Assembly: GCA_038740345.1 (NCBI GenBank)
Contig: JAVYMA010000006.1
Coordinates: 1-64,000 of the forward strand
Direction of reading: 5' to 3'
From: Methanomassiliicoccales archaeon
Lineage (GTDB): Archaea; Thermoplasmatota; Thermoplasmata; Methanomassiliicoccales; UBA472
DNA: 64,000 nt
Below, piece by piece: positions 1-64,000 of the stretch. A program made the translations under genes and the position numbers. The first letter of the stretch is position 1. The number at the start of each line of letters is the position of its first letter. The notes beneath the pieces were generated by a model, which saw nothing but the letters and a program-made list of their open reading frames with translations, did no database searches and was not told where the DNA came from.

Positions 1-240
1 GATAAAATTTGCCAAAATGGACCAGATGAGAATGATACGTCAGCGGGTTCCGACCGTCTGCGAGATAGGGGAACTTTACCAGGGGAAATTGATCGGACCT
101 CTTCTGAGGTCCATGAAGCAAGTCCACGGGATACGGCCATAGGCATTGCTGATGGTGGTTTGACGTCTCATCTGTTAGGCCTGATCTTAGCTCTCTTCAT
201 GTTAATGATATTAGTGGGTTATTGGAGAAGATTGGATTGA
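1..240 (+). CDS. C-terminal part of a tail-anchored membrane protein (5' end outside window)
   Basis: The first reading frame is open from the window edge to a TGA at 238-240, giving 79 residues without a start in view. The first 55 residues are polar and rich in D, E, R and S, which looks like an unstructured linker. They are followed by one hydrophobic segment (LLGLILALFMLMILVGYW) and a short basic end, RRLD. This is the layout of a protein held in the membrane by a C-terminal helix. No family can be named from this fragment. The frame stays open and ends in a well formed membrane anchor, so it is probably a real gene end. Confidence 0.55.
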   Translation, partial: DKICQNGPDENDTSAGSDRLRDRGTLPGEIDRTSSEVHEASPRDTAIGIADGGLTSHLLGLILALFMLMILVGYWRRLD

Positions 241-304
241 ATGATTTCTAGTCCTTACTCTCCCGACGATGGCCTTTTATGGTCGTTCAGGGCTGCATGT
301 GATT

Positions 305-1081
305 ATGGTGATTGCTTTAGAGGTGCCTCTGCATGGCAATGCGAAGCTCTCCCAGATTCTTGAGCGCATCAACAATGATGCGGAGCTCAGGACCTACTGG
401 AGGGCGAGTAACGTCACAGCCATAGATCGTTTAGGCTATAACGATCATGGCCCGATGCATGTACGCATAGTGGCCCGTTCAGCCCTGAAGATGCTTCGTC
501 TCCTCATTGATGCTGGGGAAGTACCAGACATAGTCAAGAGCTATGCCATGAAGAATGAGGACGCAGAAGTGGTCGTGCTTCTCGCCTCGGCCCTGCATGA
601 TATAGGTCACGCGGTGCACCGTGATAACCATGAAGAGTTCTCCGTCGCTCTGGCGCCCGGTGTGGTGCGACGGATTTTAGCTGGCATATATGAGGAGCCG
701 GACATGACTGCTATTTTGGTAGAGGTACTGCACGCCATGATTACGCATCGCAGCGACCTCGAACCCCTAACCCTAGAGGCCAGTGTAGTGCGAGTTGCCG
801 ATGCCTTGGATATGGAGAAGGGCAGGGCTCGTATACCATTCAAAACGGGAAGCGTGAACATCCACTCAGTATCCGCCCTGGCCATAGACAAGGTGAGGAT
901 CACCAAAGGGGAGGAGAGACCGATAAAGGTGGAGATATGCATGAACAATTCCGCCGGTATATTCCAAATCGATGAGCTATTGAGAGACAAAATCGCTAAA
1001 ACGTCAATTCGTGATAAGATTACAATAGTGGTGCAAGTCCCCAAGGAAGAGAAGAGGATAATAGAGGAATTGAGGATATGA
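305..1081 (+). CDS. HD-domain metal-dependent phosphohydrolase (archaeal)
   Basis: The product is a cytosolic HD-superfamily protein. A conserved His in the DHGPMHV segment, the paired His-Asp in ALHDIGHAVH and a later Asp in RVADALDMEKG follow the H...HD...D metal-binding pattern. The sequence resembles a family of archaeal HD hydrolases of about 260 residues whose substrate is not established; nucleotides are likely. The ORF also has an ATG at 269. I prefer 305 because homology-like sequence begins near EVPLHGNAKLSQIL, but neither start has a clear ribosome binding site. It ends 2 nt before the convergent PCNA gene. The substrate cannot be read from the sequence. Confidence 0.75.
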   Translation: MVIALEVPLHGNAKLSQILERINNDAELRTYWRASNVTAIDRLGYNDHGPMHVRIVARSALKMLRLLIDAGEVPDIVKSYAMKNEDAEVVVLLASALHDIGHAVHRDNHEEFSVALAPGVVRRILAGIYEEPDMTAILVEVLHAMITHRSDLEPLTLEASVVRVADALDMEKGRARIPFKTGSVNIHSVSALAIDKVRITKGEERPIKVEICMNNSAGIFQIDELLRDKIAKTSIRDKITIVVQVPKEEKRIIEELRI

Positions 1082-1083
1082 CC

Positions 1084-1821
1084 TCAATCCGATTCTATTC
1101 GTGGAGCCAATAGATAATTTACAGTGCCCTTTCCATCAGCTATAGCAAACTCCAGCTTGACGGGGTAATCATTCCCCAAACTCATGGTCACAATCGTTCC
1201 CGCGGGGATGGCCCTGACCATATTGGAGAAGTAATCCAATGGGAAAAGAGACCTTACGCTTTCCTTGCATTCCAACGAGACCAATTGATCCTTTGAGAGC
1301 TTCAATGAAACCGAATCAGTATCCCCCTCAGAGACCATTTCAAAGCCGTCAGACTTTGCCATCAAGGCGATATGGTCGGATATGCTCTCCGCGGCCTTGA
1401 TGCCTTTCTGCAGCTCTTCTGCCGCCACTGCCACTTTGGCGGGAAGGCTGAGGTTCGGAACCTTAGGATCAGACATACCCGTGGTATCGACCAGATTCAT
1501 GCGCCTCGTCACATTACCAACATTAATCACCAATCTATTCTTATCTTCGTCTTGCTCTAGCGTGATCACATCTCCACTACGGGACAGCCGCAAAACCTCT
1601 TTGATCTTGTCCAAGTCTATGCCGAGCTCCGTATCATTGGCGGCATATTCGTCGAAGGCGCTTTTTTCGATCTTCAAATCAACCATTGCCACATGAGCAG
1701 GATCTACGGCTTTAAGGGCTACACCTTTGGCATCTACTTTGAACTTAGCTTCGTCCACTAGGGTAGAGACCACATCGACGATGCCCTTGAGCGTCTCAGA
1801 TTTAACCTTGGCTTGAAACAA
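1084..1821 (-). CDS. pcn: DNA polymerase sliding clamp PCNA
   Basis: This 245-residue protein is the archaeal sliding clamp, a ring that tethers DNA polymerase and other replication factors to DNA. The length is typical. Recognisable segments are the start FQAKVKSETLKGIVDVVSTL, the KAVDPAHVAMVDL strand of the first domain and the interdomain and C-terminal LAPRIESD end. The first codon is TTG, preceded at 5 nt by AGGGG. A TATA-like ATATTTATTAAA lies about 35-45 nt upstream on the minus strand. TFS is encoded just upstream in the same direction. A second PCNA paralogue is not present in the window. Confidence 0.97.
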   Translation of the reverse strand: MFQAKVKSETLKGIVDVVSTLVDEAKFKVDAKGVALKAVDPAHVAMVDLKIEKSAFDEYAANDTELGIDLDKIKEVLRLSRSGDVITLEQDEDKNRLVINVGNVTRRMNLVDTTGMSDPKVPNLSLPAKVAVAAEELQKGIKAAESISDHIALMAKSDGFEMVSEGDTDSVSLKLSKDQLVSLECKESVRSLFPLDYFSNMVRAIPAGTIVTMSLGNDYPVKLEFAIADGKGTVNYLLAPRIESD

Positions 1822-1887
1822 AGAATCCCCTTCGTTGGATAATCGCTACGGGTTTAATAAATATTATCTGAACCGTAAACTCTGGAC

Positions 1888-2202
1888 CTAATATTCGCGC
1901 CAAGAGGAGGAGCACTTCACACAACGATATATCTTGGTCTCAGGCTCATCGGCGGCGCGCGTCTGCCTAAGCACCCAATAGGCCTCGTTATGACCGCATT
2001 TGGGGCATTCGACTGCGGTCTTAGGGAGGGTAGGCGCGTTTCCATCGATTACGGCCATCTCCTTCTGACGCACTTCTGAGACCTTGACAGTCTTACAAAT
2101 ATCTTTTTCCATGTCCGCTTTGCAATTGCACTTCTTGCACACGAACTTATCACTTTTCCTATCGGGTATCATCAATGATCTGCATGAGGGACAGTATTTC
2201 AT
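1888..2202 (-). CDS. tfs: Transcription factor S (TFIIS/RPB9-like cleavage factor)
   Basis: The 104-residue product has the two zinc ribbons of archaeal TFS. The N-terminal ribbon uses C4, C7, C22 and C25. The C-terminal ribbon uses C66, C69, C94 and C97. Residues D85 and E86 in the RAADEPET loop are the acidic pair that reaches the RNA polymerase active site and stimulates cleavage of backtracked RNA. The presence of this acidic pair says it is a cleavage-active TFS rather than an inhibitory paralogue. It lies upstream of pcn on the same strand, with a 66-nt gap that holds the pcn promoter. Confidence 0.96.
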   Translation of the reverse strand: MKYCPSCRSLMIPDRKSDKFVCKKCNCKADMEKDICKTVKVSEVRQKEMAVIDGNAPTLPKTAVECPKCGHNEAYWVLRQTRAADEPETKIYRCVKCSSSWREY

Positions 2203-2274
2203 CGTAAAGCGCCTAGGCCGAGTAAAAAATGGTCATATTTAATACCTTCGAGCTCGGAGCCCGTGTTGTTAGCC

Positions 2275-3267
2275 TTAAATGTACTCCCATCCACCGGGAG
2301 ATTCCTGCTCCGCAGATTTCACCTTCGGAGACTTTTTACTCGCTCTTTCCACCAAACCACTCATATGACCCTTGGATGCGGGTTTGGCTTTTCGCTCTAC
2401 CTCTTGTTGAGCCTTTTTCATAAGCCTGATGTTCTTCTTGACATCTTTCTTCTCTAATCGACCATCATTACCAATTCGTTTTTTGCTGATTCGGACTGGA
2501 ACCTCCGCCTCATCCTCGAAAGAGGCGCTGCCCTCCAAAGGGCTAAGGTCTTCAAAGCTAGGGACCTGCTCCACACGGCGAGAGGGAGAAGTGTATCTGA
2601 GAGTTCTAGCTCTGGGGGGAGCTTGGTCCAACGGTGCCTCTCGCCCCACGACTATGTTGGTCTCATGACCGCTGTGCATGGCTATGAACTCCATCTCTCT
2701 TCTTGTCTGGTCGGCGATTATTCCGCCAATGTAGGCGAAGGCGATGGTCACGATGTAATTATCCACCTTGAGTAAGGTGATTGACTGCACTGCTCCCATC
2801 CAGGATTTGATATACATGGTAGCGAAGGCCAGATATGGCCCTACGAAGGGTATGTTCTGGCCTGCACCATTAATCAAAGCTTCAGGATCTATGACGATGC
2901 CATCTATCTGGCTTGGGATTAGTCCAGAATCGAATGCATAGGAGATGACGAAGATGAAAACAAGAGGCATGAGAGCTGCTACGATGGCTCTTCCGGGGGT
3001 GCCGGCTCTTCTTCCTCCTACATATCCAGCAATCATTTGCCCAAAAACAGGCAGCCACCATAAAAGCACAGTCAATATGAAGGTGTACTTTGCTGCACTC
3101 CAGAAGCTATATGCTACCTTAGCCCCGCGGATCCTCTCGATCTCCTCGTCCTCCACATCATGGAGACGATAGACACCGCTCCTAAGCAGGGAATAAGTTG
3201 TCCGCTCTTCCTTCTTGCTCCTGCCGAATCGCAACCCCATCCCTTCAGTCGGACGACTGTCCGACAA
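2275..3267 (-). CDS. Uncharacterised archaeal membrane protein with long charged C-terminal tail
   Basis: I do not recognise a characterised family. Residues 1-50 are polar. Hydrophobic segments follow at about 52-80 (FILTVLLWWLPVFGQMIAGY) and 92-115, with weaker ones near 140-185. The GYVGGRRAGTPGRA motif after the first membrane segment is typical of small archaeal membrane proteins with glycine-rich loops. From about residue 200 the chain is hydrophilic, rich in K, E and R, and probably cytosolic and disordered. A TATA box at 3286-3294 places the transcript start at the ATG, so the mRNA is probably leaderless. It could have a structural or regulatory membrane role; no enzyme motif is seen. 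Confidence 0.7.
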   Translation of the reverse strand: MSDSRPTEGMGLRFGRSKKEERTTYSLLRSGVYRLHDVEDEEIERIRGAKVAYSFWSAAKYTFILTVLLWWLPVFGQMIAGYVGGRRAGTPGRAIVAALMPLVFIFVISYAFDSGLIPSQIDGIVIDPEALINGAGQNIPFVGPYLAFATMYIKSWMGAVQSITLLKVDNYIVTIAFAYIGGIIADQTRREMEFIAMHSGHETNIVVGREAPLDQAPPRARTLRYTSPSRRVEQVPSFEDLSPLEGSASFEDEAEVPVRISKKRIGNDGRLEKKDVKKNIRLMKKAQQEVERKAKPASKGHMSGLVERASKKSPKVKSAEQESPGGWEYI

Positions 3268-3285
3268 AGTGATTATGAATCAGTC

Positions 3286-3294
3286 AATATAAAT
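3286..3294 (-). promoter_or_regulatory. TATA box for the 3267 membrane protein gene
   Basis: On the minus strand the sequence reads ATTTATATT, 19-27 nt before the ATG at 3267. That is the archaeal spacing for a transcript that begins at or within a few bases of the start codon. Confidence 0.5.
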
Positions 3295-3647
3295 GACTTT
3301 CCCTTTAGCTGGGAGGCAGCCTCATGCCAAGAAATGTTCATACGCCATATCCGTTTTAACGTGAGCGCTATTCCTGGCCTTTCCTTTCTTCATCGAATAG
3401 ATCTACTTGTCGGCCCCGACTTGGAAGTGTATAACGAGGGCGACCTTTACCTTAAGCTAATGGCATATCGCGGGACACGCTTATGCTGGTAGAATCTCCG
3501 CATGCGCATGAAAACTTTCATTTTATTTTTTTAGACTGATATTGAAGTGGCAACTTGATTCCATTGGGAGGAAATCGATATTATCCAAGATGGAAATTAG
3601 GATGAGTTTGGCAGAAAACTCTACATGGAAAATACCCCTGGCCGAAG
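3295..3647. other. Intergenic stretch without a recognised gene
   Basis: This 353-nt stretch lies between two minus-strand genes. Short open frames cross it on both strands, but none has a family resemblance, a membrane pattern or a convincing start. A T-rich run near 3522-3533 could help end transcription of the 4016 gene only if read on the other strand, so I do not call a terminator. Confidence 0.4.
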
Positions 3648-4016
3648 TCAACGAGGGAAATAACAAAATAAGCCATGCTGTATCAAGGCGTCGCGAGTGC
3701 TCTCCACGGTAACAGACCCTGGCCTTGCTTGGTGTTCCATTATCTCCGACATAGGAGTGCCTAGGAACTGAGCCAGCTTCTTCAACCTCTCCAAGGGGAA
3801 AGGTTGGTATCCCAACAATATTTGTCTTATGGACCACCCAGGATGCACGCGGGAGCGATACCCCAGCTCCCTACCTAGTTTGTTAATGCTTCCTGCTTTC
3901 TCTATCCCTTCTTTGATCAGCATTACTCTGTAACTCGATTGGAGCCACACCTTTTCTGGATCTGAACGGACTCCTCCTCTAGAAAATCTTCCAAGCGCGT
4001 ATTCATTCACGGGCAT
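3648..4016 (-). CDS. Small helix-turn-helix-like protein
   Basis: The 122-residue product has a central segment (about residues 38-95) that reads like an XRE/Cro-type helix-turn-helix: KAGSINKLGRELGYRSR, then SIRQILLGYQPFPLERLKKL and AQFLGTPMSEIM. The first helix pair and the repeated pattern of small and hydrophobic residues fit a DNA-binding fold. The N-terminus is basic. An AT-rich block (aattaattaatt, 4040-4053) lies 25-37 nt upstream of the ATG and may be the promoter. The gene stands alone. DNA binding is inferred; the target is unknown. Confidence 0.6.
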   Translation of the reverse strand: MPVNEYALGRFSRGGVRSDPEKVWLQSSYRVMLIKEGIEKAGSINKLGRELGYRSRVHPGWSIRQILLGYQPFPLERLKKLAQFLGTPMSEIMEHQARPGSVTVESTRDALIQHGLFCYFPR

Positions 4017-4245
4017 TTGATTCTGGTTATTTGATTTAACAATTAATTAATTAAAACTTTTCTCACTAAAAGGGAGAGGCTCCGAACAATTCTGTTAATT
4101 TCCACTCCTCCATTCCAAACCTCTCTGGCATATCGTTGGCACTCTCGCTCGATATAAAACACTTTCCGAAGGGCCATATATCACTATAATGCTCCCCGCA
4201 CCGATAATGGCATATAGATGTTGTAAATTAGCCAACTAGAATAGC

Positions 4246-4665
4246 ATGGCAGTCTTCCGTAAGATCTTGCATCTGCGCACCCAGCATGAGGGAGACATTA
4301 AAGACATCACGGGAGAGATCAAAAACGCTGTGCAGGCATCGGGTTTGAAAGAAGGTCTGGCCTGCGCCTTCGTCATGCACTCTACAGCCGCCATTTTCAC
4401 CATGGAGCATGAACCTGGCCTGGAGAAGGATATGAAGGATGCTCTTCAGCGCATACTCCCTAAGGAGATAGATTATGAGCATCACAAAACTTGGAATGAT
4501 AGGAATGGCCACTCCCATCTCCGAGCCTCGTTCCTAGGTCCCTCTGTCACCCTGCCGTTTCAGGAAGGAAAATTGGACCTGGGGACTTGGCAGCAGGTGG
4601 TGCTCATGGAACTGGATACTAATGGGAGAGAAAGAAAAGTGGTCATTCAGATAGTAGGCGAATAG
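4246..4665 (+). CDS. YjbQ/UPF0047 family protein
   Basis: The 139-residue protein matches the YjbQ (UPF0047) family throughout: the FVMHSTAAIF segment, NEHEP-like TMEHEPGL, the NGHSHLRASFLG block with its conserved histidines, and the LGTWQQVVLMELD strand near the end. Members form trimers with a His-lined metal-like pocket. Some bacterial members can replace thiamine phosphate synthase weakly, so databases call them secondary thiamine-phosphate synthase enzymes. The true role is unsettled. It is followed 21 nt later by the beta-CASP nuclease gene on the same strand and may be cotranscribed. Confidence 0.92.
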   Translation: MAVFRKILHLRTQHEGDIKDITGEIKNAVQASGLKEGLACAFVMHSTAAIFTMEHEPGLEKDMKDALQRILPKEIDYEHHKTWNDRNGHSHLRASFLGPSVTLPFQEGKLDLGTWQQVVLMELDTNGRERKVVIQIVGE

Positions 4666-4686
4666 AATTGTTCGGGACGGATTGAG

Positions 4687-5979
4687 ATGAGATTCAGATT
4701 CCTTGGAGGGGCAGAAGAGGTTGGAAAGATAGGGGCATACATCGAGGAAGGAGGAGCCAGCGCCCTAATAGAATATGGGCTGAAGTTGCGGCCCAAGGAA
4801 GCGCCAACGCCACCATTACCTCCTCCTCACCATATAGATCATGTCCTCTTAACCCATAGCCACCTCGATCATTGCGGTATGATCCCTTGGCTATGCCGGG
4901 AGAATCCAGAGACTAGAATACTCTCGACCAACACCTCCCAAGAGGTAGCCCAGCTACTCTGGCAGGACACCATAAAGATCGCTGATATGGAAGGGTATAG
5001 GCGTCCTTTCGAGCCTGAGGACATCCGTTTAGCCATGTCCAGGTTTATCCTTGAGGACTTCGGTCAATCCCTGGATTGGGGAGGGTTCGAGGTTAAACTA
5101 CACCGGGCTGGGCACATCCCAGGTGCAGCTATGTTCGAGATTAATGGGGTCAGGACATCCTTGTTCACGGGAGATCTCCATACCATATCTACACGCCTCG
5201 TCAAGGGAGCAAATCCAGTTAAGTGCGACAACCTATTCATTGAGGCAACCTATGCAGGTCGCAACCATCTCAATTCACGACTCAAGGAAGAGCACCGTTT
5301 CATCGAGAAGGTCAAAGAAGTAGTGGATAATGGTGGGAAGGCTATCATACCCTGCTTTGCCGTAGGCCGTACGCAAGAGGTCATGCTCCTCCTCAAGGAC
5401 CTGAAGCTTAACATGTGGGTAGATGGGATGGGCAAGCATGTCAATCGCATCTACCTTGATGCCGCAGCTCATCTGAACGTCAAAGATTTCAAGAAAGCGT
5501 TCAACCGCTTCCGCGCCGTTCGTGTCTCATCCGATCGAAGGAAGGTCAAGAAGGATGCGGACGTCATAGTCACCACCGGAGGCATGCTGGACGGCGGGCC
5601 AGTGCTAGAGTATATAGAGGCTTTCCAGAACGATACCAAAACTGCCGTCCTCATGACTGGATATCAGGTTCCTGAGTCGAATGGTAGGCTACTGAAGGAA
5701 ACCGGCGAGATAGAGGTCCTGACAGAAGAGTCGCGCAACCGGAGCCCTGAGGAGATATTAGGGCCAGTCGAGACAAGGAGGATAAAGGTCAAGTGCCAGG
5801 TGGAACAGTTCGACCTCTCCGCGCACGCCGATCATGAGCAGCTCTTAAGGTTCATTCGTGGATGCGAGCCAGAGAACGTGATATTGATGCACTCGGACCA
5901 GCCCCAACTCCTAGCCAAGGAGCTGGAGAAGGAGTTCAACGTCATCCTCCCCAAGACAGACCAAGTGATCGAGATCTAA
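4687..5979 (+). CDS. Beta-CASP metallo-beta-lactamase ribonuclease (aCPSF2-like)
   Basis: This cytosolic RNA nuclease has the zinc motif H57-x-H59-x-D61-H62 (THSHLDHCG), followed by GHIPGAA and FTGDLH for motifs 3 and 4. The beta-CASP part contains CFAVGRTQE and the C-terminal SAHADHEQL histidine. At 430 residues it lacks the N-terminal KH domains of the archaeal aCPSF1, so it best fits the shorter aCPSF2-type group, related to the eukaryotic mRNA 3'-end cleavage factor. Archaeal members act as endo- and/or 5'-3' exonucleases in RNA processing. Which activity applies here cannot be told from sequence. Confidence 0.88.
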   Translation: MRFRFLGGAEEVGKIGAYIEEGGASALIEYGLKLRPKEAPTPPLPPPHHIDHVLLTHSHLDHCGMIPWLCRENPETRILSTNTSQEVAQLLWQDTIKIADMEGYRRPFEPEDIRLAMSRFILEDFGQSLDWGGFEVKLHRAGHIPGAAMFEINGVRTSLFTGDLHTISTRLVKGANPVKCDNLFIEATYAGRNHLNSRLKEEHRFIEKVKEVVDNGGKAIIPCFAVGRTQEVMLLLKDLKLNMWVDGMGKHVNRIYLDAAAHLNVKDFKKAFNRFRAVRVSSDRRKVKKDADVIVTTGGMLDGGPVLEYIEAFQNDTKTAVLMTGYQVPESNGRLLKETGEIEVLTEESRNRSPEEILGPVETRRIKVKCQVEQFDLSAHADHEQLLRFIRGCEPENVILMHSDQPQLLAKELEKEFNVILPKTDQVIEI

Positions 5980-6006
5980 CTTCCACCCCTCCTGAGGATG
6001 AGTATG

Positions 6007-6014
6007 TTTATATT
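6007..6014 (+). promoter_or_regulatory. TATA box for nadC
   Basis: TTTATATT lies 24-31 nt before the nadC ATG at 6038, which is the expected distance for a leaderless archaeal transcript. No Shine-Dalgarno sequence is present before the ATG, which agrees with leaderless initiation. Confidence 0.55.
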
Positions 6015-6037
6015 CACCGTACCTTATTTTCAACCTA

Positions 6038-6880
6038 ATGAGCAGGATCAGCGAGTACCTCGAGGAAGATATAGGGTTCGGGGACATTACCAGCGAGACC
6101 CTTATCGGGGATGAGATTGGTTCTGCCCGCATCAAGGCCAATGAGGATTGCCTCCTGGCAGGCCTGGAAGAGGCCATCGAGGTCTTCAGGGAAGTTGGGG
6201 TGAATACCTTCCCCATGGCGCGGGATGGGGAGAGGGTGGCCAAGGGTGAGGACGTGTTGGTGGTGGAGGGGCCGCTAAAGAAAATCCTGCTGGCAGAGCG
6301 CCTTGCGCTCAATTTCCTGATGAGGATGAGCGGCGTGGCCACAGCTACGAACAACATTTTGCGGGAATGTCGCAAATACAATCCCCACATAAAGATAGCT
6401 GCGACCAGGAAGACCACACCCGGTTTCCGTTATTATGAGAAGAAGGCTGTGGCCATGGGCGGAGGGGATCCGCATCGCTTCCGTTTAGATGATGCCATAC
6501 TCATAAAGGACAACCATCTGCGTGTGGTCGGTTCCATAACTCAGGCCATCTCCAAGTCCAAGAGCGTATCCTTTAGCAAGAAAGTGGAGGTAGAGGTAGA
6601 GACGGTAGAGCAGGCGGTGGAAGCGGCCAAAGCAGGGGCAGACATAATCATGCTGGATAATATGCGCCCTGAACAGGTAGAAGTGGCTTATTTGGCCGTG
6701 AAAAGGCTCAACGAGAAGGCCTTGGTGGAGGTGTCCGGAGGCCTATCCCCTGAGACCGCGCCGCACTATGCTAAGCACGCTGACATACTTTCATTGGGGT
6801 GGATAACGCATTCAGCTAGGGCTATGCATTTCAATCTTGAGGTAACCTCGGTCAAGCCGCCGCAACAACAGCAGGCCTGA
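6038..6880 (+). CDS. nadC: Nicotinate-nucleotide pyrophosphorylase (quinolinate phosphoribosyltransferase)
   Basis: NadC converts quinolinate and PRPP to nicotinate mononucleotide, CO2 and pyrophosphate in NAD synthesis. The 280-residue length is typical. Family signatures are the N-terminal EEDIGFGDITSETL, the LNFLMRMSGVAT helix, TRKTTPGFR, the KxxH-type KDNHL and DIIMLDN-M, followed by VEVSGGLSPE near the phosphate site. The partner genes nadA and nadB are not in the window. The gene ends exactly where the convergent hdrB-like gene ends. Confidence 0.96.
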   Translation: MSRISEYLEEDIGFGDITSETLIGDEIGSARIKANEDCLLAGLEEAIEVFREVGVNTFPMARDGERVAKGEDVLVVEGPLKKILLAERLALNFLMRMSGVATATNNILRECRKYNPHIKIAATRKTTPGFRYYEKKAVAMGGGDPHRFRLDDAILIKDNHLRVVGSITQAISKSKSVSFSKKVEVEVETVEQAVEAAKAGADIIMLDNMRPEQVEVAYLAVKRLNEKALVEVSGGLSPETAPHYAKHADILSLGWITHSARAMHFNLEVTSVKPPQQQQA

Positions 6881-7708
6881 TTAGAAATCCAGCTTGGTGC
6901 GATGATACCTCAACCCTATCTGCTCAGCTGAGGCCCCGAAGGCCAGTGCGATCATTTCGGGCAGAAAAAGAACAGGGATTCCCTGCTTCTGCCGCAGGTC
7001 AAATTGCAGGAAGCAGAAGGGGCAAGGCGTTAATATGCAGTTGGCCCCTGAAGCCTTGAAAAGCTCTGTATTCTCGCGTAAAATGGCTTCAGAGATACGA
7101 TCCTCTATTCCAGCTAGGCCACCTCCACAACAGCGAGGCCAAAGCTCATTATAGACCACTTGAGCTCCAATCCACTCAGCGAATTTACCTAGGAGCATAG
7201 GAGAAAAGTAGGACTCTACACGCAGCAATTTACTAGGCCGTACCAAATGGCATCCGGGATGGCAAGCGAGTCTCAACTCCTTCAGAGGCCTTTTGACCAA
7301 AGCATTGATAGCAGACTCCCCCTGGTCCTTTAAGACCTCTGCGATATGCTTCACTTCTACCCCTCCCCGATACTCCAGTCCGATTTGCGCCAAATTTCTA
7401 TTTATCCTCTCTCTGACGTCTTTTCGCTCTAGGTGATGGATTGCCTCCTTGAATGAAAGGAAGCATCCGTTGCACAGGGAGATGACATCCCTCCTTTCAG
7501 TCGAGGCGATTGAGAGCATCCTGCCAACAAACATCAGCCAAGCATCATAACCGAGTGAGCGTAGGCCAATTGGCTCTACGCAGCAGGTAGCTCTGGGAAA
7601 AGATAGATAATCGATTCCCATTCGATCAAGGACGAACCTTGAGGATGCCTCGAGGAAGGGAAGTCTTGAGGATATAAGGCATCCAGCATATAGAAAGTAG
7701 GAAGGCAA
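6881..7708 (-). CDS. hdrB: HdrB-like subunit with two CCG cysteine-rich domains
   Basis: HdrB-type proteins hold noncubane [4Fe-4S] clusters that reduce disulfides or pass electron pairs. This 275-residue protein has both CCG domains. The first carries C9 (YAGCL), the ATCCVEP pair and CNGC. The second carries ACHPGC, PRCCGGG and TPCPFC. No membrane segment is present, so it is cytosolic. It follows hdrC by 2 nt and is surely cotranscribed. No hdrA gene lies next to it. The natural substrate could be a heterodisulfide, another thiol, or none if HdrBC only docks to a partner such as the HdrA-like proteins at 55634-58326. Confidence 0.85.
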   Translation of the reverse strand: MPSYFLYAGCLISSRLPFLEASSRFVLDRMGIDYLSFPRATCCVEPIGLRSLGYDAWLMFVGRMLSIASTERRDVISLCNGCFLSFKEAIHHLERKDVRERINRNLAQIGLEYRGGVEVKHIAEVLKDQGESAINALVKRPLKELRLACHPGCHLVRPSKLLRVESYFSPMLLGKFAEWIGAQVVYNELWPRCCGGGLAGIEDRISEAILRENTELFKASGANCILTPCPFCFLQFDLRQKQGIPVLFLPEMIALAFGASAEQIGLRYHRTKLDF

Positions 7709-7710
7709 AA

Positions 7711-8193
7711 TCAGAACCTCCCTAATCTGCTTAAAGAGAGAAGGATCTTGAGTTCTTCCATCACCTTCTCATCCACCTCCAGCTCGGGTAGAGAGAACTC
7801 GCTTCTCAGCTTTTTAGTCAACCCCGTCCGAGGAAAGGACATCCCGGTCTTTACAAATAGCTTCATTTCCTCCTCAAAATGTGGAGGCCTATTGCCACGA
7901 ATGGCAGCTGCGTTCCGCAGTAAAGTGATTACATGTGCGGGGTCAGCACCGACCTGACAACGCTCTGAGCAGGAGTTGCACATCAGGCATTTCCAGATAT
8001 CTTGCTCTAACCTAAGGTCCATGGTCCCTTTGGAAGCCCGTTCCATGATCTCCCGTGGTCTAATGCCACCATACCGTGCGGAAGGGCATACACCCGTGCA
8101 ATGGCCACATTGATGGCACTTACGTAAGTTTATGTGAGATAATGAATCATGTAATTCCCTTTCTAAAGCTGTATCATATGAAGACTTTTTCAC
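7711..8193 (-). CDS. hdrC: HdrC-like [4Fe-4S] electron transfer subunit
   Basis: The 160-residue protein has the two cluster motifs of HdrC: CHQCGHCTGVCPS near residue 26 and CLMCNSCSERCQV near residue 70, each C-x2-C-x2-C-x3-C. HdrC passes electrons between an HdrA flavoprotein and HdrB. The remaining C-terminal part is helical and matches the usual HdrC tail that packs on HdrB. It lies 2 nt upstream of hdrB. Together they form a soluble HdrBC module. The intergenic region upstream (8194-8405) is shared with the divergent small zinc protein gene. Confidence 0.87.
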   Translation of the reverse strand: MKKSSYDTALERELHDSLSHINLRKCHQCGHCTGVCPSARYGGIRPREIMERASKGTMDLRLEQDIWKCLMCNSCSERCQVGADPAHVITLLRNAAAIRGNRPPHFEEEMKLFVKTGMSFPRTGLTKKLRSEFSLPELEVDEKVMEELKILLSLSRLGRF

Positions 8194-8385
8194 GACCTTT
8201 CATCTTGTCTGGGGCTTATGTCATTTTGCATGTCAATTTCCTGCTTATTGATACAAGAACGCTAAACCTGAAGGATCATATTCGGCGAAGATTCTGCGTG
8301 ATGATTTTCACTCCCAGTTTTGGATTAGTTATGAACTCTCAGCCCGAAACTTACGAAAAGTTTCTCCCACAAATATCATATCACA

Positions 8386-8397
8386 GATGATATCATC
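8386..8397. promoter_or_regulatory. 12-bp perfect palindrome before the small zinc-protein gene
   Basis: GATGATATCATC reads the same on both strands and ends 9 nt before the ATG at 8406. It sits where a transcription start and an operator would be expected, between the divergent hdrCB and the zinc-protein gene. It may be a regulator site; chance is also possible. Confidence 0.3.
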
Positions 8398-8405
8398 AGT
8401 CGAGC

Positions 8406-8588
8406 ATGACAGATTGGATAGAGACGGAGAAATGCCAATTCTGCGGCCAGCAGGCAAAGCAGTTCGCTTTTGCCGCCTTCATATGCGAAAAGGAGGAATG
8501 CTTGCAGAAAGCGATCGATGAGCGCGGAGGCCCAGGAGGCCATATCAAGGCCAAGAAACAGATGATAAAGCTGGAAGAGGAGGATTAG
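8406..8588 (+). CDS. Small zinc-binding protein
   Basis: The 60-residue product has four cysteines (C10, C13, C27 and C32) in a C-x2-C-x13-C-x4-C arrangement, which probably binds one zinc ion. The rest is charged. It lies alone on the plus strand between two minus-strand electron-transfer operons, so its role may be independent of them. I do not recognise a named family. The clean start, compact Cys pattern and stop make a real gene likely. Confidence 0.65.
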   Translation: MTDWIETEKCQFCGQQAKQFAFAAFICEKEECLQKAIDERGGPGGHIKAKKQMIKLEEED

Positions 8589-8711
8589 CGGGTCTACTTG
8601 AATTCTGAGGATGGTCGAAACCCCTTCCTATGCTGCAAATTTCTTTTTAGCGTTATCCTATCCATTCCCATATGCCGGTTTGATTGAAATCTTGACTCTA
8701 AAAAGCGTGGA

Positions 8712-9848
8712 TTAAGCCTTCTTGCTTAATCTGGAAGCAGCAATAACATAGAGATCGTCTATCCTTATACTTCTTCTCTCCATCGACACCCATCCCTCAG
8801 CGAGACCACAGGTCAGATGAATAAGGCATTTAGGACAAGCTGTAAGGAGCCTATCCGCCCCTGAAGCCAGCGCTTCCTTACCCCTCTGCAACTGCCACTG
8901 TCTAGTCATCGCATTGCAATTCACAAAGGACGAGTTGCCGCAACAAGCGGCCATCTCCCTGGAACGAGGCATCTCCACCAGCCTTCCGATGCTGCGGATA
9001 AGCTGGCGGGGAGGTTCATACACGCCTGAATGCCTACCCAGTCGGCAAGGGTCCTGAAAAGTGTACACCTCCTCGTTGCGCTCAAGTCTGAGAATTCCTT
9101 CTTCAATTGCCTTTGCCACCACCTCAGTGACAGATCTCACATCAAAACTCAGCTTCCCGACCATCTTGGGATAAAGTTGCTTCCAAGTTATCATACACTC
9201 AGGGCAGAAAGTCAAGATCTCCCTCACTCCTGATCTTTCCAAGGCCTCGACATTAAGAAAGGCCAGCCTCTGGAAGGTTTCCACATCCCCTAGCCAATAG
9301 GAGTCATGGCCACAGCACCTCTCATGCATCAGTACTCGGGGTGCGATACCGCAGGCGTTCAGCAATCTAATCGCGGAACGAGGCATCTCCAAGAGGTCCT
9401 GGCGAAGGTAGCGGAATATGACATCGAAGTACGGTGTGCATCCGACATAAAAAAGGGTATCTGAGCTTTGGTCGATATCTATGCCGGACGTTATCCATCG
9501 CTGCCTGCTTGGCCTAATTTTGCGCACAGCTGAAAGCCTTTCCAGGACCCGAGGGATGCCACCGTGATTCTCTTCAGGGGGTAGAGATGTAAGAAGCGTC
9601 GGTCGAACCTCTCTTACCAACTCATGGAAGGACACGCCGAACTGGCATATTTGTGTGCACTGTTTGCACGTCATGCAGAGCCAAATCTCTTTCTCGGGTG
9701 GAATCTTATCTTCCAATATCATCCTCTCTACTAATCCGCGGGGAGAGAACTCCCCCCCTATCTGCGATGCAGGACAAGCGAAGGTGCATCGACCACATGC
9801 CACACATTTTCTCGCACCATTCTGTTCCAGTTTAGACAGCAGATCCAT
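8712..9848 (-). CDS. hdrD: HdrD-like iron-sulfur protein (HdrC-HdrB fusion type)
   Basis: The 378-residue protein joins an HdrC-like and an HdrB-like half. Residues 15-75 hold two [4Fe-4S] motifs, CVACGRCTFACPA and CMTCKQCTQIC. The rest holds two CCG domains: FYVGC, HERCCGHD and CPEC, then DPCRLGRH, AACCGNS and CPKC. Such proteins (HdrD, GlpC, LldE-like relatives) pass electrons to a disulfide, quinone or partner protein. There is no membrane HdrE gene nearby, so it is probably a soluble HdrD-like protein. Its start overlaps the end of mvhD by 17 nt, so the two are coupled. The name hdrD is by architecture, not proven function. Confidence 0.8.
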   Translation of the reverse strand: MDLLSKLEQNGARKCVACGRCTFACPASQIGGEFSPRGLVERMILEDKIPPEKEIWLCMTCKQCTQICQFGVSFHELVREVRPTLLTSLPPEENHGGIPRVLERLSAVRKIRPSRQRWITSGIDIDQSSDTLFYVGCTPYFDVIFRYLRQDLLEMPRSAIRLLNACGIAPRVLMHERCCGHDSYWLGDVETFQRLAFLNVEALERSGVREILTFCPECMITWKQLYPKMVGKLSFDVRSVTEVVAKAIEEGILRLERNEEVYTFQDPCRLGRHSGVYEPPRQLIRSIGRLVEMPRSREMAACCGNSSFVNCNAMTRQWQLQRGKEALASGADRLLTACPKCLIHLTCGLAEGWVSMERRSIRIDDLYVIAASRLSKKA

Positions 9849-10296
9849 CGCTCCCTCCCAAAGGTCCTAATCGATGTAAATTCGCCACGAAATCGTTGAC
9901 AGTTTGAACAAAGAGATCTCCTTCCGAGGCAGAAACCCAGCGTAGCAGCACTCTCGACGGTTCGATTCCTGCCAGAGCTAAAAGCTCTTTGACCATGGTC
10001 ACTCTATTCTGGGCATGAAAATTACCTCCTCGATAATGACAGTCACCTGGATGGCAGCCCAGCACCATGACTCCATCCGCACCTGAGATTAAGGCTCGCA
10101 GGATCATTCCAGGCGAAACACGTCCGGAGCACATCACTCGCACAATCCTCACGTTTGTGGAGCATTGTCTCCTCGTCATTCCGGCTAAATCCGCTCCTGC
10201 ATAGGCGCACCAATTGCAGCAGAATGCCACCACCTTAGGATTCCAAGAACCCTCCCTGTCTTGGAAGTTGTGAGATGGTAAAGGTGAATTCTCCAT
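9832..10296 (-). CDS. mvhD: MvhD/FrhD-type [2Fe-2S] electron transfer subunit (first copy)
   Basis: MvhD carries one [2Fe-2S] cluster and links a hydrogenase or other dehydrogenase to HdrA. This 154-residue protein has the family pattern: CCNWCAYAGAD near residue 25, MCSGRV, then GCHPGDCHYRGGN. No hydrogenase genes are present in the window, so the electron donor is probably something else, such as a formate, F420H2 or NAD(P)H enzyme. It is the first gene of a unit with the hdrD-like gene. A second MvhD-type protein is encoded at 58323. Confidence 0.9.
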   Translation of the reverse strand: MENSPLPSHNFQDREGSWNPKVVAFCCNWCAYAGADLAGMTRRQCSTNVRIVRVMCSGRVSPGMILRALISGADGVMVLGCHPGDCHYRGGNFHAQNRVTMVKELLALAGIEPSRVLLRWVSASEGDLFVQTVNDFVANLHRLGPLGGSDGSAV

Positions 10297-10735
10297 TCAT
10301 CCGCCCCTGCTGGACCACCGACAGTCTCACCGCTTGAAAAAAGTTCGCTTGAAAGCTCAATCGCTTAGCGTCAATAATCAGTCACAGAAATAATCGTCCA
10401 CCTCTCTTCTTCTTTTACATCCTAAGCAGTGTTATGAAATGGTTATAATCGAACATATGCTCTACATCTACTCTTTATTCCCAATGGTATCAATGAGCAT
10501 CTCAAATGCACAACCAATGTAGTTCTAAGGAAGGATGACTATCTTTACCCCTTGACTTTCTTTAACCCTCGACTTGGCAATGCTCATCTCCTTGTTGCCT
10601 TGCAGGCTTCTAATTTTCATTAAGGTCTATTAAATGGCAATGAATACAAAATGCTCGAGGTAGCATCTTCCCAATCGGAGAGAAGCGCAAAATCGGCAGT
10701 TATGGTTATAGGGAAGCAGATGTTAGCAGTTGAGG
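10297..10735. other. Intergenic region between mvhD and the radical SAM gene
   Basis: No gene was recognised in these 439 nt. Near mvhD it holds CGCTTGAAA at 10331-10339 and again at 10346-10354, then CGCTTAGCG at 10362-10370, that is three CGCTT units 15-16 nt apart. They could be operator sites for the mvhD-hdrD unit. On the right, GGTTATAGG at 10704-10712 may be the TATA box of the next gene. Confidence 0.4.
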
Positions 10736-11440
10736 ATGCTAAAAATTGCGGGTTTCAACCGCACCTCCCTACTCGATTGGGATGGTCGAGTCGCCGCTGT
10801 GTTATATCTTCCAGGTTGCAACTTCCGCTGTCCTTTTTGTCATAATAGGGAATTAGTGCTGGAGCCAGAGAAGCTAGAGGAGGTCCCTCTGGAATTGGTG
10901 AAGGAATTCATTCGCGAGAACCTGGATTTCTTGGATGGCGTCGTAGTCACGGGAGGGGAGCCAACCATACACAAAGACCTGACTGAGTTGATTCGCACCT
11001 TGAGATCTCTCGGGTTGGGCGTCAAGTTGGACACCAACGGCTCGAATCCAGATTTGCTACAGGATTTGATCCAGGCGGGCCTGTTGGATTTCGTAGCCAT
11101 GGATATAAAGGCGCCCTTAGACTCTCGCTATGAGCATCTAGTAGACGTAAAGGTGGATGTTTCGAAATTAAAACGCTCCGTGGACATTATAATGGAGTCA
11201 GGTGTGGATTACGAATTTCGCACTACCATGGTACCGCTTCTTTTAAAACCGGAGGACTATGAGGCCATGGCCGCTTATATCGGAACCGCTAAAAAGTATG
11301 TGCTGCAGCACTTCGTGCCGCGCAATACCATAGATCCCAACCTTCGTATCCTAAAGCCGTTGGACGATTCCCAAGTCAAGCTGATAGTTGAGCGCTGCAA
11401 ACCCTATGTTCGGAAGATCGTGATACGAGGCGGACCCTGA
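10736..11440 (+). CDS. nrdG: Radical SAM activating protein (anaerobic ribonucleotide reductase activase type)
   Basis: The 234-residue protein has the radical SAM cluster motif C-x3-C-x2-C in GCNFRCPFCHN, followed by the VVTGGEPT glycine motif and DTNGSNP. The N-terminal KIAGFNRTSLLDWDG is typical of the NrdG2 group, which generates the glycyl radical on anaerobic ribonucleoside-triphosphate reductase. Related pyruvate formate-lyase activases are the main alternative. No NrdD gene is in the window. An in-frame TTG lies at 10730. I take the ATG at 10736 because it matches the usual family start and lies about 28 nt from a TATA-like GGTTATAGG. No strong Shine-Dalgarno sequence is seen. Confidence 0.82.
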   Translation: MLKIAGFNRTSLLDWDGRVAAVLYLPGCNFRCPFCHNRELVLEPEKLEEVPLELVKEFIRENLDFLDGVVVTGGEPTIHKDLTELIRTLRSLGLGVKLDTNGSNPDLLQDLIQAGLLDFVAMDIKAPLDSRYEHLVDVKVDVSKLKRSVDIIMESGVDYEFRTTMVPLLLKPEDYEAMAAYIGTAKKYVLQHFVPRNTIDPNLRILKPLDDSQVKLIVERCKPYVRKIVIRGGP

Positions 11441-11545
11441 AGATTATCGTATTGAGCACTCAGGACAATATCTTTTTGTAGGCAGCCATTGATTTTTTTC
11501 TCCGCGCAAAGCGTATTGCCGACTGGCTTTATTGGAGGATTGGAT

Positions 11546-12259
11546 TTGAACGTTGATAAGAGATTGAAGACCTATATTGAGGGCTTCGACCGGATTCTTG
11601 AAGGTGGGATACCGGGCAACCATATAGTATTGGTAGCGGGTACGCCGGGGACCATGAAGTCCTCGATAACATATTATCTCATGTATCATAATGTGCTAGA
11701 CAACGGTATGACTGCGGTGTATGTGACCTTAGAGCAGTCCCGAGAATCCCTGCTGCGTCAAATGGAAAAGATGGGCATGAGGACGGACAAGGTCAAGGAT
11801 CGCCTGCATGTGCTGGATCTCAGCATTATACGTAAGAAGCTGCGGGAGGTATCGACTGGAGGCTCATGGATGCAGGTCTTCAAAGGGTATCTCTCCAACC
11901 TAAAAGAAAACCTCAAGTTCGACATCTTGGCCATCGACTCGCTGGATGTCCTGGAGACGATGGCGGAAATCGCCAATAGACGTACTGATCTCTTCTACCT
12001 CTTCGAATGGATGAGAGACCTTGAAGCTACCATCTTTCTCATATCAGAAGCCTCGGGGGAGCGCTTGCTGGATGGCCGATTTGACGAAGGATATCTGTCA
12101 GATGGGATAATCACCTTGAAAATGCAGGTGGTGAGGGATGTAGAGACGCAGAGGCGAATTAGATGCGTGAAAATGCGAGAGACGAATCATGACCCCTCTT
12201 ATTATTCCCTATTGTTTAGCAATGGAAAGTTCCAGGTGACAAAAGTAATCTCAGAGTGA
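11546..12259 (+). CDS. KaiC/GvpD-like RecA-superfamily ATPase (first of three)
   Basis: This 237-residue protein is a single KaiC-type ATPase domain. Walker A is GTPGTMKS at residues 32-39, and the Walker B strand is FDILAIDSLD. The segment VTLEQSRESL is where KaiC has its Glu-Glu pair: the first Glu is kept and the second is Gln. The start is TTG at 11546 with GGAGGA 7 nt upstream; an earlier TTG at 11489 has no such site. Family members are signalling or regulatory ATPases with mostly unknown partners. It is followed by two paralogues in the same direction, so a shared complex is likely. Confidence 0.85.
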   Translation: MNVDKRLKTYIEGFDRILEGGIPGNHIVLVAGTPGTMKSSITYYLMYHNVLDNGMTAVYVTLEQSRESLLRQMEKMGMRTDKVKDRLHVLDLSIIRKKLREVSTGGSWMQVFKGYLSNLKENLKFDILAIDSLDVLETMAEIANRRTDLFYLFEWMRDLEATIFLISEASGERLLDGRFDEGYLSDGIITLKMQVVRDVETQRRIRCVKMRETNHDPSYYSLLFSNGKFQVTKVISE

Positions 12260-12267
12260 GGATTTAG

Positions 12268-13797
12268 ATGGCAAAGCGCTTCGAATGTCCTCGCTGCGGT
12301 TCGGGTGTTAGGCCAAAGGACACCCAATGCTTTCGGTGTGGCGAACCATTGCAAAAAGATGCCTCATATCCCCAGGCACCGGAGCTACCTCGAGCAATCG
12401 CCAGCGTGACTTCGCTAGAGCAACCGCTGAAGCAGACGGTCGAGCGCTCAACTAAGGACTACCCATCTTCGATCTCCTATCCGGAATCCCCCGAGAATCA
12501 ACTCAAACGTCGGAATTTGGAGGAGTGGGAGAAGGCGCTGGAGAACAAGGCCAAAGAATTGGAGGAGAGGGAAAAGGCGATCCTGGCATCCGTAGAACAG
12601 CTTGAGAATGACACCAAAGCATTGGAGGAGGCGCTAAGACGCTTCGAGCAAGAGGATGCCGTGGTGCGCGAGCGAGAGCGCTTGCTGAAAGAGAAGGAGA
12701 CGGCCTTGGAGGAAATGTCGCGGCGCATTGAGGAATTAACGTCACATCTTGCAGGCCAGGAGCATGCAGGCCTAATCCAAGAAGCTAGGCGCCTAAAGGA
12801 GATGAGCGAAAGCTATTGGGCGAAAATCACGGAGGAACGCCGGCTACAGAGGGAGATGCTGGATCGAGAGATCGAGGAGAGGATGGAGAGGCTGAGAACA
12901 CTGCAGGGACTGATCAACGCCGCCTCTAGCCTCTCAGTCGGTGTAGGGGAGGAGGAAGGTGAAAAGGAATTCCAGACTAAGATTCTGGCAGAACGAGAAT
13001 CGAGTGCTGACCCCATTTTAGTGCAGAAAGCCATATGCCAAATAGCCCAGGAAGTGGAAAGGGGGAAGTGCTCCCCAAACGACCTCGACATGAAGGTATT
13101 TTCGACACACGACCAGAGGCTTGATCAGATATTGGGTGGAGGCATACCGTTAGGGCATGTGGTAATTGTAAGTGGAGGACCTGGCAGCATGAAATCCACC
13201 CTAACCTATTATATCATGTACAATGCCGCCCTGAAGGACGGTAGAAGGGGAATGTACTTCTCATTGGAGCAGAAACGGGAATCTTTAATACGTCAAATGG
13301 AACGCATGGGCATGCCCCGCGCCCCTGTTCAGGACAGGATGATTGTGGTGGATATGGTGGATCTTAGAAAGGCTATGGTAGGAGAGAAGGGAGATTGGCG
13401 TGAGATACTCATGCGCTATGTCAAGAATGTTTATCAGGAAATGCCGTTCGATCTCTTCGTCCTCGACTCATTGGAGTCGTTCAAGAGCATGGCCCAGTTT
13501 GAATTCGACCGCACCAATATGATGGACCTATTCGACTGGTTCAAGTCATTGGGCATCACGGTTATGGTGATAGCAGAAAAGCCCCTGAACGCGCTAGAAT
13601 GCTCAGCCCAGGGAGAAACCTATCTGGCTGATGGGGTGATTGAGATGTTGTTGAAGGAATTCGAGGATGCCAAGGTGCATCGATGGCTCCGCTGCGTCAA
13701 GATGCGAGGGTTGCAAAACGACACTCGCTACTATGCTTTCTATCACACCGGAAAAGAATTCAAGTTCTCCCTTCCCCTGGTAGATCGCGGCAATTAG
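12268..13797 (+). CDS. Zinc ribbon - coiled coil - KaiC-like ATPase fusion (second of three)
   Basis: The 509-residue protein has three parts. Residues 5-27 form a zinc ribbon (CPRCGSGV, then CFRCGEPL). Residues about 75-235 are a long, strongly charged coiled coil rich in E, K, R and L. From about 275 a KaiC-like ATPase follows, with Walker A GGPGSMKS at 303-310, FSLEQKRESLIRQMERMGM, and FDLFVLDSLES. The ATPase is a paralogue of the proteins on both sides. The starting ATG lies 8 nt after the previous stop. The coiled coil suggests an oligomer or scaffold that holds the two single-domain paralogues, which is inference. Confidence 0.85.
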   Translation: MAKRFECPRCGSGVRPKDTQCFRCGEPLQKDASYPQAPELPRAIASVTSLEQPLKQTVERSTKDYPSSISYPESPENQLKRRNLEEWEKALENKAKELEEREKAILASVEQLENDTKALEEALRRFEQEDAVVRERERLLKEKETALEEMSRRIEELTSHLAGQEHAGLIQEARRLKEMSESYWAKITEERRLQREMLDREIEERMERLRTLQGLINAASSLSVGVGEEEGEKEFQTKILAERESSADPILVQKAICQIAQEVERGKCSPNDLDMKVFSTHDQRLDQILGGGIPLGHVVIVSGGPGSMKSTLTYYIMYNAALKDGRRGMYFSLEQKRESLIRQMERMGMPRAPVQDRMIVVDMVDLRKAMVGEKGDWREILMRYVKNVYQEMPFDLFVLDSLESFKSMAQFEFDRTNMMDLFDWFKSLGITVMVIAEKPLNALECSAQGETYLADGVIEMLLKEFEDAKVHRWLRCVKMRGLQNDTRYYAFYHTGKEFKFSLPLVDRGN

Positions 13798-13843
13798 CTG
13801 GTAATCAAAATTCTGCACCGCCGATAGAAAAGGATATTATCTT

Positions 13844-14593
13844 TTGTGGGTATATGAGAGGAGAGCGGAGGAGGAAAACCTGCCCATCGAGCGCATTCGC
13901 ACCTTTATTCAGAACTTTGACGAGGTGCTGCAGGGAGGCATACCAAAGGGACAGGTGGTGCTGATAACTGGCACTCCGGGGACCATGAAGTCCTCGCTTT
14001 GCTACAGCATCATCTACCATAACGCCCTGAATAATAGGATAAAGAGCGTGTATATGACCCTAGAGCAATCTAGGGAGAACCTACTACAGCAAATGCATAC
14101 CATGGGCATGGATAAAGAGGAGGCCAAGGAGTATGTACACATCCTTGACCTCGGGCTGATAAGGAAGTCGCTAACCCAGCTCAGCGCCAAGGGAACTTGG
14201 CTTCAGGTTTTCAAGATGTATGCGGAGTCCCTCAAGCACTCCTTGGGCTATGACATCTTAGTCGTCGACTCCCTAGACGTATTGGAGATGGCAGCGCAGC
14301 TAGGTGAAAATCGACGCACGGAGCTGTTCTATTTGTTCGAATGGCTACGGAACTTGGGCATAACCTCCTTCCTGATATCCGAGACAGCCCCGGAGCAGAT
14401 GTTCCAGAATAAATACGACGAGGGATACTTGGCGGATGGGGTTATTTCTCTCAAGCTCCATGAGCTGGGGGAGACGGACATTCAGAGGAGAATTCGAGCC
14501 GTGAAGATGCGCTCCACCAATCATAAGACTGGCTATTTCTCTCTCCTCTTTAGTGAGGGAACTTTCAAAGCCACACAAGTCATCACCGAGTAG
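13844..14593 (+). CDS. KaiC/GvpD-like RecA-superfamily ATPase (third of three)
   Basis: This single-domain KaiC-like ATPase of up to 249 residues is closest in layout to the first copy. Walker A is GTPGTMKS at 43-50, the acidic segment is MTLEQSRENLLQQM, and Walker B is YDILVVDSLD. The C-terminal MRSTNHKTGYFSLLF matches MRETNHDPSYYSLLF of the first copy. The start is uncertain: TTG at 13844 opens the frame, but a strong GGAGGAGG occurs at about 13867 before a CTG. The gene is 46 nt after the fusion protein. Function is unknown beyond ATP binding. Confidence 0.83.
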   Translation: MWVYERRAEEENLPIERIRTFIQNFDEVLQGGIPKGQVVLITGTPGTMKSSLCYSIIYHNALNNRIKSVYMTLEQSRENLLQQMHTMGMDKEEAKEYVHILDLGLIRKSLTQLSAKGTWLQVFKMYAESLKHSLGYDILVVDSLDVLEMAAQLGENRRTELFYLFEWLRNLGITSFLISETAPEQMFQNKYDEGYLADGVISLKLHELGETDIQRRIRAVKMRSTNHKTGYFSLLFSEGTFKATQVITE

Positions 14594-14779
14594 GAAAAGG
14601 GAAAAACTCACTTTTTATGAGGGCCTGAAGGCCATGAGCCTTACTTATGATGAGCCATGTGACCGAAGGATAAGATAAGATCCTTTATAGTCACTTTCAC
14701 TCTCCACTAAGTTTTAGAAGAGCATATCAAATCTTGAGGGCAACTGCTCCTACCATCAAATCCGAGCTTACCATTAAAG

Positions 14780-14788
14780 ATTAATATC
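14780..14788 (+). promoter_or_regulatory. TATA box for tRNA-Val
   Basis: ATTAATATC lies 28-36 nt before the mature 5' end of the tRNA, a usual place for the TATA box of an archaeal tRNA gene with a short 5' leader. The region on its left (14594-14779) holds no recognised gene. Confidence 0.4.
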
Positions 14789-14815
14789 ACATGCTCGTTT
14801 TTCACGCTACCATCA

Positions 14816-14888
14816 GGGCTCATGGTCTAGCGGTTATGACGTTTGCCTCACACGCAGAAGGTCGCCGGTTCGAATCCGGCTGAGCCCA
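14816..14888 (+). tRNA. tRNA-Val (anticodon CAC)
   Basis: The 73-nt sequence folds as a standard cloverleaf. The acceptor stem is GGGCTCA with TGAGCCC, and A is the discriminator. The anticodon stem TTTGC pairs with GCAGA and closes the 7-base loop CTCACAC, giving anticodon CAC, which reads the valine codon GTG. The T arm is GCCGG-TTCGAAT-CCGGC. There is no intron and CCA is not encoded, as in most archaea. Confidence 0.95.
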
Positions 14889-14896
14889 CTTATAAT

Positions 14897-14918
14897 ATTA
14901 TCCAGATAATGGCTTTTT
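14897..14918 (+). terminator. Likely terminator of tRNA-Val
   Basis: ATTATC-CA-GATAAT forms a 6-bp inverted repeat 8 nt after the tRNA, followed by GGCTTTTT. The T run alone would be enough for archaeal termination. Confidence 0.45.
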
Positions 14919-15344
14919 AAAATCAATTCGGAATAAGCTCCTTTGGCTTTAGAAAAATGCAGACTTATTTTTGCAGAGGCAATAATAGTGCAACCTTGTC
15001 CGCATCCTCCTTCATCTCATAAAATGAATTTGTTTAACTCGGTGAGGGCCGTTCTTATATTTCTTTTTGCCCTCCTTCAATATAGATGTCTGCATTCGAG
15101 TAAGCAGACGCGAAGAGGTAGAATACGGTTTTGGTCATCGCTATAATGATAAGATTGGAATTGTCATATTAATTAATCTTCCAACAATCTGTTCACTCAC
15201 TATTCCACGTGGCTCTGACATCAACTGCATCATCAAGGCGGGGCTTCTGCAGATTTACACTGGTCTAAAAATAGTAGACAAAGAGAGCCTTGCATCGCAG
15301 CTTAATAGGGTAAGAATTAAGGCTTATCGAGGCATGGCGCAAGT
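14919..15344. other. Intergenic region with no recognised gene
   Basis: These 426 nt lie between the tRNA and the aminopeptidase gene. An open frame of 99 codons (15067-15366) and a shorter one starting with a hydrophobic stretch occur here, but neither shows a family resemblance, and the longer one runs into the aminopeptidase gene out of frame. I see no clear promoter element for the aminopeptidase. Confidence 0.35.
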
Positions 15345-16460
15345 ATGCAAGATCCGAGATTTGTGAGATTTGCTGATACCCTTATCAATCATTCAGTAAA
15401 GCTGATGAGGGATGAGGTGGTCTACATCGAGGCTTTCGATATACCCGTGGAGATGCTGGAGACTATGGTGAAAAGGACACGGGCCGCGGGCGGCATTCCT
15501 TTGGTCTCTCAGAAGTCTCCACGCCTGATTAGGCAACTGATAATGGGCGGTAGGGAGGAGGATCTCAAGCTCCTTGGAGAGGTGGAGCTTTTCAAGATGA
15601 AGAAAGCCCAGGCATATATCGGCATGAGGGGAGCGGCCAACATCACCGAGAATTCTGACATCCCCAAGGAGAAAATGCAACTATTTCTAAAACATTGGCA
15701 GGAACCTGTACACACACAATATCGCGTACCTAAGACAAAATGGGTGGTGACCCGATGGCCCACTCCTTCCATGGCACAGCTGGCTCAAATGTCCACCGAG
15801 GCTTTTGAGGATTTCTTCTTCGATACCTGTACCCTGGACTATGATAAGATGTCCAAAGCCATGGACTCTTTGATAGAGCTCATGTCAAAAACTGATGAAG
15901 TTAGGCTGGTGGGCCAGGGCACGGATCTGCGCTTCTCTATAAAAGGCATACCCGTGATTAAATGCGATGGGGAAAGGAACATTCCCGATGGAGAGGTTTA
16001 CACGGCACCCATCAAAGACTCCGTCAACGGCACTATTCGCTATAACACCCGTTCTGTGTATCTGGGCAAAGTGTATGAAAACGTCGAGTTCACTTTCAAG
16101 GAAGGCAAGATAGTGGAGGCTAGGTCGTCAGATACCGCTTCTATGAATGCGGTGTTGGACACCGATGAGGGCGCTCGCTACATCGGCGAGTTCGCTATCG
16201 GCTTGAATCCTTACATCACCCGACCTATGCTCGACACCCTTTTTGATGAGAAGATTGCCGGCTCCATCCATCTGACCCCTGGAAATTCCTATGATGAAGC
16301 CTTCAACGGAAACCGCTCCGCCGTCCATTGGGATTTGGTTTTGATACAAACAAAAGAATGGGGTGGGGGGGAGTTGTATTTCGATGATGTTTTGGTGAGG
16401 AAGGATGGCGTTTTCGTGCTCGAAGAGCTAAAATGCTTGAATCCGGAAGCTCTTAAATGA
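15345..16460 (+). CDS. Aminopeptidase of the M29 (AmpS/leucyl aminopeptidase II) family
   Basis: This cytosolic metallo-aminopeptidase of 371 residues removes N-terminal residues from peptides using a two-metal centre. Family landmarks are the CDGERNIPDGEVYTAP segment with its conserved Glu, GEFAIGLNP, the HLTPGNSYDEAF segment and the VHWDLV histidine and aspartate, with DVLVRKDGVF near the end. The length is typical. It likely takes part in peptide turnover. The 3' neighbour is a 32-codon membrane peptide gene. Confidence 0.9.
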   Translation: MQDPRFVRFADTLINHSVKLMRDEVVYIEAFDIPVEMLETMVKRTRAAGGIPLVSQKSPRLIRQLIMGGREEDLKLLGEVELFKMKKAQAYIGMRGAANITENSDIPKEKMQLFLKHWQEPVHTQYRVPKTKWVVTRWPTPSMAQLAQMSTEAFEDFFFDTCTLDYDKMSKAMDSLIELMSKTDEVRLVGQGTDLRFSIKGIPVIKCDGERNIPDGEVYTAPIKDSVNGTIRYNTRSVYLGKVYENVEFTFKEGKIVEARSSDTASMNAVLDTDEGARYIGEFAIGLNPYITRPMLDTLFDEKIAGSIHLTPGNSYDEAFNGNRSAVHWDLVLIQTKEWGGGELYFDDVLVRKDGVFVLEELKCLNPEALK

Positions 16461-16500
16461 AGAAACGCATCAAATTTAAATCGAAGAGTGATTTCCTACC

Positions 16501-16599
16501 ATGGACTCCACTGTTCAAGGCTATCTGATAGCTTTCTTTTTCATGGCTATGGGGCTCACAGTGATGCTTCTCACCTGGAGCCGAAAGAGGCGCAAATGA
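16501..16599 (+). CDS. Single-span membrane micropeptide (32 aa)
   Basis: ATG at 16501 opens a 32-codon frame that ends with TGA at 16597-16599. After VQGYL comes one hydrophobic helix (IAFFFMAMGLTVMLLTW) and then SRKRRK, a basic end expected to stay in the cytosol. This is the layout of small single-span membrane proteins. It begins 41 nt after the aminopeptidase stop in the same direction. No family is recognised. The clean helix and positive-inside end are the reasons for calling it. Confidence 0.5.
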   Translation: MDSTVQGYLIAFFFMAMGLTVMLLTWSRKRRK

Positions 16600-16961
16600 G
16601 GCGGGTGTCCAAGGCATACGGTCAGAGCGGTTATGAGCAGTTCTAGCTTGAGCTAGATCTTTTATTCTATTTGCGCCCACGTATCAGGGCTAATATTGTA
16701 GTTGGTTAATGTTTGAAATGTAAATATTCAGCCCCTTCCCAACGTTCAATTGTTTTTCGGCATTTAACTGAGATGCAGTTTCAGGTCAGAGCTGTAAAGA
16801 CAGCAATCTTCAAGGTAGGTCTCGAATCGCGAGTTTCCAATCCCTCGACAGATTTTTTTACATTGTCAAAGTTAGCCTATTTTTCACCATTGTGTAATGA
16901 TTGAGGGCGAGGAGGAAAAATGTTAACAAACGGAACGCAAGAAAATGCGATTTAATTAGTC
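16600..16961. other. Intergenic region with no recognised gene
   Basis: These 362 nt lie between the membrane micropeptide and the convergent CHAT-like gene. A 63-codon frame occurs at 16713-16904 but shows no resemblance to a known family and no domain pattern. AT-rich patches near 16850-16890 have runs of T that could end transcripts from the left. Confidence 0.35.
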
Positions 16962-17492
16962 TCAGCGCCACTCGAAGAAGCGAAAACCTCCTTTGATACT
17001 TTGTTTAAGACTACTCATAGCTTTGGCATATGAACTGCGGGCTGAGTAGCGCTTGTGGCATCGGAAATAATAGTAATTCACGAAGAAAGCGGCGGCATCG
17101 ATGTATTCGATTTTGTTCAGTGGCGCCACGGCGACACTCATTTGCGTGCGAGTTTGCAGTTCGTCCATGAATCCCGCCCGGCCGACCTCACAGGAGGAGA
17201 AGGTCACTTCTGAGCCTTTGAAGCATCCTGGGGGAAATTCCTCAGGTATCATGAAACCCCTAGCAAGTGAGAAATAGCCTTCTTTATGGCCATGAGAGGA
17301 GAAATGAACGAGGCTATATCTCTTCCCCTCCTTCTCAAGAAAAGACATAAGATCATTCTTGCCCCTCATCACCTTATAATCGACGCTGCGGGGCATGCGC
17401 ATACGCAAGAAATGGTACAGCAACAACCCCTCATCCTTGCCCTCATTCTGCGGAATGCATTCGATTATCAAAGTCCTCCTCGGCCTAACCAC
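16962..17492 (-). CDS. CHAT/caspase-like peptidase domain protein
   Basis: This 176-residue protein looks like a stand-alone caspase-fold (CHAT-like) domain. The catalytic His would be H67 in VHFSSHGH, at the end of a hydrophobic strand, and the catalytic Cys C101 in VTFSSCEVG, again at a strand end. This His-Gly ... Ser-Cys-Glu-x-Gly pattern and the 34-residue spacing match CHAT and metacaspase-like cysteine peptidases. The later AAAFFVNYYYF segment fits the conserved helix after the active site. No adapter, repeat or effector domain is fused. It lies 44 nt behind trmY on the same strand. The target is unknown. Confidence 0.6.
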   Translation of the reverse strand: MVRPRRTLIIECIPQNEGKDEGLLLYHFLRMRMPRSVDYKVMRGKNDLMSFLEKEGKRYSLVHFSSHGHKEGYFSLARGFMIPEEFPPGCFKGSEVTFSSCEVGRAGFMDELQTRTQMSVAVAPLNKIEYIDAAAFFVNYYYFRCHKRYSARSSYAKAMSSLKQSIKGGFRFFEWR

Positions 17493-17536
17493 GATATCAC
17501 CTCCAGATTATGCATCAGGATTGAAATGAGAAGGAA

Positions 17537-18091
17537 TCACAATCCAACCTCTCTTAAATCTAAGATGTAGTTGATTATGCAAACACATTGCGCGGCCGTA
17601 TATTCCCTATGGCCTAAAGACACTCTTTTTCCATACCTTAAGACATATTCCTCTTCCTTCTTTGGTAGGCCTATCTGATCCCCGATGACGAACATTGGGG
17701 CATGGCCTAACTCGACCTGCCTTATGTCCTCACCATCTTTCTCTAGCACGAAAACGTCTTCTCTATCCCTTATCAGTGATTGAAGGCTATTGCGACGCAC
17801 CTCCACCCCTGGATGCTGCTTGCCTGAAAGTACACCTCGCAATAACACCTCCCATGACCTTTCGTCGGGGGGTGCGTTCTTAAGCCTCGATCCTTCCACT
17901 ACCAACTCCTTAGGCGGGTCAGGGGGGCCGTTGAGAATAGCATGGAATATAACGTCATGTCGCAGCGCGTAAGAGATGTAGAGGGACATGAGAAGGCATT
18001 GGAAAACCACATCCAACCTTCCCCCTTGATATAGGCTGGTAAATCTACCATCAGTCCTTCCAGTGCGGGAATAGAGTACAAATTCTCTCAT
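17537..18091 (-). CDS. trmY: tRNA pseudouridine(54) N1-methyltransferase TrmY
   Basis: TrmY is a SPOUT methyltransferase that makes N1-methylpseudouridine at position 54 of archaeal tRNA from S-adenosylmethionine. The 184-residue length is close to the family. Signatures are the MREFVLYSRTGRTDGRFTSL start, GGRLDVVFQCL, and the knot region with FVIGDQIGLPKKEEE and SLGHREYTAAQCVCIINY. It acts in the cytosol. The CHAT-like gene follows after 44 nt, so the two may be cotranscribed. The upstream region is AT-rich and is shared with the divergent winged-helix gene. Confidence 0.88.
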   Translation of the reverse strand: MREFVLYSRTGRTDGRFTSLYQGGRLDVVFQCLLMSLYISYALRHDVIFHAILNGPPDPPKELVVEGSRLKNAPPDERSWEVLLRGVLSGKQHPGVEVRRNSLQSLIRDREDVFVLEKDGEDIRQVELGHAPMFVIGDQIGLPKKEEEYVLRYGKRVSLGHREYTAAQCVCIINYILDLREVGL

Positions 18092-18388
18092 GGAGCATCG
18101 TCGGACTATTCACACTTTGACTCTTTAATCCCTACGGCTGGTCGAATCCTGCCTACCTATGCCTAATCTTCCTAAAGCAAAATGAGAATAGAACAGATTC
18201 ATACAATCATGAGCGAAGAGAAATGAAGAGATATCATTTTTCTACAATCAGAATAATAATTAGTTTTTTTAATTAATTAAAATTAAAATTTAACAGATTA
18301 TGTTTAGTGATTACCTCGGTTCCCTCATGATGAAGGTGAGAGAGAATTCATGACATGCTTAAATATTAGAGTTTTACATCAATCAATC
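18092..18388. promoter_or_regulatory. Divergent AT-rich promoter region
   Basis: This region separates trmY (minus) from the winged-helix regulator (plus). It contains a block rich in A and T (aattaattaaaattaaaa, 18271-18290). TTAAATATTA at 18359-18368 lies 21-30 nt before the ATG at 18389 and is a good TATA box for a leaderless mRNA of that gene. Confidence 0.5.
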
Positions 18389-19015
18389 ATGGCCAACAAG
18401 GGCTGCGTGATCGAGATAGGCTGCATAGATCCCGAGACCTATTCCAACATCGTCAACCATCCCCTTAGGAAAGAGATATTAAAAGCTCTGTATCGAAAGG
18501 GATTGGAAGGCCCTGTAACGAAGCAGTCCTTGGCAGAAGCTATGAAACTGAATTATCATCAGCTGGTTTACCAGTTGAACAATCACTTGCGCGAATTCTG
18601 GGAGGTGGCCAGGGAAGAAAAGGTGAGGGGGACGCGCATGGAATACATCGTTCCAAGTCATCCGCATGCGGTCTACATCTCCTTGGGCAAAGAGCACTCC
18701 ATATACATCTTCGATCCACTGGCTAATCTTTTCGGCCCCATGTCCCTCGTAGGAACCAGATGCGATTTCTGCACGCCAAATGAGGCAGCGAGATGTTCTA
18801 AATTCGTAGAAAGTAGTTGCGGTTGCTCTTCGGAGCTCTCAGAGTCAGAATCAGCACTTCTGAAAGCCAACGGTCGTTCTAATCCCTTCAGGCCTCTCGA
18901 CAAAGCTATAATCTGTGCCCTAAGAAAACTTTCTAGTGGGGAGAAATGTGTGGTCAACATTCCTTGTGAGGGTTGCGCCTTCCTGAAAAAGACAATAAGT
19001 ATCCAGATCCTCTAG
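18389..19015 (+). CDS. Winged-helix transcription regulator with Cys-rich C-terminal part
   Basis: The 208-residue protein has an ArsR-like winged helix at about residues 15-80: NHPLRKEILKALYRKG, then TKQSLAEAMKLNYHQLVYQL as the recognition region. The C-terminal half has a Cys-rich stretch (C at RCDFC, ARC, SCGC) and CEGC near the end, which could bind metal or an iron-sulfur cluster. I place the start at 18389 because the TATA box 21-30 nt upstream overlaps the longer frame start at 18350. The gene is followed by an Lrp-type regulator. The ligand and targets are unknown. Confidence 0.7.
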   Translation: MANKGCVIEIGCIDPETYSNIVNHPLRKEILKALYRKGLEGPVTKQSLAEAMKLNYHQLVYQLNNHLREFWEVAREEKVRGTRMEYIVPSHPHAVYISLGKEHSIYIFDPLANLFGPMSLVGTRCDFCTPNEAARCSKFVESSCGCSSELSESESALLKANGRSNPFRPLDKAIICALRKLSSGEKCVVNIPCEGCAFLKKTISIQIL

Positions 19016-19142
19016 TAACAGGATGAGGTCACGGTTATGATCTTCCTTCTCATTTGTTTGAGCATACGCTAGGCCTTTTTATTTCTGGTTGAGAATACGA
19101 CAAAATGATATAGCATTCAAAATTATGCAAGAGCGGTCAAGG

Positions 19143-19583
19143 ATGAACGTCGATGAAATGAATAAAAAAATATTGAAGTTGTTAATGACAGAAGGAAAAA
19201 TGACCCATAATGAGATGGCACAGCGTCTTCACCGTTCGCCTTCCACGATTCGCGATCGTATTTCTAGACTTGAACGCGAGAATATCATAATGGGATATGT
19301 CACCTTGGTAGATTATGGTCGAATAGGCATGGGGGTCGATGCCATCATCTTCGCCAACCTCGATGATGATGCTAGCGTCAATGAATTGCATCATCTCTCG
19401 GAGATCCCTGGTGTGCTAGAGGTGCTGCAGATAAGCGGTCATAGGCGCATCATGATCCGCCTTCGCGCCTCTGATGGCAACTCGCTGCAAGAGATCATCG
19501 AGCATGAACTGATTCCTCTCGGGCTGAAGGATTTAGACCTGCGCTTGGTGCTCGACAGCGTGATGCGCTTCCCCGGTCTATGA
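19143..19583 (+). CDS. Lrp/AsnC family transcription regulator
   Basis: The 146-residue product has an N-terminal helix-turn-helix (MNKKILKLLMTEGK, then MAQRLHRSPSTIRDRISRLE) and a C-terminal RAM domain (GYVTLVDYGRIGMGV..., PGVLEVLQISGHRRIMIRL). Lrp proteins bind amino acids at the RAM dimer interface and control nitrogen and amino acid genes. The gene ends exactly at the end of the convergent glutamate synthase operon, which makes that operon a reasonable but unproven target. The frame is open from a TTG at 19089. The ATG at 19143, with AAGG just before it, fits the family start better. Confidence 0.85.
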   Translation: MNVDEMNKKILKLLMTEGKMTHNEMAQRLHRSPSTIRDRISRLERENIIMGYVTLVDYGRIGMGVDAIIFANLDDDASVNELHHLSEIPGVLEVLQISGHRRIMIRLRASDGNSLQEIIEHELIPLGLKDLDLRLVLDSVMRFPGL

Positions 19584-20435
19584 TCAAATAGGAGTGGGAT
19601 CGTAATGGCCGTGAAATGGTCTGGAGGAAGTAGGCGTTATCTTCACGTATTCCTCCCAATCCTTGGGGGCGTCGAGGTGGAATGCCTTCTCAAACTGTTC
19701 TATATATGAGAATAGCTCAGGTATATCATCTTCCTTAAGAGAGCTTAAATTTGCTCCAGGCCCCAATTGATGCTCCTCTACTCGCCCTCGTACGAAGATC
19801 TTGCCCCCATGGATGCCAGCGCCTATCTGTTGGCCTACAGGGGAGTGGGCTTTACCACTAAAATTGAGGACCACTATCACCCCTCCCGCCATATATTCTC
19901 CCAGGTAATCCTTGGCGGTCTCGCCTATTACGATACAAGGTCGAATCCCCTGATACTCTTTCATATGTATGCCCACACGGTATCCTGTATGGCCCTTGAT
20001 CAATATGGACCCGCCTCTTGCTGCTAAACCAGTGACGTCCCAAGCATTGCCATGAATTATAATGCGGCCTGAATTCATCGTATTGCCAGTCATGTCCTGC
20101 GCATTACCGAATACTTCTATAGTCGCCCCGTCCAAGAAGGCACCGAGATTGTTACCAGGCGTTCCATGAATCTCGATATACAGATCTTTGTTCTTGACCG
20201 TAGAGGCGATGTAGCGCTGTCCCATCACTCCTTGTAGTATTATATGCTTGGTGCCCGCCTCGATCTCCCGGCGTATCAATTCATTGAGCGTCTTATAATG
20301 CATCAGCTTTCCGGCATCGTCCTTAGCATCAGCGTGAATGATTACCTTGTCATCCAATCGCTCCACAACAGGCTTGACCTCCAATCTCTTTCCCTGAGTT
20401 ATACTATCCCAGGCATCCGCATCCATCAGCCCCAA
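19584..20435 (-). CDS. Glutamate synthase GXGXG-domain subunit
   Basis: This 283-residue protein corresponds to the C-terminal beta-helix domain of bacterial glutamate synthase large subunit. Repeats such as GNAWDVTGLAARGG, GHTGYRVGIHMK and GAGIHGGKIFVRG show the GXGXG pattern. In archaea, glutamate synthase is split into three proteins and this is the third gene of the operon. It helps shape the ammonia tunnel and holds the domains together. It overlaps the FMN subunit by 10 nt. Confidence 0.9.
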   Translation of the reverse strand: MGLMDADAWDSITQGKRLEVKPVVERLDDKVIIHADAKDDAGKLMHYKTLNELIRREIEAGTKHIILQGVMGQRYIASTVKNKDLYIEIHGTPGNNLGAFLDGATIEVFGNAQDMTGNTMNSGRIIIHGNAWDVTGLAARGGSILIKGHTGYRVGIHMKEYQGIRPCIVIGETAKDYLGEYMAGGVIVVLNFSGKAHSPVGQQIGAGIHGGKIFVRGRVEEHQLGPGANLSSLKEDDIPELFSYIEQFEKAFHLDAPKDWEEYVKITPTSSRPFHGHYDPTPI

Positions 20436-21964
20436 CCCTCCCCTACATGCTTAACTCCCATTATCTCCGCTATTTTAGAATTAGGACCGAAGTAGCGCAA
20501 TCTATCGCGATTCCCCACCAAGCTCTCAACCGAATCGATTCCCATCGCGCCCAAAATCTCCTTCAATTCCTCATTCCAGGAGCGGAATAGCCTAACCACA
20601 CGTGCAGAAGCCACTTCTGGATTTAATCTAGAGGCCAGCTCTTCTCTCTGTGTGGCGATCCCCCAGGAGCACATCCCACGATGGCATTGTTGACAGACAC
20701 GGCAGCCCATGGCCACCAGGGCCGCTGTGCATACCATCACGGCATCGGCCCCAAGGGCAATGGCCTTAATCATATCTGCTGAAGAACGGATGCTCCCGCC
20801 CGCAAAGACTGTCACTCTATTGCGCAGCCCCTCTTTGGTGAGGCGTTGGTCCACAACGGAGATGGCTACCTCGATGGGCAGCCCGACATGGTCACGTATT
20901 ATGCGAGGAGTGGAGCCAGTACCTCCTCGGAAGCCATCGATAGTGATGAAGTCCGCTCCTGCCCTCACGATTCCGGAGGCGATCGCTCCCACGTTGTGGA
21001 CAGCTGCGATTTTAACCCCCACTGGAACTTTATATTCCACTGATTCCTTGACCACTGAGATCAACTGCTGAAGATCCTCGATGGAATAGATGTCATGATG
21101 TGGATATGGAGAGATGGCGTCTGTTCCCAAAGGAATCATCCTTGTCTGGGAGATCATGGCACTGACCTTCTCTCCGGGAAGATGCCCTCCATGGCCAGGT
21201 TTTGCTCCCTGTCCGATCTTGATCTCGACCGCGGCAGTGCTCTTTAAATAATCACCGGTAACGCCAAAACGTCCCGAGGCTATTTCACTAACCACATTCT
21301 TAGCATAAGGCAGGAAGTCTCGGTGAAGTCCACCTTCCCCCGAGCCGGCGAGGATATTCAATTCTTTGGCAGCCATGAAAAGGGCTTTTTGGGCGTTGTA
21401 GGAGACTGAGCCTAGAGAGATATGGCCGATCATTATGGGCATATCCATGGCGATGATGGGTCCTGGGTCCTCGTCTAAGTAAGGGGGGCCTTTTTCGTTT
21501 ACCCTCAACCTACCTTTTCTTCCTCCCACATAGGTCCTGGTCTCTACCACCTCTCTCAAAGGATCTATGGCGGGGTTCGTTACCTGTGCCGCATCCAACA
21601 CCATCTCATCGAACATGACTGGATAAGCTATGTCCGTGCCACACGAGGTAAGAAGCACCCCTCCCGTGGAGGCCTGTGACATGATAGCCCTCCTGACCCT
21701 CTCGTTGAAATTGGCGTGAGGAGGGAACTGAGATGGTATTTGACGTATCTCAATGCAGTGTGCAGGACAAACGTTGATGCAACGTCCACAAGCCACGCAA
21801 CCCCCTGCAGGTCTCACGTTTCCATCCACAAAGTCGAGTGCGCGGTAGGAACACTCATTCACGCATTTCCTGCACCGCTTGCACAAGGAGGCATCTATTA
21901 CTGGCATAAAACGCTCTGGCGCTTCCAATTCCATCCTTCGTTTTACTGCCTCGGTTTGAGCCAT
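20426..21964 (-). CDS. gltB: Glutamate synthase FMN-binding subunit with N-terminal ferredoxin domain
   Basis: This 512-residue protein is the catalytic synthase part. It makes glutamate from 2-oxoglutarate and ammonia on an FMN centre. Residues about 20-75 hold two [4Fe-4S] motifs (CKRCRKCVNECSY and CVACGRCINVCPA). The barrel shows GSGEGGLHRD, KIGQGAKPGHGG and TIDGFRGGTGSTP, then VCTAALVAMGCRVCQQCH for the [3Fe-4S]-type cysteines. The ferredoxin domain suggests that reduced ferredoxin or a similar carrier is the electron source, since no NADPH subunit is nearby. It is the middle gene, immediately behind the amidotransferase. Confidence 0.93.
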   Translation of the reverse strand: MAQTEAVKRRMELEAPERFMPVIDASLCKRCRKCVNECSYRALDFVDGNVRPAGGCVACGRCINVCPAHCIEIRQIPSQFPPHANFNERVRRAIMSQASTGGVLLTSCGTDIAYPVMFDEMVLDAAQVTNPAIDPLREVVETRTYVGGRKGRLRVNEKGPPYLDEDPGPIIAMDMPIMIGHISLGSVSYNAQKALFMAAKELNILAGSGEGGLHRDFLPYAKNVVSEIASGRFGVTGDYLKSTAAVEIKIGQGAKPGHGGHLPGEKVSAMISQTRMIPLGTDAISPYPHHDIYSIEDLQQLISVVKESVEYKVPVGVKIAAVHNVGAIASGIVRAGADFITIDGFRGGTGSTPRIIRDHVGLPIEVAISVVDQRLTKEGLRNRVTVFAGGSIRSSADMIKAIALGADAVMVCTAALVAMGCRVCQQCHRGMCSWGIATQREELASRLNPEVASARVVRLFRSWNEELKEILGAMGIDSVESLVGNRDRLRYFGPNSKIAEIMGVKHVGEGWG

Positions 21965-23209
21965 TTATACCCCTCCTTGAAAGGGGAGTTCATTTCCAGT
22001 CCGCAAAACCCCTCTTCCTGCCATCGCGACCATAGGACTGCCTGCATTTGGTGTCCAAGTCTCAGCATTTGGTGAAACAACACGAACGGCGCATTCCTCG
22101 CTGGCTGCATAAGCAACTTTTCTATCTGGGGAGAGGCCGCAGAGCAGCGGTCTAAGTTTCTTACGATCTGCCAAGGTGATCATTGTGACCTCTGGTTGTC
22201 TTTTGCCCACAATGATGGAGAAAGGCCCGTTCAGAAGCGCCTCCTTATATGTTATCCTCAGCCATCTAGCGAGGCGAGCACTCTCTGCATCCAAACGATT
22301 GATATCATCGTGATACCACGGGGCCATGGCGAAAGCGGCAGCGGTTATAGGGAGACGGTGCTTGCGCACCAAGAGATCCCAGATATAGGTCACAACCTCC
22401 GTATCGGTGAGCACCGAGCAGCGATAACCAGCCATTTCCACGAATTTGCGGTTCACTCCATAGGAAGTGATCTCCCCGTTGTGGCATACTGCCCAATCCA
22501 AAATGCTCAAGGGATGTGCACCACCCCACCAAGCAGGCGAATTGGTCGGGAACCTTGAATGGGATATCCACATCTGGCCAGAATATCTATCCAAATCGTA
22601 GAATTTGGATATCTCGTATGAGTATCCATTACCTTTGAACACGGCCATATCCTTACCGCTGGACACGCATAAGGCGCCTTCCAGCTCCGAATTTATGTGC
22701 ATCACTAACTGCACAATGAAATCGTCGTTGGAGAGATCAGACCTACCTCTCCATTCCAATTTGTTATTGGGGCGGAAGAAATAGCGCCATACCAAGGGAA
22801 AAGGAGGTTTCATGCTTTTCACCCTTTGAGTGAAGACCTTCTCATCCTTGGTGATAGTCCCTAGGCCCTTCAACAGCTCTTCCACTTCTGCTTTGGCCGT
22901 CTCATGATCGAAGAAGAACTGCATGCAATAATCGTCGCGGTGTTCTGGAAATAGGCCATAGCAGGCATATCCCGCTCCTAGACCATTTTCCCTTTCCCCC
23001 ATGGTCTCCAACATGCGGGCAATCACTCCTCCAGAGATACGTCCCCCCGTGAGGTCGATGCAACCAGCAATACCACAACCACCCATTTGGTATGATAATC
23101 CTGGAGGTCGGGATGCCCCAAATCTTTCGACATCAACACTGTCAAGGAGCTCAGCATCGATATGCGAAGGGATGTTTGCAATGTTTTCAGGTTCCAACAT
23201 ATCCTTCAT
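21965..23209 (-). CDS. Glutamate synthase class II glutamine amidotransferase subunit
   Basis: The 414-residue protein is the glutaminase domain of the three-part archaeal glutamate synthase and releases ammonia from glutamine. The class II core includes GGCGIAG, WISHSRFPTNSPA, CHNGEITSYGVNR and VLTDTEV. The nucleophile must become the N-terminal residue, but here it would be C45 (GGCGIAG). So 44 residues must be removed, or a later start used (an ATG codes for residue 42, but leaves two Gly ahead of the Cys). The stop is 1 nt from the FMN subunit gene. No clear Shine-Dalgarno sequence was seen before 23209. Confidence 0.9.
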   Translation of the reverse strand: MKDMLEPENIANIPSHIDAELLDSVDVERFGASRPPGLSYQMGGCGIAGCIDLTGGRISGGVIARMLETMGERENGLGAGYACYGLFPEHRDDYCMQFFFDHETAKAEVEELLKGLGTITKDEKVFTQRVKSMKPPFPLVWRYFFRPNNKLEWRGRSDLSNDDFIVQLVMHINSELEGALCVSSGKDMAVFKGNGYSYEISKFYDLDRYSGQMWISHSRFPTNSPAWWGGAHPLSILDWAVCHNGEITSYGVNRKFVEMAGYRCSVLTDTEVVTYIWDLLVRKHRLPITAAAFAMAPWYHDDINRLDAESARLARWLRITYKEALLNGPFSIIVGKRQPEVTMITLADRKKLRPLLCGLSPDRKVAYAASEECAVRVVSPNAETWTPNAGSPMVAMAGRGVLRTGNELPFQGGV

Positions 23210-23624
23210 GACTTCCTATTATCTTGTTACTGCTTGGAGGAGGAGCCACGTTTAGCTCAATCCCGCTACGGGTTGCAAAGTCGCCAAGACTGAGGCCAAT
23301 CCTATCATCCACCTAATAAGCATTTCTATCCATTTGATTCCTTTTTAGATATTTTTTTTCTAAAATCGTAAATTTATTATGCATATCGTATGAGAATTAT
23401 TACAATTCGTATACATTCAACGATTAATTAGACAGGTATTAGAAGTCAGCTTTCGCTTTTATGCTTTTGTCTTTGCGCTTTATTCAATATCATATCCTCG
23501 AAAGGCAATCTATCATAGGCTATTAATCAAAAATTTATATGCTCCACCCTCTCCATGACTTAGCAATTCTTTTTAATGTGCTACCGTCATTTTAACTTAG
23601 GCGAATCCCTTGACGACTCAGAGG
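23210..23624. promoter_or_regulatory. Divergent regulatory region with operator-like dyad
   Basis: This 415-nt AT-rich region separates the glutamate synthase operon (minus) from the HTH-CBS gene (plus). It holds an inverted repeat TTTTAGA/TCTAAAA (23343-23365, 9-nt spacer) and a near-perfect dyad TATGAGAATT-ATTAC-AATTCGTATA (23389-23413, 8 of 10 positions paired). The dyad looks like a site for a dimeric regulator such as the Lrp or HTH-CBS protein. Coding frames here are not convincing. Confidence 0.45.
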
Positions 23625-24245
23625 ATGACCTTAATCCCTCAACTGCCGGATCTGGACAAGATAAGGCAGATGCGAAAGCGGCTAAACCTTTCCCAGAGAG
23701 AACTCGCTGCTTTGGCAGGAGTAAGCCAATCTCTGATAGCCAAGATTGAAAGAGGTTCCATAGATCCCTCTTATAGCAATGTGCGAAAGATATTGGCTGC
23801 TTTCGAGGAGGCCCTGCGGCGGCGAAAAATTGAAGGGATGAAGATGGGGGCACAGCTGACCGTAGGCGATTTGGCTACGAGGGGAGTGATAACTGTTAGG
23901 CCGGATCAGACCCTGGCGGAATGCGTGGATAAGATGATGAGGGGACGATTCACACAGTTGCCGGTCATGGACGGGGACAAGGTGGTGGGAGGTATCACTG
24001 ACGATCGCATACGTGACTATACCATCGAGGAGACTAGGAACAATCGCAAGACCTATGATGCGGTCATGCAAACTAAGGTGGAGGAAGTGATGACCGATCC
24101 ATTCCCCATCCTATCCGAGGAAACACCAATAGAACTTGCATCGGTCCATCTGCAAAGAGAGGAAGCGGTCTTAGTCTCCAAGAAAGGTCAGATTGTAGGC
24201 ATACTAACTAGCGCCGATTTCCTTAACCTTGGCATTAATCAATAA
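23625..24245 (+). CDS. HTH (XRE)-CBS domain regulator
   Basis: The protein joins an XRE helix-turn-helix (about residues 10-60, with LNLSQRELAALAGVSQSLIAKIERG) to a pair of CBS domains (VGDLATRGVITVRPDQTL... and VEEVMTDPFPILSEETPI...). Tandem CBS domains commonly sense adenine nucleotides or S-adenosylmethionine. Archaeal HTH-CBS proteins are predicted regulators of metabolic genes. The frame also begins at a TTG at 23610; I take the ATG at 23625, preceded by CAGAGG. The divergent glutamate synthase operon is a possible target. Ligand and target are inferred only from context. Confidence 0.85.
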   Translation: MTLIPQLPDLDKIRQMRKRLNLSQRELAALAGVSQSLIAKIERGSIDPSYSNVRKILAAFEEALRRRKIEGMKMGAQLTVGDLATRGVITVRPDQTLAECVDKMMRGRFTQLPVMDGDKVVGGITDDRIRDYTIEETRNNRKTYDAVMQTKVEEVMTDPFPILSEETPIELASVHLQREEAVLVSKKGQIVGILTSADFLNLGINQ

Positions 24246-24612
24246 AAGCCGCGAATCAGTGCAATCTAGAATAAGCTGCAGGAAGCTACGATGAGGTAAA
24301 AGAAATGAAAAATAATATAATTTATTTTCTTTAATAATTAGGGACCTGCTTGGCTAGAAGCATCCTCCTTGCCTCGGCGGCATCGGAACGAGTGAAATTT
24401 TTTCACGTCAGCACAAGTATTCGTCAGATTGGCCTTCTTCTATGGCTGTTGACTTCTAATACCTAAAACGCAGCCTATAACATTTTATGTGACACCAAAA
24501 AAGTACCCTAAGCAGCTCAGTGCACGCCTCTCATCGCAATGTTCTAAGCATCAGATATTAGAAGAGTTTTTCATATGAGCTGATATTGAAAATCTCGGAG
24601 AAGAGGCAAAAA
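24246..24612. other. Intergenic region with a hairpin
   Basis: No gene was recognised in these 367 nt. At 24392-24406 GTGAAA-TTT-TTTCAC is a perfect inverted repeat with a run of six T. It could be a terminator for the HTH-CBS gene or a regulator site. An AT-rich block at 24302-24345 may contain a promoter. Confidence 0.35.
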
Positions 24613-25212
24613 ATGAAGAAAAAGGAGCTGGAAATACTGCTGGAAGCGGTGCAGCCTTTCCAGGCACCTAATCCTACCTCAGAGCAGTACCACACGCCAG
24701 CTATCATTGCTGCGGACATGCTCTTCACTGCTTACTCCTTAGGAGATATTTACGATAAAAACGTGATCGATTTAGGCTGCGGTACAGGGATGCTAGCCAT
24801 AGCCGCCGCCTTGTTGGGGGCCAGATCCGTGAAAGGGGTGGAAAGGGATCCATCTGCCCTAGAATTGGCCAAACTGAACGTGCAAAAGATGGGAGTGAAT
24901 GTGGAGCTAATTCTGTCAGATATTCAGAATTTCCAAGGAAACACTGATACAGTAGTAATGAACCCTCCCTTTGGCGCGCAGAACCGTCATGCTGACCGAC
25001 CATTCCTCGATAAGGCTATGGAGGTGGCGCAAGTCGCATATTCATTGCATAATGCTATTACCCAGGAATTCCTTTTAAGGATGATTCAGTCGGCTGGGGC
25101 AGAGGTTAGGATACTAAAAAGGTATAAATTAGGAATCCCTCATACCTTCGCGTTCCATAAGAGAGAAAGGAAGGATGTCAGTGTGTTGTTGCTCCGCATC
25201 CAGACGCGGTGA
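24613..25212 (+). CDS. METTL5-like RNA N6-adenine methyltransferase
   Basis: The 199-residue protein is a class I methyltransferase. Motif I is VIDLGCGTGMLAIAA, and motif IV is NPPFG, the signature for methylation of an exocyclic adenine amine. The N-terminal EQYHTPAIIAADML and the full length match the archaeal relatives of METTL5, which modify small-subunit rRNA in eukaryotes. The target in archaea is probably rRNA. The start at 24613 follows GAAGAGGC; an earlier in-frame TTG exists at 24586. The stop overlaps the csl4 start (GTGA), so the two are coupled. Confidence 0.85.
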   Translation: MKKKELEILLEAVQPFQAPNPTSEQYHTPAIIAADMLFTAYSLGDIYDKNVIDLGCGTGMLAIAAALLGARSVKGVERDPSALELAKLNVQKMGVNVELILSDIQNFQGNTDTVVMNPPFGAQNRHADRPFLDKAMEVAQVAYSLHNAITQEFLLRMIQSAGAEVRILKRYKLGIPHTFAFHKRERKDVSVLLLRIQTR

Positions 25213-25778
25213 ATAAAATGATGGCTAAAAGATCTGTTCTACCTGGAGAGGAGGTGGCGGAGGCGGAGGAATATCTTCCTGCAGAGGGCACTTATGAGGA
25301 GGAAGGAAAAGTATATGCCTCTATAGCAGGAGAACTGGAATTGGATAATAAGGAAAAGGTGGCCAGGGTTAAGCCTTTCAATCCCGTCGCAGAACTCAAG
25401 CCAGGTGACACGGTATTCTGCAGTGTAACAGATGTACGCAACTGCATGGTCATTTGCGATGTTGTGGCGATAGAGGGAAGAGAGAGGGAGATAGCGGGAG
25501 AGACCTCTGCAACCATTCACATCTCCAAGCTATCCTCGGATTACGTTCAGGATGCTAGCAAGGAAATTCGCCCTAGTGATATCATAAGGGCCAAAGTCAT
25601 CCAGGTCAAGCCTTCTGTTCAGCTAACGACAGCAGGGCCGCACCTAGGAGTAGTGAAAGCTCTGTGTAGGAGATGCCGGGCACCGCTGATCCGCAAGGAT
25701 AAAGGCTTATATTGCGTGAATTGCGAACGCATAGAGACCCGTAAGATCGCGGACGATTATGGAGACGTTGAGTTTTAA
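25209..25778 (+). CDS. csl4: Exosome RNA-binding subunit Csl4
   Basis: Csl4 is a cap subunit of the archaeal exosome, the 3'-5' RNA degrading complex. The 189-residue protein has an N-terminal domain (SVLPGEEVAEAEEYLPAEGT is typical), a central S1 domain (LKPGDTVFCSVTDV... IHISKLSSDYV) and a C-terminal zinc ribbon (CRRC and CVNC). The GTG start overlaps the methyltransferase stop by 4 nt. Pairing of csl4 with an RNA methyltransferase is common in archaea and fits a shared rRNA role. Two ATG codons follow within five residues as alternative starts. Confidence 0.93.
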   Translation: MNKMMAKRSVLPGEEVAEAEEYLPAEGTYEEEGKVYASIAGELELDNKEKVARVKPFNPVAELKPGDTVFCSVTDVRNCMVICDVVAIEGREREIAGETSATIHISKLSSDYVQDASKEIRPSDIIRAKVIQVKPSVQLTTAGPHLGVVKALCRRCRAPLIRKDKGLYCVNCERIETRKIADDYGDVEF

Positions 25779-25856
25779 AGCTTCAATCTTCGCTATTAAT
25801 GGAAATGGCATGAGAAAATCTATATCGCAAAAGGGAAATTGACAAGAGGCGGGAAG

Positions 25857-26039
25857 ATGGTAAAGAGCAACGAGGACCTTTCCAAAGAAATCGCCGAGCT
25901 GAAGAGTGAACTTAAACAGATGCGCGAGATTGTTAACATGCTTTTCAATATCATCATTGAATCCGAGGAAGAAGAGGAAGACTATCTTCCCTATCCAGGT
26001 TCAGGGATGATGACAGATAGCTTTAGGTTTAATAATTAA
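25857..26039 (+). CDS. Small coiled-coil acidic protein
   Basis: The product has 60 residues. Residues 5-38 form a heptad-like helix (LSKEIAELKSELKQMREIV) suited to a short coiled coil. A run of Glu and a proline-glycine-rich tail follow. GGCGGGAAG precedes the ATG. An upstream TTG would add six residues. I do not recognise a family; compact coiled-coil proteins of this size are common in archaea. It may bind a partner protein. Confidence 0.55.
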   Translation: MVKSNEDLSKEIAELKSELKQMREIVNMLFNIIIESEEEEEDYLPYPGSGMMTDSFRFNN

Positions 26040-26101
26040 AGCCTATGCTCCGCCAATAATGCTTTAATCTTACATCCTTCAACAGGCTGGGACGGTCTAC
26101 G

Positions 26102-26749
26102 TTGAGAACAGTATGCCTCCTGTCAGGTGGAATTGATTCTCCAGTGGCAGCCTGGTCTATGGCAAAGCAGGGAGCGGAAGTCGTTCTGTTGCACATGGAC
26201 ACTCGGCCTTACTCTGATGAGACTGAGCTGGAAAAGGTGATGCAGATCAGAGAGCGCCTGGAGATCGTATGTGGAAGAAAAATGCCTTTATTCGTCGCTC
26301 CTCACTATACCTCTTTGGAGAGTTTAAGCTTAGCCTGTGAGAAACCATACATATGTGTATTGTGCAAGCGCACAATGCTTCATGTGGCCAAGAACCTGGC
26401 TCTCAAGCTAGGGGCCGAATCAGTAGTAACAGGCGAGTCCTTGGGGCAAGTCGCATCCCAAACTCTTTATAATTTAAGAGCAGAGTCTTTTGGGCTAGGA
26501 TTTCCTATTCTTCGTCCGCTGATCGGTCTAGATAAGATAGAGATCGAAAATATGGCCAAGCAAATCGGCACCTACGAGATCTCAGTCAAGAAGCCATCGA
26601 TATGCAGGATGGTGCCGAAGCACCCTGTTACGATGTGCAAGCTACAAGATCTAGCGGCTCAGGAGGAGAGGGTGGACATAATACAATTGGCTAAGAGATC
26701 TGCGGATTTAGCTCAAGAGATCTCGCATTCTCATTCATCACCATCATAA
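26102..26749 (+). CDS. thiI: ThiI-type PP-loop sulfurtransferase domain without THUMP
   Basis: The 215-residue protein has the ATP pyrophosphatase motif SGGIDSPVAAW at the N-terminus and matches the PP-loop half of ThiI, which activates U8 of tRNA for thiolation. Cys pairs in CVLCKR and the late CRMVPKHPVTMC may carry sulfur. The THUMP and ferredoxin-like RNA-binding domains normally ahead of it are absent, as in some archaeal proteins. The start is TTG, as homology begins at once with the PP-loop. The role could be tRNA s4U or another thiolation. Confidence 0.75.
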   Translation: MRTVCLLSGGIDSPVAAWSMAKQGAEVVLLHMDTRPYSDETELEKVMQIRERLEIVCGRKMPLFVAPHYTSLESLSLACEKPYICVLCKRTMLHVAKNLALKLGAESVVTGESLGQVASQTLYNLRAESFGLGFPILRPLIGLDKIEIENMAKQIGTYEISVKKPSICRMVPKHPVTMCKLQDLAAQEERVDIIQLAKRSADLAQEISHSHSSPS

Positions 26750-27009
26750 GATTCGTCATAAAGATAGCAACCTAGTTTTCGGCTGGGATCATACATCATG
26801 TCCATAGATACCCTATCGATGTATCTAGCTTGAACGATGGAGATGTATAGTGTGTTCTCTCCCACCCTGATGCGCAAATCCGAATCCTTTGGAGGTTTCA
26901 AATCCGTGGGTAATATTACTGGACCAGAGCAATCCGTGGATACTCTATAATCTTTCTTCGTGCTCCTGATATAGTCAAGCACGTCTTGATCCACTTTTAT
27001 ACGATGCAT
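26731..27009 (-). CDS. Small uncharacterised archaeal protein
   Basis: The 92-residue product is mixed alpha/beta in appearance (HRIKVDQDVLDYIRSTKK, then short strands LRIRVGENTLYISIVQA). No Cys pattern, membrane segment or catalytic motif is clear. It overlaps the end of the convergent thiI-like gene by 19 nt. TTAATATATTTA at 27027-27038, 18-29 nt before the ATG at 27009, is a good TATA box, so the mRNA is probably leaderless and 27009 is the likely start. Function is not known. Confidence 0.6.
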   Translation of the reverse strand: MHRIKVDQDVLDYIRSTKKDYRVSTDCSGPVILPTDLKPPKDSDLRIRVGENTLYISIVQARYIDRVSMDMMYDPSRKLGCYLYDESYDGDE

Positions 27010-27026
27010 TTTGTGGTGCAACCGAT

Positions 27027-27038
27027 TTAATATATTTA
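27027..27038 (-). promoter_or_regulatory. TATA box for the 27009 gene
   Basis: The AT block read on the minus strand as TAAATATATTAA lies about 18-29 nt before the ATG at 27009, the spacing for a leaderless transcript. Confidence 0.5.
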
Positions 27039-27567
27039 GCCTTTAACATCCAGTTGAATTCGTTTGGTGAAAGGATAGTTAAGTTCGGCATTATCCAAGC
27101 TGAATTTTGAGCAGATAAGATAACATGCATCGTATGTCACTAATCTCTTAAGCAGTAGAATGAAAGAATATTTCAACGTGAATCAATCGCAGCTAAAGCA
27201 CCCATCATCAAAGCGTCCAATATTGTAGATGTTGAAAGGAAACGAGACATTCACATCTGGTATGCAGGGGTATCGCACGAAAATTAAGCTTCATCATGGT
27301 GAATCTGTTCGTCTCTACTAGTATTACAAAGATAGGAAACAGCGACGATTGAAGGTCAAATCACGAATTATCTCATGTTGTCACACGTACTTAATCTCCT
27401 GGCATCCAGAGCGGTCTCGGCCAAGCTCAGACTCAGCCTGATTTTTATTCCGCTCTTTTTCTTTCCATCAATGAATTTCTTCAAGGGCATCTCGCGCTTG
27501 ATGATTTCCAATATGGTTAATTTCTTTTGAATAGAGTTTCTTTGTCGCTTTAAATCGCTTTAAAACC
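27039..27567. other. Intergenic region with no recognised gene
   Basis: These 529 nt lie between the small protein gene and the methyltransferase gene. No open frame has family resemblance, and none is long. At 27545-27564 the 10-mer TCGCTTTAAA occurs twice in direct tandem. The region may hold decayed sequence or an RNA I cannot recognise. Confidence 0.35.
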
Positions 27568-28215
27568 TCACTCATTTTTATGAAAGGGAATGGGAATGAA
27601 CATAGGAGTTAAGGAGCGATAGCGACGATACGCTTCACCGAACTCCTTTTCCATCCACTCTTCTTCCTTTTTTGCCAGTTTGTAATACATATAGGCTAGG
27701 ATGGGCCAAAGCACGAGCAAGGGTATGGTAGCCCATTCTATCAGCATTCCCATTGTGATTAGTAAGAAACCAGTATACTGAGGATGGCGGATGAAGCGGT
27801 ACACGCCTTTAGTCACCAATCCTCTTTCTCCTTCCTTCTTTCCCCAATATTCAGCATATATCTCTTTCCATCCCAGGATGACCAATGCGCCACCGATCAC
27901 ACCAAGTATGAAACCAATGAAAGTCCCCAGCTGACCTAACACTTTCACCAAGGTATGGCCCCAAAGAATACCTTCTGGAAGACTGTATCCTATGGACCAA
28001 GCCACGATGTACATGCTCAACGGAATGCCAAACATCTCGAAAGCGAAAGCCACAACGAAAGCGACATAAACACTGGCGGGCCTGTTCTCCACTTTTTTAT
28101 AAAATGGTATGAAGGCGATGAATATCACATATGCCAGGGCGAATAGGGCTACAGCTGCCCATTGGCCATAATGCGCCATCGCATCTTCCATGATTCTGCG
28201 GCTTATCTTTCGCAT
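27568..28215 (-). CDS. Membrane methyltransferase of the isoprenylcysteine/phospholipid methyltransferase family
   Basis: The C-terminal part is the clear ICMT/PEMT-type signature: GLVTKGVYRFIRHPQYTGFLL, then WATIPLLVLWPILAYMYYKLAKKEEEWMEKEFGEAYRRYR. These methyltransferases use S-adenosylmethionine to methylate lipids or prenylated groups at the membrane. Five hydrophobic stretches cover residues about 10-190. The open frame extends to 28383, but those 56 extra residues look non-coding and run past the divergent nob1 start. I choose ATG 28215; ATG 28191 is also possible. The substrate cannot be read from the sequence; an isoprenoid lipid would fit. Confidence 0.8.
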   Translation of the reverse strand: MRKISRRIMEDAMAHYGQWAAVALFALAYVIFIAFIPFYKKVENRPASVYVAFVVAFAFEMFGIPLSMYIVAWSIGYSLPEGILWGHTLVKVLGQLGTFIGFILGVIGGALVILGWKEIYAEYWGKKEGERGLVTKGVYRFIRHPQYTGFLLITMGMLIEWATIPLLVLWPILAYMYYKLAKKEEEWMEKEFGEAYRRYRSLTPMFIPIPFHKNE

Positions 28216-28304
28216 ATAAAAGCCAAGCGGAATCGTCTGCAAATCGTTAGAAGTATCAAGTTGTAAGCAACACAATATATGTATGCAGGCTTTTGAAGCT
28301 GTAG

Positions 28305-28793
28305 ATGGATGTGGAAAATAAAGAGAGATTAGTGCTCGACACTTCTGCATTATTTTCCATGCAGGACCTGCCCTACGAAACAAAAGTGCATACTACACCT
28401 GGCGTAATTCGTGAGCTAGAGAGATATGGAGACCGCAGGGCTGAGCTTTGGGGTGATTTATTGGAAGTATCAGAGCCCAGCGTCTCCAGCAAGCAGAAGG
28501 TCAAAGATGCAGCCTCGCGCACGGGGGACATCAGCCGACTTTCACCTACCGACGTGGAAGTACTTGCCTTGGCTATTGACCTTGAGGCCATCCTCCTCAC
28601 CGACGACTATTCCTTACAGAACCTAGCAGCATATCTAGGCATCCCCTATCGCCCCGTCGGGCTGAAGGGAATTAAGAACATCAGAAGGTGGAGATGGCGT
28701 TGTTTAGGTTGTGGGAAGATCTTCGAAAATCCATGCTCAGAATGTCCCATCTGCGGCTCCAGGATACGATCAAGTCTGTCAAAAAGGGACTGA
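28305..28793 (+). CDS. nob1: Nob1-like PIN endonuclease with zinc ribbon
   Basis: Nob1 cuts the precursor of 16S rRNA at its 3' end. The 162-residue protein has a PIN domain with acidic residues in LVLDTSALF, GVIRELERYG, LSPTDVEVLALA and LLTDDYSLQNLA. A zinc ribbon follows (CLGCGKIF, CPICGSR). Both parts and the order match archaeal Nob1. It is divergent from the methyltransferase gene. Its end overlaps the geranylgeranyl reductase gene by 15 nt on the opposite strand. Confidence 0.92.
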   Translation: MDVENKERLVLDTSALFSMQDLPYETKVHTTPGVIRELERYGDRRAELWGDLLEVSEPSVSSKQKVKDAASRTGDISRLSPTDVEVLALAIDLEAILLTDDYSLQNLAAYLGIPYRPVGLKGIKNIRRWRWRCLGCGKIFENPCSECPICGSRIRSSLSKRD

Positions 28794-29864
28794 CTGGCAG
28801 CGAATAGCCCTTCCCATGCCCTTGCACCCTAGAAATCGCATGGACTGTTCTAATCTCCAGGATGAGCCGAACATGAGCATAGCTAGGCGCTTCGTTCTAA
28901 GAGCGGTTTTCAAAGGGCCACCTACCTGCCTTCTCCACTCTTTCTCATACTCCATCAACTCCATCTTTCCCTTCACATTTGCCGCTGCCACCTTGCCAGC
29001 TATCCTGCCGCAGATCAATGCTATGGGGATGCCCCCTCCATTGACAGCCATCACCTGACCCGCTGCATCGCCCACCACAAGCGCGTTCCCCTTTACTGTC
29101 TGGCTTATCGGCCCAGACATCGGCACTGTTTTTCCGTGAAGCCTTCCTATTTTCATTGGCCTTTGTCTTAGGAACTCACTCCAATAATAGCTCAAGTTTC
29201 CTTTGGCATAACGCTTCGAATACCCCAACCCTACATTGGCACCGCCTTTCTTAGGGATAATCCAAGCATATCCACCTGGAGCCACATTCCCGAAGAACAT
29301 CTCTGGCACAGGGTCGAAATCGCCTTGGGCGAAAGTAGAGGCTGCGGGGCAAAGGTCCCAGGAGCGCTCCATTCCCAAGGACTTGGCTACCACTGACAGA
29401 GGACCGTCTGCTCCTATAATCACCTTAGCTCGAACCTCTCCCATGTTTGTATGAACTACGTCTCCCTTCACGCCAAAACATCTCACTCCCGTCAACACCT
29501 TGGCTCCGGCTTTGCGAGCTTTCTGGCAGAGGTATTGATCAAAGCGGTCTCGGTCAGTGGTGTATCCATGAAAAGGTATCTCATAAGAGCGCATCTTAGG
29601 CGAGTAGATGCGTATGCTTTCCGTCTCTAGCGAATGCAGATACGAAGGCATTGCCAGCAAATCCTCTACGTTCTCTGCTTGGGGAAAAATCCTTCTTATC
29701 TCATCCGTATGCGGCATGAATTCCCCGCAACGCACTGGCTCCCCTATCACCAGCCGTTTGTCTAATAATAGTACATCAGCGCCTGCCAGTGCAGCGTGCT
29801 CGGCAGCCGTGCTTCCCGCCGGACCTGCTCCTATCACCAAGACCTCGACTTTGCTCGGCAGCAT
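28779..29864 (-). CDS. Geranylgeranyl reductase (archaeal lipid saturation)
   Basis: The flavoprotein reduces the double bonds of geranylgeranyl chains in archaeal ether lipids. The N-terminal FAD motif is VLVIGAGPAGSTAAEHAALAG, followed by the conserved GEPVRCGEFMP with its cysteine, the YTTDRDRFD segment, and VGDAAGQVMAVNGGGIPIA in the C-terminal FAD site. I choose ATG 29864 (361 residues), since the FAD motif must be close to the start. The frame is open to 29972 but those codons overlap the GGPP synthase gene. It lies 7 nt after that gene, so they form a lipid operon. Confidence 0.93.
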   Translation of the reverse strand: MLPSKVEVLVIGAGPAGSTAAEHAALAGADVLLLDKRLVIGEPVRCGEFMPHTDEIRRIFPQAENVEDLLAMPSYLHSLETESIRIYSPKMRSYEIPFHGYTTDRDRFDQYLCQKARKAGAKVLTGVRCFGVKGDVVHTNMGEVRAKVIIGADGPLSVVAKSLGMERSWDLCPAASTFAQGDFDPVPEMFFGNVAPGGYAWIIPKKGGANVGLGYSKRYAKGNLSYYWSEFLRQRPMKIGRLHGKTVPMSGPISQTVKGNALVVGDAAGQVMAVNGGGIPIALICGRIAGKVAAANVKGKMELMEYEKEWRRQVGGPLKTALRTKRLAMLMFGSSWRLEQSMRFLGCKGMGRAIRCQSVPF

Positions 29865-29871
29865 CCTATCA

Positions 29872-30852
29872 CTAGGCCTCTCTATCCAGGACGGCCTCAA
29901 CCAGCTCCGACATGCTCTTTCGGTAGGGAGAGCCGTCAAGATTGTCCAGGTAGCAAAGCGCTCGGTCGGCAAAATCCCTTGCTGCTTTCCTAGCTCTCTC
30001 TACCCCTTTAGTCTTCTTGACCATTTCCAGCGCTCTCTCCACATCTTTTTGTGTCTTGTTCTTTTTGACGAAGAGCTCCACTATCTGCTGACCCAATTCC
30101 TCGTCTTTCATAGCCTCCATAAGTGGTAAGGTAGGCTTTCCATCATAGAAATCAGCACCATGCGGCTTTCCCAATACTCTTTCGTCACCAATCACATCCA
30201 GTATATCATCTACAATCTGGAATGCCATGCCCACGGCAAGCCCATAGTTACCCATGGCCTCTACCTGGTCTTCCGTCCCCTCACCCAAGATAGCTCCAAC
30301 ACGGGAGGCAGCCCACATAGGCATGGCGGTCTTTCCTGAGATTATTTTATAATACGTCTCTAACGGAGTGCTAGGATCATTTTCGTAGGAATCCTGAAGA
30401 ATCTCGCTTTCTGCAGTAGCAGTGCAGGCATCCGATATGGCCTCCACGACCTTCTGGCTCCACTGCCCACCGAGTCGAAATGAGCGCACGAAGAGGAAGT
30501 CTCCAGCGATCAATGACTTTTGTACTCCGAATTTTTTGTAGGCAGCGATCCTGCCTCTTCGGGTCTCTCCATGATCATTAATGTCATCGTGAATGAGGGT
30601 AGCCGAATGTATAAGCTCGAAGGCCGCAGCGATGCCCACAATCTTCTTAGGATCGACGCCTCCCACTGCCTTGTAGGAGAGTATGGCTAAGCCTGGCCGT
30701 ATGCGCTTTCCCCCTGCCCCTATCACATGCATGCAGATGTCTGTGAGCAGTTCCTGCTCTGAAGCCACCGCTCTGCGTATCTCCTCCTCTACGAGGTCCA
30801 TCTCCTTTCGAATTGGGGCGTCCCAGCTCAAAGATATCACCAACCTAATCAA
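29872..30852 (-). CDS. idsA: Geranylgeranyl diphosphate synthase (polyprenyl synthetase family)
   Basis: This prenyltransferase makes C20 or longer all-trans isoprenyl diphosphates from IPP. The first aspartate motif is DDINDHGETRRG and the second is DDILDVIGD. GAGGKRIRP binds IPP. The residue five places before the first motif is alanine, so the chain-length site is not closed by a large side chain, in line with C20 or longer. The frame starts at TTG 30852. Other starts are TTG 30843, GTG 30840 and ATG 30801, so the N-terminus is uncertain. The geranylgeranyl reductase gene follows directly. Confidence 0.92.
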   Translation of the reverse strand: MIRLVISLSWDAPIRKEMDLVEEEIRRAVASEQELLTDICMHVIGAGGKRIRPGLAILSYKAVGGVDPKKIVGIAAAFELIHSATLIHDDINDHGETRRGRIAAYKKFGVQKSLIAGDFLFVRSFRLGGQWSQKVVEAISDACTATAESEILQDSYENDPSTPLETYYKIISGKTAMPMWAASRVGAILGEGTEDQVEAMGNYGLAVGMAFQIVDDILDVIGDERVLGKPHGADFYDGKPTLPLMEAMKDEELGQQIVELFVKKNKTQKDVERALEMVKKTKGVERARKAARDFADRALCYLDNLDGSPYRKSMSELVEAVLDREA

Positions 30853-30943
30853 ACAGCGCTACTTAATTCTTGGCAAAGCCTTTACCATAAATGGCCAGCT
30901 ATCCGTTCTTAAATAGAAGGGTGGGAAAAAGTTTCCTCCAGGC

Positions 30944-32461
30944 TCACAGACCCAAGAAAGCATGGGCCGCATCGAGACAGACCTGGATGAAAGGGTCGGG
31001 ATATATGCCGATTAGCACTACCGCCACGAAGCATATTCCCACTGCCGCTGCCATAACTTTGGAGATCTTGAGCTTGGTGTCGGGCCCTTTCTCCACGTAC
31101 ATGTACTTAACCACTCTCGCATAATAGTAGAGTGATAGGGCGGAGTTGAGTATGCCTGCGATAGCCAACCATATCATCCAATTGTTAGCGTCTGATAACT
31201 GCCAGGCATCGATGGCGCTGGAGAACAGAACGAACTTTGAGGCGAAACCAGCCAGTGGCGGGATCCCTGCAAGGGAGAACAGCATGAGCATGAGGGCGAA
31301 GGCCATCAACGGAGCCCTCTTGGCCAATCCTTTATAGTCGGCGATGCTCTCACCTAGAGCCGCCATGCTGAGTGTAGCCACGATTATGAAAGCCCCACCT
31401 TTCATGAAAGCGTGGGTTAGCATGTGGAATATGCCTGCCCCCAGCCCGTAAGCGGCAGTGTTGGGATCGTTAACCGTAGCAATCGGCAAGGCGATGAGCA
31501 CATACCCGGCTTGCGCGATAGATGAGTAGGCCAGCATTCTCTTTATATTGGTCTGGCTCACGGCGATGACATTCCCCAAGGTCATGGTTATGATGGCTAT
31601 CAGGCCTATAAGAAGGCTCCAATCTGACTTGGTGGCGATGAGTCCTAGCAGGAACACCTTGAAAAGGGCCACGAACCCCATCTTCTTGCTGCCAGCAGCC
31701 AGCATCGCCGTGATGGTGGTAGGAGCGCCTTCATATACGTCTGGTGCCCACATGTGGAAGGGCACGAGGGCGATCTTGAAGCCGAAGCCAGCCAGAATCA
31801 TGATGGTAGCTAAGAAGAGCATCCCTTGGGCTGGTGTGCCCACAGCGGCGGCAACTGCAATTCCGATGTTCTCAAAGGTCAGTGGGCTGGTGCCTGGGGT
31901 CAAAAGGTACAGGAATTGTGTGCTTATGCCATATAGCAGGGATATGCCGAACAGAGAGATTCCTGAGGCCACGGCCCCGAATATGAAATACTTTGTTGCA
32001 GCTTCGGCCCCCCGCTTGCTCTGCTTCCTGAATGCTACCAGGGCGTAAGATGATAAGCTGGTGAGCTCAATGCCTACAAAAAGCGTTATCAGATCCAAGG
32101 ACATGGCCACTATCATCATGCCCGTCGTTGCCAGCATTATTAATGCGTAATACTCTCCGGTATGCTTCTCCCCGTCCACGAAGCGTAGTGAGGCTAGTAC
32201 GACGTAGCCTGCCACTGAAAGGAACAGCAGCATGAAAAGAGCCGAGAAGTAGTTGAGCTCTACTACTCCGATATAACCAATGGCCGTTCCAGGCGCGTGG
32301 TTCAGGTAGAACTGCACTACGAAAAAGCCAGATATGAGGATACCAGCCAAAGCCCAGATGGCTGTAATCTTGTCGCTCTTGCTCAATATGCGGACCGCCG
32401 GAGCGAGTAGCCCCAAACCGGCCAGCGCTACCAGGGGTAGTATTGCAGTATAGTCTGCCAT
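30944..32461 (-). CDS. nuoN: Complex I proton-pumping subunit NuoN
   Basis: NuoN is one of three antiporter-like membrane subunits of NADH dehydrogenase-type complex I. It has about 14 membrane segments over 505 residues. The core helices show ELTSLSSYALVAFRKQSKRGAEA with the conserved Glu, a Lys in the VPFHMWAPDVYEGAPT region, and YSSIAQAGYVLIALP. It is the last gene of the nuo operon and follows nuoM by 5 nt. The subunit is of usual size. Confidence 0.96.
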   Translation of the reverse strand: MADYTAILPLVALAGLGLLAPAVRILSKSDKITAIWALAGILISGFFVVQFYLNHAPGTAIGYIGVVELNYFSALFMLLFLSVAGYVVLASLRFVDGEKHTGEYYALIMLATTGMMIVAMSLDLITLFVGIELTSLSSYALVAFRKQSKRGAEAATKYFIFGAVASGISLFGISLLYGISTQFLYLLTPGTSPLTFENIGIAVAAAVGTPAQGMLFLATIMILAGFGFKIALVPFHMWAPDVYEGAPTTITAMLAAGSKKMGFVALFKVFLLGLIATKSDWSLLIGLIAIITMTLGNVIAVSQTNIKRMLAYSSIAQAGYVLIALPIATVNDPNTAAYGLGAGIFHMLTHAFMKGGAFIIVATLSMAALGESIADYKGLAKRAPLMAFALMLMLFSLAGIPPLAGFASKFVLFSSAIDAWQLSDANNWMIWLAIAGILNSALSLYYYARVVKYMYVEKGPDTKLKISKVMAAAVGICFVAVVLIGIYPDPFIQVCLDAAHAFLGL

Positions 32462-32466
32462 CTAGC

Positions 32467-33987
32467 TCAGCCTCCTAAAGGCAAAAGGGCGGAAAGAGCC
32501 TCCGCCACTGGTCTTATGAAATCATATATGAAACCAGGCTGCAGGCCAAAGAATATTATTAAGGCGCATAACGCTGCCAAGGGTGCCGCCTCATACCAAG
32601 ATACATCGTGCAAATGGTGTGTATCTATCTTGTCCGTCAGGGGGCCGAATAGCACCCTTTGCATGGCCCAGATATAATAAGCCGCCGTGATAGCCACAGA
32701 AGCTATGGGGAGCACTATCAACCAGTTGAATTCGCCCCCTAGATTAGCGTAGGAGAAGAAGATGGGCATCTCTGCCGCAAACCCCACTAGGCCTGGCAAT
32801 CCCAGCGAAGCCATGAATCCGATCATCACGAAAGTGGCGTACCAAGGCATCTTCTGTGCCAACCCTCCTAACTTGGGTATCTCTCTCGTACCCGCGATAT
32901 GCTGCACCACCCCGCAGACCATGAACAGGACAGCCGTGATAAGACCATGGGCGAACATCTGGAACACTCCTGCAGCTATGCCGACCGCGGAGAAGGTGGC
33001 GAATCCTAAAAGCACCATTCCCATGTGGCTTATGGAAGAGAAGGCAACCATCTTCTTCAGGTCTCTCTGGGCTAGAGAAGCGAATGCCCCGTAGAGTATC
33101 GATAACACTGCTATGAATATCAACAGCCACTGCAGCTCCTGAGCTCCTTGAGGCAAGGTGGGTATGGCCACACGCACTAGACCATATGACCCCATCTTCA
33201 ACAGTAGCCCTGCTAGTAGCACCGATCCTGCCGTGGGCGCCTCTACGTGCGCATCCGGCAGCCAAGTGTGGAAGGGAACAATGGGCATCTTGACCCCAAA
33301 CCCGAAGAATAGGGCCAGGAATACCATCACCTGGAAGTCAAGCCCGAAGCTTGCCCCTGCCTGCTGAATGAAGATCATATCAAAGCTGGTCCCCCCCGCC
33401 ACGAAGTACATGGCGAAGATGGCCAACAGCATGACGAGCGAAGCTATATGGGTGTATATGAAGAACTTTATGGCCGCATATTCTCTCCTCGGCCCTCCCC
33501 ATATGGCTATGAGGAAGAACATGGGGATGAGCACCACTTCCCAGAATATGTAGAAGAGGAAGTAGTCGAGGGCCATGAAAACACCTAGCACTCCTACCTC
33601 TAGAACTAGCATCAATCCCATGTATTCCTTAGTGCGGTTGCTGACATCCCAGGAGAATAAAATGGCCAGGAAGCACAGCAAAGATGTCAGCCAGACCATA
33701 GGAACGCCTATGCCATCGACTCCGAGATGATAGGTTATGCCAATGCTCTGTATCCAATTGTACTGCTCTTCGTATTGGAAGACGTTCATTCCCGTCATTC
33801 CGAAATTGAATCCTAGCAAGACCAATGTGGCCAGGATTAAAGTTACGCCTGAGAATATGATAGGCACAATGCGAGCAGCTTTAAGGCCTTTCCCAGATAG
33901 GAAGGTGATCACGCTCCCCAGGAGAGGAACAAGTAGCAACAATGTCAGGACGTTGATTCCGCTTAATATGTCGTAAAGTTCGCTCAT
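32467..33987 (-). CDS. nuoM: Complex I proton-pumping subunit NuoM
   Basis: This 506-residue subunit with about 14 membrane helices has the Glu in FYIFWEVVLIPMFFL that is conserved for proton transfer, the PFHTWLPDAHVEAPTAGSV segment with functional Lys and His residues around it, and FSSISHMGMVLLG. It sits between NuoL and NuoN in the membrane arm. The gene begins 4 nt after nuoL. It is typical in all conserved features. Confidence 0.97.
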   Translation of the reverse strand: MSELYDILSGINVLTLLLLVPLLGSVITFLSGKGLKAARIVPIIFSGVTLILATLVLLGFNFGMTGMNVFQYEEQYNWIQSIGITYHLGVDGIGVPMVWLTSLLCFLAILFSWDVSNRTKEYMGLMLVLEVGVLGVFMALDYFLFYIFWEVVLIPMFFLIAIWGGPRREYAAIKFFIYTHIASLVMLLAIFAMYFVAGGTSFDMIFIQQAGASFGLDFQVMVFLALFFGFGVKMPIVPFHTWLPDAHVEAPTAGSVLLAGLLLKMGSYGLVRVAIPTLPQGAQELQWLLIFIAVLSILYGAFASLAQRDLKKMVAFSSISHMGMVLLGFATFSAVGIAAGVFQMFAHGLITAVLFMVCGVVQHIAGTREIPKLGGLAQKMPWYATFVMIGFMASLGLPGLVGFAAEMPIFFSYANLGGEFNWLIVLPIASVAITAAYYIWAMQRVLFGPLTDKIDTHHLHDVSWYEAAPLAALCALIIFFGLQPGFIYDFIRPVAEALSALLPLGG

Positions 33988-33991
33988 GAGA

Positions 33992-35995
33992 TCACCTCAC
34001 TCCTGCGATAAGGTATAGTATCACCAGTAGCACAGAGACCGCTGCTATCACCACGGCCACATAAGTCTGTACCACTCCAGTTTGGATTCTTCTTAACCCC
34101 TGAGAGCCCTGAACGGCTAACCAGGCGAAGAAATTCACCACCCCGTCAATCACCTTACGATCGAAGAAGTCTATCACCAGTGCAAGGCCATAGATCACCT
34201 TCTCTCCGAAGGCGTCGTACATCTCCGGGAAATAATAGCGGCGCTGTAGTAAATCATACACTTTCTTATTCTCTCTGGAGTTGAACCAGGCGAGGCTGAG
34301 TGTTCTCTTGCCATAGGCTAGATAGGCGATTCCTATTCCTAATACCGCTAAGGCTAAAGACAAATATGTAGGCCAGGCGGTGAAGAGCTTCTCCACCCAT
34401 CCGAGGCCGAGATCTTCACCAGCTATGGCATGCCCTTCGGGGGAGACGGTGAATATAACTGAGGGCAGACCTCCGCCTGGGAAGAGCAGGAACAGACCAG
34501 AGATAATGGCTGCCACTGCGAGCACCAGCAACGGTCCTATCATGACTGGTGGAGCCTCATGGGCGTGATGGGTGCTTTCGCCTTCCTCACCCTTGAAGGT
34601 CATGAACCACAGACGGAACATATAGAAAGCGGTCATGAAGGCGGTGATGCTGCCTCCGATGAATAATATCCAAAACCATGGATTGACCTCCGCGGCGATG
34701 ATGGTGGATTCTAGGACCAGATCCTTGGACCAGAAGCCGCTGAAGGGAGGTATGCCGGATATGGCTAATGCACCGATGAGCATGACCAAGGAAGTGATCT
34801 TAAGCTTCTTTGACAAGCCCCCCATCTTTCTCATATCCTCTGTGTGCACCGCATGTATTACCGCTCCGGCACCAAGGAAGAGAAGTGCCTTGAAGAAGGC
34901 ATGATTCATGAGGTGGAAGATGCCTGCCATGTAACCCGTGTTACCCATCTCCAGCAAATGCTCGTCCACGCCGGCATTGGCAATGACATAGCCGCCGCAT
35001 CCTAAAGCTAGGAACATGTATCCCAATTGAGAGAGGGTAGAATAGGCTAGAACTCTCTTGATGTTAAAGTTGTTCAAGGCCTGTGTGGCGGCAAAGAAGG
35101 CGGTGAAGCCACCAATTACGGCGACCACAATGAACACGTCACCGGTGTGGACCATGAGGGGGAAGGACCTTGCTACTAAAAACACACCCGCCTTCACCAT
35201 GGTAGCCGCATGAATCAAGGCTGAGACCGTAGTCGGGCCTTCCATGGCATCAGGCAACCAATCGTGCAGGGGGAACTGGGCGCTCTTCCCTACCGCTGCG
35301 CCAAATAGGCAGAGCATGGCAAAGGTCAATAGGCCCTTGTCAATCTCATGATGCTCGAAGAAGCTGGGGTTGAAAAGATCATGAAAATTCAGCGTTCCAT
35401 AAGCTCCGAATAATGCCACTATGCCCAGCATGAAGGAGATGTCTCCTATCCTGGTGACCAGGAAAGCTTTCTTGGCAGCTCGGGCCGCTGAAGGCTTGTA
35501 ATACCAGAACCCTATGAGTAGATAGGAGCATAGGCCCATTATCTCCCAGAATATGAAGGCCGTGAGGTAGTTGGAAGATATCACCATGCCCAACATGCCG
35601 GTGATGAACAAGGCAATTTCCACGTAATACCGTCTCTTCCTCTCCCCTTCCTCATGCATGTAGCCGAGAGAATATATCACGATCAATGTGCACAGTATGC
35701 TTACTATTATCAGCATCAGTGCAGTCAAGTAGTCGACATAATAACCGAACTCGAATTGATAGTGAGTGCTGCCTATAGTGCCTAGGTCGATCCACACACG
35801 AGAGGCATACACAGGCGTGCCATCACCAGTGAAGAATTCATAGGCCACGAGAAGGGCCACGGCACATGCAGCGGCAACCGCTCCCACTACGAAGTATCCG
35901 CCTCCCTCAGGGGTCCTCTTTCCCAAGGCCGCGGCGAGAAGCAATCCAATTATCGGCAACAGAGGTATGAGCCAAGTATAATCGACGAAGGCCAT
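33992..35995 (-). CDS. nuoL: Complex I proton-pumping subunit NuoL
   Basis: NuoL (667 residues) ends the membrane arm. It has the antiporter core with FIFWEIMGLCSYLLIGFWY and QFPLHDWLPDAMEGPTTVSA, and the extra C-terminal region with the long lateral helix. The NYLTAFIFWE glutamate and the YSTLSQLGYMF segment are conserved. It has about 16 membrane spans. The gene begins 1 nt after nuoK. Confidence 0.97.
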   Translation of the reverse strand: MAFVDYTWLIPLLPIIGLLLAAALGKRTPEGGGYFVVGAVAAACAVALLVAYEFFTGDGTPVYASRVWIDLGTIGSTHYQFEFGYYVDYLTALMLIIVSILCTLIVIYSLGYMHEEGERKRRYYVEIALFITGMLGMVISSNYLTAFIFWEIMGLCSYLLIGFWYYKPSAARAAKKAFLVTRIGDISFMLGIVALFGAYGTLNFHDLFNPSFFEHHEIDKGLLTFAMLCLFGAAVGKSAQFPLHDWLPDAMEGPTTVSALIHAATMVKAGVFLVARSFPLMVHTGDVFIVVAVIGGFTAFFAATQALNNFNIKRVLAYSTLSQLGYMFLALGCGGYVIANAGVDEHLLEMGNTGYMAGIFHLMNHAFFKALLFLGAGAVIHAVHTEDMRKMGGLSKKLKITSLVMLIGALAISGIPPFSGFWSKDLVLESTIIAAEVNPWFWILFIGGSITAFMTAFYMFRLWFMTFKGEEGESTHHAHEAPPVMIGPLLVLAVAAIISGLFLLFPGGGLPSVIFTVSPEGHAIAGEDLGLGWVEKLFTAWPTYLSLALAVLGIGIAYLAYGKRTLSLAWFNSRENKKVYDLLQRRYYFPEMYDAFGEKVIYGLALVIDFFDRKVIDGVVNFFAWLAVQGSQGLRRIQTGVVQTYVAVVIAAVSVLLVILYLIAGVR

Positions 35996-35996
35996 C

Positions 35997-36299
35997 TTAC
36001 CACCTCAGCGCTCGGATTTCAGTCAGATCGATCGTGTCGTGCGTCTTCTGCAGGTTCAGGAATATGGCCAAACCAATGGCCGCCTCCGCTGCGGCTATGG
36101 CTATGGAGAAGAGCGCGAAAACCTGACCCGATATATCTTGATTATAGACCGCAAGGGTTACGAAGTTGATATTAGCGGCATTCAGCATAAGCTCGATGCA
36201 CATCAGCACCACGATGGCATTCTTTCTTGTCAGTACCCCGAAAGCACCGATGGCAAAGAGGAACGCTGCCACCACCATGAAATACTCTTGGGGGATCAT
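35997..36299 (-). CDS. nuoK: Complex I membrane subunit NuoK
   Basis: NuoK (100 residues) has three membrane helices and buried glutamates used in proton transfer, here in CIELMLNAANINFV and AAAEAAIGLAI. It lies between nuoJ-C (4-nt overlap) and nuoL (1-nt gap). The length is standard. Confidence 0.96.
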   Translation of the reverse strand: MIPQEYFMVVAAFLFAIGAFGVLTRKNAIVVLMCIELMLNAANINFVTLAVYNQDISGQVFALFSIAIAAAEAAIGLAIFLNLQKTHDTIDLTEIRALRW

Positions 36300-36541
36300 T
36301 CCCTCTCCTCCTGGCCGATATAAACACCACCCAACATGGCCGCGAACATGAGAACCCCCAATATGATAAGAGTAGGACCATAGGAGCTGAAGAGTGCTTC
36401 TCCCAGATTCTGACTAGTGAACTGGATCGGCTCGCCTTCCCAACTCATGGTAAGCAAGCTGCCCAATATCACAAAGGTAAGCGCGGTGACAGAGACAATG
36501 GCCGAAGCCGTTCTGATGCGTTCAGAATTCACACTGGCCAC
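36296..36541 (-). CDS. nuoJ: Complex I subunit NuoJ, C-terminal half (split gene)
   Basis: This 81-residue protein has two hydrophobic spans (VSVTALTFVILGSLL and PTLIILGVLMFAAMLGGVYI) and ends in an acidic stretch. It corresponds to the C-terminal half of bacterial NuoJ, whose last helix motif before nuoK is recognisable as VLMFAAMLGGVY. The N-terminal half is the next gene upstream, and the two overlap by 20 nt in different frames. A separately encoded NuoJ pair also occurs in methanogen Fpo operons, so this is a natural split, not a frameshift. Confidence 0.85.
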   Translation of the reverse strand: MASVNSERIRTASAIVSVTALTFVILGSLLTMSWEGEPIQFTSQNLGEALFSSYGPTLIILGVLMFAAMLGGVYIGQEERE

Positions 36542-36797
36542 CTCCTGTCAAGCGACGCTTGGTAAGCATCACTCCGAACAATATCAATACGCAAACAGCA
36601 CCGACGTATACTAAAATCTGAATGATAGCGATATATTCCGCTCCAAGGAAAATGAAGAGGATCGCTACACCGATGAAGGTGAAGACTAACCAAGTAACGT
36701 TCCTCACGATTTCTTTGGCGAAGACCACTAACAATGCCGATCCTATGGTATAGCCAGCGAATATGAAGAAGAATAACAGTTCCCAATCTACGGTCAT
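36522..36797 (-). CDS. nuoJ: Complex I subunit NuoJ, N-terminal half (split gene)
   Basis: The 91-residue product has three membrane spans and carries the NuoJ core LGAEYIAIIQILVYVGAVCVLILFG, with its conserved Gly and Glu/Tyr residues that form the pi-bulge helix. I place the start at ATG 36797, since TGA of nuoI and this ATG share one base (TGATG). A longer frame to 36866 would overlap nuoI. It works together with the C-terminal half at 36296-36541. Confidence 0.88.
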   Translation of the reverse strand: MTVDWELLFFFIFAGYTIGSALLVVFAKEIVRNVTWLVFTFIGVAILFIFLGAEYIAIIQILVYVGAVCVLILFGVMLTKRRLTGGGQCEF

Positions 36798-37534
36798 CAC
36801 CTCACCTCCTTCATGGAGATAGCGTCCTTGGGGCAATTCTCCAAGCATTGCTCGCAGCCCACGCACTTTTCAATGTCAAACTTCGGCCTCTTGATGGGCT
36901 TGCCCTTGTCAGTCTTGCCCTTCTCATACATTTGCACCGCTTCTGCGGGGCACACCTTCTCGCACTTGGAGCAACCTATGCATTTGGCATCATTGACCTC
37001 GGGATAGTCCCGGATTTCTTTGCCCGTCTTCTTATCCACCCCATACAAACCTTGCTTGACCATGGAAGGAGTGGCCTCGATCACATCCACATGAAGACCT
37101 GGCCTATCCTCGTACTGTAATCGGAAAGGATCGTAAATAAGGTCCTGGCGAGAATACTCGGCCAATTCATACTCAGGAGTGACAAGCATGGCGTTCTTGG
37201 GGCACACCTCGGCGCAATAGCCACACATCATACATCGGCCCAGATTGACCTGCGGCCTTTCCACCTTTCCCTTTCCTGGAAGCTCAATTTCCACCATCTC
37301 AATGCAGGTGGTGGGGCAGATTTTCTCGCACATATGGCATCCGATGCACTTGTCTAGAACCAAGCCAGGTCGTCCGCGGTATCCATCAGGTATGATTAGG
37401 CGCTCCCAAGGATACTGAATGGTATTCGGCTTATTGATGGTAGTGCGGATAGTCTCACGCGCCACCACAGCCATGGGTCGCAGCAACAACCCCACTGGCT
37501 TTAGTCTCTTCTTCGTTGCCTTGGGCTCGGCCAT
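36797..37534 (-). CDS. nuoI: Complex I iron-sulfur subunit NuoI with extra 2[4Fe-4S] domain
   Basis: NuoI carries electrons through the peripheral arm. Its usual two clusters are in CIGCHMCEKICPT (about 65) and CMMCGYCAEVCPK (about 104). After about 50 more residues, a second pair of motifs follows, CIGCSKCEKVCPA and CVGCEQCLENCPK, so the protein has four cluster motifs where the usual subunit has two. The 245 residues are longer than the usual 130-180. ATG 37534 overlaps the nuoH stop (TGATG). The extra domain may accept electrons from ferredoxin, as there is no NuoEFG. Confidence 0.93.
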   Translation of the reverse strand: MAEPKATKKRLKPVGLLLRPMAVVARETIRTTINKPNTIQYPWERLIIPDGYRGRPGLVLDKCIGCHMCEKICPTTCIEMVEIELPGKGKVERPQVNLGRCMMCGYCAEVCPKNAMLVTPEYELAEYSRQDLIYDPFRLQYEDRPGLHVDVIEATPSMVKQGLYGVDKKTGKEIRDYPEVNDAKCIGCSKCEKVCPAEAVQMYEKGKTDKGKPIKRPKFDIEKCVGCEQCLENCPKDAISMKEVR

Positions 37535-38619
37535 CAGAACCAACCCCCTATCTTCAAGGCAATAGCAATGCCCAGGTTAATCAGCGCCAGAGGCATGAGT
37601 TTGGTCCAACCAATGCTCAGGATCTGCTTGGTGGTAATACGCATAAGTGCGCCTCGAATCCATATGAACAGGCCGAAAACCAGGAACATCTTGAGAACAG
37701 TCCAAATCTCAGACCATAGGAAGCTAGGACCGGACCAGCCTCCGAGGAATAGAAGGACTATAAGTCCGCTGGCGGCGAATCCTCTCACATACTCTGACAA
37801 CATGATTAGGCCCCAACGGAAGCCACCATATTCCGTCATCCATCCCTCGACTAACTCCGCTTCGGCTTCAGGAAGGTCAAAAGGTATCCTTTCTACCTCT
37901 GCGATTGCGGATATGAAAAAGACCAGGAAACCGATGAAGAGGGGGATGACATACCACATCGTGGCCTGCTGAGCAGATACTATATCGAAGAAGTTAAGGC
38001 TCCCTGCTAGCACCACCACCGAGGCCACTGACAGCAAAATCGGCACTTCATACGCTATTAGCTGGGCAGCCGCCCTCATACCTCCAATTACAGTATATTT
38101 GTTATTCGAAGCCCATCCTGCAATCAATATCGCGAATGGCGCTAAAGAGAATACCGCAAACACCAGAAGCAGTCCCGCAGGCAGATTGGCCATGTAGAAA
38201 GCCGGTCCGAGAGGTATGAGTCCGATCATAAGGCAGGAGATAGCTATTAACAAAACAGGAGCGAGGTCGAAAAGTTGTTTATCCACTTCCTCAGGGATGA
38301 TGTGTTCCTTGATGAAAGTCTTTAGTCCATCAGCAAAATTCTGGAAAAGACCCAAAACACCGACTTGCGTCCCCCTCCTATCCATCAACCTCCCTAGCAT
38401 CTTCCTTTCTTGCCAGATAAAGGTGATGGAGATAAGGAAGCCTACGATGAAGACTATCAACGCCGCCAGCAGCGTGGTCAAGAAATGCACCACTCCGGGA
38501 GAGACCAGCCACCCTGCGAACCCATGCCATCCGAGGAGGTTGTTGAAGGGCCAGGCCAAAACCTGCATCAGCCACAGGGCAATACCATACACGAACTCAT
38601 ATAGGCCATTGGCTTCCAT
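37534..38619 (-). CDS. nuoH: Complex I membrane subunit NuoH
   Basis: NuoH (361 residues, about 8 spans) links the membrane arm to the quinone site. Conserved parts are ERKMLGRLMDRRGTQVGVLG after the first helix, the ADGLKTFIKEHIIPE loop, EVERIPFDLPEAEAELVEGW with its row of glutamates, and the RGALMRITTKQ end. The match is strong over the whole length. It lies 5 nt behind nuoD. Confidence 0.97.
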   Translation of the reverse strand: MEANGLYEFVYGIALWLMQVLAWPFNNLLGWHGFAGWLVSPGVVHFLTTLLAALIVFIVGFLISITFIWQERKMLGRLMDRRGTQVGVLGLFQNFADGLKTFIKEHIIPEEVDKQLFDLAPVLLIAISCLMIGLIPLGPAFYMANLPAGLLLVFAVFSLAPFAILIAGWASNNKYTVIGGMRAAAQLIAYEVPILLSVASVVVLAGSLNFFDIVSAQQATMWYVIPLFIGFLVFFISAIAEVERIPFDLPEAEAELVEGWMTEYGGFRWGLIMLSEYVRGFAASGLIVLLFLGGWSGPSFLWSEIWTVLKMFLVFGLFIWIRGALMRITTKQILSIGWTKLMPLALINLGIAIALKIGGWF

Positions 38620-38624
38620 TCAAA

Positions 38625-39710
38625 TCACCTATCCGTCTCCCCGAGGCACATGTCCACCGAGCCCATAATGGCGGGCACATCCGCGATCTTATATCCGATT
38701 AGCATCGCCGGCGCTGCTGAAACGGTCACGAAGATGGGGCTCCTGACTTTTAGTCGATAAGGTCGGTCATCACCGTTGCCAATCACGTACATGAACCCTT
38801 CTCCACGCGGATCCTCCACATGGGCCCATGCTGTCTTTCCTTTAGGAGCATAGCGTGGAGGCTTGACGCGTATGGGTCCTTTGGGCATTTTCTTTATGCA
38901 TTGGCGGATGATATTGCAGGATTCGCGCATCTCATCCATCCTTACACGATAGCGCGCGTAAGCATCGCATCCCTTCTCCACGCAGACGTTCCACTCAATC
39001 TGGTCATACATCTCATAGGGGTCGTCGCGGCGAACATCATAATCCACACCGCTACCCCTTAGGTTTGGCCCCGTGACCCCTAGGTTCTTGGCCTTTTCTG
39101 GATCTAAGTATCCCACGTCCTCCATCCTCATGCGGAACACGGTGCTCTGGTCGCATAGAGCCTCGAGGTCGCAAATGCGCTTCTCGAAGTGGTTGAGGAC
39201 CCGCGTGAAATCGCGCTCAAAGTTAGCGGGGACGTCGTTGCGAACGCCGCCGATGCGGGGATAATTATACGTCATTCTGGCGCCACAAAGATTCTGCATG
39301 AGGTCCAGGAATAGCTCCCTCTCTCTCACGGCGTAGAGAAAGACAGTGTAAGAACCAAGGTCTGTGCCCAACGCCGCGAGCCACATCAAGTGGCTTCCTA
39401 TCCTTTGCGCCTCCAAGACGATGGTGCGTATCCATTTAGCGCGCTCTGGAACCTCGACCTCTAAGAGATTCTCCATGGTTAGGCAATAAAGATGGCTCCA
39501 GCTCATGGAAGCACCATAACAGAGTCTGTCCGCCATGGGAATGATCTGTGGGAACCTCCTATTCTCGGTGAGCTTTTCCCATCCTCGATGCAGGTACCCT
39601 ATAACTGGCTCAGCCTCGGTCATGGTCTCCCCATCTACCTTGACCCTAAGGTTCCATAACCCATGAGTCATAGGGTGCTGCGGACCCATGTTCAGCCACA
39701 TCTCGGCCAT
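38625..39710 (-). CDS. nuoD: Complex I 49-kDa subunit NuoD
   Basis: NuoD (361 residues) forms part of the quinone pocket and descends from the large subunit of NiFe hydrogenases. It shows NMGPQHPMTHGLWNLRV with the conserved His, PVIGYLHRGWEKL, RIGSHLMWLA and TGPNLRGSGVDYDVR. The four nickel-binding cysteines of hydrogenases are absent, so it is a true complex I subunit and not a hydrogenase. It follows nuoC by 1 nt. Confidence 0.97.
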   Translation of the reverse strand: MAEMWLNMGPQHPMTHGLWNLRVKVDGETMTEAEPVIGYLHRGWEKLTENRRFPQIIPMADRLCYGASMSWSHLYCLTMENLLEVEVPERAKWIRTIVLEAQRIGSHLMWLAALGTDLGSYTVFLYAVRERELFLDLMQNLCGARMTYNYPRIGGVRNDVPANFERDFTRVLNHFEKRICDLEALCDQSTVFRMRMEDVGYLDPEKAKNLGVTGPNLRGSGVDYDVRRDDPYEMYDQIEWNVCVEKGCDAYARYRVRMDEMRESCNIIRQCIKKMPKGPIRVKPPRYAPKGKTAWAHVEDPRGEGFMYVIGNGDDRPYRLKVRSPIFVTVSAAPAMLIGYKIADVPAIMGSVDMCLGETDR

Positions 39711-39711
39711 C

Positions 39712-40197
39712 TCAGACCCTCCTTCCTGAAACGAAATCCTTTCTGAATGGGAAGACCTGGGTGCCCTCGGGATTTAATAATCGCTCTAACTTGGGATGGC
39801 CTTTGAAGACAATGCCGAACATGTCCCAGGTCTCACGCTCATGCCAATTAGCGCCTCCCCAGAGGGAAGAGATAGAGTCGATCTCAGGCTTATCCCGCGG
39901 TAGGTCAACCACCAATTCCGCCGTGACGTTGTTGGCGTATGAGGTTATGTGGTAAACCACCTGCATCTTGTTCTCTGCCAGCCAATCCACACCCGTGACG
40001 CAGGTAACATGCTCGAAGTCCTGATTTTCCTTCATAAAAGTAGCCAGTTTAAGGATCACATCCTTATCTACCTGCGCATACAGACGGTTGCGCGTGGCTT
40101 TGGTGATAGTTACGCCTTGAGGAAATCTCTGCGAGATCTCCTGTGCAAGTATCTCTCCGGTCTTGCCCCCTGGGGCCAATCCGCTCCTTTGCCTCAT
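39712..40197 (-). CDS. nuoC: Complex I 30-kDa subunit NuoC
   Basis: NuoC (161 residues) is a structural subunit of the peripheral arm. The typical block WHERETWDMFGIVFKGHP and the end PLRKDF-type FPFRKDFVSG are present. NuoC is separate from NuoD here, as in most non-proteobacterial complexes. The gene is 9 nt behind nuoB. Confidence 0.95.
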   Translation of the reverse strand: MRQRSGLAPGGKTGEILAQEISQRFPQGVTITKATRNRLYAQVDKDVILKLATFMKENQDFEHVTCVTGVDWLAENKMQVVYHITSYANNVTAELVVDLPRDKPEIDSISSLWGGANWHERETWDMFGIVFKGHPKLERLLNPEGTQVFPFRKDFVSGRRV

Positions 40198-40206
40198 TTT
40201 AGCACC

Positions 40207-40770
40207 TCAGCCTTCCAGGAAGGTACCCCTCATCTGTTTGTTGATCAGCTTGTGCAATTTCATGAAACCGTCTATCATAGCTTCTGGCCTGGGAGGGCAG
40301 CCAGGTATGTAAACATCAACGGGTATGAAGGTGTCAACACCTTGGACTGTATTATGGGAGTCGTACCATGGACCTCCTGATATGGCGCACTCTCCCATGG
40401 CCACTACCCATCTGGGCTCGGCCATTTGCTCATACAACCTCCTCAGGTCCGGTCTGAGCTTGGCTGTTATCCATCCATTGACTAAAAGCACTTCGCATTG
40501 TCGCGGAGAGGAACGATATATCATGCCCAGCCTCTCAGCATCGAAGCGCGGCCCTGAAGCGGCGGCCATCTCCAGGGCGCAGCAGGCAATGCCGAAGTGC
40601 AGCGGCACGGTAGCATTCCTTATGGCCCAGCTCCAGATGGGAGCGGTGATCTTATCCACGGCCTTCTTGACTCCGGTGTACCTCATCAACTGCTCCATCA
40701 AATCCGTCGACCAGGCCATGAATTCAGCTGAGGTCATCGCGACCGCATGGGGAGCTAACCTCAAATCCAT
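40207..40770 (-). CDS. nuoB: Complex I subunit NuoB (cluster N2)
   Basis: NuoB (187 residues) holds the last [4Fe-4S] cluster before the quinone. The ligands are the adjacent pair in ACCALEM, the Cys in MGECAISG and the Cys in PGCPPRPEA. The overall match is strong. The start overlaps the nuoA end by 10 nt. Cysteine and arginine positions are all standard. Confidence 0.97.
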   Translation of the reverse strand: MDLRLAPHAVAMTSAEFMAWSTDLMEQLMRYTGVKKAVDKITAPIWSWAIRNATVPLHFGIACCALEMAAASGPRFDAERLGMIYRSSPRQCEVLLVNGWITAKLRPDLRRLYEQMAEPRWVVAMGECAISGGPWYDSHNTVQGVDTFIPVDVYIPGCPPRPEAMIDGFMKLHKLINKQMRGTFLEG

Positions 40771-41120
40771 AGTATCTTCTCCTTTTTCAGTGCATAAGTG
40801 ACCCCAACCAAGAGGGTCCCGAGGAATATGACCATGTACCAGCGAGACGCATCCGATAGCTCAGAGAACGCCAAGGCCCAAATCATGAGGAAAACGGTCA
40901 CGATATCAAAAATCACGAAAATAATAGCATACAGATAGAACTGTACATGGAACTGAATTTGTCCATGACCGATAGGTTGCTCACCGCACTCGTATGTCAT
41001 ACGTTTCTGGGGCAGATAGCGGTTCGGTCGGAAGAACCTGGAGACCCAGAAAGCGAGCGCAGGGAACAAGATGGCTATCAGCGCAAAGACGGCCACCGGA
41101 AAGTAATCATCTAGGAGCAT
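40761..41120 (-). CDS. nuoA: Complex I membrane subunit NuoA
   Basis: NuoA (119 residues, three spans) is the first gene of the operon. It has the NuoA loop with YECGEQPIGHGQIQFHVQFYLYAIIF, including the conserved Cys and Glu, and the third helix. A TATA box at 41141-41150 lies about 26 nt before the ATG, with purine-rich AAAGG ahead of it as a possible BRE, so the operon mRNA is likely leaderless. Twelve genes follow without a gap larger than 10 nt. Confidence 0.96.
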   Translation of the reverse strand: MLLDDYFPVAVFALIAILFPALAFWVSRFFRPNRYLPQKRMTYECGEQPIGHGQIQFHVQFYLYAIIFVIFDIVTVFLMIWALAFSELSDASRWYMVIFLGTLLVGVTYALKKEKILWI

Positions 41121-41140
41121 TAGAGGGGCAATATTGTAGC

Positions 41141-41150
41141 AATATTTAAA
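41141..41150 (-). promoter_or_regulatory. TATA box/BRE of the nuo operon
   Basis: Read on the minus strand, AAAGG is followed by TTTAAATATT, centred 26 nt before the nuoA ATG at 41120. This fits an archaeal BRE plus TATA box for a leaderless operon transcript. Confidence 0.6.
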
Positions 41151-41368
41151 CCTTTAATCAATGTGCTGGCTGGTCTTAAAAGCAAGACAATTTCATCAAC
41201 TCTTCACGGTTTTTCATGATATTAATCAAGATCAAAGATCTAAAGCAAAACTCTAAAAAATACGGCTCCAGATTTAACGGCGTTTCATATCCTGACGCCC
41301 GAAGCAACGGGCACAGCGAATCTCTCATGATAAAATAGTTATCACACTTTGACTTCCTTTCTATCAAG

Positions 41369-41890
41369 ATGAATATGGAGCATGTGAAGCGCGTGGCTAT
41401 TCTAGCCGAGGACGATTATGAGGATGTTGAGCTTTGGTATCCTTTTTATCGCTTGAAAGAGGAGGGTCATGAGGTCATCGTACTGGGCCCAAAGAGAAAA
41501 CAATCATACCTAAGCAAGCATGGTTATGAAGTGCAGATAGACAGAAATGTAGAGGAAGTCAGCGCGGATGATCTTGATGCTATCATAATCCCGGGAGGCT
41601 TTGCTCCAGATCGGTTGCGTCGCCACGCCGCGGTGAATGAGTTGGTACGTCGTATGTTTAGAGAAGGAAAGATAGTGGCTGCCATATGCCATGGACCCTC
41701 GGTGCTCATTTCTGCGAACGTCTTGAAAGGGAAGAAGGTGACCTGCTTCATGTCCATCAAGGACGATGTGATGAACGCGGGGGCGCGCTTTAAGGACGAA
41801 CCAGTGGTGGTCGATGACAATCTTATAACCTCTCGCTATCCCAAGGATCTTCCTGACTTCATGAGGGCCGTACTCACGGCTCTGCGATGA
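41369..41890 (+). CDS. DJ-1/PfpI family protein
   Basis: The 173-residue protein has the DJ-1/PfpI fold motifs: VAILAEDDYEDVELWYPFYRLKEEGHEV with its conserved Glu, DAIIIPGGFAPDRLR, and the nucleophile elbow VAAICHGPSVLIS with the catalytic Cys and neighbouring His. This group (PfpI) includes peptidase and glyoxalase or deglycase activities, still debated. The protein is cytosolic. A second ATG at 41375 is an alternative start. It stands alone between the nuo operon promoter and proC. Confidence 0.92.
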   Translation: MNMEHVKRVAILAEDDYEDVELWYPFYRLKEEGHEVIVLGPKRKQSYLSKHGYEVQIDRNVEEVSADDLDAIIIPGGFAPDRLRRHAAVNELVRRMFREGKIVAAICHGPSVLISANVLKGKKVTCFMSIKDDVMNAGARFKDEPVVVDDNLITSRYPKDLPDFMRAVLTALR

Positions 41891-42053
41891 CTTTAATAGG
41901 CCAGAAGGTGGTGAGAGAAGGACTGCTAAAGTGCAGTCTAAGGGCCATTAGATTTTATAACCAGAGCTAATAAGAATAAAGAGATGATGTCCAGCATTTT
42001 TCACATTTACAGCTCCACTATCTCGACACTGCCTAAAAGACGCATTCCATTTT

Positions 42054-42102
42054 TTTAAATACCCTCTTTGAGATAGCTCACCTTGCCAGGGAGTTCCTGG
42101 CA
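42054..42102 (+). promoter_or_regulatory. proC promoter with 5' hairpin
   Basis: TTTAAATA at 42054-42061 is a TATA box and would start the transcript near 42083. The expected 5' end then folds as TGCCAGG-GAGTT-CCTGGCA (42084-42102, 7-bp stem). The possible ribosome site GGCGGA at 42103-42108 follows directly, 5 nt from the ATG at 42114. The hairpin could protect the mRNA end or affect translation. Confidence 0.45.
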
Positions 42103-42113
42103 GGCGGACACTC

Positions 42114-42920
42114 ATGAGGGTAGGGTTCATTGGCGCAGGAAACATGGCAGAGGCTCTGATGAAGGGAATAATCTCCGCAGGAGTAAGCTCTAAAGAGGAA
42201 ATATTGGCAGGAGAGGTCATAAAGGAACGTAGGGAATACATCGCCAGGAGCCTTGGGGTTAGGGTGACAGATGACAATGTCGAGGTCGCGCGCTTTACGC
42301 AGGTGCTCATCCTGGCGGTCAAGCCGCAGCAGATGCCAACAGTGTTGGAGGAGCTTAAGCCCTATCTTACCCCCGAGCATCTTGTCATAAGCATAGCAGC
42401 TGGAATCCGTTTAGGCTATATCGAATCCCGCCTCAACGCGGGGGTTAGAGTGGTCAGAGTAATGCCTAATCAGCCCTGCATGGTAGGTGCTTCCGCATCG
42501 GCCTTCTCCCAAGGCAAGCACTCCAAGGCTGAGGATAGGGAAATTGTGCTGCGCATACTCCAATCCGTAGGCATAGCCTTTTCAGTGGAGGAGAAGCTTC
42601 TCGATGCGGTCACGGGACTATCAGGCAGCGGTCCCGCTTTCATTTATCTGGTCATCGAAGCCATGGCTGACGGAGGTGTCCTGGCCGGGCTTCCTAGGGA
42701 TGTGGCTGTAAAGCTCGCAGCCCAAACCGTTCTAGGGGCCGCCAAGACCATACTCGAAACCAATATCCATCCCGGAGCAGCCAAGGATATGGTGGCTTCG
42801 CCTGCAGGCACCACCATTGAAGGCTTGCGGGTGTTGGAGGAAGCGGGGGTCAGAGGGGCTTTCATCGACGCAGTGGAGGCGGCGGCCAGACGGAGCTTGG
42901 AGTTAGGAGAAAAAGGTTAG
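42114..42920 (+). CDS. proC: Pyrroline-5-carboxylate reductase
   Basis: ProC reduces pyrroline-5-carboxylate to proline with NAD(P)H. The 268-residue protein has the Rossmann motif [16 protein letters not shown] at the start, the mid [17 protein letters not shown], and the C-terminal [20 protein letters not shown] and [10 protein letters not shown]. The full length matches the family. It may use NADPH. It has its own promoter with a 5' hairpin. No other proline genes are in the window. Confidence 0.97.
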
Positions 42921-42985
42921 AGGGCTGAGGAAAAGAGTCGGCTGAAAGGGGTTTGAGCAGGCATGCGCAGAGTGAGAATAGAAAT

Positions 42986-43264
42986 TCAACCCTGCTTTTC
43001 CACCTGCCTGCAATGGCAGTAGGCGAAGGAGTACATAGAGCCCTCGCAGCTGCCATCACGATCTCTGTCTCTTATGTTAAGCCTTGTCGAGTCTCTGTCA
43101 CCTGAGCAATCTCCACAGGAACCGTCCTGCAGCATATCCTTCTGTTTTGTCTGATCACAGTCACCCAGACCCGCACCAGCGGCCAATGCTGGAAGGGCGA
43201 GCAGGGAGAAGGCGGCCAGCGCCACCGTTCCTAGGATGGCCATTTTCATCACTTTAGAGGTCAT
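42986..43264 (-). CDS. Small secreted Cys- and Asp-rich protein
   Basis: GGAGGTG lies 6 nt before the ATG at 43264, which decides the start (92 residues). The N-terminus is a signal peptide: basic start, hydrophobic core MAILGTVALAAFSLLALP and an ALA cleavage site near residue 28. The mature part of about 64 residues has six cysteines and two DGSC repeats next to the Asp-Arg run RDRDRDGSC. It could bind metal ions or be cross-linked outside the cell. No known family was recognised. A second small membrane peptide lies just upstream on the same strand. Confidence 0.65.
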   Translation of the reverse strand: MTSKVMKMAILGTVALAAFSLLALPALAAGAGLGDCDQTKQKDMLQDGSCGDCSGDRDSTRLNIRDRDRDGSCEGSMYSFAYCHCRQVEKQG

Positions 43265-43356
43265 TTGTTTCACCTCCATTGAGTATCTCACCCGGAGTGC
43301 CATCTTCTTTGTGGCTCAAGTTCCGAACCGATTAGCGCAAGATTCGAACCGTGCTC

Positions 43357-43449
43357 TTAGGAGAGGATCAATAATACGAATGTCACAGCCGCCATCAGAA
43401 TGCTGAAAGACAAAATCAAGAAGGCCTTTCCATTCATCTTCGCTCTCAT
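43357..43449 (-). CDS. Possible membrane micropeptide (30 aa)
   Basis: A 30-codon frame from ATG 43449 to TAA at 43357 encodes a short basic start (MRAKMNGK) and one hydrophobic helix (AFLILSFSILMAAVTFVLLI). It lies just upstream of the secreted Cys-rich protein on the same strand. No clear ribosome binding site is present. The helix with a positive start is suggestive only. Confidence 0.35.
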   Translation of the reverse strand: MRAKMNGKAFLILSFSILMAAVTFVLLILS

Positions 43450-43530
43450 TCCATTTTCATCTCAGGACTTATTCCCTTTTCGTTACGATTATCACCTCGC
43501 GAAATATCGCTAATTCAATGACCTAAATCG

Positions 43531-43818
43531 ATGCCTAAGATTAGGCTGTGGATCGAAATCTCACCACTGCCGAGCAAAGTGAAAATTTTCCCTTTGGGCT
43601 GCGCTAAGTGTAGGCTGATGGAAGTCGCCGCCCACACCGCCGTAGAAGAGTCTGGTGTGGATGCCGAGGTGATCAAGATCTAAGATACCATCCTCGTGCG
43701 GGAGCATAGGGTGATGGCCCAGCCTGCGCCATTCACACATGGTGTACTTGAGGTGGCAGGGAGGATGCCAAGCGTGGAAGAGATAAAGGGAAGGCTGAGC
43801 GAGGAAAACAACGTCAGC
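43531..43818 (+). pseudogene. Small thioredoxin-like (CxxC) gene broken by an in-frame TAA
   Basis: From ATG 43531 the frame encodes a small thioredoxin-like redox protein: a strand KVKIFPLGCAKC with the C-x2-C active site, then a helix and GVDAEVIKI. A TAA at 43681-43683 ends it at 50 residues, but the same frame goes on with the second half of this family: HRVMAQPAPFTHGVL (the cis-proline strand) and RMPSVEEIKGRL (last helix). No stop follows the usual end, and the frame runs on into the opposite gene. It is a decayed copy or carries a sequencing error; a start at 43696 could not make a working protein. Confidence 0.65.
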
Positions 43819-43851
43819 GGAGGTAAAAGTAGCGCTGGCGAAGAATACCAG

Positions 43852-45576
43852 CTACCTCTTCCTTTTCTTCTCTTTGATCAAACCCATCACAGCCCTAGGA
43901 ACGCTCCTCACTATGCCAGGGCTCTGCCATTCTAGATCTCTCTTGCGGCAGATGGTGGACTCCATCAGCTCCCTCCCTCTTTCGCGCAGCTCCTCTAGCA
44001 TCTTAGCTCTAAAACTTTCGTCGCCAGATGATAATGCCCGATCGATATCTCGCATCATCTGGCGTGCTTGGTCCGTGCGCTCCATGCGGCATTTTAACTC
44101 CTCCTTATCGATGAGGCCGCACTCATGACGGGCGAGGTTCAGGGCGTCTGCGGCGTCATAGGAAGTCTCCACGATCTCATCTCTCGTCATCCACACCGTC
44201 TCGTAGGATAGCACGTGCTTCCATGAGGGCGAGGCCAAGCGCATGCGATGCTCTTCCAGGGTGCGCGCGAAGAGTCTGTATCCCACCTCATCAGGATGTT
44301 CGAAGGCGTAGCTGCCAGGATCTAAGAAGGGGGCGAGAGGGGATTCGAAGACCAAGAGCCGCATATCGTGGGAGGTGATCTCGTGCAATCGTTTCGCATA
44401 ACGCGCAGAATCCAAGGCACTGTCCCTATTCTGCTGGGGCAAGCCGATCATGAAGAAAATATCGAAGCGCTCGCATCCGTTCTCCAAGGCCAGCTGCACG
44501 CTCTTCTCCAGGGATGGGGTGTCGAATCTCCTGCCCAAGGCGTAACGAACCCTTTCATCGTGCGAATCCGGCGAGAACTCTATCGAGTAGCGTTGGAAGG
44601 AGGATGACGCTCTCTCGAAGAACCATTTATCCGCAGGCGTGAATAATTCCAACACCACTGGATTTTCAATCCGCAACTTCTTGACTTCAGAGAAGAACTT
44701 TTCGGCATACTTCATCCCTCCAGCCCTGACATCTCCTACGACGAACGTAGGCGCTTTGAGGTAGTCCTCTATATGCTTTATGTCCTGGGCCACCTGCTCG
44801 GGCGAACGAAATGCCGGTCGCTGTCGGCATAGGAAACCTCGCATGGCCGCATTACAGCCACCGCAAACCAGACACTTCTGCGCACAACCTCGCACGGTGA
44901 AGGCAGCGGTCAGGGGATAACGGTCCCAGTCCTTGAACGGTTTGTGGCCTTCGAGGTCGCGGTGCCTAATGACTGATCGGATCATCCATCCATAGTCTAT
45001 ATCCAGATAATCCAAATCTTCAGGAACGTAGCTAATAGGGTTAGAATGCACACCCCTCTCATCCTTCCACGTGAGATTTCTTACCTTATTGAGCTCATCG
45101 CCTTCTTCAAGAGCTTCCAGCAATTCTGCCACTGGCGCCTCGGTGGAATCACCCTTTAGTATTAGATCCACCTGGGGATATAGTATCAATTCCTGATGAT
45201 AATAGGTGCTCGAATATCCACCGAAGAGGATTTTAGAGCCAGGGTGCAGGCGCCTTATGATCTCAGCTATAGCCAGCGCTCCATGAGCGTGCGGAAGCCA
45301 ATGCAGGTCGAGGCCAAATACCTTGGACTTGATCCGTCCCAGGAAGGCTTCCACGTCCAGATCAGGATCGTTCAACATCATGCTGGCTAGGTTCACTATG
45401 CGTACCTTATATCCCAGACGGTGAAGGTGTGCGGCGATGGTCATGAAGCCGAAAGGATACATCTCGAACACCGGTGTTGACGGGACCAAGTCCGAGACGG
45501 GCCCATAGAACAGGAATTCCTTTCGGAAATCGTACACACTCGGCGCATGCACAAGCACAAGGTCCTGTTCCGCCAC
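43852..45576 (-). CDS. B12-binding/radical SAM protein (Ta0216-like)
   Basis: The 574-residue protein has an N-terminal cobalamin-binding-type Rossmann domain (about 1-150, with VRIVNLASMM and ILFGGYSSTYY) and a radical SAM domain with the cluster motif C-x3-C-x2-C in RGCAQKCLVCGGC. Later parts are SIEFSPDSHDERVRYALGR and FFMIGLPQQNRDSA. The layout matches the archaeal Ta0216 family of unknown substrate. It probably carries out a methyl transfer or rearrangement in the cytosol. The C-terminal 100 residues are charged and helical. It overlaps nothing on its own strand; a broken thioredoxin-like gene converges on its end. Confidence 0.85.
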   Translation of the reverse strand: MAEQDLVLVHAPSVYDFRKEFLFYGPVSDLVPSTPVFEMYPFGFMTIAAHLHRLGYKVRIVNLASMMLNDPDLDVEAFLGRIKSKVFGLDLHWLPHAHGALAIAEIIRRLHPGSKILFGGYSSTYYHQELILYPQVDLILKGDSTEAPVAELLEALEEGDELNKVRNLTWKDERGVHSNPISYVPEDLDYLDIDYGWMIRSVIRHRDLEGHKPFKDWDRYPLTAAFTVRGCAQKCLVCGGCNAAMRGFLCRQRPAFRSPEQVAQDIKHIEDYLKAPTFVVGDVRAGGMKYAEKFFSEVKKLRIENPVVLELFTPADKWFFERASSSFQRYSIEFSPDSHDERVRYALGRRFDTPSLEKSVQLALENGCERFDIFFMIGLPQQNRDSALDSARYAKRLHEITSHDMRLLVFESPLAPFLDPGSYAFEHPDEVGYRLFARTLEEHRMRLASPSWKHVLSYETVWMTRDEIVETSYDAADALNLARHECGLIDKEELKCRMERTDQARQMMRDIDRALSSGDESFRAKMLEELRERGRELMESTICRKRDLEWQSPGIVRSVPRAVMGLIKEKKRKR

Positions 45577-45807
45577 GTTAGCTCACCTCAGGAACGAGCG
45601 GAAAGGGAGGTTGCATTATTATAATCATGCCTAACTCTGCTTAGTCTCTTCTTTTCATAGATATTCATCTATCCTCATCTCAGTACGCTTATCTTACGGA
45701 GTTTGCCTGTACCTGCACAGCAATAGGAAAGAGGGGCCAAGCTTCGAAATGCGGATAGAAGTAAGCACCGGAATGCCAAAAGGAGCTACTGAGTAACAAG
45801 TCAAGAG

Positions 45808-46590
45808 TCACTTGCCAAAGCGGCGCTGCCTCAGCTGATAGGAGCGGATAGCCCTTAAGAAGTCCACATGCCTGAAGCCCGGCCAGTATACATCCGTGAA
45901 GTACAGCTCGGAATATGCCATCTGCCAAAGAAGGAAATTGGAAACGCGCTCCTCCCCCGAGGTGCGCAACATGAGATCAGGGTCGGGGAAATCCGCCGTA
46001 TATAGATATTTGGAGACAGTGTCCTCACTTATATCGTCCAGGGACAATTTTCCCTCCTTGACGTCCTGGGCGATGCGCTTCACGGCGTTGATGATCTCCT
46101 GGCGACTGCCATATGCGATGGCGATGTTGTAGAAGTAATTGCTATAGCCCGCGGTCTTGCCCTCGGCATACCGTATGGCCTCTTGCACCTTAGGGGGAAG
46201 GAGCTCTCTCTGTCCCAGCACGGTAAGCTTGATCCCGTGCTTATGGATGCGCTCATCATCGCCTAGCTTGTAGAAATTCTCCTCGAACATGCGCATCAGA
46301 TAATCCACTTCCTCCTTCTCCCGCTTCAGGTTCTCGGTGCTGAAGGCATAGACAGTGAGGATCTTGATACCCAACTCCAAGCACCACTCCATGACCTCTT
46401 CCAGCTTATCCTTGCCTTTAGCGTGTCCCTCTTCGGGGCGCAGGCCGAACTCGCGAGCGAAGCGGCGATTTCCATCCATGATTATGGCGATGTGCTTGGG
46501 TATGGGGGCTTCCTGGACCTCCTTGAGCAATCGCTTCTCATAGGTCTGATAGGCAGTGTTGGCGATCACCCTAGTAATCTCATTCTTCAT
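45808..46590 (-). CDS. uppS: Cis-prenyltransferase (undecaprenyl/polyprenyl diphosphate synthase)
   Basis: UppS-type enzymes extend isoprenyl diphosphates with cis units to make the lipid carrier used in glycosylation. The 260-residue protein has the catalytic start HIAIIMDGNRRFAREFG, GHAKGKDKLEEVMEWC, TVYAFSTENLKR and the C-terminal PDPDLMLRTSGEERVSNFLLWQ and FTDVYWPGFR. All match. In archaea the starter is commonly geranylgeranyl diphosphate, which the idsA product could supply. The gene is upstream of no close neighbour on its strand. Confidence 0.95.
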   Translation of the reverse strand: MKNEITRVIANTAYQTYEKRLLKEVQEAPIPKHIAIIMDGNRRFAREFGLRPEEGHAKGKDKLEEVMEWCLELGIKILTVYAFSTENLKREKEEVDYLMRMFEENFYKLGDDERIHKHGIKLTVLGQRELLPPKVQEAIRYAEGKTAGYSNYFYNIAIAYGSRQEIINAVKRIAQDVKEGKLSLDDISEDTVSKYLYTADFPDPDLMLRTSGEERVSNFLLWQMAYSELYFTDVYWPGFRHVDFLRAIRSYQLRQRRFGK

Positions 46591-46724
46591 GGTGTAAGCC
46601 CCCCAAATGCATCTTAATCCTTTACGTTCATCCTCATCAATCTCGGCCCCTGATATCTATTTTTCCTGCTGCCCTGCATTTTGGAGGATGAATGGGCTAG
46701 ATCGTGCATCAGGCGTTGGGTGCC

Positions 46725-47672
46725 TTAAAGGTCCTCAGGTAGCCCCGCGGCCCTAACGCCCATATCGTGGCATCCGATACCAGCGACCGCCCCTATGGCC
46801 CCTCTCGGCCCAGTTATTTCTACCAGTTCCACTCCACCCTCTCTCGCCGCGCGATGAGCGTCATGCAGGGTTAGGACTTCACGCTTAGCCCTCAATCCAT
46901 ATTCCTCCACCACTTGGGGGACGCGCAGCCCTTTCATGACCGCGAGAACCGTATTCTCTGAGAGTGTGCCCTTTTTCAAATAAGTGATGAAATGCTCTCT
47001 AAGGATTTCGAAATCTCTCTCCCTGACCGCGAACGAAACACCCACTGCCACGCATTGAGTGGTCTTTTCTTTGACGTTGGGGTTGAGTTGCACGATGCGG
47101 TGCTCCAGCATATGTCCCACAGGTGCCTCTCGGGCAGCCTTCAGCATCAACACCCAAGAGGCTCCCTTCTCCTTGGTGTCTGTGTCATCCACGGCGAATA
47201 TGGCCCTTATCATCTTAGGGGTGGAGATGGTGACCTCAATCTTGTTCGCCCCACCTACTTTCGCATCCTCGGGGTACAACGTCTCAATCACCCCCGGTGC
47301 TTGAGGAAGGCACGCGCCGATGCCTACGCTGGCTCCTGCAAGTCCCACCCACGTGGTCTTCACTACTTCCCCTTCCACAGTCACTCCTTTCAGCCCTTGC
47401 CCTCCGAGGTCCTTGGAAGCCGGTCCGAAGCGCACCTCCCTCTCCCCGATAACGGCGTCCATTATCAACGTGGTGCCGTCAAGGCGGATGTCAGTTATGG
47501 CCCCGCCCGCTCTCTTGCGATTCATGAAATCCCATTCCACAGGGCCTTTGGCGGAACACTCTTCTACGATTCTGGCTATACCTGCTTCTTCGTCGACCAT
47601 GGTGTATATCCCGCGGCAGAAGAGCTTACCGAACTTCAGGCTGACATCCTCAGGTCTAAGGATTTGGCTCAT
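46725..47672 (-). CDS. Probable methanogenesis marker protein 11 (TiaS-like domain)
   Basis: The 315-residue protein matches what I know of methanogenesis marker protein 11, including the GIGACLPQAPGVIETLYPED segment and the FAVDDTDTKEKGASWVLML motif. That DDTD motif is shared with TiaS, which makes agmatidine in tRNA-Ile. The late GRPRGAIGAVAGIG-like segment (TGPRGAIGAVAGIGCHDMG) follows. The biochemical function is unknown. This marker was defined as a protein restricted to methanogens, so its presence beside no methanogenesis genes is worth a check. It lies 39 nt behind the DUF2797 gene. Confidence 0.7.
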   Translation of the reverse strand: MSQILRPEDVSLKFGKLFCRGIYTMVDEEAGIARIVEECSAKGPVEWDFMNRKRAGGAITDIRLDGTTLIMDAVIGEREVRFGPASKDLGGQGLKGVTVEGEVVKTTWVGLAGASVGIGACLPQAPGVIETLYPEDAKVGGANKIEVTISTPKMIRAIFAVDDTDTKEKGASWVLMLKAAREAPVGHMLEHRIVQLNPNVKEKTTQCVAVGVSFAVRERDFEILREHFITYLKKGTLSENTVLAVMKGLRVPQVVEEYGLRAKREVLTLHDAHRAAREGGVELVEITGPRGAIGAVAGIGCHDMGVRAAGLPEDL

Positions 47673-47711
47673 GGAGATCCCGACCCGCCCAGATTGAGAT
47701 ATCGAGTCTTA

Positions 47712-48590
47712 TTAATTGTGGCCCAGCTCCAGGTGTCTTGAGGAGACATCAGCTAGGGGGAGCATGAGCGTCTCCTTCTCCCGCGATTCGTAAAATAAAT
47801 ATCGACCTTTAATGCAGATGAGGCGGCCCGAGTGAGGGCCAGTGGGAGGGACCTTTGCTGGAGCGCACTCCACCTCCCTCAGCTCCTCCAATCCAGGATA
47901 GCCATCGAGAAGGATAAGAGAGTCCTCCAGCAGCGCATAAATCCCATCTAGGCGGGACAATATCTCTTGATGCTTCGCTCGCAGCTCATAGGGACGAGGA
48001 CTCTTTAGGACCTCATTGGCCATTGTCTCTGCCCTAACCCTCTGCGGCAATCCCAACAGGGCTGAGATATGCTTCTCTGCCTTCCTCGCCTCCATTCGAT
48101 TGGGTAACCTTACCAGCTTGGCCACGGCATCAGCCCCTTGCTCTATCGACCTCTCCACTAGCCTGGAGCCTGCGGTCATACCTATCTTGACCACATCGCC
48201 GAAAAAGGTGGCATAGACTACATGCTCCTTGCGGCAGAGGGGGGAGTCGCACATATCACCGGCACACTTAGGCTCGAATATGCATTCTTGTATTGGTATC
48301 CATGTGCTGGCGCAGGACCTGCATTGAGCAAATGGACCATCTAACCTGGCACGGTCAGGGCAGGGCACATATCTTCCTTCTTGGAAGCGCCCAATGCAGA
48401 AGCGCTCCTCCTCCACGCTCATCTCAAACCGAGAGAGCTCCTTTACCAGTTCCAGATCCTGCATCGATTCTGTCTCCACATCATACACGGCAAGCCTCGG
48501 CCTGAACCCTTCCCAATAGTATGCCAGGGCGTGCAAGGAGTGCCAACACTCAAAACCTCCTTTGAGCAGGCGATCGCCACGGACGAACAT
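47712..48590 (-). CDS. DUF2797 family protein (GIY-YIG-like)
   Basis: The product has the pattern of DUF2797 proteins: a first Cys in FCIGRF, then CPDRARL and CRSCAS, which together form a zinc site, followed by VVYATFFGDVVKIGMTAGSR, a strand pair like that of GIY-YIG nucleases. The C-terminal part is helical. Nucleic acid binding is probable, but the role is unknown. I place the start at ATG 48590, preceded by GAAGGA; the frame is open from a TTG at 48620. It stands between kptA and the marker protein gene on the same strand. Confidence 0.75.
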   Translation of the reverse strand: MFVRGDRLLKGGFECWHSLHALAYYWEGFRPRLAVYDVETESMQDLELVKELSRFEMSVEEERFCIGRFQEGRYVPCPDRARLDGPFAQCRSCASTWIPIQECIFEPKCAGDMCDSPLCRKEHVVYATFFGDVVKIGMTAGSRLVERSIEQGADAVAKLVRLPNRMEARKAEKHISALLGLPQRVRAETMANEVLKSPRPYELRAKHQEILSRLDGIYALLEDSLILLDGYPGLEELREVECAPAKVPPTGPHSGRLICIKGRYLFYESREKETLMLPLADVSSRHLELGHN

Positions 48591-48668
48591 CGGTCCTTCT
48601 TCAACTTGGGTGATATTCAATCTATCGGAAGGGGCATCGAATCCTCAAAGGAGTCTTGGTTAAAAGCC

Positions 48669-49340
48669 TCAATCCCGCTCTATTATTTCTTCTGTCTGTT
48701 CCTCAGGCCTCTCCGCCCTCCTAATGTAGTTAGGAGGGACCTCTTGAGTCAAGAAGACTGTCCTTCCTGCCCTCTGAATGACTATACCGTCTTGGACGGC
48801 CTTCTTGGAGTCTATCTCAAGGATCACCGGGCTATCGGTCCTCACCAATCCCGCATTGAGTGCATCGTTATAGGTTCTGGAAAGATGCACCAGCTTGCGG
48901 TCCGAAGGCTTGAGCCCAGTTTCTAGAAGGATATCCGCCTCTTCTGGGGTGGTGGGATAGTAGAGCAAATCGGGGATGTTATCGGTAGGCAGATTCAGTT
49001 CCAGGGGAAGGGAGTGGCCGTAGGTGGCGCGGATCATGTCGTTGCTGATCTGGTACCTTCCCTTAGGGTCAGTCTCGACTATAGCAATGATGTGATGAGG
49101 TCTTACCCAGTGGTAGCGCTCTCTCTGCCTCTTCAGCGCGGCGATGAAGTCCCTCAGACTGACGAATCCTTGAGAATCCATGGTCAGCCCGAACTTCTCT
49201 GGGAAATGTCTCAAGGCCCCAGCCATGGTTCGGCCTATCTGCTCCAATTCCTGATCATTCATCAGGAATCTTCCAGCTTCGCCACATACAGGGCATAGGT
49301 CGCCGCGGAAATATCCATGCTCAGCGCATTCACGCAACAT
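48669..49340 (-). CDS. kptA: RNA 2'-phosphotransferase KptA with N-terminal zinc ribbon
   Basis: KptA/Tpt1 moves an internal 2'-phosphate of RNA onto NAD+. The 223-residue protein has the N-terminal zinc ribbon of archaeal members (C5, H8, C16 and C19) and the core blocks RHFPEKFGLTMDSQGFVSL, NDMIRATYGHSLPLEL, PDLLYYPTTPEEAD and RKLVHLSRTYNDAL. In archaea it may repair ligated tRNA or act as an ADP-ribosylating RNA enzyme. The match is strong. It is followed by the DUF2797 gene in the same direction. Confidence 0.93.
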   Translation of the reverse strand: MLRECAEHGYFRGDLCPVCGEAGRFLMNDQELEQIGRTMAGALRHFPEKFGLTMDSQGFVSLRDFIAALKRQRERYHWVRPHHIIAIVETDPKGRYQISNDMIRATYGHSLPLELNLPTDNIPDLLYYPTTPEEADILLETGLKPSDRKLVHLSRTYNDALNAGLVRTDSPVILEIDSKKAVQDGIVIQRAGRTVFLTQEVPPNYIRRAERPEEQTEEIIERD

Positions 49341-49437
49341 TCGCGGTGAAATAGCCTGTTCGTTTTAAATGTTTGCCGTCCTGCGGTAGGCCGGGTATCA
49401 CATACAGCAGCGTCGGGACTGGGATGCGGCCTTTGCT

Positions 49438-50727
49438 TCATCTCCTCCTCATGGTCCAAATGCTCCTGCTCCTTTGGCCCTTGGTTTGTGGTCGTTTGAC
49501 TCGGCCAGTGAGAAGGATATCCTTCTTGAAGAGAGATACGGCCACGAACATGGCGGCTAAGGCGAATATCACCTCATATGCTATGCCCAGCAACACTATT
49601 CCCACCTCCCCAAACATGAGGGAATTGATGGCGATTATAGGTTGAGAAAAGGGAATGGCGAAGACCAGTATCTTCGCTACCAGGGGAAGGGTGTCGAAAT
49701 CGCTGAACATCAGTATGAACATGGGGATGAGCGCTAGCATGGTGATGGGAAGGGTCATGGATTGAGCAGCCTTGTAGTTCTTGGTGAATATCCCTAATAT
49801 CATGCACAAGGCTAGAGCGGAAAGGAGCGCTAGGAAGAGGGATATGCCCACTAGCAGATAGTCCACCAAGTCCAGGTAGATGCCGTACGAGCTCAAATCC
49901 AAGGATGATCCCATGGTCAAGGAGGTCATGTAATATCCTAAGCCCATCATGTAGATACCTGCCAGCACCAGACCTACGATGGCCGCGCCGGCGAGCTTGC
50001 CGAAGACTATGTAGGTCCTCCTTACAGGCAGGGTGAGCAGGGTCTCCAAGGTCTTGTTCTCCTTCTCATTGCCCATGGACGTGACCACCATGCTGCCGGC
50101 GTAAATTATCACCATGACCACGATCAACGGGACGATGAGCCCTTGCCCGCTCATCACTGTGCTTATCTGGGCTGGGCTCACGCCCTCCATCATCTTTCCC
50201 TTGAAGACCGTGCTATGCGTCGCGTTTATCGGATTCAGGATAACGTTGGAGTTGTCTGTGAGGCGCGAGTCTATCAGGGCCCTGGATAGGTCGCGGGTGA
50301 CGGTCTACAGGAGGACATCTGCCGAAGCTGAGGTCATGGTATCCATTATTCCTGCGCCCTTCATGATCCAATAGATCTTAATCACACCCGATTTATTCTC
50401 GCTTATATTTCTAGCAAAATCGGGTTGGATGACAAAAAGGGCCACGCCATTCTGGGCTTGCAACTGCGCTACTGCCTCCTCCACATCGGTGCCGTTGTAT
50501 ATGACTTCTGACCTCGATGCGAAGTCGGAGTACACAGCCTGGGAAATATAAGACCCGTCACGGTCTATGATGGCGATCTTGGGAGGCTTGGATATCTCCT
50601 CCGTAGCCCCACCGAAGGCATTCCCCAGCATGCCGAATATGACGGCAAAGATTATGATGGGGACCAGTGTCGCAGGAGTTAAAAGCTCCTTGACCTCTTT
50701 CTTGATTATATTCCACAGGCTGCTCAT
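49438..50727 (-). pseudogene. ABC-2 type permease (NatB-like) broken by an in-frame TAG
   Basis: From ATG 50727 the frame encodes a membrane segment at LVPIIIFAVIFGMLG and an outer domain. It is stopped by TAG at 50305-50307 after TMTSASADVLL. The same frame then continues without another stop for 289 codons, through the rest of the outer domain and five membrane spans (VPLIVVMVIIYAGSMVV and later), as in a 429-residue NatB/ABC-2 permease. So this is one gene with one nonsense codon. A C-to-T change in a CAG (Gln) would explain it. Readthrough is the alternative, but TAG is an ordinary stop here. It begins 4 nt inside the ATPase gene end. Confidence 0.75.
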
Positions 50728-51437
50728 CCCACCACCTTCACGAACACATCCTCGATATTATCGGCGGCATAATTGGCCTTCAGCTCGGAAGGCGTACCCG
50801 TGGCTACTATCCTGCCATCATCAATCAACGCTATGCGGTCGCACATGAGCTCCACCTCGAGCATGTTGTGCGAAGACAGCAGCACGGTCGTGCCTTGCCT
50901 GGCCGCTTCTTTAACAGTGCGGCGAATGGTCTGAGCATTTATGACATCCAACCCTGACGTGAGCTCGTCCAGGATGGCTAATTTGGGCTTTATCATCAGC
51001 GCTCTAGCTACCAGCAGCCTGCGCTGCATGCCTTTGGAATATGTATCTATGCGATCGTTCAACCTTTCCCCCAAGCGGGCGATCTCTATTCCTCTCTGCA
51101 GCATCTGCTGCTTGTCCTTATCGCCAAAGAAATCGCATATGAAGCGAAGGTATTCGATGCCCTTCATGTTCTTGTATGCTCCCGCATCCTCGGGGAGATA
51201 AGAAATTATCTTGCGCACCTCATCCGCCTGCTTAACTAAATCATAGCCGCAGATGCGCACCTCGCCCGAGGTTACTTCCAATAAGGTCGCCAATACCCTT
51301 AGGGCCGTGGTTTTACCTGCCCCGTTAGGCCCGATAAGGCCGAACACCTCCCCCTCGTTAACGCTGAAGCTTATGCCTTTGAGCGCCTCAAGCTCACCGT
51401 ATTTCTTTCTTAGATTGACGACCTCAACAGCAACCAT
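50724..51437 (-). CDS. ABC transporter ATP-binding protein (NatA-like)
   Basis: The 237-residue ATPase drives the neighbouring permease. Walker A is GLIGPNGAGKTT, the signature is TYSKGMQRRLLVARAL, and Walker B is PKLAILDELTSGLD, followed by LLSSHNMLEVE. The 'SKGMQ' signature and the C-terminal end fit the NatA/DrrA-type subfamily of drug or sodium exporters. I place the start at ATG 51437, since the frame upstream to 51488 is not family-like. Its end overlaps the permease start (ATGA). If the permease is not made in full, this ATPase has no partner in the window. Confidence 0.87.
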   Translation of the reverse strand: MVAVEVVNLRKKYGELEALKGISFSVNEGEVFGLIGPNGAGKTTALRVLATLLEVTSGEVRICGYDLVKQADEVRKIISYLPEDAGAYKNMKGIEYLRFICDFFGDKDKQQMLQRGIEIARLGERLNDRIDTYSKGMQRRLLVARALMIKPKLAILDELTSGLDVINAQTIRRTVKEAARQGTTVLLSSHNMLEVELMCDRIALIDDGRIVATGTPSELKANYAADNIEDVFVKVVG

Positions 51438-51535
51438 GCGATCGCCTCTTCGAAGGTTCTCAGGAACCCTGATGCGGCGGGTAGACACGGTGGCGCTTCA
51501 TAAAATTATGCTTTTCATCAAGCTGCGTTCCACGC

Positions 51536-52438
51536 TTAACGTCTTCGTCCCTTGGCCTTTTCTACCGCCATCTCGGCCGCGCGCACGGTATTGACCATGA
51601 GCATGGCCCGGGTCAACAGACCAACGCCTCCAGGCACAGGAGTTATGGCCTTGGCCTTCTTGCTGACCGCTTCGAAATCCACATCCCCCACCAGACGATA
51701 TCCTTTCTCGGACTTAGGGTCATCCACTCGATTCATCCCCACGTCCACCACCACTGCCCCCTCCTTGACCATATCTGCCCCTATGGCCTTGGGCCTTCCC
51801 ATGGCCACTATGAGCACATCGGCCTGTCTGGTGAAATAAGAGAGGTCCTTGGTGGCGGAATGGCACACGGTAACGGTAGCGTTGGCCCCGACCCCCTTCT
51901 GCATGAGCATCGCGGCCATGGGCTTGCCCACAATGTTGCTGCGCCCCACAATCACCACATGCTTCCCTTCAGGCGAGTTGCCGCTGCGCAGCAAAAGCTC
52001 CTTTATGCCTTGTGGGGTACAGGGGAGCATGCCTGGAGACCCCAGCAGCATCTTGCCCACGTTTATGGGGTTGAAACCGTCAACATCCTTATCCGGCTCG
52101 ATGCGCTCCATGACCTTGGCCTCGGCGATATGGCGCGGTAGTGGCATCTGCACCAGGACGCCATGGATCTTAGGATCGGCCTGCAGGTAATCCAGATTTC
52201 GCAGCAACTCTTCCTCGGACACCGTCTCAGGGAGATTCAGCTGTTTGCTGTTTATGCCCAATTCCCGGCATTCCTTGGTCTTCATGCTCACGTATACCTT
52301 GGAGGCTGGATCCTCACCCACCAGCACCACGCCTAAGCCCGGCGTATTCCCTGACAAGTGAAGTCGCATAACTCTCTCCTTCAGCTCTGCCTTAATCTGT
52401 GCCGCTATCCTGCCGCAATCGATAACCTGTGCAGGCAT
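51536..52438 (-). CDS. folD: Methylene-THF dehydrogenase / methenyl-THF cyclohydrolase FolD
   Basis: FolD joins 10-formyl-THF and 5,10-methylene-THF through methenyl-THF with NADP(H). The 300-residue protein has the catalytic Lys in KVYVSMKTKECRELGI, the HGVLVQMPLPRHI block, DVDGFNPINVG, GRSNIVGKPMAAML at the NADP site, and TPVPGGVGLLTRAML. It is typical throughout. It is divergent from fhs. Together with fhs and metVF it forms the THF-linked methyl branch of the Wood-Ljungdahl pathway. FolD in an archaeon that has Fhs suggests catabolic or autotrophic C1 flow as well as purine supply. Confidence 0.96.
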   Translation of the reverse strand: MPAQVIDCGRIAAQIKAELKERVMRLHLSGNTPGLGVVLVGEDPASKVYVSMKTKECRELGINSKQLNLPETVSEEELLRNLDYLQADPKIHGVLVQMPLPRHIAEAKVMERIEPDKDVDGFNPINVGKMLLGSPGMLPCTPQGIKELLLRSGNSPEGKHVVIVGRSNIVGKPMAAMLMQKGVGANATVTVCHSATKDLSYFTRQADVLIVAMGRPKAIGADMVKEGAVVVDVGMNRVDDPKSEKGYRLVGDVDFEAVSKKAKAITPVPGGVGLLTRAMLMVNTVRAAEMAVEKAKGRRR

Positions 52439-52631
52439 CCCATCTCCTCTTGAGTATAAAGATGAATGAGGAGCTATTACTTTATTGGTTCTCTATCGGT
52501 GATACCTGTGTACCTCAATGCATAGCAACTAATCATTCCTCTAGCATATCTCTCCAAAGGCTGCTTTAGAATTGATATTTATAGGGTCGTCTGATACCGT
52601 TATCCGCTTTGACCTTTGTTGAGGTGCCTCC
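52439..52631. promoter_or_regulatory. Divergent folD-fhs promoter region
   Basis: Toward fhs, ATATTTATA at 52575-52583 is a TATA box 49-57 nt before the GTG at 52632, giving a short leader of about 30 nt with GAGGTG 5 nt before the GTG. Toward folD, GGAG precedes the ATG and CTTTATACT about 18 nt upstream resembles a TATA box. The two genes can be regulated together from this region. Confidence 0.5.
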
Positions 52632-54305
52632 GTGAAGACAAACATCGAGATCGCTCAGGCCGCCAAGTGTCTGCCTATCGAGGAAGTGGCCAGCAAGATA
52701 GGCCTATCCCCGGATGATCTGCAGCGCTACGGGAAATATGCCGCCAAGATACCCTTGGAAGTTCTGCGCCGCTTTGAGGATAGGCCCAATGGAAAGCTCA
52801 TCGTCACCACGGCCGTCACCCCTACTCCCGCGGGGGAAGGCAAGACCGTAACCACCATAGGCCTTGTTCAGGGTTTGGGGAAATTGAACCGCCGGGTTAT
52901 CGGCGCCTTGCGCCAGCCTTCCTTAGGCCCGGTATTCGGAACCAAAGGCGGAGCCACGGGAGGAGGCAGGTCACAAGTATATCCCATGTGGGAGATAGAC
53001 CTTCACTTCACAGGTGACATCCATGCGGTGGGGGCGGCCCATAATCTGTTATCAGCCATAATCGAGAACCATGTTAACCGCAAGAATGAGCTGAATATCG
53101 ATCCTACCCGCATCATCTGGAAGAAGGCCATAGACATGAACTGCCGGGAGCTGAGGCAGATAATCGTGGGTTTGGGGGGAAGAGGGGAAGGAGGCGTGCC
53201 GCATGAATCAGGTTTCATTATTACCGCTGCTTCTGAGATAAGCGCCATCTTGGCCTTGTCCACATCTATGCAAGACCTCAAGGAGCGGCTGGGGCGCATG
53301 ATCGTGGCCTATACCTATGATAAGAAACCGGTGTATGCCAAGCAACTGGGATGCATAGGGGCTATGGCTCTGCTTTTGCGCGAGGCTATCAAGCCCAACA
53401 TCGTCCAGACACTGGAAGGTGAGCCCATGTTCATACATGGCTTCCCCTTCGCCAACATCGCGCATGGCAATAATTCGTTGTTAGCCACCAAATACGCCCT
53501 CAAATTGGCGGATTACGTGGTCACAGAGGCAGGTTTCGGGACTGATCTAGGTGCAGAAAAATTCTTTAACATAGTCTGCCGCGTGGGTGGTCTGAGGCCG
53601 GACTGCGCGGTGCTAGTAGCCTCGATTAGGGCTCTCAAGATGCATGGAGGATGCCCCTTGGAGAAATGTGAGGTCAAGAACCTAGAGGCCCTGGAAAGAG
53701 GCCTGGCCAATCTAGAGAGGCATGTGCTCAACGTGCGCAAGTATGGCGTTCCAGTGGTGGTGGCCATCAATCATTTCCAGACCGATACGGTAGAGGAAGT
53801 GGAGCTGGTGATGCAGCATTGCCGTCGTCTTGGTGTGCGCTCTGCCGTCTCTTTCGTCTTCGATCAGGGCGGAGAGGGCGGCGTGCAATTGGCCCATCAA
53901 GTATTGGAGGCCATCGAGAAGGATCAGAACTCCTTCAAATTCTTGTACGACTTGAACATGCCCATCCGCAAGAAGATCGAGACGGTGGCCAGGGAGATGT
54001 ATGGCGCGGGGGAGATCAAATTCCACGCTGAGGCTGAGAAAGACCTGGAATGGATAGAGAAGAACGGCTACGGAGGGCTGCCGGTGTGCATAGCTAAGAC
54101 CCAGCATTCAGTTACCGACGACCCCAAGATCAAAGGCGCTCCCATGGGCTGGACTCTGACTGTGAAGGAGGTGCAGGTATCCGCCGGGGCAGGCTTCGTG
54201 GTGGCCATTTGCGGGGACATCATGTTGATACCGGGTCTGCCTGCCAGGCCTAACGCTTTGGACATGGATGTGTTCGACGACGGCAGGATCGTGGGTCTGA
54301 ATTAA
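52632..54305 (+). CDS. fhs: Formate--tetrahydrofolate ligase
   Basis: Fhs joins formate to THF using ATP, the entry step of the THF methyl branch. The 557-residue length is typical. The P-loop is TPTPAGEGKTVTTIGL, followed by the family blocks GATGGGRSQVYPMWEIDLHFTG (in two parts), GFIITAASEISAILAL, KPNIVQTLEG and LPARPNALDMDVFDDGRIVGL at the end. The start is GTG with GAGGTG upstream. It is a bacterial-type enzyme; most archaea use tetrahydromethanopterin instead. That suggests gene transfer into the lineage, or an old THF pathway. It is divergent from folD. Confidence 0.97.
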   Translation: MKTNIEIAQAAKCLPIEEVASKIGLSPDDLQRYGKYAAKIPLEVLRRFEDRPNGKLIVTTAVTPTPAGEGKTVTTIGLVQGLGKLNRRVIGALRQPSLGPVFGTKGGATGGGRSQVYPMWEIDLHFTGDIHAVGAAHNLLSAIIENHVNRKNELNIDPTRIIWKKAIDMNCRELRQIIVGLGGRGEGGVPHESGFIITAASEISAILALSTSMQDLKERLGRMIVAYTYDKKPVYAKQLGCIGAMALLLREAIKPNIVQTLEGEPMFIHGFPFANIAHGNNSLLATKYALKLADYVVTEAGFGTDLGAEKFFNIVCRVGGLRPDCAVLVASIRALKMHGGCPLEKCEVKNLEALERGLANLERHVLNVRKYGVPVVVAINHFQTDTVEEVELVMQHCRRLGVRSAVSFVFDQGGEGGVQLAHQVLEAIEKDQNSFKFLYDLNMPIRKKIETVAREMYGAGEIKFHAEAEKDLEWIEKNGYGGLPVCIAKTQHSVTDDPKIKGAPMGWTLTVKEVQVSAGAGFVVAICGDIMLIPGLPARPNALDMDVFDDGRIVGLN

Positions 54306-54336
54306 GCATGATTGAATAAAAGGCAATGTACGCTCT

Positions 54337-54352
54337 AGGCCTGGCCTTTTTT
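54337..54352 (+). terminator. Possible fhs terminator
   Basis: AGGC-CTG-GCCT forms a small stem 29 nt after the fhs stop, overlapping a run of six T (54347-54352). The T run is the stronger sign for an archaeal terminator. Confidence 0.4.
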
Positions 54353-54677
54353 CTCCTCATCTCTTTCGAAAGCTGCGACGAAAAACGTCAATATAGGAAT
54401 TCGCTCAAGCTGCAAGGAAACGTGTCCTCTCTCGTTAAACTAGATTGAGGTGTTAATGCATATTTTAAATGAAGCGTTTAAGTCCTCATTGATTTTTGAA
54501 CGCTTGTCGCCCAGAATCCAATTCTATATTTTATCTGAGCTTGAGATTCTCTGCGACCGTTGTTTGGCAGCACGAAATTCCACTGCCTAATCTTCTAAAA
54601 ATCCCTCCTCGCCTTACTTGCATCCCTGAAAGGGCGCTAAGATGCATCTCAATTCTTAAATCGAGCTTACCATTTCT
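54353..54677. other. Intergenic region between convergent genes
   Basis: These 325 nt separate fhs (plus) from the deacetylase gene (minus), both of which end here. No gene, hairpin of note or promoter was recognised. An open frame across 54496-54813 has no family resemblance. Confidence 0.35.
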
Positions 54678-55514
54678 TCATCTTTTCCAGGCCTCGGCTA
54701 TCTCCTGCATAGTCAAGAACTCCATGCCCTCCTCCCTCACTCCCTGTAGGACTCGGCGCAGGTTGTGGAGGTTAGCCTTTGTCGAGGCTTCATCCAATAT
54801 ACCGCGATTATAAGTTTCTACCAAATGCCAGCTATGGGTGGCTAGGACCAATACGCCATGGTGTACTGAGGCCGCCAAGCGGCGGTAGTCCTCCGGTGCC
54901 CTTCTCCCTTCGTGCATGGGCCAGAGATATGAGACAATCTTTCTCCCGGCCAAGTCCATGGCGCTCGCAAGAGGTATCTCCAGCAGCTCCCCCGCCACCT
55001 TAAAAGGTCTGATGCTCCCCTCATCATCGATAGGCCTGGTGAAAGAGGAATCATAAGCGAAACCTTTCTTATGAAGTAGATAGAGCGTCCTTTGGTCGAT
55101 ATGTTGGTATGGAGCACGGAAGCCTTGAGGCTCGAGGGAGAATACTTCTTTAACAATCTCCTTGGAGCGGTCCAGCATTTCTGAGATTTCCCAGCCTGTG
55201 AGCGGTAGACCTGTGGATTCACCAGTTATATCTTCATGGCACACCCCATGACATGCCACTTCATGGCGGGAGAGCAGTTTCCTTACATCCATCTCTCTGG
55301 CCAAGTGGATAAGGGTCTCGCCTTCCAGGAAGAAGGTGGCCCTTATGCCCAACTCTGAAAGCAAGTCCACGGCCAGACAAAGGCCTTTGGCCGAGGAGGA
55401 GAATCTCGCCTCTAACCTATCTCTCTCGGGGCATTTGGAGCACGCCTCCTTCTTGCCTGGTGCAGGGAGGTTCACGTCCCTGTCCACATCCAAGGTGAAG
55501 GCCGCTACCCTCAT
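54678..55514 (-). CDS. Polysaccharide deacetylase (NodB-like)
   Basis: The 278-residue protein has the NodB fold motifs: FTLDVDRD with the catalytic and metal-binding Asp pair, ATFFLEGE, HEVACHGVCHED with the two metal His residues, GFRAPYQH and THSWHLV near the end. It removes acetyl groups from N-acetyl sugars or related chains. There is no signal peptide, so it would act in the cytosol, perhaps on sugar-nucleotide or lipid-linked intermediates. An extra Cys pair (CSKC at about 22) is unusual and could bind zinc. It is divergent from the HdrA-like operon. Confidence 0.88.
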   Translation of the reverse strand: MRVAAFTLDVDRDVNLPAPGKKEACSKCPERDRLEARFSSSAKGLCLAVDLLSELGIRATFFLEGETLIHLAREMDVRKLLSRHEVACHGVCHEDITGESTGLPLTGWEISEMLDRSKEIVKEVFSLEPQGFRAPYQHIDQRTLYLLHKKGFAYDSSFTRPIDDEGSIRPFKVAGELLEIPLASAMDLAGRKIVSYLWPMHEGRRAPEDYRRLAASVHHGVLVLATHSWHLVETYNRGILDEASTKANLHNLRRVLQGVREEGMEFLTMQEIAEAWKR

Positions 55515-55597
55515 GATACTCTAATCGAAGGAAAGGTCAATAATCTTTTGTCCAGCGGTGAGCGGTTTCTGTAGGAATGGTTGAAGGCTGAGAAGCT

Positions 55598-55606
55598 ATA
55601 TATAAA
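55598..55606 (+). promoter_or_regulatory. TATA box of the hdrA-mvhD-metVF operon
   Basis: ATATATAAA lies 28-36 nt before the GTG at 55634 and 31-39 nt before the ATG at 55637. It is one of the strongest TATA boxes in the window and would give a very short leader. Confidence 0.6.
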
Positions 55607-55633
55607 GAATCGAGTCTCGCAATAGAGTCGCCG

Positions 55634-56743
55634 GTGATGAGCCTGGATGAGCAAACCTCCAAAGAGTGTGAGATCAAACCGCTTCAGGATAGTACAACTG
55701 AAAATGTTCGAAGAGTGGCTATTATAGGATCTGGAATAGCTGGCTTGTGCGCTGCACTGAGCCTCGGGGAGAGGGGAGTACCCTCCATCATAATCGAGAA
55801 GGAGCATGAATTGGGCGGGCTCTGCGCGCAGCTGAGCTGTAAGGGCGTGGAGCGATGCGTGCGATGCGATGTGTGCCTGGCAAGGGACAAGATAAAACTG
55901 GTCAGAGACTCGCCTGGGGTGGAGATAATTAAGGATGCGGAGGTTATGGCGCTCGAGGGAAGGCCAGGGGATTTCATTCTCCGCCTTACCAAGTCATCCC
56001 AGTTGTTAGAGCTCAAAGTGGGGGCAGTCATATGCTCCGTCGGAGCTATTCCTTTCCATCCCCAATCGGACAGGAGGCTGGGATATGGTGAAGTAGCGGA
56101 TGTCATCACCTCTTTAGAGATGGAGAAGGGATTGGCAAGCTCAGGCAGGATCCTTGTTCCATCCACCGCAAAGGAGCCCAGCAGCCTGGCCTTCGTCCAA
56201 TGCGTAGGTTCGCGGGATGACAGACTGCGCGCCTCCTACTGTTCTAGCTATTGCTGTAAATCCTCTTTCAAGCTGGCACAAGCCGTCAAAACCAGGGTTC
56301 CCGCTTGCAGTGTAACCTTCTTTTATATGGACCTCAGGCTGCAGGACCCTAGGGAGAACATCAGGCTATGGGCTTCCCTTCAGGAGAATGTGGAACTCAT
56401 AAGATCGAGGCCTTCGGAGATCCTTAGGGGCGAGGACGGTAGGCCATTGGTCCGCTTCGTCCGAGAGGATGAGAGTATCGTCGAAGAGCGTTCTTTTGAT
56501 CTGGTGGTCCTTGCTACGGGGCTTCGGCCAGTAACGAACGCAAGAAAATTGAGCGCAGCGTTGGGGATTGAACTTGATGCGTTCGGTTTCATCTCCACGA
56601 GCACATACGACAGGTGGTGCTCGAGCAGAGCTGGTGTTTTCGTCGCGGGTTCCTGCGCGGGCCCCAAGGATATCGTGGCCAGCGCGGAGGATGGAGCAGC
56701 CGCGGCTAGCAGGGCAATAGCTCTTCTGGAGGGTCGCTCATGA
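55634..56743 (+). CDS. hdrA: HdrA-like flavoprotein, FAD core domain
   Basis: This 369-residue protein has the FAD core of HdrA: VAIIGSGIAGLCAALSLGE, the ELGGLCAQLS segment, the Cys block RCVRCDVCLARDK, and VQCVGSRDD followed by YCSSYCCKSSFK, which in HdrA binds a cluster. Standard HdrA has an N-terminal cluster domain before this core and ferredoxin domains in and after it. Those are absent here and are found in the next gene. The start is GTG 55634 or ATG 55637. Its stop overlaps the next start by 4 nt. It is likely to be the bifurcating flavin or an electron relay. Confidence 0.8.
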   Translation: MMSLDEQTSKECEIKPLQDSTTENVRRVAIIGSGIAGLCAALSLGERGVPSIIIEKEHELGGLCAQLSCKGVERCVRCDVCLARDKIKLVRDSPGVEIIKDAEVMALEGRPGDFILRLTKSSQLLELKVGAVICSVGAIPFHPQSDRRLGYGEVADVITSLEMEKGLASSGRILVPSTAKEPSSLAFVQCVGSRDDRLRASYCSSYCCKSSFKLAQAVKTRVPACSVTFFYMDLRLQDPRENIRLWASLQENVELIRSRPSEILRGEDGRPLVRFVREDESIVEERSFDLVVLATGLRPVTNARKLSAALGIELDAFGFISTSTYDRWCSSRAGVFVAGSCAGPKDIVASAEDGAAAASRAIALLEGRS

Positions 56744-58326
56744 GCGATGAGTGTGTATATGTTATGGTGTGCTCATGGGCAGGAGGAGAGCGACCCCCCT
56801 TCCAGGTGCAAGAGCTGGTTGAATATGCGGCAGGGCTAAAGGGAGTCGCTGCTGCCTTTCTCATCCCTCGATTGTGCAAGAGCGAGGGCAGGGAGCAGGC
56901 GCGTGCTTTACTGAAAAACTCCAAGGCTAACAGAGTGGTGTTGGTTGGTTGTCACGATTCAGGATTTAGAGCAGAATTCGCCAAGCTGATGGAAGGATCA
57001 GGCTTGAGTCCATACGGTCTCGAAATTGCGAACGTTAGGGAATTGGCTGCCTACATCCATCCGCCGGAGGCGGCGTTAAGAAAGGCCAAGGCCATGATGG
57101 CCGCCGCGGTGGAAAAGATGAGGGCCTGGAATCCGCCGCCCACTTTCCTAGAGGGAAGAACTTTGCGCAGGGTGGCCGTCATAGGGAGTGGTCTTACCGC
57201 CACCTTGGCTTCGCGAGAACTGGTAGCTCAAGGCTTGGAAGTGGAAGTGATCGTCCCGAAGAATCAGATCAGCACCCCCCCCTCCTATATCTTTGCTGAT
57301 GAGAAGGAGATGAAAAGAGGTCATAGCACATTAAAAGAGTTGGAAGCTAAGGTTAAAGTACTGTGGGGCAAGAGAGTCATCCGCTGTGAGGGTGTACCAG
57401 GAGATTTTGAGCTGGAGATGGAAAGCGCGGAAGGCATTTCCCGAGCCCGCTACGGGGCTATCATCCTAGCTCCAGAACCTTGCTTGGAGCTCAGGGACCT
57501 AGAGGGGAGACCAGTTCAGGAGAGTAGGATGGCGAATTCTAATCACATTTCGATCGTGGTCTTGCCCGGAGGCAGGAGTTCCGGCACGGATTGTTCCTGC
57601 ATCTCTCCGCGCGCCACGCTATTCGCCCTGAAGGCCAAGGCGAACGCGTCGAACCTGAGCATCTCGCTCTTAGGAAGGGAATTAAGGGCGATGGGAAAGA
57701 TGGAGGCGTTGCAGCGCCAGGCCCAATGCCTGGGGGTTACGTTCTATAGACTTCAAGGGGAGGTGCATTGGCAGGGCTCGGGGCCATATGAGATTAGCTT
57801 CCAGGATTCGCTATTAGGGCCAATCCGCTTGAAGGCAGATTTGGTGCTCAGGGACAGCATCACCAATGCGGAGGCGGAAGAACTCGCTAGGATATTCAAA
57901 CTTCCCCTGGATGACAAGGGTGACATCCTACGGATGGATTCTAGGCTCAGACCAGGTGAGACGGTCAGGGCTGGGATATTGGCGTGTCGATACCGCCTAG
58001 GCAATATGTTATTCGAAGACCTGGAGAGAGAGGCGGCTGCAGCCGCAGCGCGAGCGGCGGAGCTGCTTAAAGGGAATGCCCGGCGCGAGGGGGCGCTGGC
58101 GCAGGTTGACAAGGAAAAATGCTCGGCCTGCCTGAGCTGTGTGCGCATCTGCCCTTATTCCGCTCCGCGCATAGGGGAGGGAGGCAAGGCCGAAGTCATT
58201 CCAGAGTTATGCCAGGGTTGCGGAGCCTGCGCACCTCTCTGTCCCAGCCGCGCCATAGCGATGCATATGGACACTGAAGAGCAGATATACGCCCAAACCA
58301 GGGCGCTCTTGAGGTGCTTAGGATGA
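56740..58326 (+). CDS. Second HdrA-like protein: N-terminal HdrA domain, degenerate FAD domain, C-terminal 2[4Fe-4S]
   Basis: Residues 1-130 look like the N-terminal domain of HdrA (VYVMVCSWAGG, LIPRLCKSEG, VVLVGCHDSGF, LEIANVRELAAYIH), but the usual C-x-C is reduced to one Cys with Trp nearby. A Rossmann domain follows (VAVIGSGLTATLASREL) in which the rest of the FAD motif is poorly kept. The C-terminus has two cluster motifs, CSACLSCVRICPY and CQGCGACAPLCPS. So the parts that the first HdrA-like protein lacks are here. The pair probably forms one functional HdrA. The gene overlaps both neighbours by 4 nt (ATGA). Confidence 0.8.
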   Translation: MSDECVYVMVCSWAGGERPPFQVQELVEYAAGLKGVAAAFLIPRLCKSEGREQARALLKNSKANRVVLVGCHDSGFRAEFAKLMEGSGLSPYGLEIANVRELAAYIHPPEAALRKAKAMMAAAVEKMRAWNPPPTFLEGRTLRRVAVIGSGLTATLASRELVAQGLEVEVIVPKNQISTPPSYIFADEKEMKRGHSTLKELEAKVKVLWGKRVIRCEGVPGDFELEMESAEGISRARYGAIILAPEPCLELRDLEGRPVQESRMANSNHISIVVLPGGRSSGTDCSCISPRATLFALKAKANASNLSISLLGRELRAMGKMEALQRQAQCLGVTFYRLQGEVHWQGSGPYEISFQDSLLGPIRLKADLVLRDSITNAEAEELARIFKLPLDDKGDILRMDSRLRPGETVRAGILACRYRLGNMLFEDLEREAAAAAARAAELLKGNARREGALAQVDKEKCSACLSCVRICPYSAPRIGEGGKAEVIPELCQGCGACAPLCPSRAIAMHMDTEEQIYAQTRALLRCLG

Positions 58327-58724
58327 GGATAATAGGCTTCGTGTGCGAGCACGGCGGCGCATCAGCTTTTCGTCTGGCAGGAGAACGCAAGCTAGAGTTG
58401 CCCACGGAGGTCGCTCTCATCTCATTGCCATGTTTAGGGAGGCTGGACGTGATGCACATCCTTAGGGCTTTCCGAGAAGGAGCGGACGCAGTTTTCGTGG
58501 CGGGATGCCTGGAGGGCAATTGCCATCATTTATATGGCAACATAGAAGCAGCCAAGAGGGTGGAACAGGCCAAGCGCATCCTTGAGCAAGTGGGCTTGGG
58601 GAAAGAGAGGCTAGAGATGTTCCATCTCTCCTCGGACCAATCGTGGAAAGCGAAGGAGGTGGCCGAACTCATGCTCGAACGAGCTAAGGAGATAGGGGAG
58701 AGCCCGTTGGGGGTAAGAGGATGA
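58323..58724 (+). CDS. mvhD: MvhD-type electron transfer subunit (second copy)
   Basis: The 133-residue protein has an MvhD/FrhD pattern: IGFVCEHGGASAFR at the start, LPCLGRLDVMHILRAFREGADAVFVAGC, then GNCHHLYGNIEA. Compared with the first MvhD, the first cluster segment is reduced from CCNWC to one Cys (VCEHGG), so not all [2Fe-2S] ligands are kept. It may bridge HdrA-like proteins to MetVF without carrying a standard cluster. The ATG at 58323 overlaps the previous stop (ATGA), and its own stop overlaps metV (ATGA). Confidence 0.85.
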   Translation: MRIIGFVCEHGGASAFRLAGERKLELPTEVALISLPCLGRLDVMHILRAFREGADAVFVAGCLEGNCHHLYGNIEAAKRVEQAKRILEQVGLGKERLEMFHLSSDQSWKAKEVAELMLERAKEIGESPLGVRG

Positions 58725-59425
58725 TCGTAGGGGAGCAGAAGCCTCTGGAAGAGATCTTCAGGATGCTTTCGGGCCATGAGCGCATCCTTGTCGCGGGATG
58801 CCGTTCCTGTGTGGCGGTGTGCCATGCGGGGGGAGAGAAGGAAGTATCCATCCTGGCCGAGGCCTTGCGCCTTCGTGCCAGCCTTGCTAATCACCCCTGG
58901 AAGGTGGAAGAGATCACGGTGGAGAGGCAGTGCGAGCGAGAGTGGGTGGAGGCCATGGGGCCATTGGTAAAAGGCAAAGATGCCGTGCTCTCCCTGGCCT
59001 GTGGGGTTGGGGCGCAAACCGTGCAGGTGCTCTATCCTAGGATCAGGGTGTTGCCAGGTTTGAACACCAGTCACATGGGCGCGCCTGATATGCCTGGAGT
59101 CTTCGTGGAGAAATGCGGCGGTTGCGGTGATTGTCTCCTCCACCTAACCGGTGGCATATGTCCCATCGCCCGTTGTGCCAAGAGCCTGCTAAATGGTCCT
59201 TGCGGGGGCTCCCAGAATGGCAGGTGCGAGATCTCTCCTGAAGTGCCGTGCGCCTGGGATCAGATCGTGCGCAGCCTGGAGGCAATGGGCAGGTCGGACC
59301 TGCTCGAGGAGCCCATACCTCCCAAGAGCTGGTTGACAGCCAGGGATGGGGGGCCGCGCAGGACGGTGATCCCAACAGCGGTCATCAGCGAGGAGCAAAG
59401 GAAGATGAAGGGGGAGAGGCCTTGA
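58721..59425 (+). CDS. metV: Methylene-THF reductase zinc/iron-sulfur subunit MetV
   Basis: MetV is the partner of MetF in acetogens and related anaerobes. The 234-residue protein has an N-terminal Cys pair (GCRSCVAVCHAGG), an alpha/beta middle (VLSLACGVGAQTV) and the signature end KCGGCGDCLLHLTGGICP, RCAKSLLNGPCGG and GRCEISPEVPCAWD, which holds many cysteines for a cluster and zinc. Its gene is coupled to both mvhD and metF by 4-nt overlaps. The product should let MetF receive electrons from the HdrA/MvhD proteins and not directly from NADH. Confidence 0.9.
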   Translation: MIVGEQKPLEEIFRMLSGHERILVAGCRSCVAVCHAGGEKEVSILAEALRLRASLANHPWKVEEITVERQCEREWVEAMGPLVKGKDAVLSLACGVGAQTVQVLYPRIRVLPGLNTSHMGAPDMPGVFVEKCGGCGDCLLHLTGGICPIARCAKSLLNGPCGGSQNGRCEISPEVPCAWDQIVRSLEAMGRSDLLEEPIPPKSWLTARDGGPRRTVIPTAVISEEQRKMKGERP

Positions 59426-60333
59426 GGTCAGGCAGCAACCTGGAGCAAGCATTGGAGTCAGGAAGATTCGCGGTGACGGCGGAGATAGGCCCTCCAAGAT
59501 CGGCCAGTGCAGAGAGGATAAGGACGCATGCCAGGCAAATGAAGGGATGCGCCGATGCCTTCAACCTCACCGATAACCAGACGGCCATGTCGCGCATGTC
59601 GTCCATAGCTTGCGCCGTGGTGCTGCTGCAGGATGGCCTAGAGCCTGTGGTGCAGATGACCTGCCGCGATCGCAACCGCATCGCCTTGCAGGGCGACGTC
59701 CTGGGAGCGAGCGCCCTTGGCGTGCGCAACATATTGTGCTTGAGCGGTGACCACCAGACCTTCGGCAGCATGAAGGAGGCCAAGAATGTATACGATCTGG
59801 ACTCGATCCAGCTGCTTATGGTTCTGCGACGGATGCGGGATGAGGGCAAGCTCTGGAGCGGAGACGAGCTGGAGGTCGCCCCTAAGCTGTTTCTAGGTGC
59901 TGCAGCCAATCCTTTCGCCGACCCCTTTGAATATCGCGTGATCAGGCTGGCGAAGAAAATCAAGGCAGGAGCTGACTTCATCCAGACCCAGAGTATCTAC
60001 GATATGCAGCGCTTCGAGCGCTGGATGTCATTGGTGCGGGAGAAAGGCCTGCACCAGAAGGTGCATATCCTGGCGGGAGTCATGCCGCTCAAATCGCACA
60101 AGACCGCCCTGTACATGAAGAATAAAGTATCAGGCATGTGCGTGCCCGATTCGATAATAGATCGTCTAAGAAGGGCCAGCGATCCCAAGGAAGAAGGCAT
60201 TCAAATGTGCGTGGAGCAGATACAGCATCTTAGGGACATCGAAGGGATAAGAGGCGTGCACATAATGGCGCCAGCGTGGGAGGAGAAGGTGCCAGAAATC
60301 GTGCGGCGAGCCGGTCTATCCTCAATTTCCTAA
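59422..60333 (+). CDS. metF: 5,10-methylene-tetrahydrofolate reductase MetF
   Basis: MetF reduces methylene-THF to methyl-THF on FAD. The 303-residue protein shows FAVTAEIGPPRSA at the N-terminus with the catalytic Glu, CADAFNLTDNQTA, VQMTCRDRNRIALQGD, NILCLSGDHQTFG, LFLGAAANPFADP and ADFIQTQSIYD, then AGVMPLKSHKTALYM. The start is TTG at 59422, which overlaps the metV stop (TTGA) and has GGGGGAGAGG just upstream. A longer frame back to 59248 only overlaps metV. This is the last gene of the five-gene operon. Confidence 0.94.
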   Translation: MRSGSNLEQALESGRFAVTAEIGPPRSASAERIRTHARQMKGCADAFNLTDNQTAMSRMSSIACAVVLLQDGLEPVVQMTCRDRNRIALQGDVLGASALGVRNILCLSGDHQTFGSMKEAKNVYDLDSIQLLMVLRRMRDEGKLWSGDELEVAPKLFLGAAANPFADPFEYRVIRLAKKIKAGADFIQTQSIYDMQRFERWMSLVREKGLHQKVHILAGVMPLKSHKTALYMKNKVSGMCVPDSIIDRLRRASDPKEEGIQMCVEQIQHLRDIEGIRGVHIMAPAWEEKVPEIVRRAGLSSIS

Positions 60334-60476
60334 TCCTTGCGCGAATGCAACTAGCATTTGCGCCATAGCCGAAAATTAGGATGTGAATTTTCTTAGCGAG
60401 TTTAGTTATACTTCTATGACCTGTAAATCGTGCAACTGAGATAATATAGCGAATTTATCGAGGGGAGTAGAGCTTC

Positions 60477-61619
60477 TTGGAAGAGGAGGGAGGGTGGCCA
60501 GTTCATGAATTGGAGGTTCTCAGAGAGGAGATAAGCAGGAGACTGGAGCGAGAGAGAGCAGTACTGGGCAGCATCAGAAGGACTAGAAAGTGGAGAGGGG
60601 TGGGATGGTGGCTGTCGTTCCTCCTATTCTCGGTTTCCTTGGTTCTCATTATCCTTCTCCCCAACGGTTTCATGCTCTGGGTGTTCTGTTCCTACCTGCT
60701 TGTTTCCCTGGCCTGGCTTATCCTCTTTCTCCCGACGAGTAAGAAAGAGGCTGGATTCCTTAGGCAGGAGAGATACCGCGGTAAAAAAGATTTAAAGGGG
60801 GCAGCGAAGGCCATAGCTAAAGGACGCAAAACGCTCATAACAGAGGTTTGGTTAGATGCTTTCCTATATGGGAACACCCTCTCGCTCTTCTCTGTCACAT
60901 TACTCTTCAGTGTCAACATCGTTGGTGCATTTTATTTCGGGTTGATGGAAAGAGCGTTGCCTCTGCAACTGTCGTTGATCATCATCGTGCAGGGCGCCGC
61001 AATCATACTCTTGCGATTCTTGCTTCTCATCTATCGCCCCTATGCTCACGGCACGTTCCGCATGCCTGAGAACTGGAAGGGCAGATTAACTGTTTCTCCG
61101 CAGCGGGGGAGGGTGGTCTTGGTGATCGCGTATTTAGCAGCGGTCTTTTTGGTGGTGGTCAGTGGCATCGTCGTGGTGCTTGGTTTCCTATTGCCTGGTG
61201 CCACCAGGAGCAGCGTCTGGAATTTCCTCGCCTCGAACAACTATTCCAATTCTTTAGCGCTGGTCCTTTTCTTCTTGATGATGTATTTCATCTGGCGCTT
61301 CCTCCTCTCAGTGATGAGCATTTATTTAGGGGAAGGCGTGGCGGCTAGCAGAGTGAGGAGGCTAGAGGAGGATGTGTTGGCGCCCTTGGATGAAGTCAGG
61401 CAGCGCCATGACGCAGGCAAGATTGACCAGGCGAAGTTGAAGAGTATCCTTTCAGATTATCGCCGCATCGTCATCTTCGAGTTCGTGAAGCATGACTTGT
61501 TCGGCCTGGCCCCCGTATACCTGATAGCACCGGACATGAGGTTCTTGATGAGCAAGCAAGTCCTTGATGCCGTTACTCGGGCCGAAGGTGTCGGTGGAGC
61601 TCCTGGGAGGGTTATTTGA
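60477..61619 (+). CDS. Uncharacterised multi-span membrane protein, copy A
   Basis: The 380-residue protein starts with about 40 charged residues, then has about six membrane spans (two early, ending in LILFLPTSKKE, then more at 130-270), and ends in a soluble segment with FVKHDLFGLAPVYLIAPDMRFL. Copy B next door shares the LILFLPTS and F-x-H-x-x-F-G-x-x-PVY-x-I motifs and the same order of parts. So they are paralogues from a tandem duplication. TTG at 60477 has GGGGAG about 11 nt upstream. I recognise no family or transport motif. Confidence 0.75.
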   Translation: MEEEGGWPVHELEVLREEISRRLERERAVLGSIRRTRKWRGVGWWLSFLLFSVSLVLIILLPNGFMLWVFCSYLLVSLAWLILFLPTSKKEAGFLRQERYRGKKDLKGAAKAIAKGRKTLITEVWLDAFLYGNTLSLFSVTLLFSVNIVGAFYFGLMERALPLQLSLIIIVQGAAIILLRFLLLIYRPYAHGTFRMPENWKGRLTVSPQRGRVVLVIAYLAAVFLVVVSGIVVVLGFLLPGATRSSVWNFLASNNYSNSLALVLFFLMMYFIWRFLLSVMSIYLGEGVAASRVRRLEEDVLAPLDEVRQRHDAGKIDQAKLKSILSDYRRIVIFEFVKHDLFGLAPVYLIAPDMRFLMSKQVLDAVTRAEGVGGAPGRVI

Positions 61620-61738
61620 TGATTTCGTCTCCTACTTCCATATTCTTTTTACTTTGGGCTTCGCCGAGGTGGTGGACGTTGAAGGATAAAGACATTCTGG
61701 AGGGAGGGAAGGAATTTGAAGAGAGGGAGGGCGAAGCC

Positions 61739-62812
61739 ATGGAGGGCACGGAGAGCTTTGAGGATTTGGTGAAAGGAGAGGTAGAGAGAGACCAAGCTCG
61801 TCTACACAAGTTGAAAGCCTCACAGCCTATTGCAAAAGCCGGATGGGGACTCGTCGCCCTGTTTTGGTTCATAGGTGTATTGATCATCATGCTCACAGAG
61901 GAGGGTTTGCTTCTCTGGCTGGTATGCGCTTTCCTGCTTTATTCCTTCAACTTCCTGATTCTCTTTTTACCTACTAGCAGGAGGAAGGAGAGGATGGAGA
62001 TCCCCAAGCTTAGGGGTGAGGTGAAGCGCCCCGTCTCATATCTTCTCAAGTGCAAGAAGAGACTGGCCGTCGAGGTGGCCGCAGTGTTGCTTTTGGGAGG
62101 GCTCTATCCCCTGGCCCATGCCTTCTTCCTCCTTTTCGGGACTGGCCTGGCTTTTGCCTTATATTATGTAATCATCGCAGGGGCCTATGCCATGGAGTCG
62201 GCTGCAGTGGTGATATTCCAGATCGTTATCATATTGGGTTACTTCGGCCTCATTCTCTGGCTAAGGCCATTAGAGAGAGGGGTACTACGAAGGGCCAAGG
62301 ATTTGAAGGCGACGATGGCCAAGATGCGATCCTCAGGCAGGCTAGCCTCTTTCCTCTTCCTTTCCAGCCTGAGCTTGATGGCCGCCGTGGTAGGTTTACT
62401 TGCTATAGGTGCCATCCTTTTCACTGGCATCTCCCTCAAGCTGGTCTACCAAGGGCTGACGGCAAGGCAAGGCGAAGCCCTGTTCGGCATCATCGTCATG
62501 CTCTCGATCCAACTGCTAATAATGCGTCAGTTCCAGACGGTCGCTAGCCATAGCACGGCCCAGAAATTCCTGGAGCAAAGACAAAGCATAGTGCGCCAAA
62601 AGGTGCTGATGCCACTGGAGAGAATGAATCCTGTTGACAGGGGGCATGCGCCCCTCTCAACTGAGAGAATGAGCGATCTCAAGACTGCCTTTTACTCAGC
62701 TCACTTGTTCGACGTCTTCGAGCACAATTTTTTCGGCCGATGGCCCGTCTACGTCATAGGACCTCGGATCAAATTCCTACTCGATCACGATGCCCTAAAA
62801 TATATGGAATAA
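61739..62812 (+). CDS. Uncharacterised multi-span membrane protein, copy B
   Basis: The 357-residue protein has a charged N-terminus, about six to seven membrane spans (LVALFWFIGVLIIMLTE, then LLWLVCAFLLYSFNFLILFLPTSRR and others) and a soluble end with FEHNFFGRWPVYVIGPRIKFLLD. It is the paralogue of copy A. The frame is open from 61616. I prefer ATG 61739 because GGGAGGG lies 8 nt upstream and it gives the same N-terminal layout as copy A. Copies A and B together may form a heteromer in the membrane. The function is unknown. Confidence 0.75.
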   Translation: MEGTESFEDLVKGEVERDQARLHKLKASQPIAKAGWGLVALFWFIGVLIIMLTEEGLLLWLVCAFLLYSFNFLILFLPTSRRKERMEIPKLRGEVKRPVSYLLKCKKRLAVEVAAVLLLGGLYPLAHAFFLLFGTGLAFALYYVIIAGAYAMESAAVVIFQIVIILGYFGLILWLRPLERGVLRRAKDLKATMAKMRSSGRLASFLFLSSLSLMAAVVGLLAIGAILFTGISLKLVYQGLTARQGEALFGIIVMLSIQLLIMRQFQTVASHSTAQKFLEQRQSIVRQKVLMPLERMNPVDRGHAPLSTERMSDLKTAFYSAHLFDVFEHNFFGRWPVYVIGPRIKFLLDHDALKYME

Positions 62813-62901
62813 AGTCAGACCCTTCTTCTCCCTACTTACCTTCACTGGAAAGATAAATAAGCAAAGCACGCTAAACTACCCATCCAATAGGTGCTCAGTG
62901 A

Positions 62902-63126
62902 ATGGCGCAGATTGATATAGATTGCAAAGGTCAGACATGTCCTGTCCCCCTGGTGGAAGTGAGGAAGGCGCTGAGAAAGGCGGCAAAAGGCGATATCATC
63001 CAGGTGGTGGGGACTCATCCCGCGTCCAAAAAGGAGATACCCATGGCCGTGGAGGCCTCGGGGGATGAGCTGCTGGAGATCAAAGAGCAAGGGAACGTCT
63101 GGACCATACGCATAAGGAAGAGGTGA
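62902..63126 (+). CDS. tusA: TusA family sulfur carrier protein
   Basis: The 74-residue protein has the TusA motif CKGQTCPVPLVEVRKAL with the sulfur-accepting Cys in C-P-x-P, and the short beta-alpha-beta-beta layout. TusA proteins pass sulfane sulfur from a desulfurase or rhodanese to tRNA or other acceptors, or take part in sulfur metabolism. A DsrE-like protein gene follows 4 nt later and a cysteine-desulfurase-like gene after it, so the three form a sulfur relay candidate. It is typical in length. Confidence 0.94.
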   Translation: MAQIDIDCKGQTCPVPLVEVRKALRKAAKGDIIQVVGTHPASKKEIPMAVEASGDELLEIKEQGNVWTIRIRKR

Positions 63127-63130
63127 TGAA

Positions 63131-63550
63131 TTGCCTGGTAAGGCCACGATAATTGTGCACAGCGGGGATATGGACAAGGTAATGAGCGCGCTCATCATCG
63201 GGAATGGCGCTCTCTCCATGGGGATGGAGGCATCCCTTTATTTCACCTTTTGGGGATTGCAGAGATTGAAGAAGGATGGTTTGGAAAAGGGGAAACTATC
63301 GAAAATGAACATGCTCGGCCTCGGCAAGGCGATGGTAAGGTCGAAGATGAGGAAAGCGAATGTGGCCAGCATGGAGAAGCTGATGAAGGACTTCAAGGAG
63401 CTGGGCGGCAAGATAATCGCCTGCGAGATGACCATGGAGATCATGGGCATCAAGAAAGAGGACTTGCGGCTGGAGTGGATTGACGACTTCGGGGCCGTGG
63501 GCACATACGTCGAGGAGGCCAGGAAGTCCGAGATCACCTTGTTCATCTGA
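63131..63550 (+). CDS. DsrE/DsrF/DrsH-like (DsrE2-type) protein
   Basis: The 139-residue protein has the DsrE fold start KATIIVHSGDMDKVMSALIIGNGALSMGM (read in two parts), then FTFWGLQRLKK, and the segment GGKIIACEMTMEIMGIKKEDL, with a Cys in the place where DsrE2 proteins keep one. DsrE-like proteins bind or hand on sulfane sulfur between TusA and other proteins. The start is TTG at 63131, 4 nt after tusA. It lies 10 nt before the desulfurase-like gene. The exact partner is inferred from neighbourhood. Confidence 0.88.
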   Translation: MPGKATIIVHSGDMDKVMSALIIGNGALSMGMEASLYFTFWGLQRLKKDGLEKGKLSKMNMLGLGKAMVRSKMRKANVASMEKLMKDFKELGGKIIACEMTMEIMGIKKEDLRLEWIDDFGAVGTYVEEARKSEITLFI

Positions 63551-63560
63551 GGTGCCTATC

Positions 63561-64000
63561 ATGCCCGAGATAATCTACATGGACAATGCTGCCTCCACCA
63601 GGATGGATGAGAGAGTGCTGGAGGCCATGCGGCCGTACTTCTTCGACTCCTATGCCGTGGCCACCTCTGAGTTCGGTCATTCCATGGGAATAGAGGCCAA
63701 AGAGGCATTGGAGGATGCTAGGCAAAGGCTGGCCAAACAGATTAATGCTTTCCCCGAGGAGATCGTTCTCACCTCAGGGGACACGGAATCGTCCAACCTG
63801 GCGCTGAAGGGCATCGCCTTGTCCTTGGCGGGAAAGAAGGGAAAGCACCTCGTGACCACCAAGATCGAGGATTTCCCCGTGCTCAACAGTGCCCGCGCCT
63901 TGGAGAGGCAAGGGTTGAAGGTGACCTACCTACCTGTGGATGGCCATGGCCTGGTGGATATGAACGAGTTGGAGAAGGCCATCACCAGTGAGACGATATT
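63561..64000 (+). CDS. iscS: Atypical cysteine desulfurase-like aminotransferase class V (cut at window end)
   Basis: The first 146 residues match the N-terminal half of NifS/IscS: IIYMDNAASTRMDERV, VLTSGDTESSNLALKG and LERQGLKVTYLPVDGHGLVD. Three usual features differ. The GNPxSxH segment reads AVATSEFGH, the TSGATE phosphate loop has Asp for Ala, and the His that stacks on PLP (IEHxAVL) is Asp in IEDFPVL. So normal cysteine desulfurase activity is doubtful. The PLP lysine lies beyond the window. Context with TusA and DsrE-like genes supports a sulfur role. The symbol is for the family only. Confidence 0.8.
   Translation, partial: MPEIIYMDNAASTRMDERVLEAMRPYFFDSYAVATSEFGHSMGIEAKEALEDARQRLAKQINAFPEEIVLTSGDTESSNLALKGIALSLAGKKGKHLVTTKIEDFPVLNSARALERQGLKVTYLPVDGHGLVDMNELEKAITSETI

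Follow-up and report, generated by a model that had tools for sequence, protein, structure and literature searches.

A conserved archaeal operon groups methylene-THF reductase MetVF with two HdrA proteins and an MvhD

Main finding

A five-gene operon, hdrA1-hdrA2-mvhD-metV-metF, was identified in a Methanomassiliicoccales genome, within a 64,000-nucleotide stretch of one contig (hereafter, the window). Conservation of the operon in Thermoplasmatota and some bacteria, together with the parallel offered by Moorella and Sporomusa (PMC9430772), supports an electron-transfer partnership of the five encoded proteins. Our reading, which we regard as an even call, is that the methylene-THF reductase (MetV-MetF) has an Hdr-type electron supply of its own, free of HdrBC, in which a one-way relay from MvhD through HdrA2 and HdrA1 would serve MetVF. 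This reading draws on gene order, domain content, residue patterns and pathway context, from which we infer complex formation, electron order, donor and direction. The preliminary description of this DNA had proposed a variant electron-transfer complex; the conserved operons bear out the partnership, whereas a single physical complex, and bifurcation by it, would be further steps of inference.

Operon structure and conservation

All five genes are on the forward strand and are joined, exactly as initially described, by four 4-nt overlaps (in order ATGA, ATGA, ATGA and TTGA; Table 1). The start first placed at 55634 is an in-frame GTG, and hdrA1 begins instead at its ATG. What had been called a strong TATA box was found as TATATATAAAG, about 30 nt ahead of hdrA1, but it is a match to consensus only. 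Scans for sigma-70 promoters and terminators stayed near shuffled background, these models not being meaningful for an archaeon. Pfam matches were obtained for MvhD (PF02662, 4.5e-37), MetV (PF12225, 4.2e-34) and MetF (PF02219, 3e-43). Both HdrA1 and HdrA2 matched solved HdrA chains in a PDB search, as did the AlphaFold model of HdrA2, and a structure search with the MetV fold gave no informative neighbour.

Table 1. Features of the operon and of related genes in the window
Feature	Coordinates	Strand	Description
hdrB paralogue	6881..7708	-	of the subfamily found after metVF in soda-lake relatives; possible in-trans partner
hdrC paralogue	7711..8193	-	paired with hdrB 6881..7708
folD	51536..52438	-	methylene-THF dehydrogenase/cyclohydrolase; conserved divergent neighbour
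fhs	52632..54305	+	formate-THF ligase; conserved upstream neighbour
TATA-box-like TATATATAAAG	55597..55607	+	from sequence; match to consensus only
hdrA1	55637..56743	+	368 aa, HdrA-like flavoprotein; ATG start
hdrA2	56740..58326	+	528 aa, HdrA-like protein
mvhD	58323..58724	+	133 aa, MvhD/FlpD family; CxxC changed to CxxG
metV	58721..59425	+	234 aa, Cys-rich methylene-THF reductase subunit, PF12225
metF	59422..60333	+	303 aa, methylene-THF reductase, PF02219; TTG start

A search for the same gene order in other genomes, especially Thermoplasmatota, had been suggested as a check, and the order was found in 27 of the 28 named loci that contain all five genes (24 archaeal and 3 bacterial), counts that come from the best 80 loci and whose proportions are not a census. 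The cultured isolate Carboxydocella thermautotrophica carries the same five genes in another order, without adjacent hdrBC. Because the grouping recurs across loci and is reordered in Carboxydocella, it is not a matter of chance. Upstream of the operon, fhs is a conserved neighbour across Thermoplasmatota, its end lying just 62-223 nt ahead of hdrA1 in five loci from outside Methanomassiliicoccales. Another arrangement is seen in four Methanomassiliicoccales MAGs from soda lakes, where hdrCB comes after metVF and no hdrA1, hdrA2 or mvhD is adjacent; MetVF therefore does not depend strictly on the HdrA module. The membrane proteins encoded downstream of the operon (60477-62812) were considered as a membrane anchor and rejected as a core part, since they are present only in the same genus.

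Genomic context and electron donors

The host is a Methanomassiliicoccales methanogen, with McrA encoded. Downstream of the operon, the same contig encodes an AcsE-like methyltransferase, RACo, a corrinoid protein and acetyl-CoA synthase (ACS), and the set from folD and fhs through metVF, the AcsE-like methyltransferase and the corrinoid protein to ACS lies within about 30 kb. The F420-dependent Mer was not found in this genome. This gene island and the absence of Mer make a role of the operon in a THF-based archaeal Wood-Ljungdahl pathway well supported, in agreement with the earlier proposal that it feeds methylene-THF reduction in such a pathway. The position of fhs and folD just upstream had played no part in the original argument.

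Neither the NuoF family nor the FrhB family was found in the genome, and NADH and F420H2 are therefore unlikely donors, as judged from gene content. The operon itself contains no hydrogenase genes (mvhA/mvhG); a Mvh hydrogenase is encoded in the genome, with MvhA at another locus together with a 1007-aa HdrA, and an Fpo-like complex is encoded within the window.

HdrA1, HdrA2 and MvhD

HdrA1 consists of a TrxR/FAD domain, the exit-cluster cysteine set (C189/C202/C206/C207) and a CX5CX2CX2C motif, and in a domain comparison with HdrA it lacks the N-terminal, inserted and C-terminal Fe-S domains. HdrA2 has an N-terminal three-cysteine domain, a Rossmann/TrxR domain and a C-terminal 2x[4Fe-4S] region. 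These features are conserved: HdrA1 sequences retain the exit-cluster cysteines (29/29) and the CX5CX2CX2C motif (27/27), and HdrA2 sequences retain all eight ferredoxin cysteines (20/20), as well as C11/C46/C71 in 14 of the 15 that have the N-terminal domain.

The two proteins are collinear with the double HdrA found in other metVF clusters, HdrA1 corresponding to its N half and HdrA2 to its C half, and the fused HdrA has the same two halves in the same order. In the phylogeny, HdrA1 forms a separate clade marked by its invariant cysteine motif, and the N halves of fused HdrA are the sister group of split HdrA1. Judged by tree and alignment, these are thus two paralogues, each equivalent to one half of a double HdrA; the preliminary description was right that two HdrA proteins are present, but not in taking them for one HdrA divided in two. 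Domain loss is, as predicted from sequence, complementary: HdrA2 would retain only electron entry, by its ferredoxins, and HdrA1 only the exit cluster.

C80 of HdrA1 aligns with Cys197, and provision of Cys197 in trans was considered as the sole role of the HdrA1 cysteine motif. The comparison does not support this, because HdrA1 retains all four cysteines in five loci where HdrA2 lacks the N-terminal domain. For the same reason the motif may bind a cluster in cis, as the sequences suggest.

MvhD had been described as degenerate. One cysteine of its CxxC is indeed lost, a loss that recurs in most Thermoplasmatota operons, but the remaining four of five are intact; given the lost cysteine, the presence of its [2Fe-2S] cluster is not certain.

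Proposed electron path and alternatives

In the relay that we propose, electrons would enter via MvhD, move on to HdrA2 with its two C-terminal [4Fe-4S] clusters and from there to the HdrA1 flavin, and leave by the HdrA1 Fe-S cluster at C189/C202/C206/C207, possibly also by the extra CX5CX2CX2C cluster. They would then reach the MetF flavin through MetV, where methylene-THF would be reduced to methyl-THF for acetyl-CoA synthesis. The likeliest source would be the shared Mvh hydrogenase of the genome or reduced ferredoxin, rather than NADH or F420H2. HdrA1 and HdrA2 would form an asymmetric heterodimer, and with entry only on HdrA2 and exit only on HdrA1, MetVF would take the place held by HdrBC on ordinary HdrA. 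Pull-downs connect MetVF with HdrA and MvhD in Sporomusa ovata, the one organism for which this interaction is documented (PMC9430772). A more specific version, that in Thermoplasmatota MetVF sits directly on the dimer in place of HdrBC and that the exit is a family-specific cis [4Fe-4S] cluster of HdrA1, is put forward tentatively, as somewhat less likely than not.

The HdrA1 flavin might instead bifurcate or confurcate, with methylene-THF and ferredoxin sharing the electrons delivered by H2 or another donor. HdrA1 has both residues of the bifurcation signature (PMC9430772), E163 and K212, which correspond to E356 and K409 in M. thermolithotrophicus HdrA and are absent from HdrA2 in the alignment; S. 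ovata HdrA likewise carries the signature in its N-terminal half alone (E160, K216), and the potentials of H2 (-414 mV) and methylene-THF (-200 mV) leave spare energy (PMC9430772). However, the inserted ferredoxin domain, the exit to ferredoxin in canonical HdrA, is missing in both proteins, and among 29 same-operon relatives, 10 have R, H or Q in place of the HdrA1 lysine and 4 have D in place of the glutamate. We consider true bifurcation unlikely, though a serious contender.

HdrB and HdrC, reported as missing, are indeed not encoded in this operon or in those of relatives, but a pair is encoded 45 kb away in the same window. Its HdrB and orthologues form a clade (100/99), separate from canonical and bacterial HdrB, with the HdrB directly after metVF in the four soda-lake MAGs. 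Because this pair of a metVF-linked subfamily is present in trans, HdrBC may still take part, completing an Hdr-type methylene-THF reductase such as those whose clusters in Moorella and Sporomusa include HdrBC. In one genome, about 4 kb separate metF from the orthologous hdrCB downstream, although that genome lacks MetV and the HdrA pair. No hdrB orthologue occurs in five operon-bearing, high-completeness genomes, and in most genomes hdrCB has mvhD and a gene for an HdrD-like protein beside it, and twice a 980-aa HdrA as well, which suggests a complex of its own. Participation of HdrBC in trans was retained as an alternative, as the phylogeny speaks for a link although the distribution over genomes is patchy, and appears rather unlikely.

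MetVF might also act alone with reduced ferredoxin, on which isolated Clostridium ljungdahlii MetVF was reported to depend (PMC8515935), HdrA and MvhD being co-transcribed for another reaction. The soda-lake gene arrangement is consistent with this, but the five-gene order is very strictly kept throughout the phylum and in some bacteria, which, with the contact indicated by the S. ovata pull-downs, argues against it and makes it unlikely. Operation in the oxidative direction, with electrons from methyl-THF leaving via HdrA and MvhD to ferredoxin or the Fpo-like complex of the window, would accord with a discussion of methyl oxidation via the C1-THF pathway in Methanomassiliicoccales that names a missing ferredoxin link (PMC6147122), but is very unlikely, as the presence of fhs and ACS genes on this one contig is consistent with acetyl-CoA synthesis and oxidation with low-potential acceptors would be uphill unless coupled.

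Relation to known systems

Among the known systems closest to the proposed HdrBC-free relay is MetVF-HdrCBA-MvhD of S. ovata, in which MetV, MetF and MvhD are also adjacent and the 942-aa HdrA (1-382 plus 383-942) has two TrxR domains, no inserted ferredoxin domain and the E/K signature in the N-terminal TrxR only (PMC9430772). In the methanogenic archaeon described here, by contrast, the operon has its HdrA parts on two genes and no hdrBC, and it lies beside fhs and folD. Moorella thermoacetica MetVF-HdrBCA-MvhD likewise shares the MetVF, MvhD and double-HdrA modules. Of the features of Hdr-type (type 4) methylene-THF reductases, adjacent metV-metF, mvhD in the cluster and two TrxR-type HdrA domains (on two genes) are present, and hdrB and hdrC in the cluster are absent. 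Unlike methanogen MvhADG-HdrABC, the operon has neither hydrogenase subunits, nor HdrBC, nor an inserted ferredoxin domain.

Tandem HdrA heterodimers of ANME archaea (HdrA 5/6 and 12/13; PMC9012536) similarly show complementary domain loss between two paralogues, with the N-terminal Fe-S domain on one (here HdrA2) and the Cys197 equivalent on the other (here C80 of HdrA1), but HdrA1 of the present operon type carries the complete CX5CX2CX2C, also in loci whose HdrA2 is without the N-terminal domain. Earlier reports describe a Met-type set in Methanomassiliicoccus intestinalis (PMC6085437) and clusters of MetFV-HdrA-MvhD in Ca. Syntrophoarchaeum (PMC9012536); both resemble the present operon in combining archaeal MetFV and MvhD with HdrA. 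In these two papers we found no description of a two-gene HdrA, the absence of hdrBC, fhs/folD linkage or phylum-wide conservation. What is new here is a variant of the acetogen MetVF-HdrABC-MvhD, and given these precedents the novelty is narrower than the preliminary description implied. The combination of a small and a large HdrA paralogue presumably resembles that of Qmo-type complexes (QmoA, a QmoB-MvhD fusion and membrane QmoC).

Implications

Methanogens of the order Methanomassiliicoccales, widespread in guts and wetlands, have a known C1-THF pathway, and Methanomassiliicoccus is culturable. A previous study found no candidate for electron transfer between the methyl-THF step and ferredoxin in this order and assumed NAD(P)H (PMC6147122); the conserved operon of MetVF with HdrA1, HdrA2 and MvhD is a specific candidate for this link. 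It also offers a minimal version of the Hdr-type methylene-THF reductase, an enzyme whose mode of coupling in acetogens remains under dispute, and the occurrence of alternative partners of MetVF within one order (the HdrA pair with MvhD, or HdrCB) provides a natural experiment on what MetVF needs. If MetVF does dock directly on the HdrA1-HdrA2 dimer, the operon would encode an Hdr-driven methylene-THF reductase that is complete although it has neither HdrBC nor its own hydrogenase, and would fill an unexplained electron link in the folate Wood-Ljungdahl pathway of H2-dependent methylotrophic methanogens.

Operon organization and genomic context

The five plus-strand genes overlap by four nucleotides at every junction (ATGA, ATGA, ATGA and TTGA, in order), and both gene calls and overlap sequences agree with the preliminary description. 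The family assignments of MvhD, MetV and MetF are firm, and the first eight structural neighbors of an AlphaFold model of HdrA2 (pLDDT 82.9) were HdrA or HdrA-like chains. Directly 3' of metF are genes for two paralogous hydrophobic proteins of ~390 aa each, which had no Pfam match and relatives found in the same genus only.

Features of the window discussed in the text
Feature	Position	Strand	Remarks
TATA-box-like TATATATAAAG	55597-55607	+	consensus match only
hdrA1	55637-56743	+	HdrA-like flavoprotein, matches solved HdrA chains
hdrA2	56740-58326	+	HdrA-like flavoprotein, matches solved HdrA chains
mvhD	58323-58724	+	PF02662
metV	58721-59425	+	PF12225
metF	59422-60333	+	PF02219
hydrophobic paralogs	60477-62812	+	
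polysaccharide-deacetylase family gene	54678-55514	-	in fhs-hdrA1 gap, kept throughout Methanomassiliicoccales
Fpo-like complex I operon	30944-41120	-	nine subunit genes by Pfam
hdrCB	6881-8193	-	with HdrD-like gene and second mvhD
mvhD2, HdrD-like, hdrC, hdrB	6881-10296	-	~0.5-kb gap between HdrD-like and hdrC

The operon lies on contig 6 of a 1.79-Mb genome that encodes McrA and whose nearest named relatives are Methanomassiliicoccales MAGs. It is part of a folate Wood-Ljungdahl island, because folD and fhs are directly 5', an AcsE-like pterin-binding methyltransferase, RACo, two CdhD/E-family proteins and acetyl-CoA synthase (ACS) are encoded on the same contig beyond the window (locus L045), and an F420-dependent methylene-H4MPT reductase was searched for in the genome and not found. 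The THF-based role proposed earlier is thereby well supported. Locus L045 also encodes PurH and a CooC-like ATPase, and contig 20 carries a CODH-family gene. CODH and ACS are separate genes here, unlike in G002, G006, G014, G023, G025 and G028, where one open frame of ~1,370 codons spans both (PF03063 and PF03598), which suggests a CODH-ACS fusion protein in many Methanomassiliicoccales. The window's Fpo-like operon encodes a 248-aa FpoI-like protein with additional [4Fe-4S] motifs.

Conservation of gene order

Relatives within the genus, the family and the order show the arrangement folD (divergent), fhs, hdrA1, hdrA2, mvhD, metV, metF again. A search for the five-gene order in other genomes, Thermoplasmatota included, had been proposed as a check; among the best 80 loci of the named-genome scan, 27 of the 28 with all five genes share the identical order (by title, 24 archaea and 3 bacteria). 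The sole exception, the isolate Carboxydocella thermautotrophica, has acsE-hdrA2-mvhD-metV-metF-hdrA1 with no hdrBC adjacent; two metVF sets are reported for it, one accompanied by hdrCBA and mvhD (PMC6085454). A divergent polysaccharide-deacetylase gene separates fhs from hdrA1 in Methanomassiliicoccales; it is absent from this gap in other Thermoplasmatota, where only 62-223 nt intervene (L098, L101, L102, L115, L121). Within the order, MetV is strongly represented in families f1, f3, f5 and f6 and in few genera only of f2. In the MetV tree, 34 archaeal sequences form a single clade (100/88); wherever the contig extends over the neighborhood, almost all of them have the split HdrA pair.

At Nitrospirota loci (L081, L086, L088-L091, L097 and others), metVF is preceded by a ~700-aa protein, often with folD upstream. 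This protein combines an MvhD-like region with a ferredoxin at its C terminus, and would supply MetVF through another type of electron module, a fused one.

Anatomy of HdrA1, HdrA2 and MvhD

HdrA1 comprises the TrxR/FAD portion of HdrA, without the N-terminal domain, inserted ferredoxin or C-terminal ferredoxin. Its exit-cluster cysteines C189, C202, C206 and C207 are present in 29/29 sequences, and E163 and K212 are equivalent to E356 and K409 of the E/K bifurcation signature. The TrxR domain of HdrA2 has neither signature nor exit-cluster cysteines; its N-terminal domain keeps three cysteines in 14 of the 15 sequences having that domain, and both C-terminal [4Fe-4S] motifs are kept in 20/20. 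Given this complementary domain and cysteine content, electron entry on HdrA2 and exit on HdrA1 would be split across two proteins.

In 25 fused double HdrA proteins, the counterpart of HdrA1 likewise precedes that of HdrA2. In the HdrA tree, a branch with an SH-aLRT of 93 sets the split HdrA1 proteins apart; their sister group is formed by the N halves of the fused proteins (support for both together, 100), which makes the split form an old, separate subfamily rather than a recent break. HdrA is divided between two proteins, as first described, but the two are paralogs.

HdrA1 also carries an invariant CX5CX2CX2C motif (C68-X5-C74-X2-C77-X2-C80; 27/27), absent from aligned solved HdrA and sHdrA chains. 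Since the four cysteines persist where the HdrA2 N-terminal domain is lost (L050, L051, L056, L059, L062), it is likely to hold a cluster in cis rather than only to complete one in trans, the role proposed for ANME HdrA pairs (PMC9012536).

The operon MvhD, initially called degenerate, does lack the second cysteine of its CxxC motif, which is complete in the window's second MvhD (9832-10296). Most Thermoplasmatota operons show the same loss, and the remaining conserved cysteine positions are intact; the loss is a trait of the subfamily and does not reflect decay.

HdrBC and possible alternative partners of MetVF

No hdrB or hdrC was found within the five-gene operon, as initially noted. Four soda-lake Methanomassiliicoccales MAGs (L074, L083, L084, L094), a clade nested inside the archaeal MetV clade, have folD-fhs-metV-metF-hdrC-hdrB, with neither HdrA pair nor MvhD adjacent to metVF; HdrCB would here have taken their place as MetVF partner.

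The window's own HdrCB is a possible in-trans partner of the operon: its HdrB and orthologs group with the soda-lake HdrB encoded after metVF (clade 100/99), and in G024 an orthologous hdrCB lies ~4 kb past metF. However, hdrCB orthologs are absent from several near-complete genomes that carry the operon, and the pair is mostly accompanied by its own mvhD and HdrD-like gene. This four-gene cluster probably encodes a separate soluble Hdr complex; in G023 and G034 the set comes after a 980-aa HdrA. In G024 (L201), metF comes after fhs, with AcsE-like, PurH and hdrCB genes just downstream, and no metV was found in that genome.

Proposed electron transfer

In acetogens, MetVF-HdrABC-MvhD is an established type, backed by pull-downs in Sporomusa ovata (PMC9430772); a Met-type set is listed for Methanomassiliicoccus intestinalis (PMC6085437), as are MetFV-HdrA-MvhD clusters for Ca. 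Syntrophoarchaeum (PMC9012536). The acetogen complex includes HdrBC, whereas the window operon lacks it and has two HdrA genes. As far as the literature we found shows, this two-HdrA operon without HdrBC is new, as are the HdrA1 subfamily with its four-cysteine motif, the phylum-wide operon linkage to folD-fhs and the soda-lake partner swap.

Flavin-based bifurcation by the putative operon complex is possible, because the window HdrA1 bears the E/K signature, but is not favored, because the inserted ferredoxin exit is missing and relatives substitute the lysine (10/29) or the glutamate (4/29). Gene order, domain and residue patterns and pathway context best support a one-way relay. The Mvh-type hydrogenase of this genome adjoins a 1007-aa HdrA, and Mvh hydrogenase or reduced ferredoxin would be the likeliest donor, since no NuoF- or FrhB-family member was found in the genome. 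The electron link of the C1-THF pathway in Methanomassiliicoccales had been left open, with NAD(P)H assumed (PMC6147122); in the relay, the five proteins would form a complex passing electrons from MvhD through HdrA2, HdrA1, MetV and MetF to methylene-THF.
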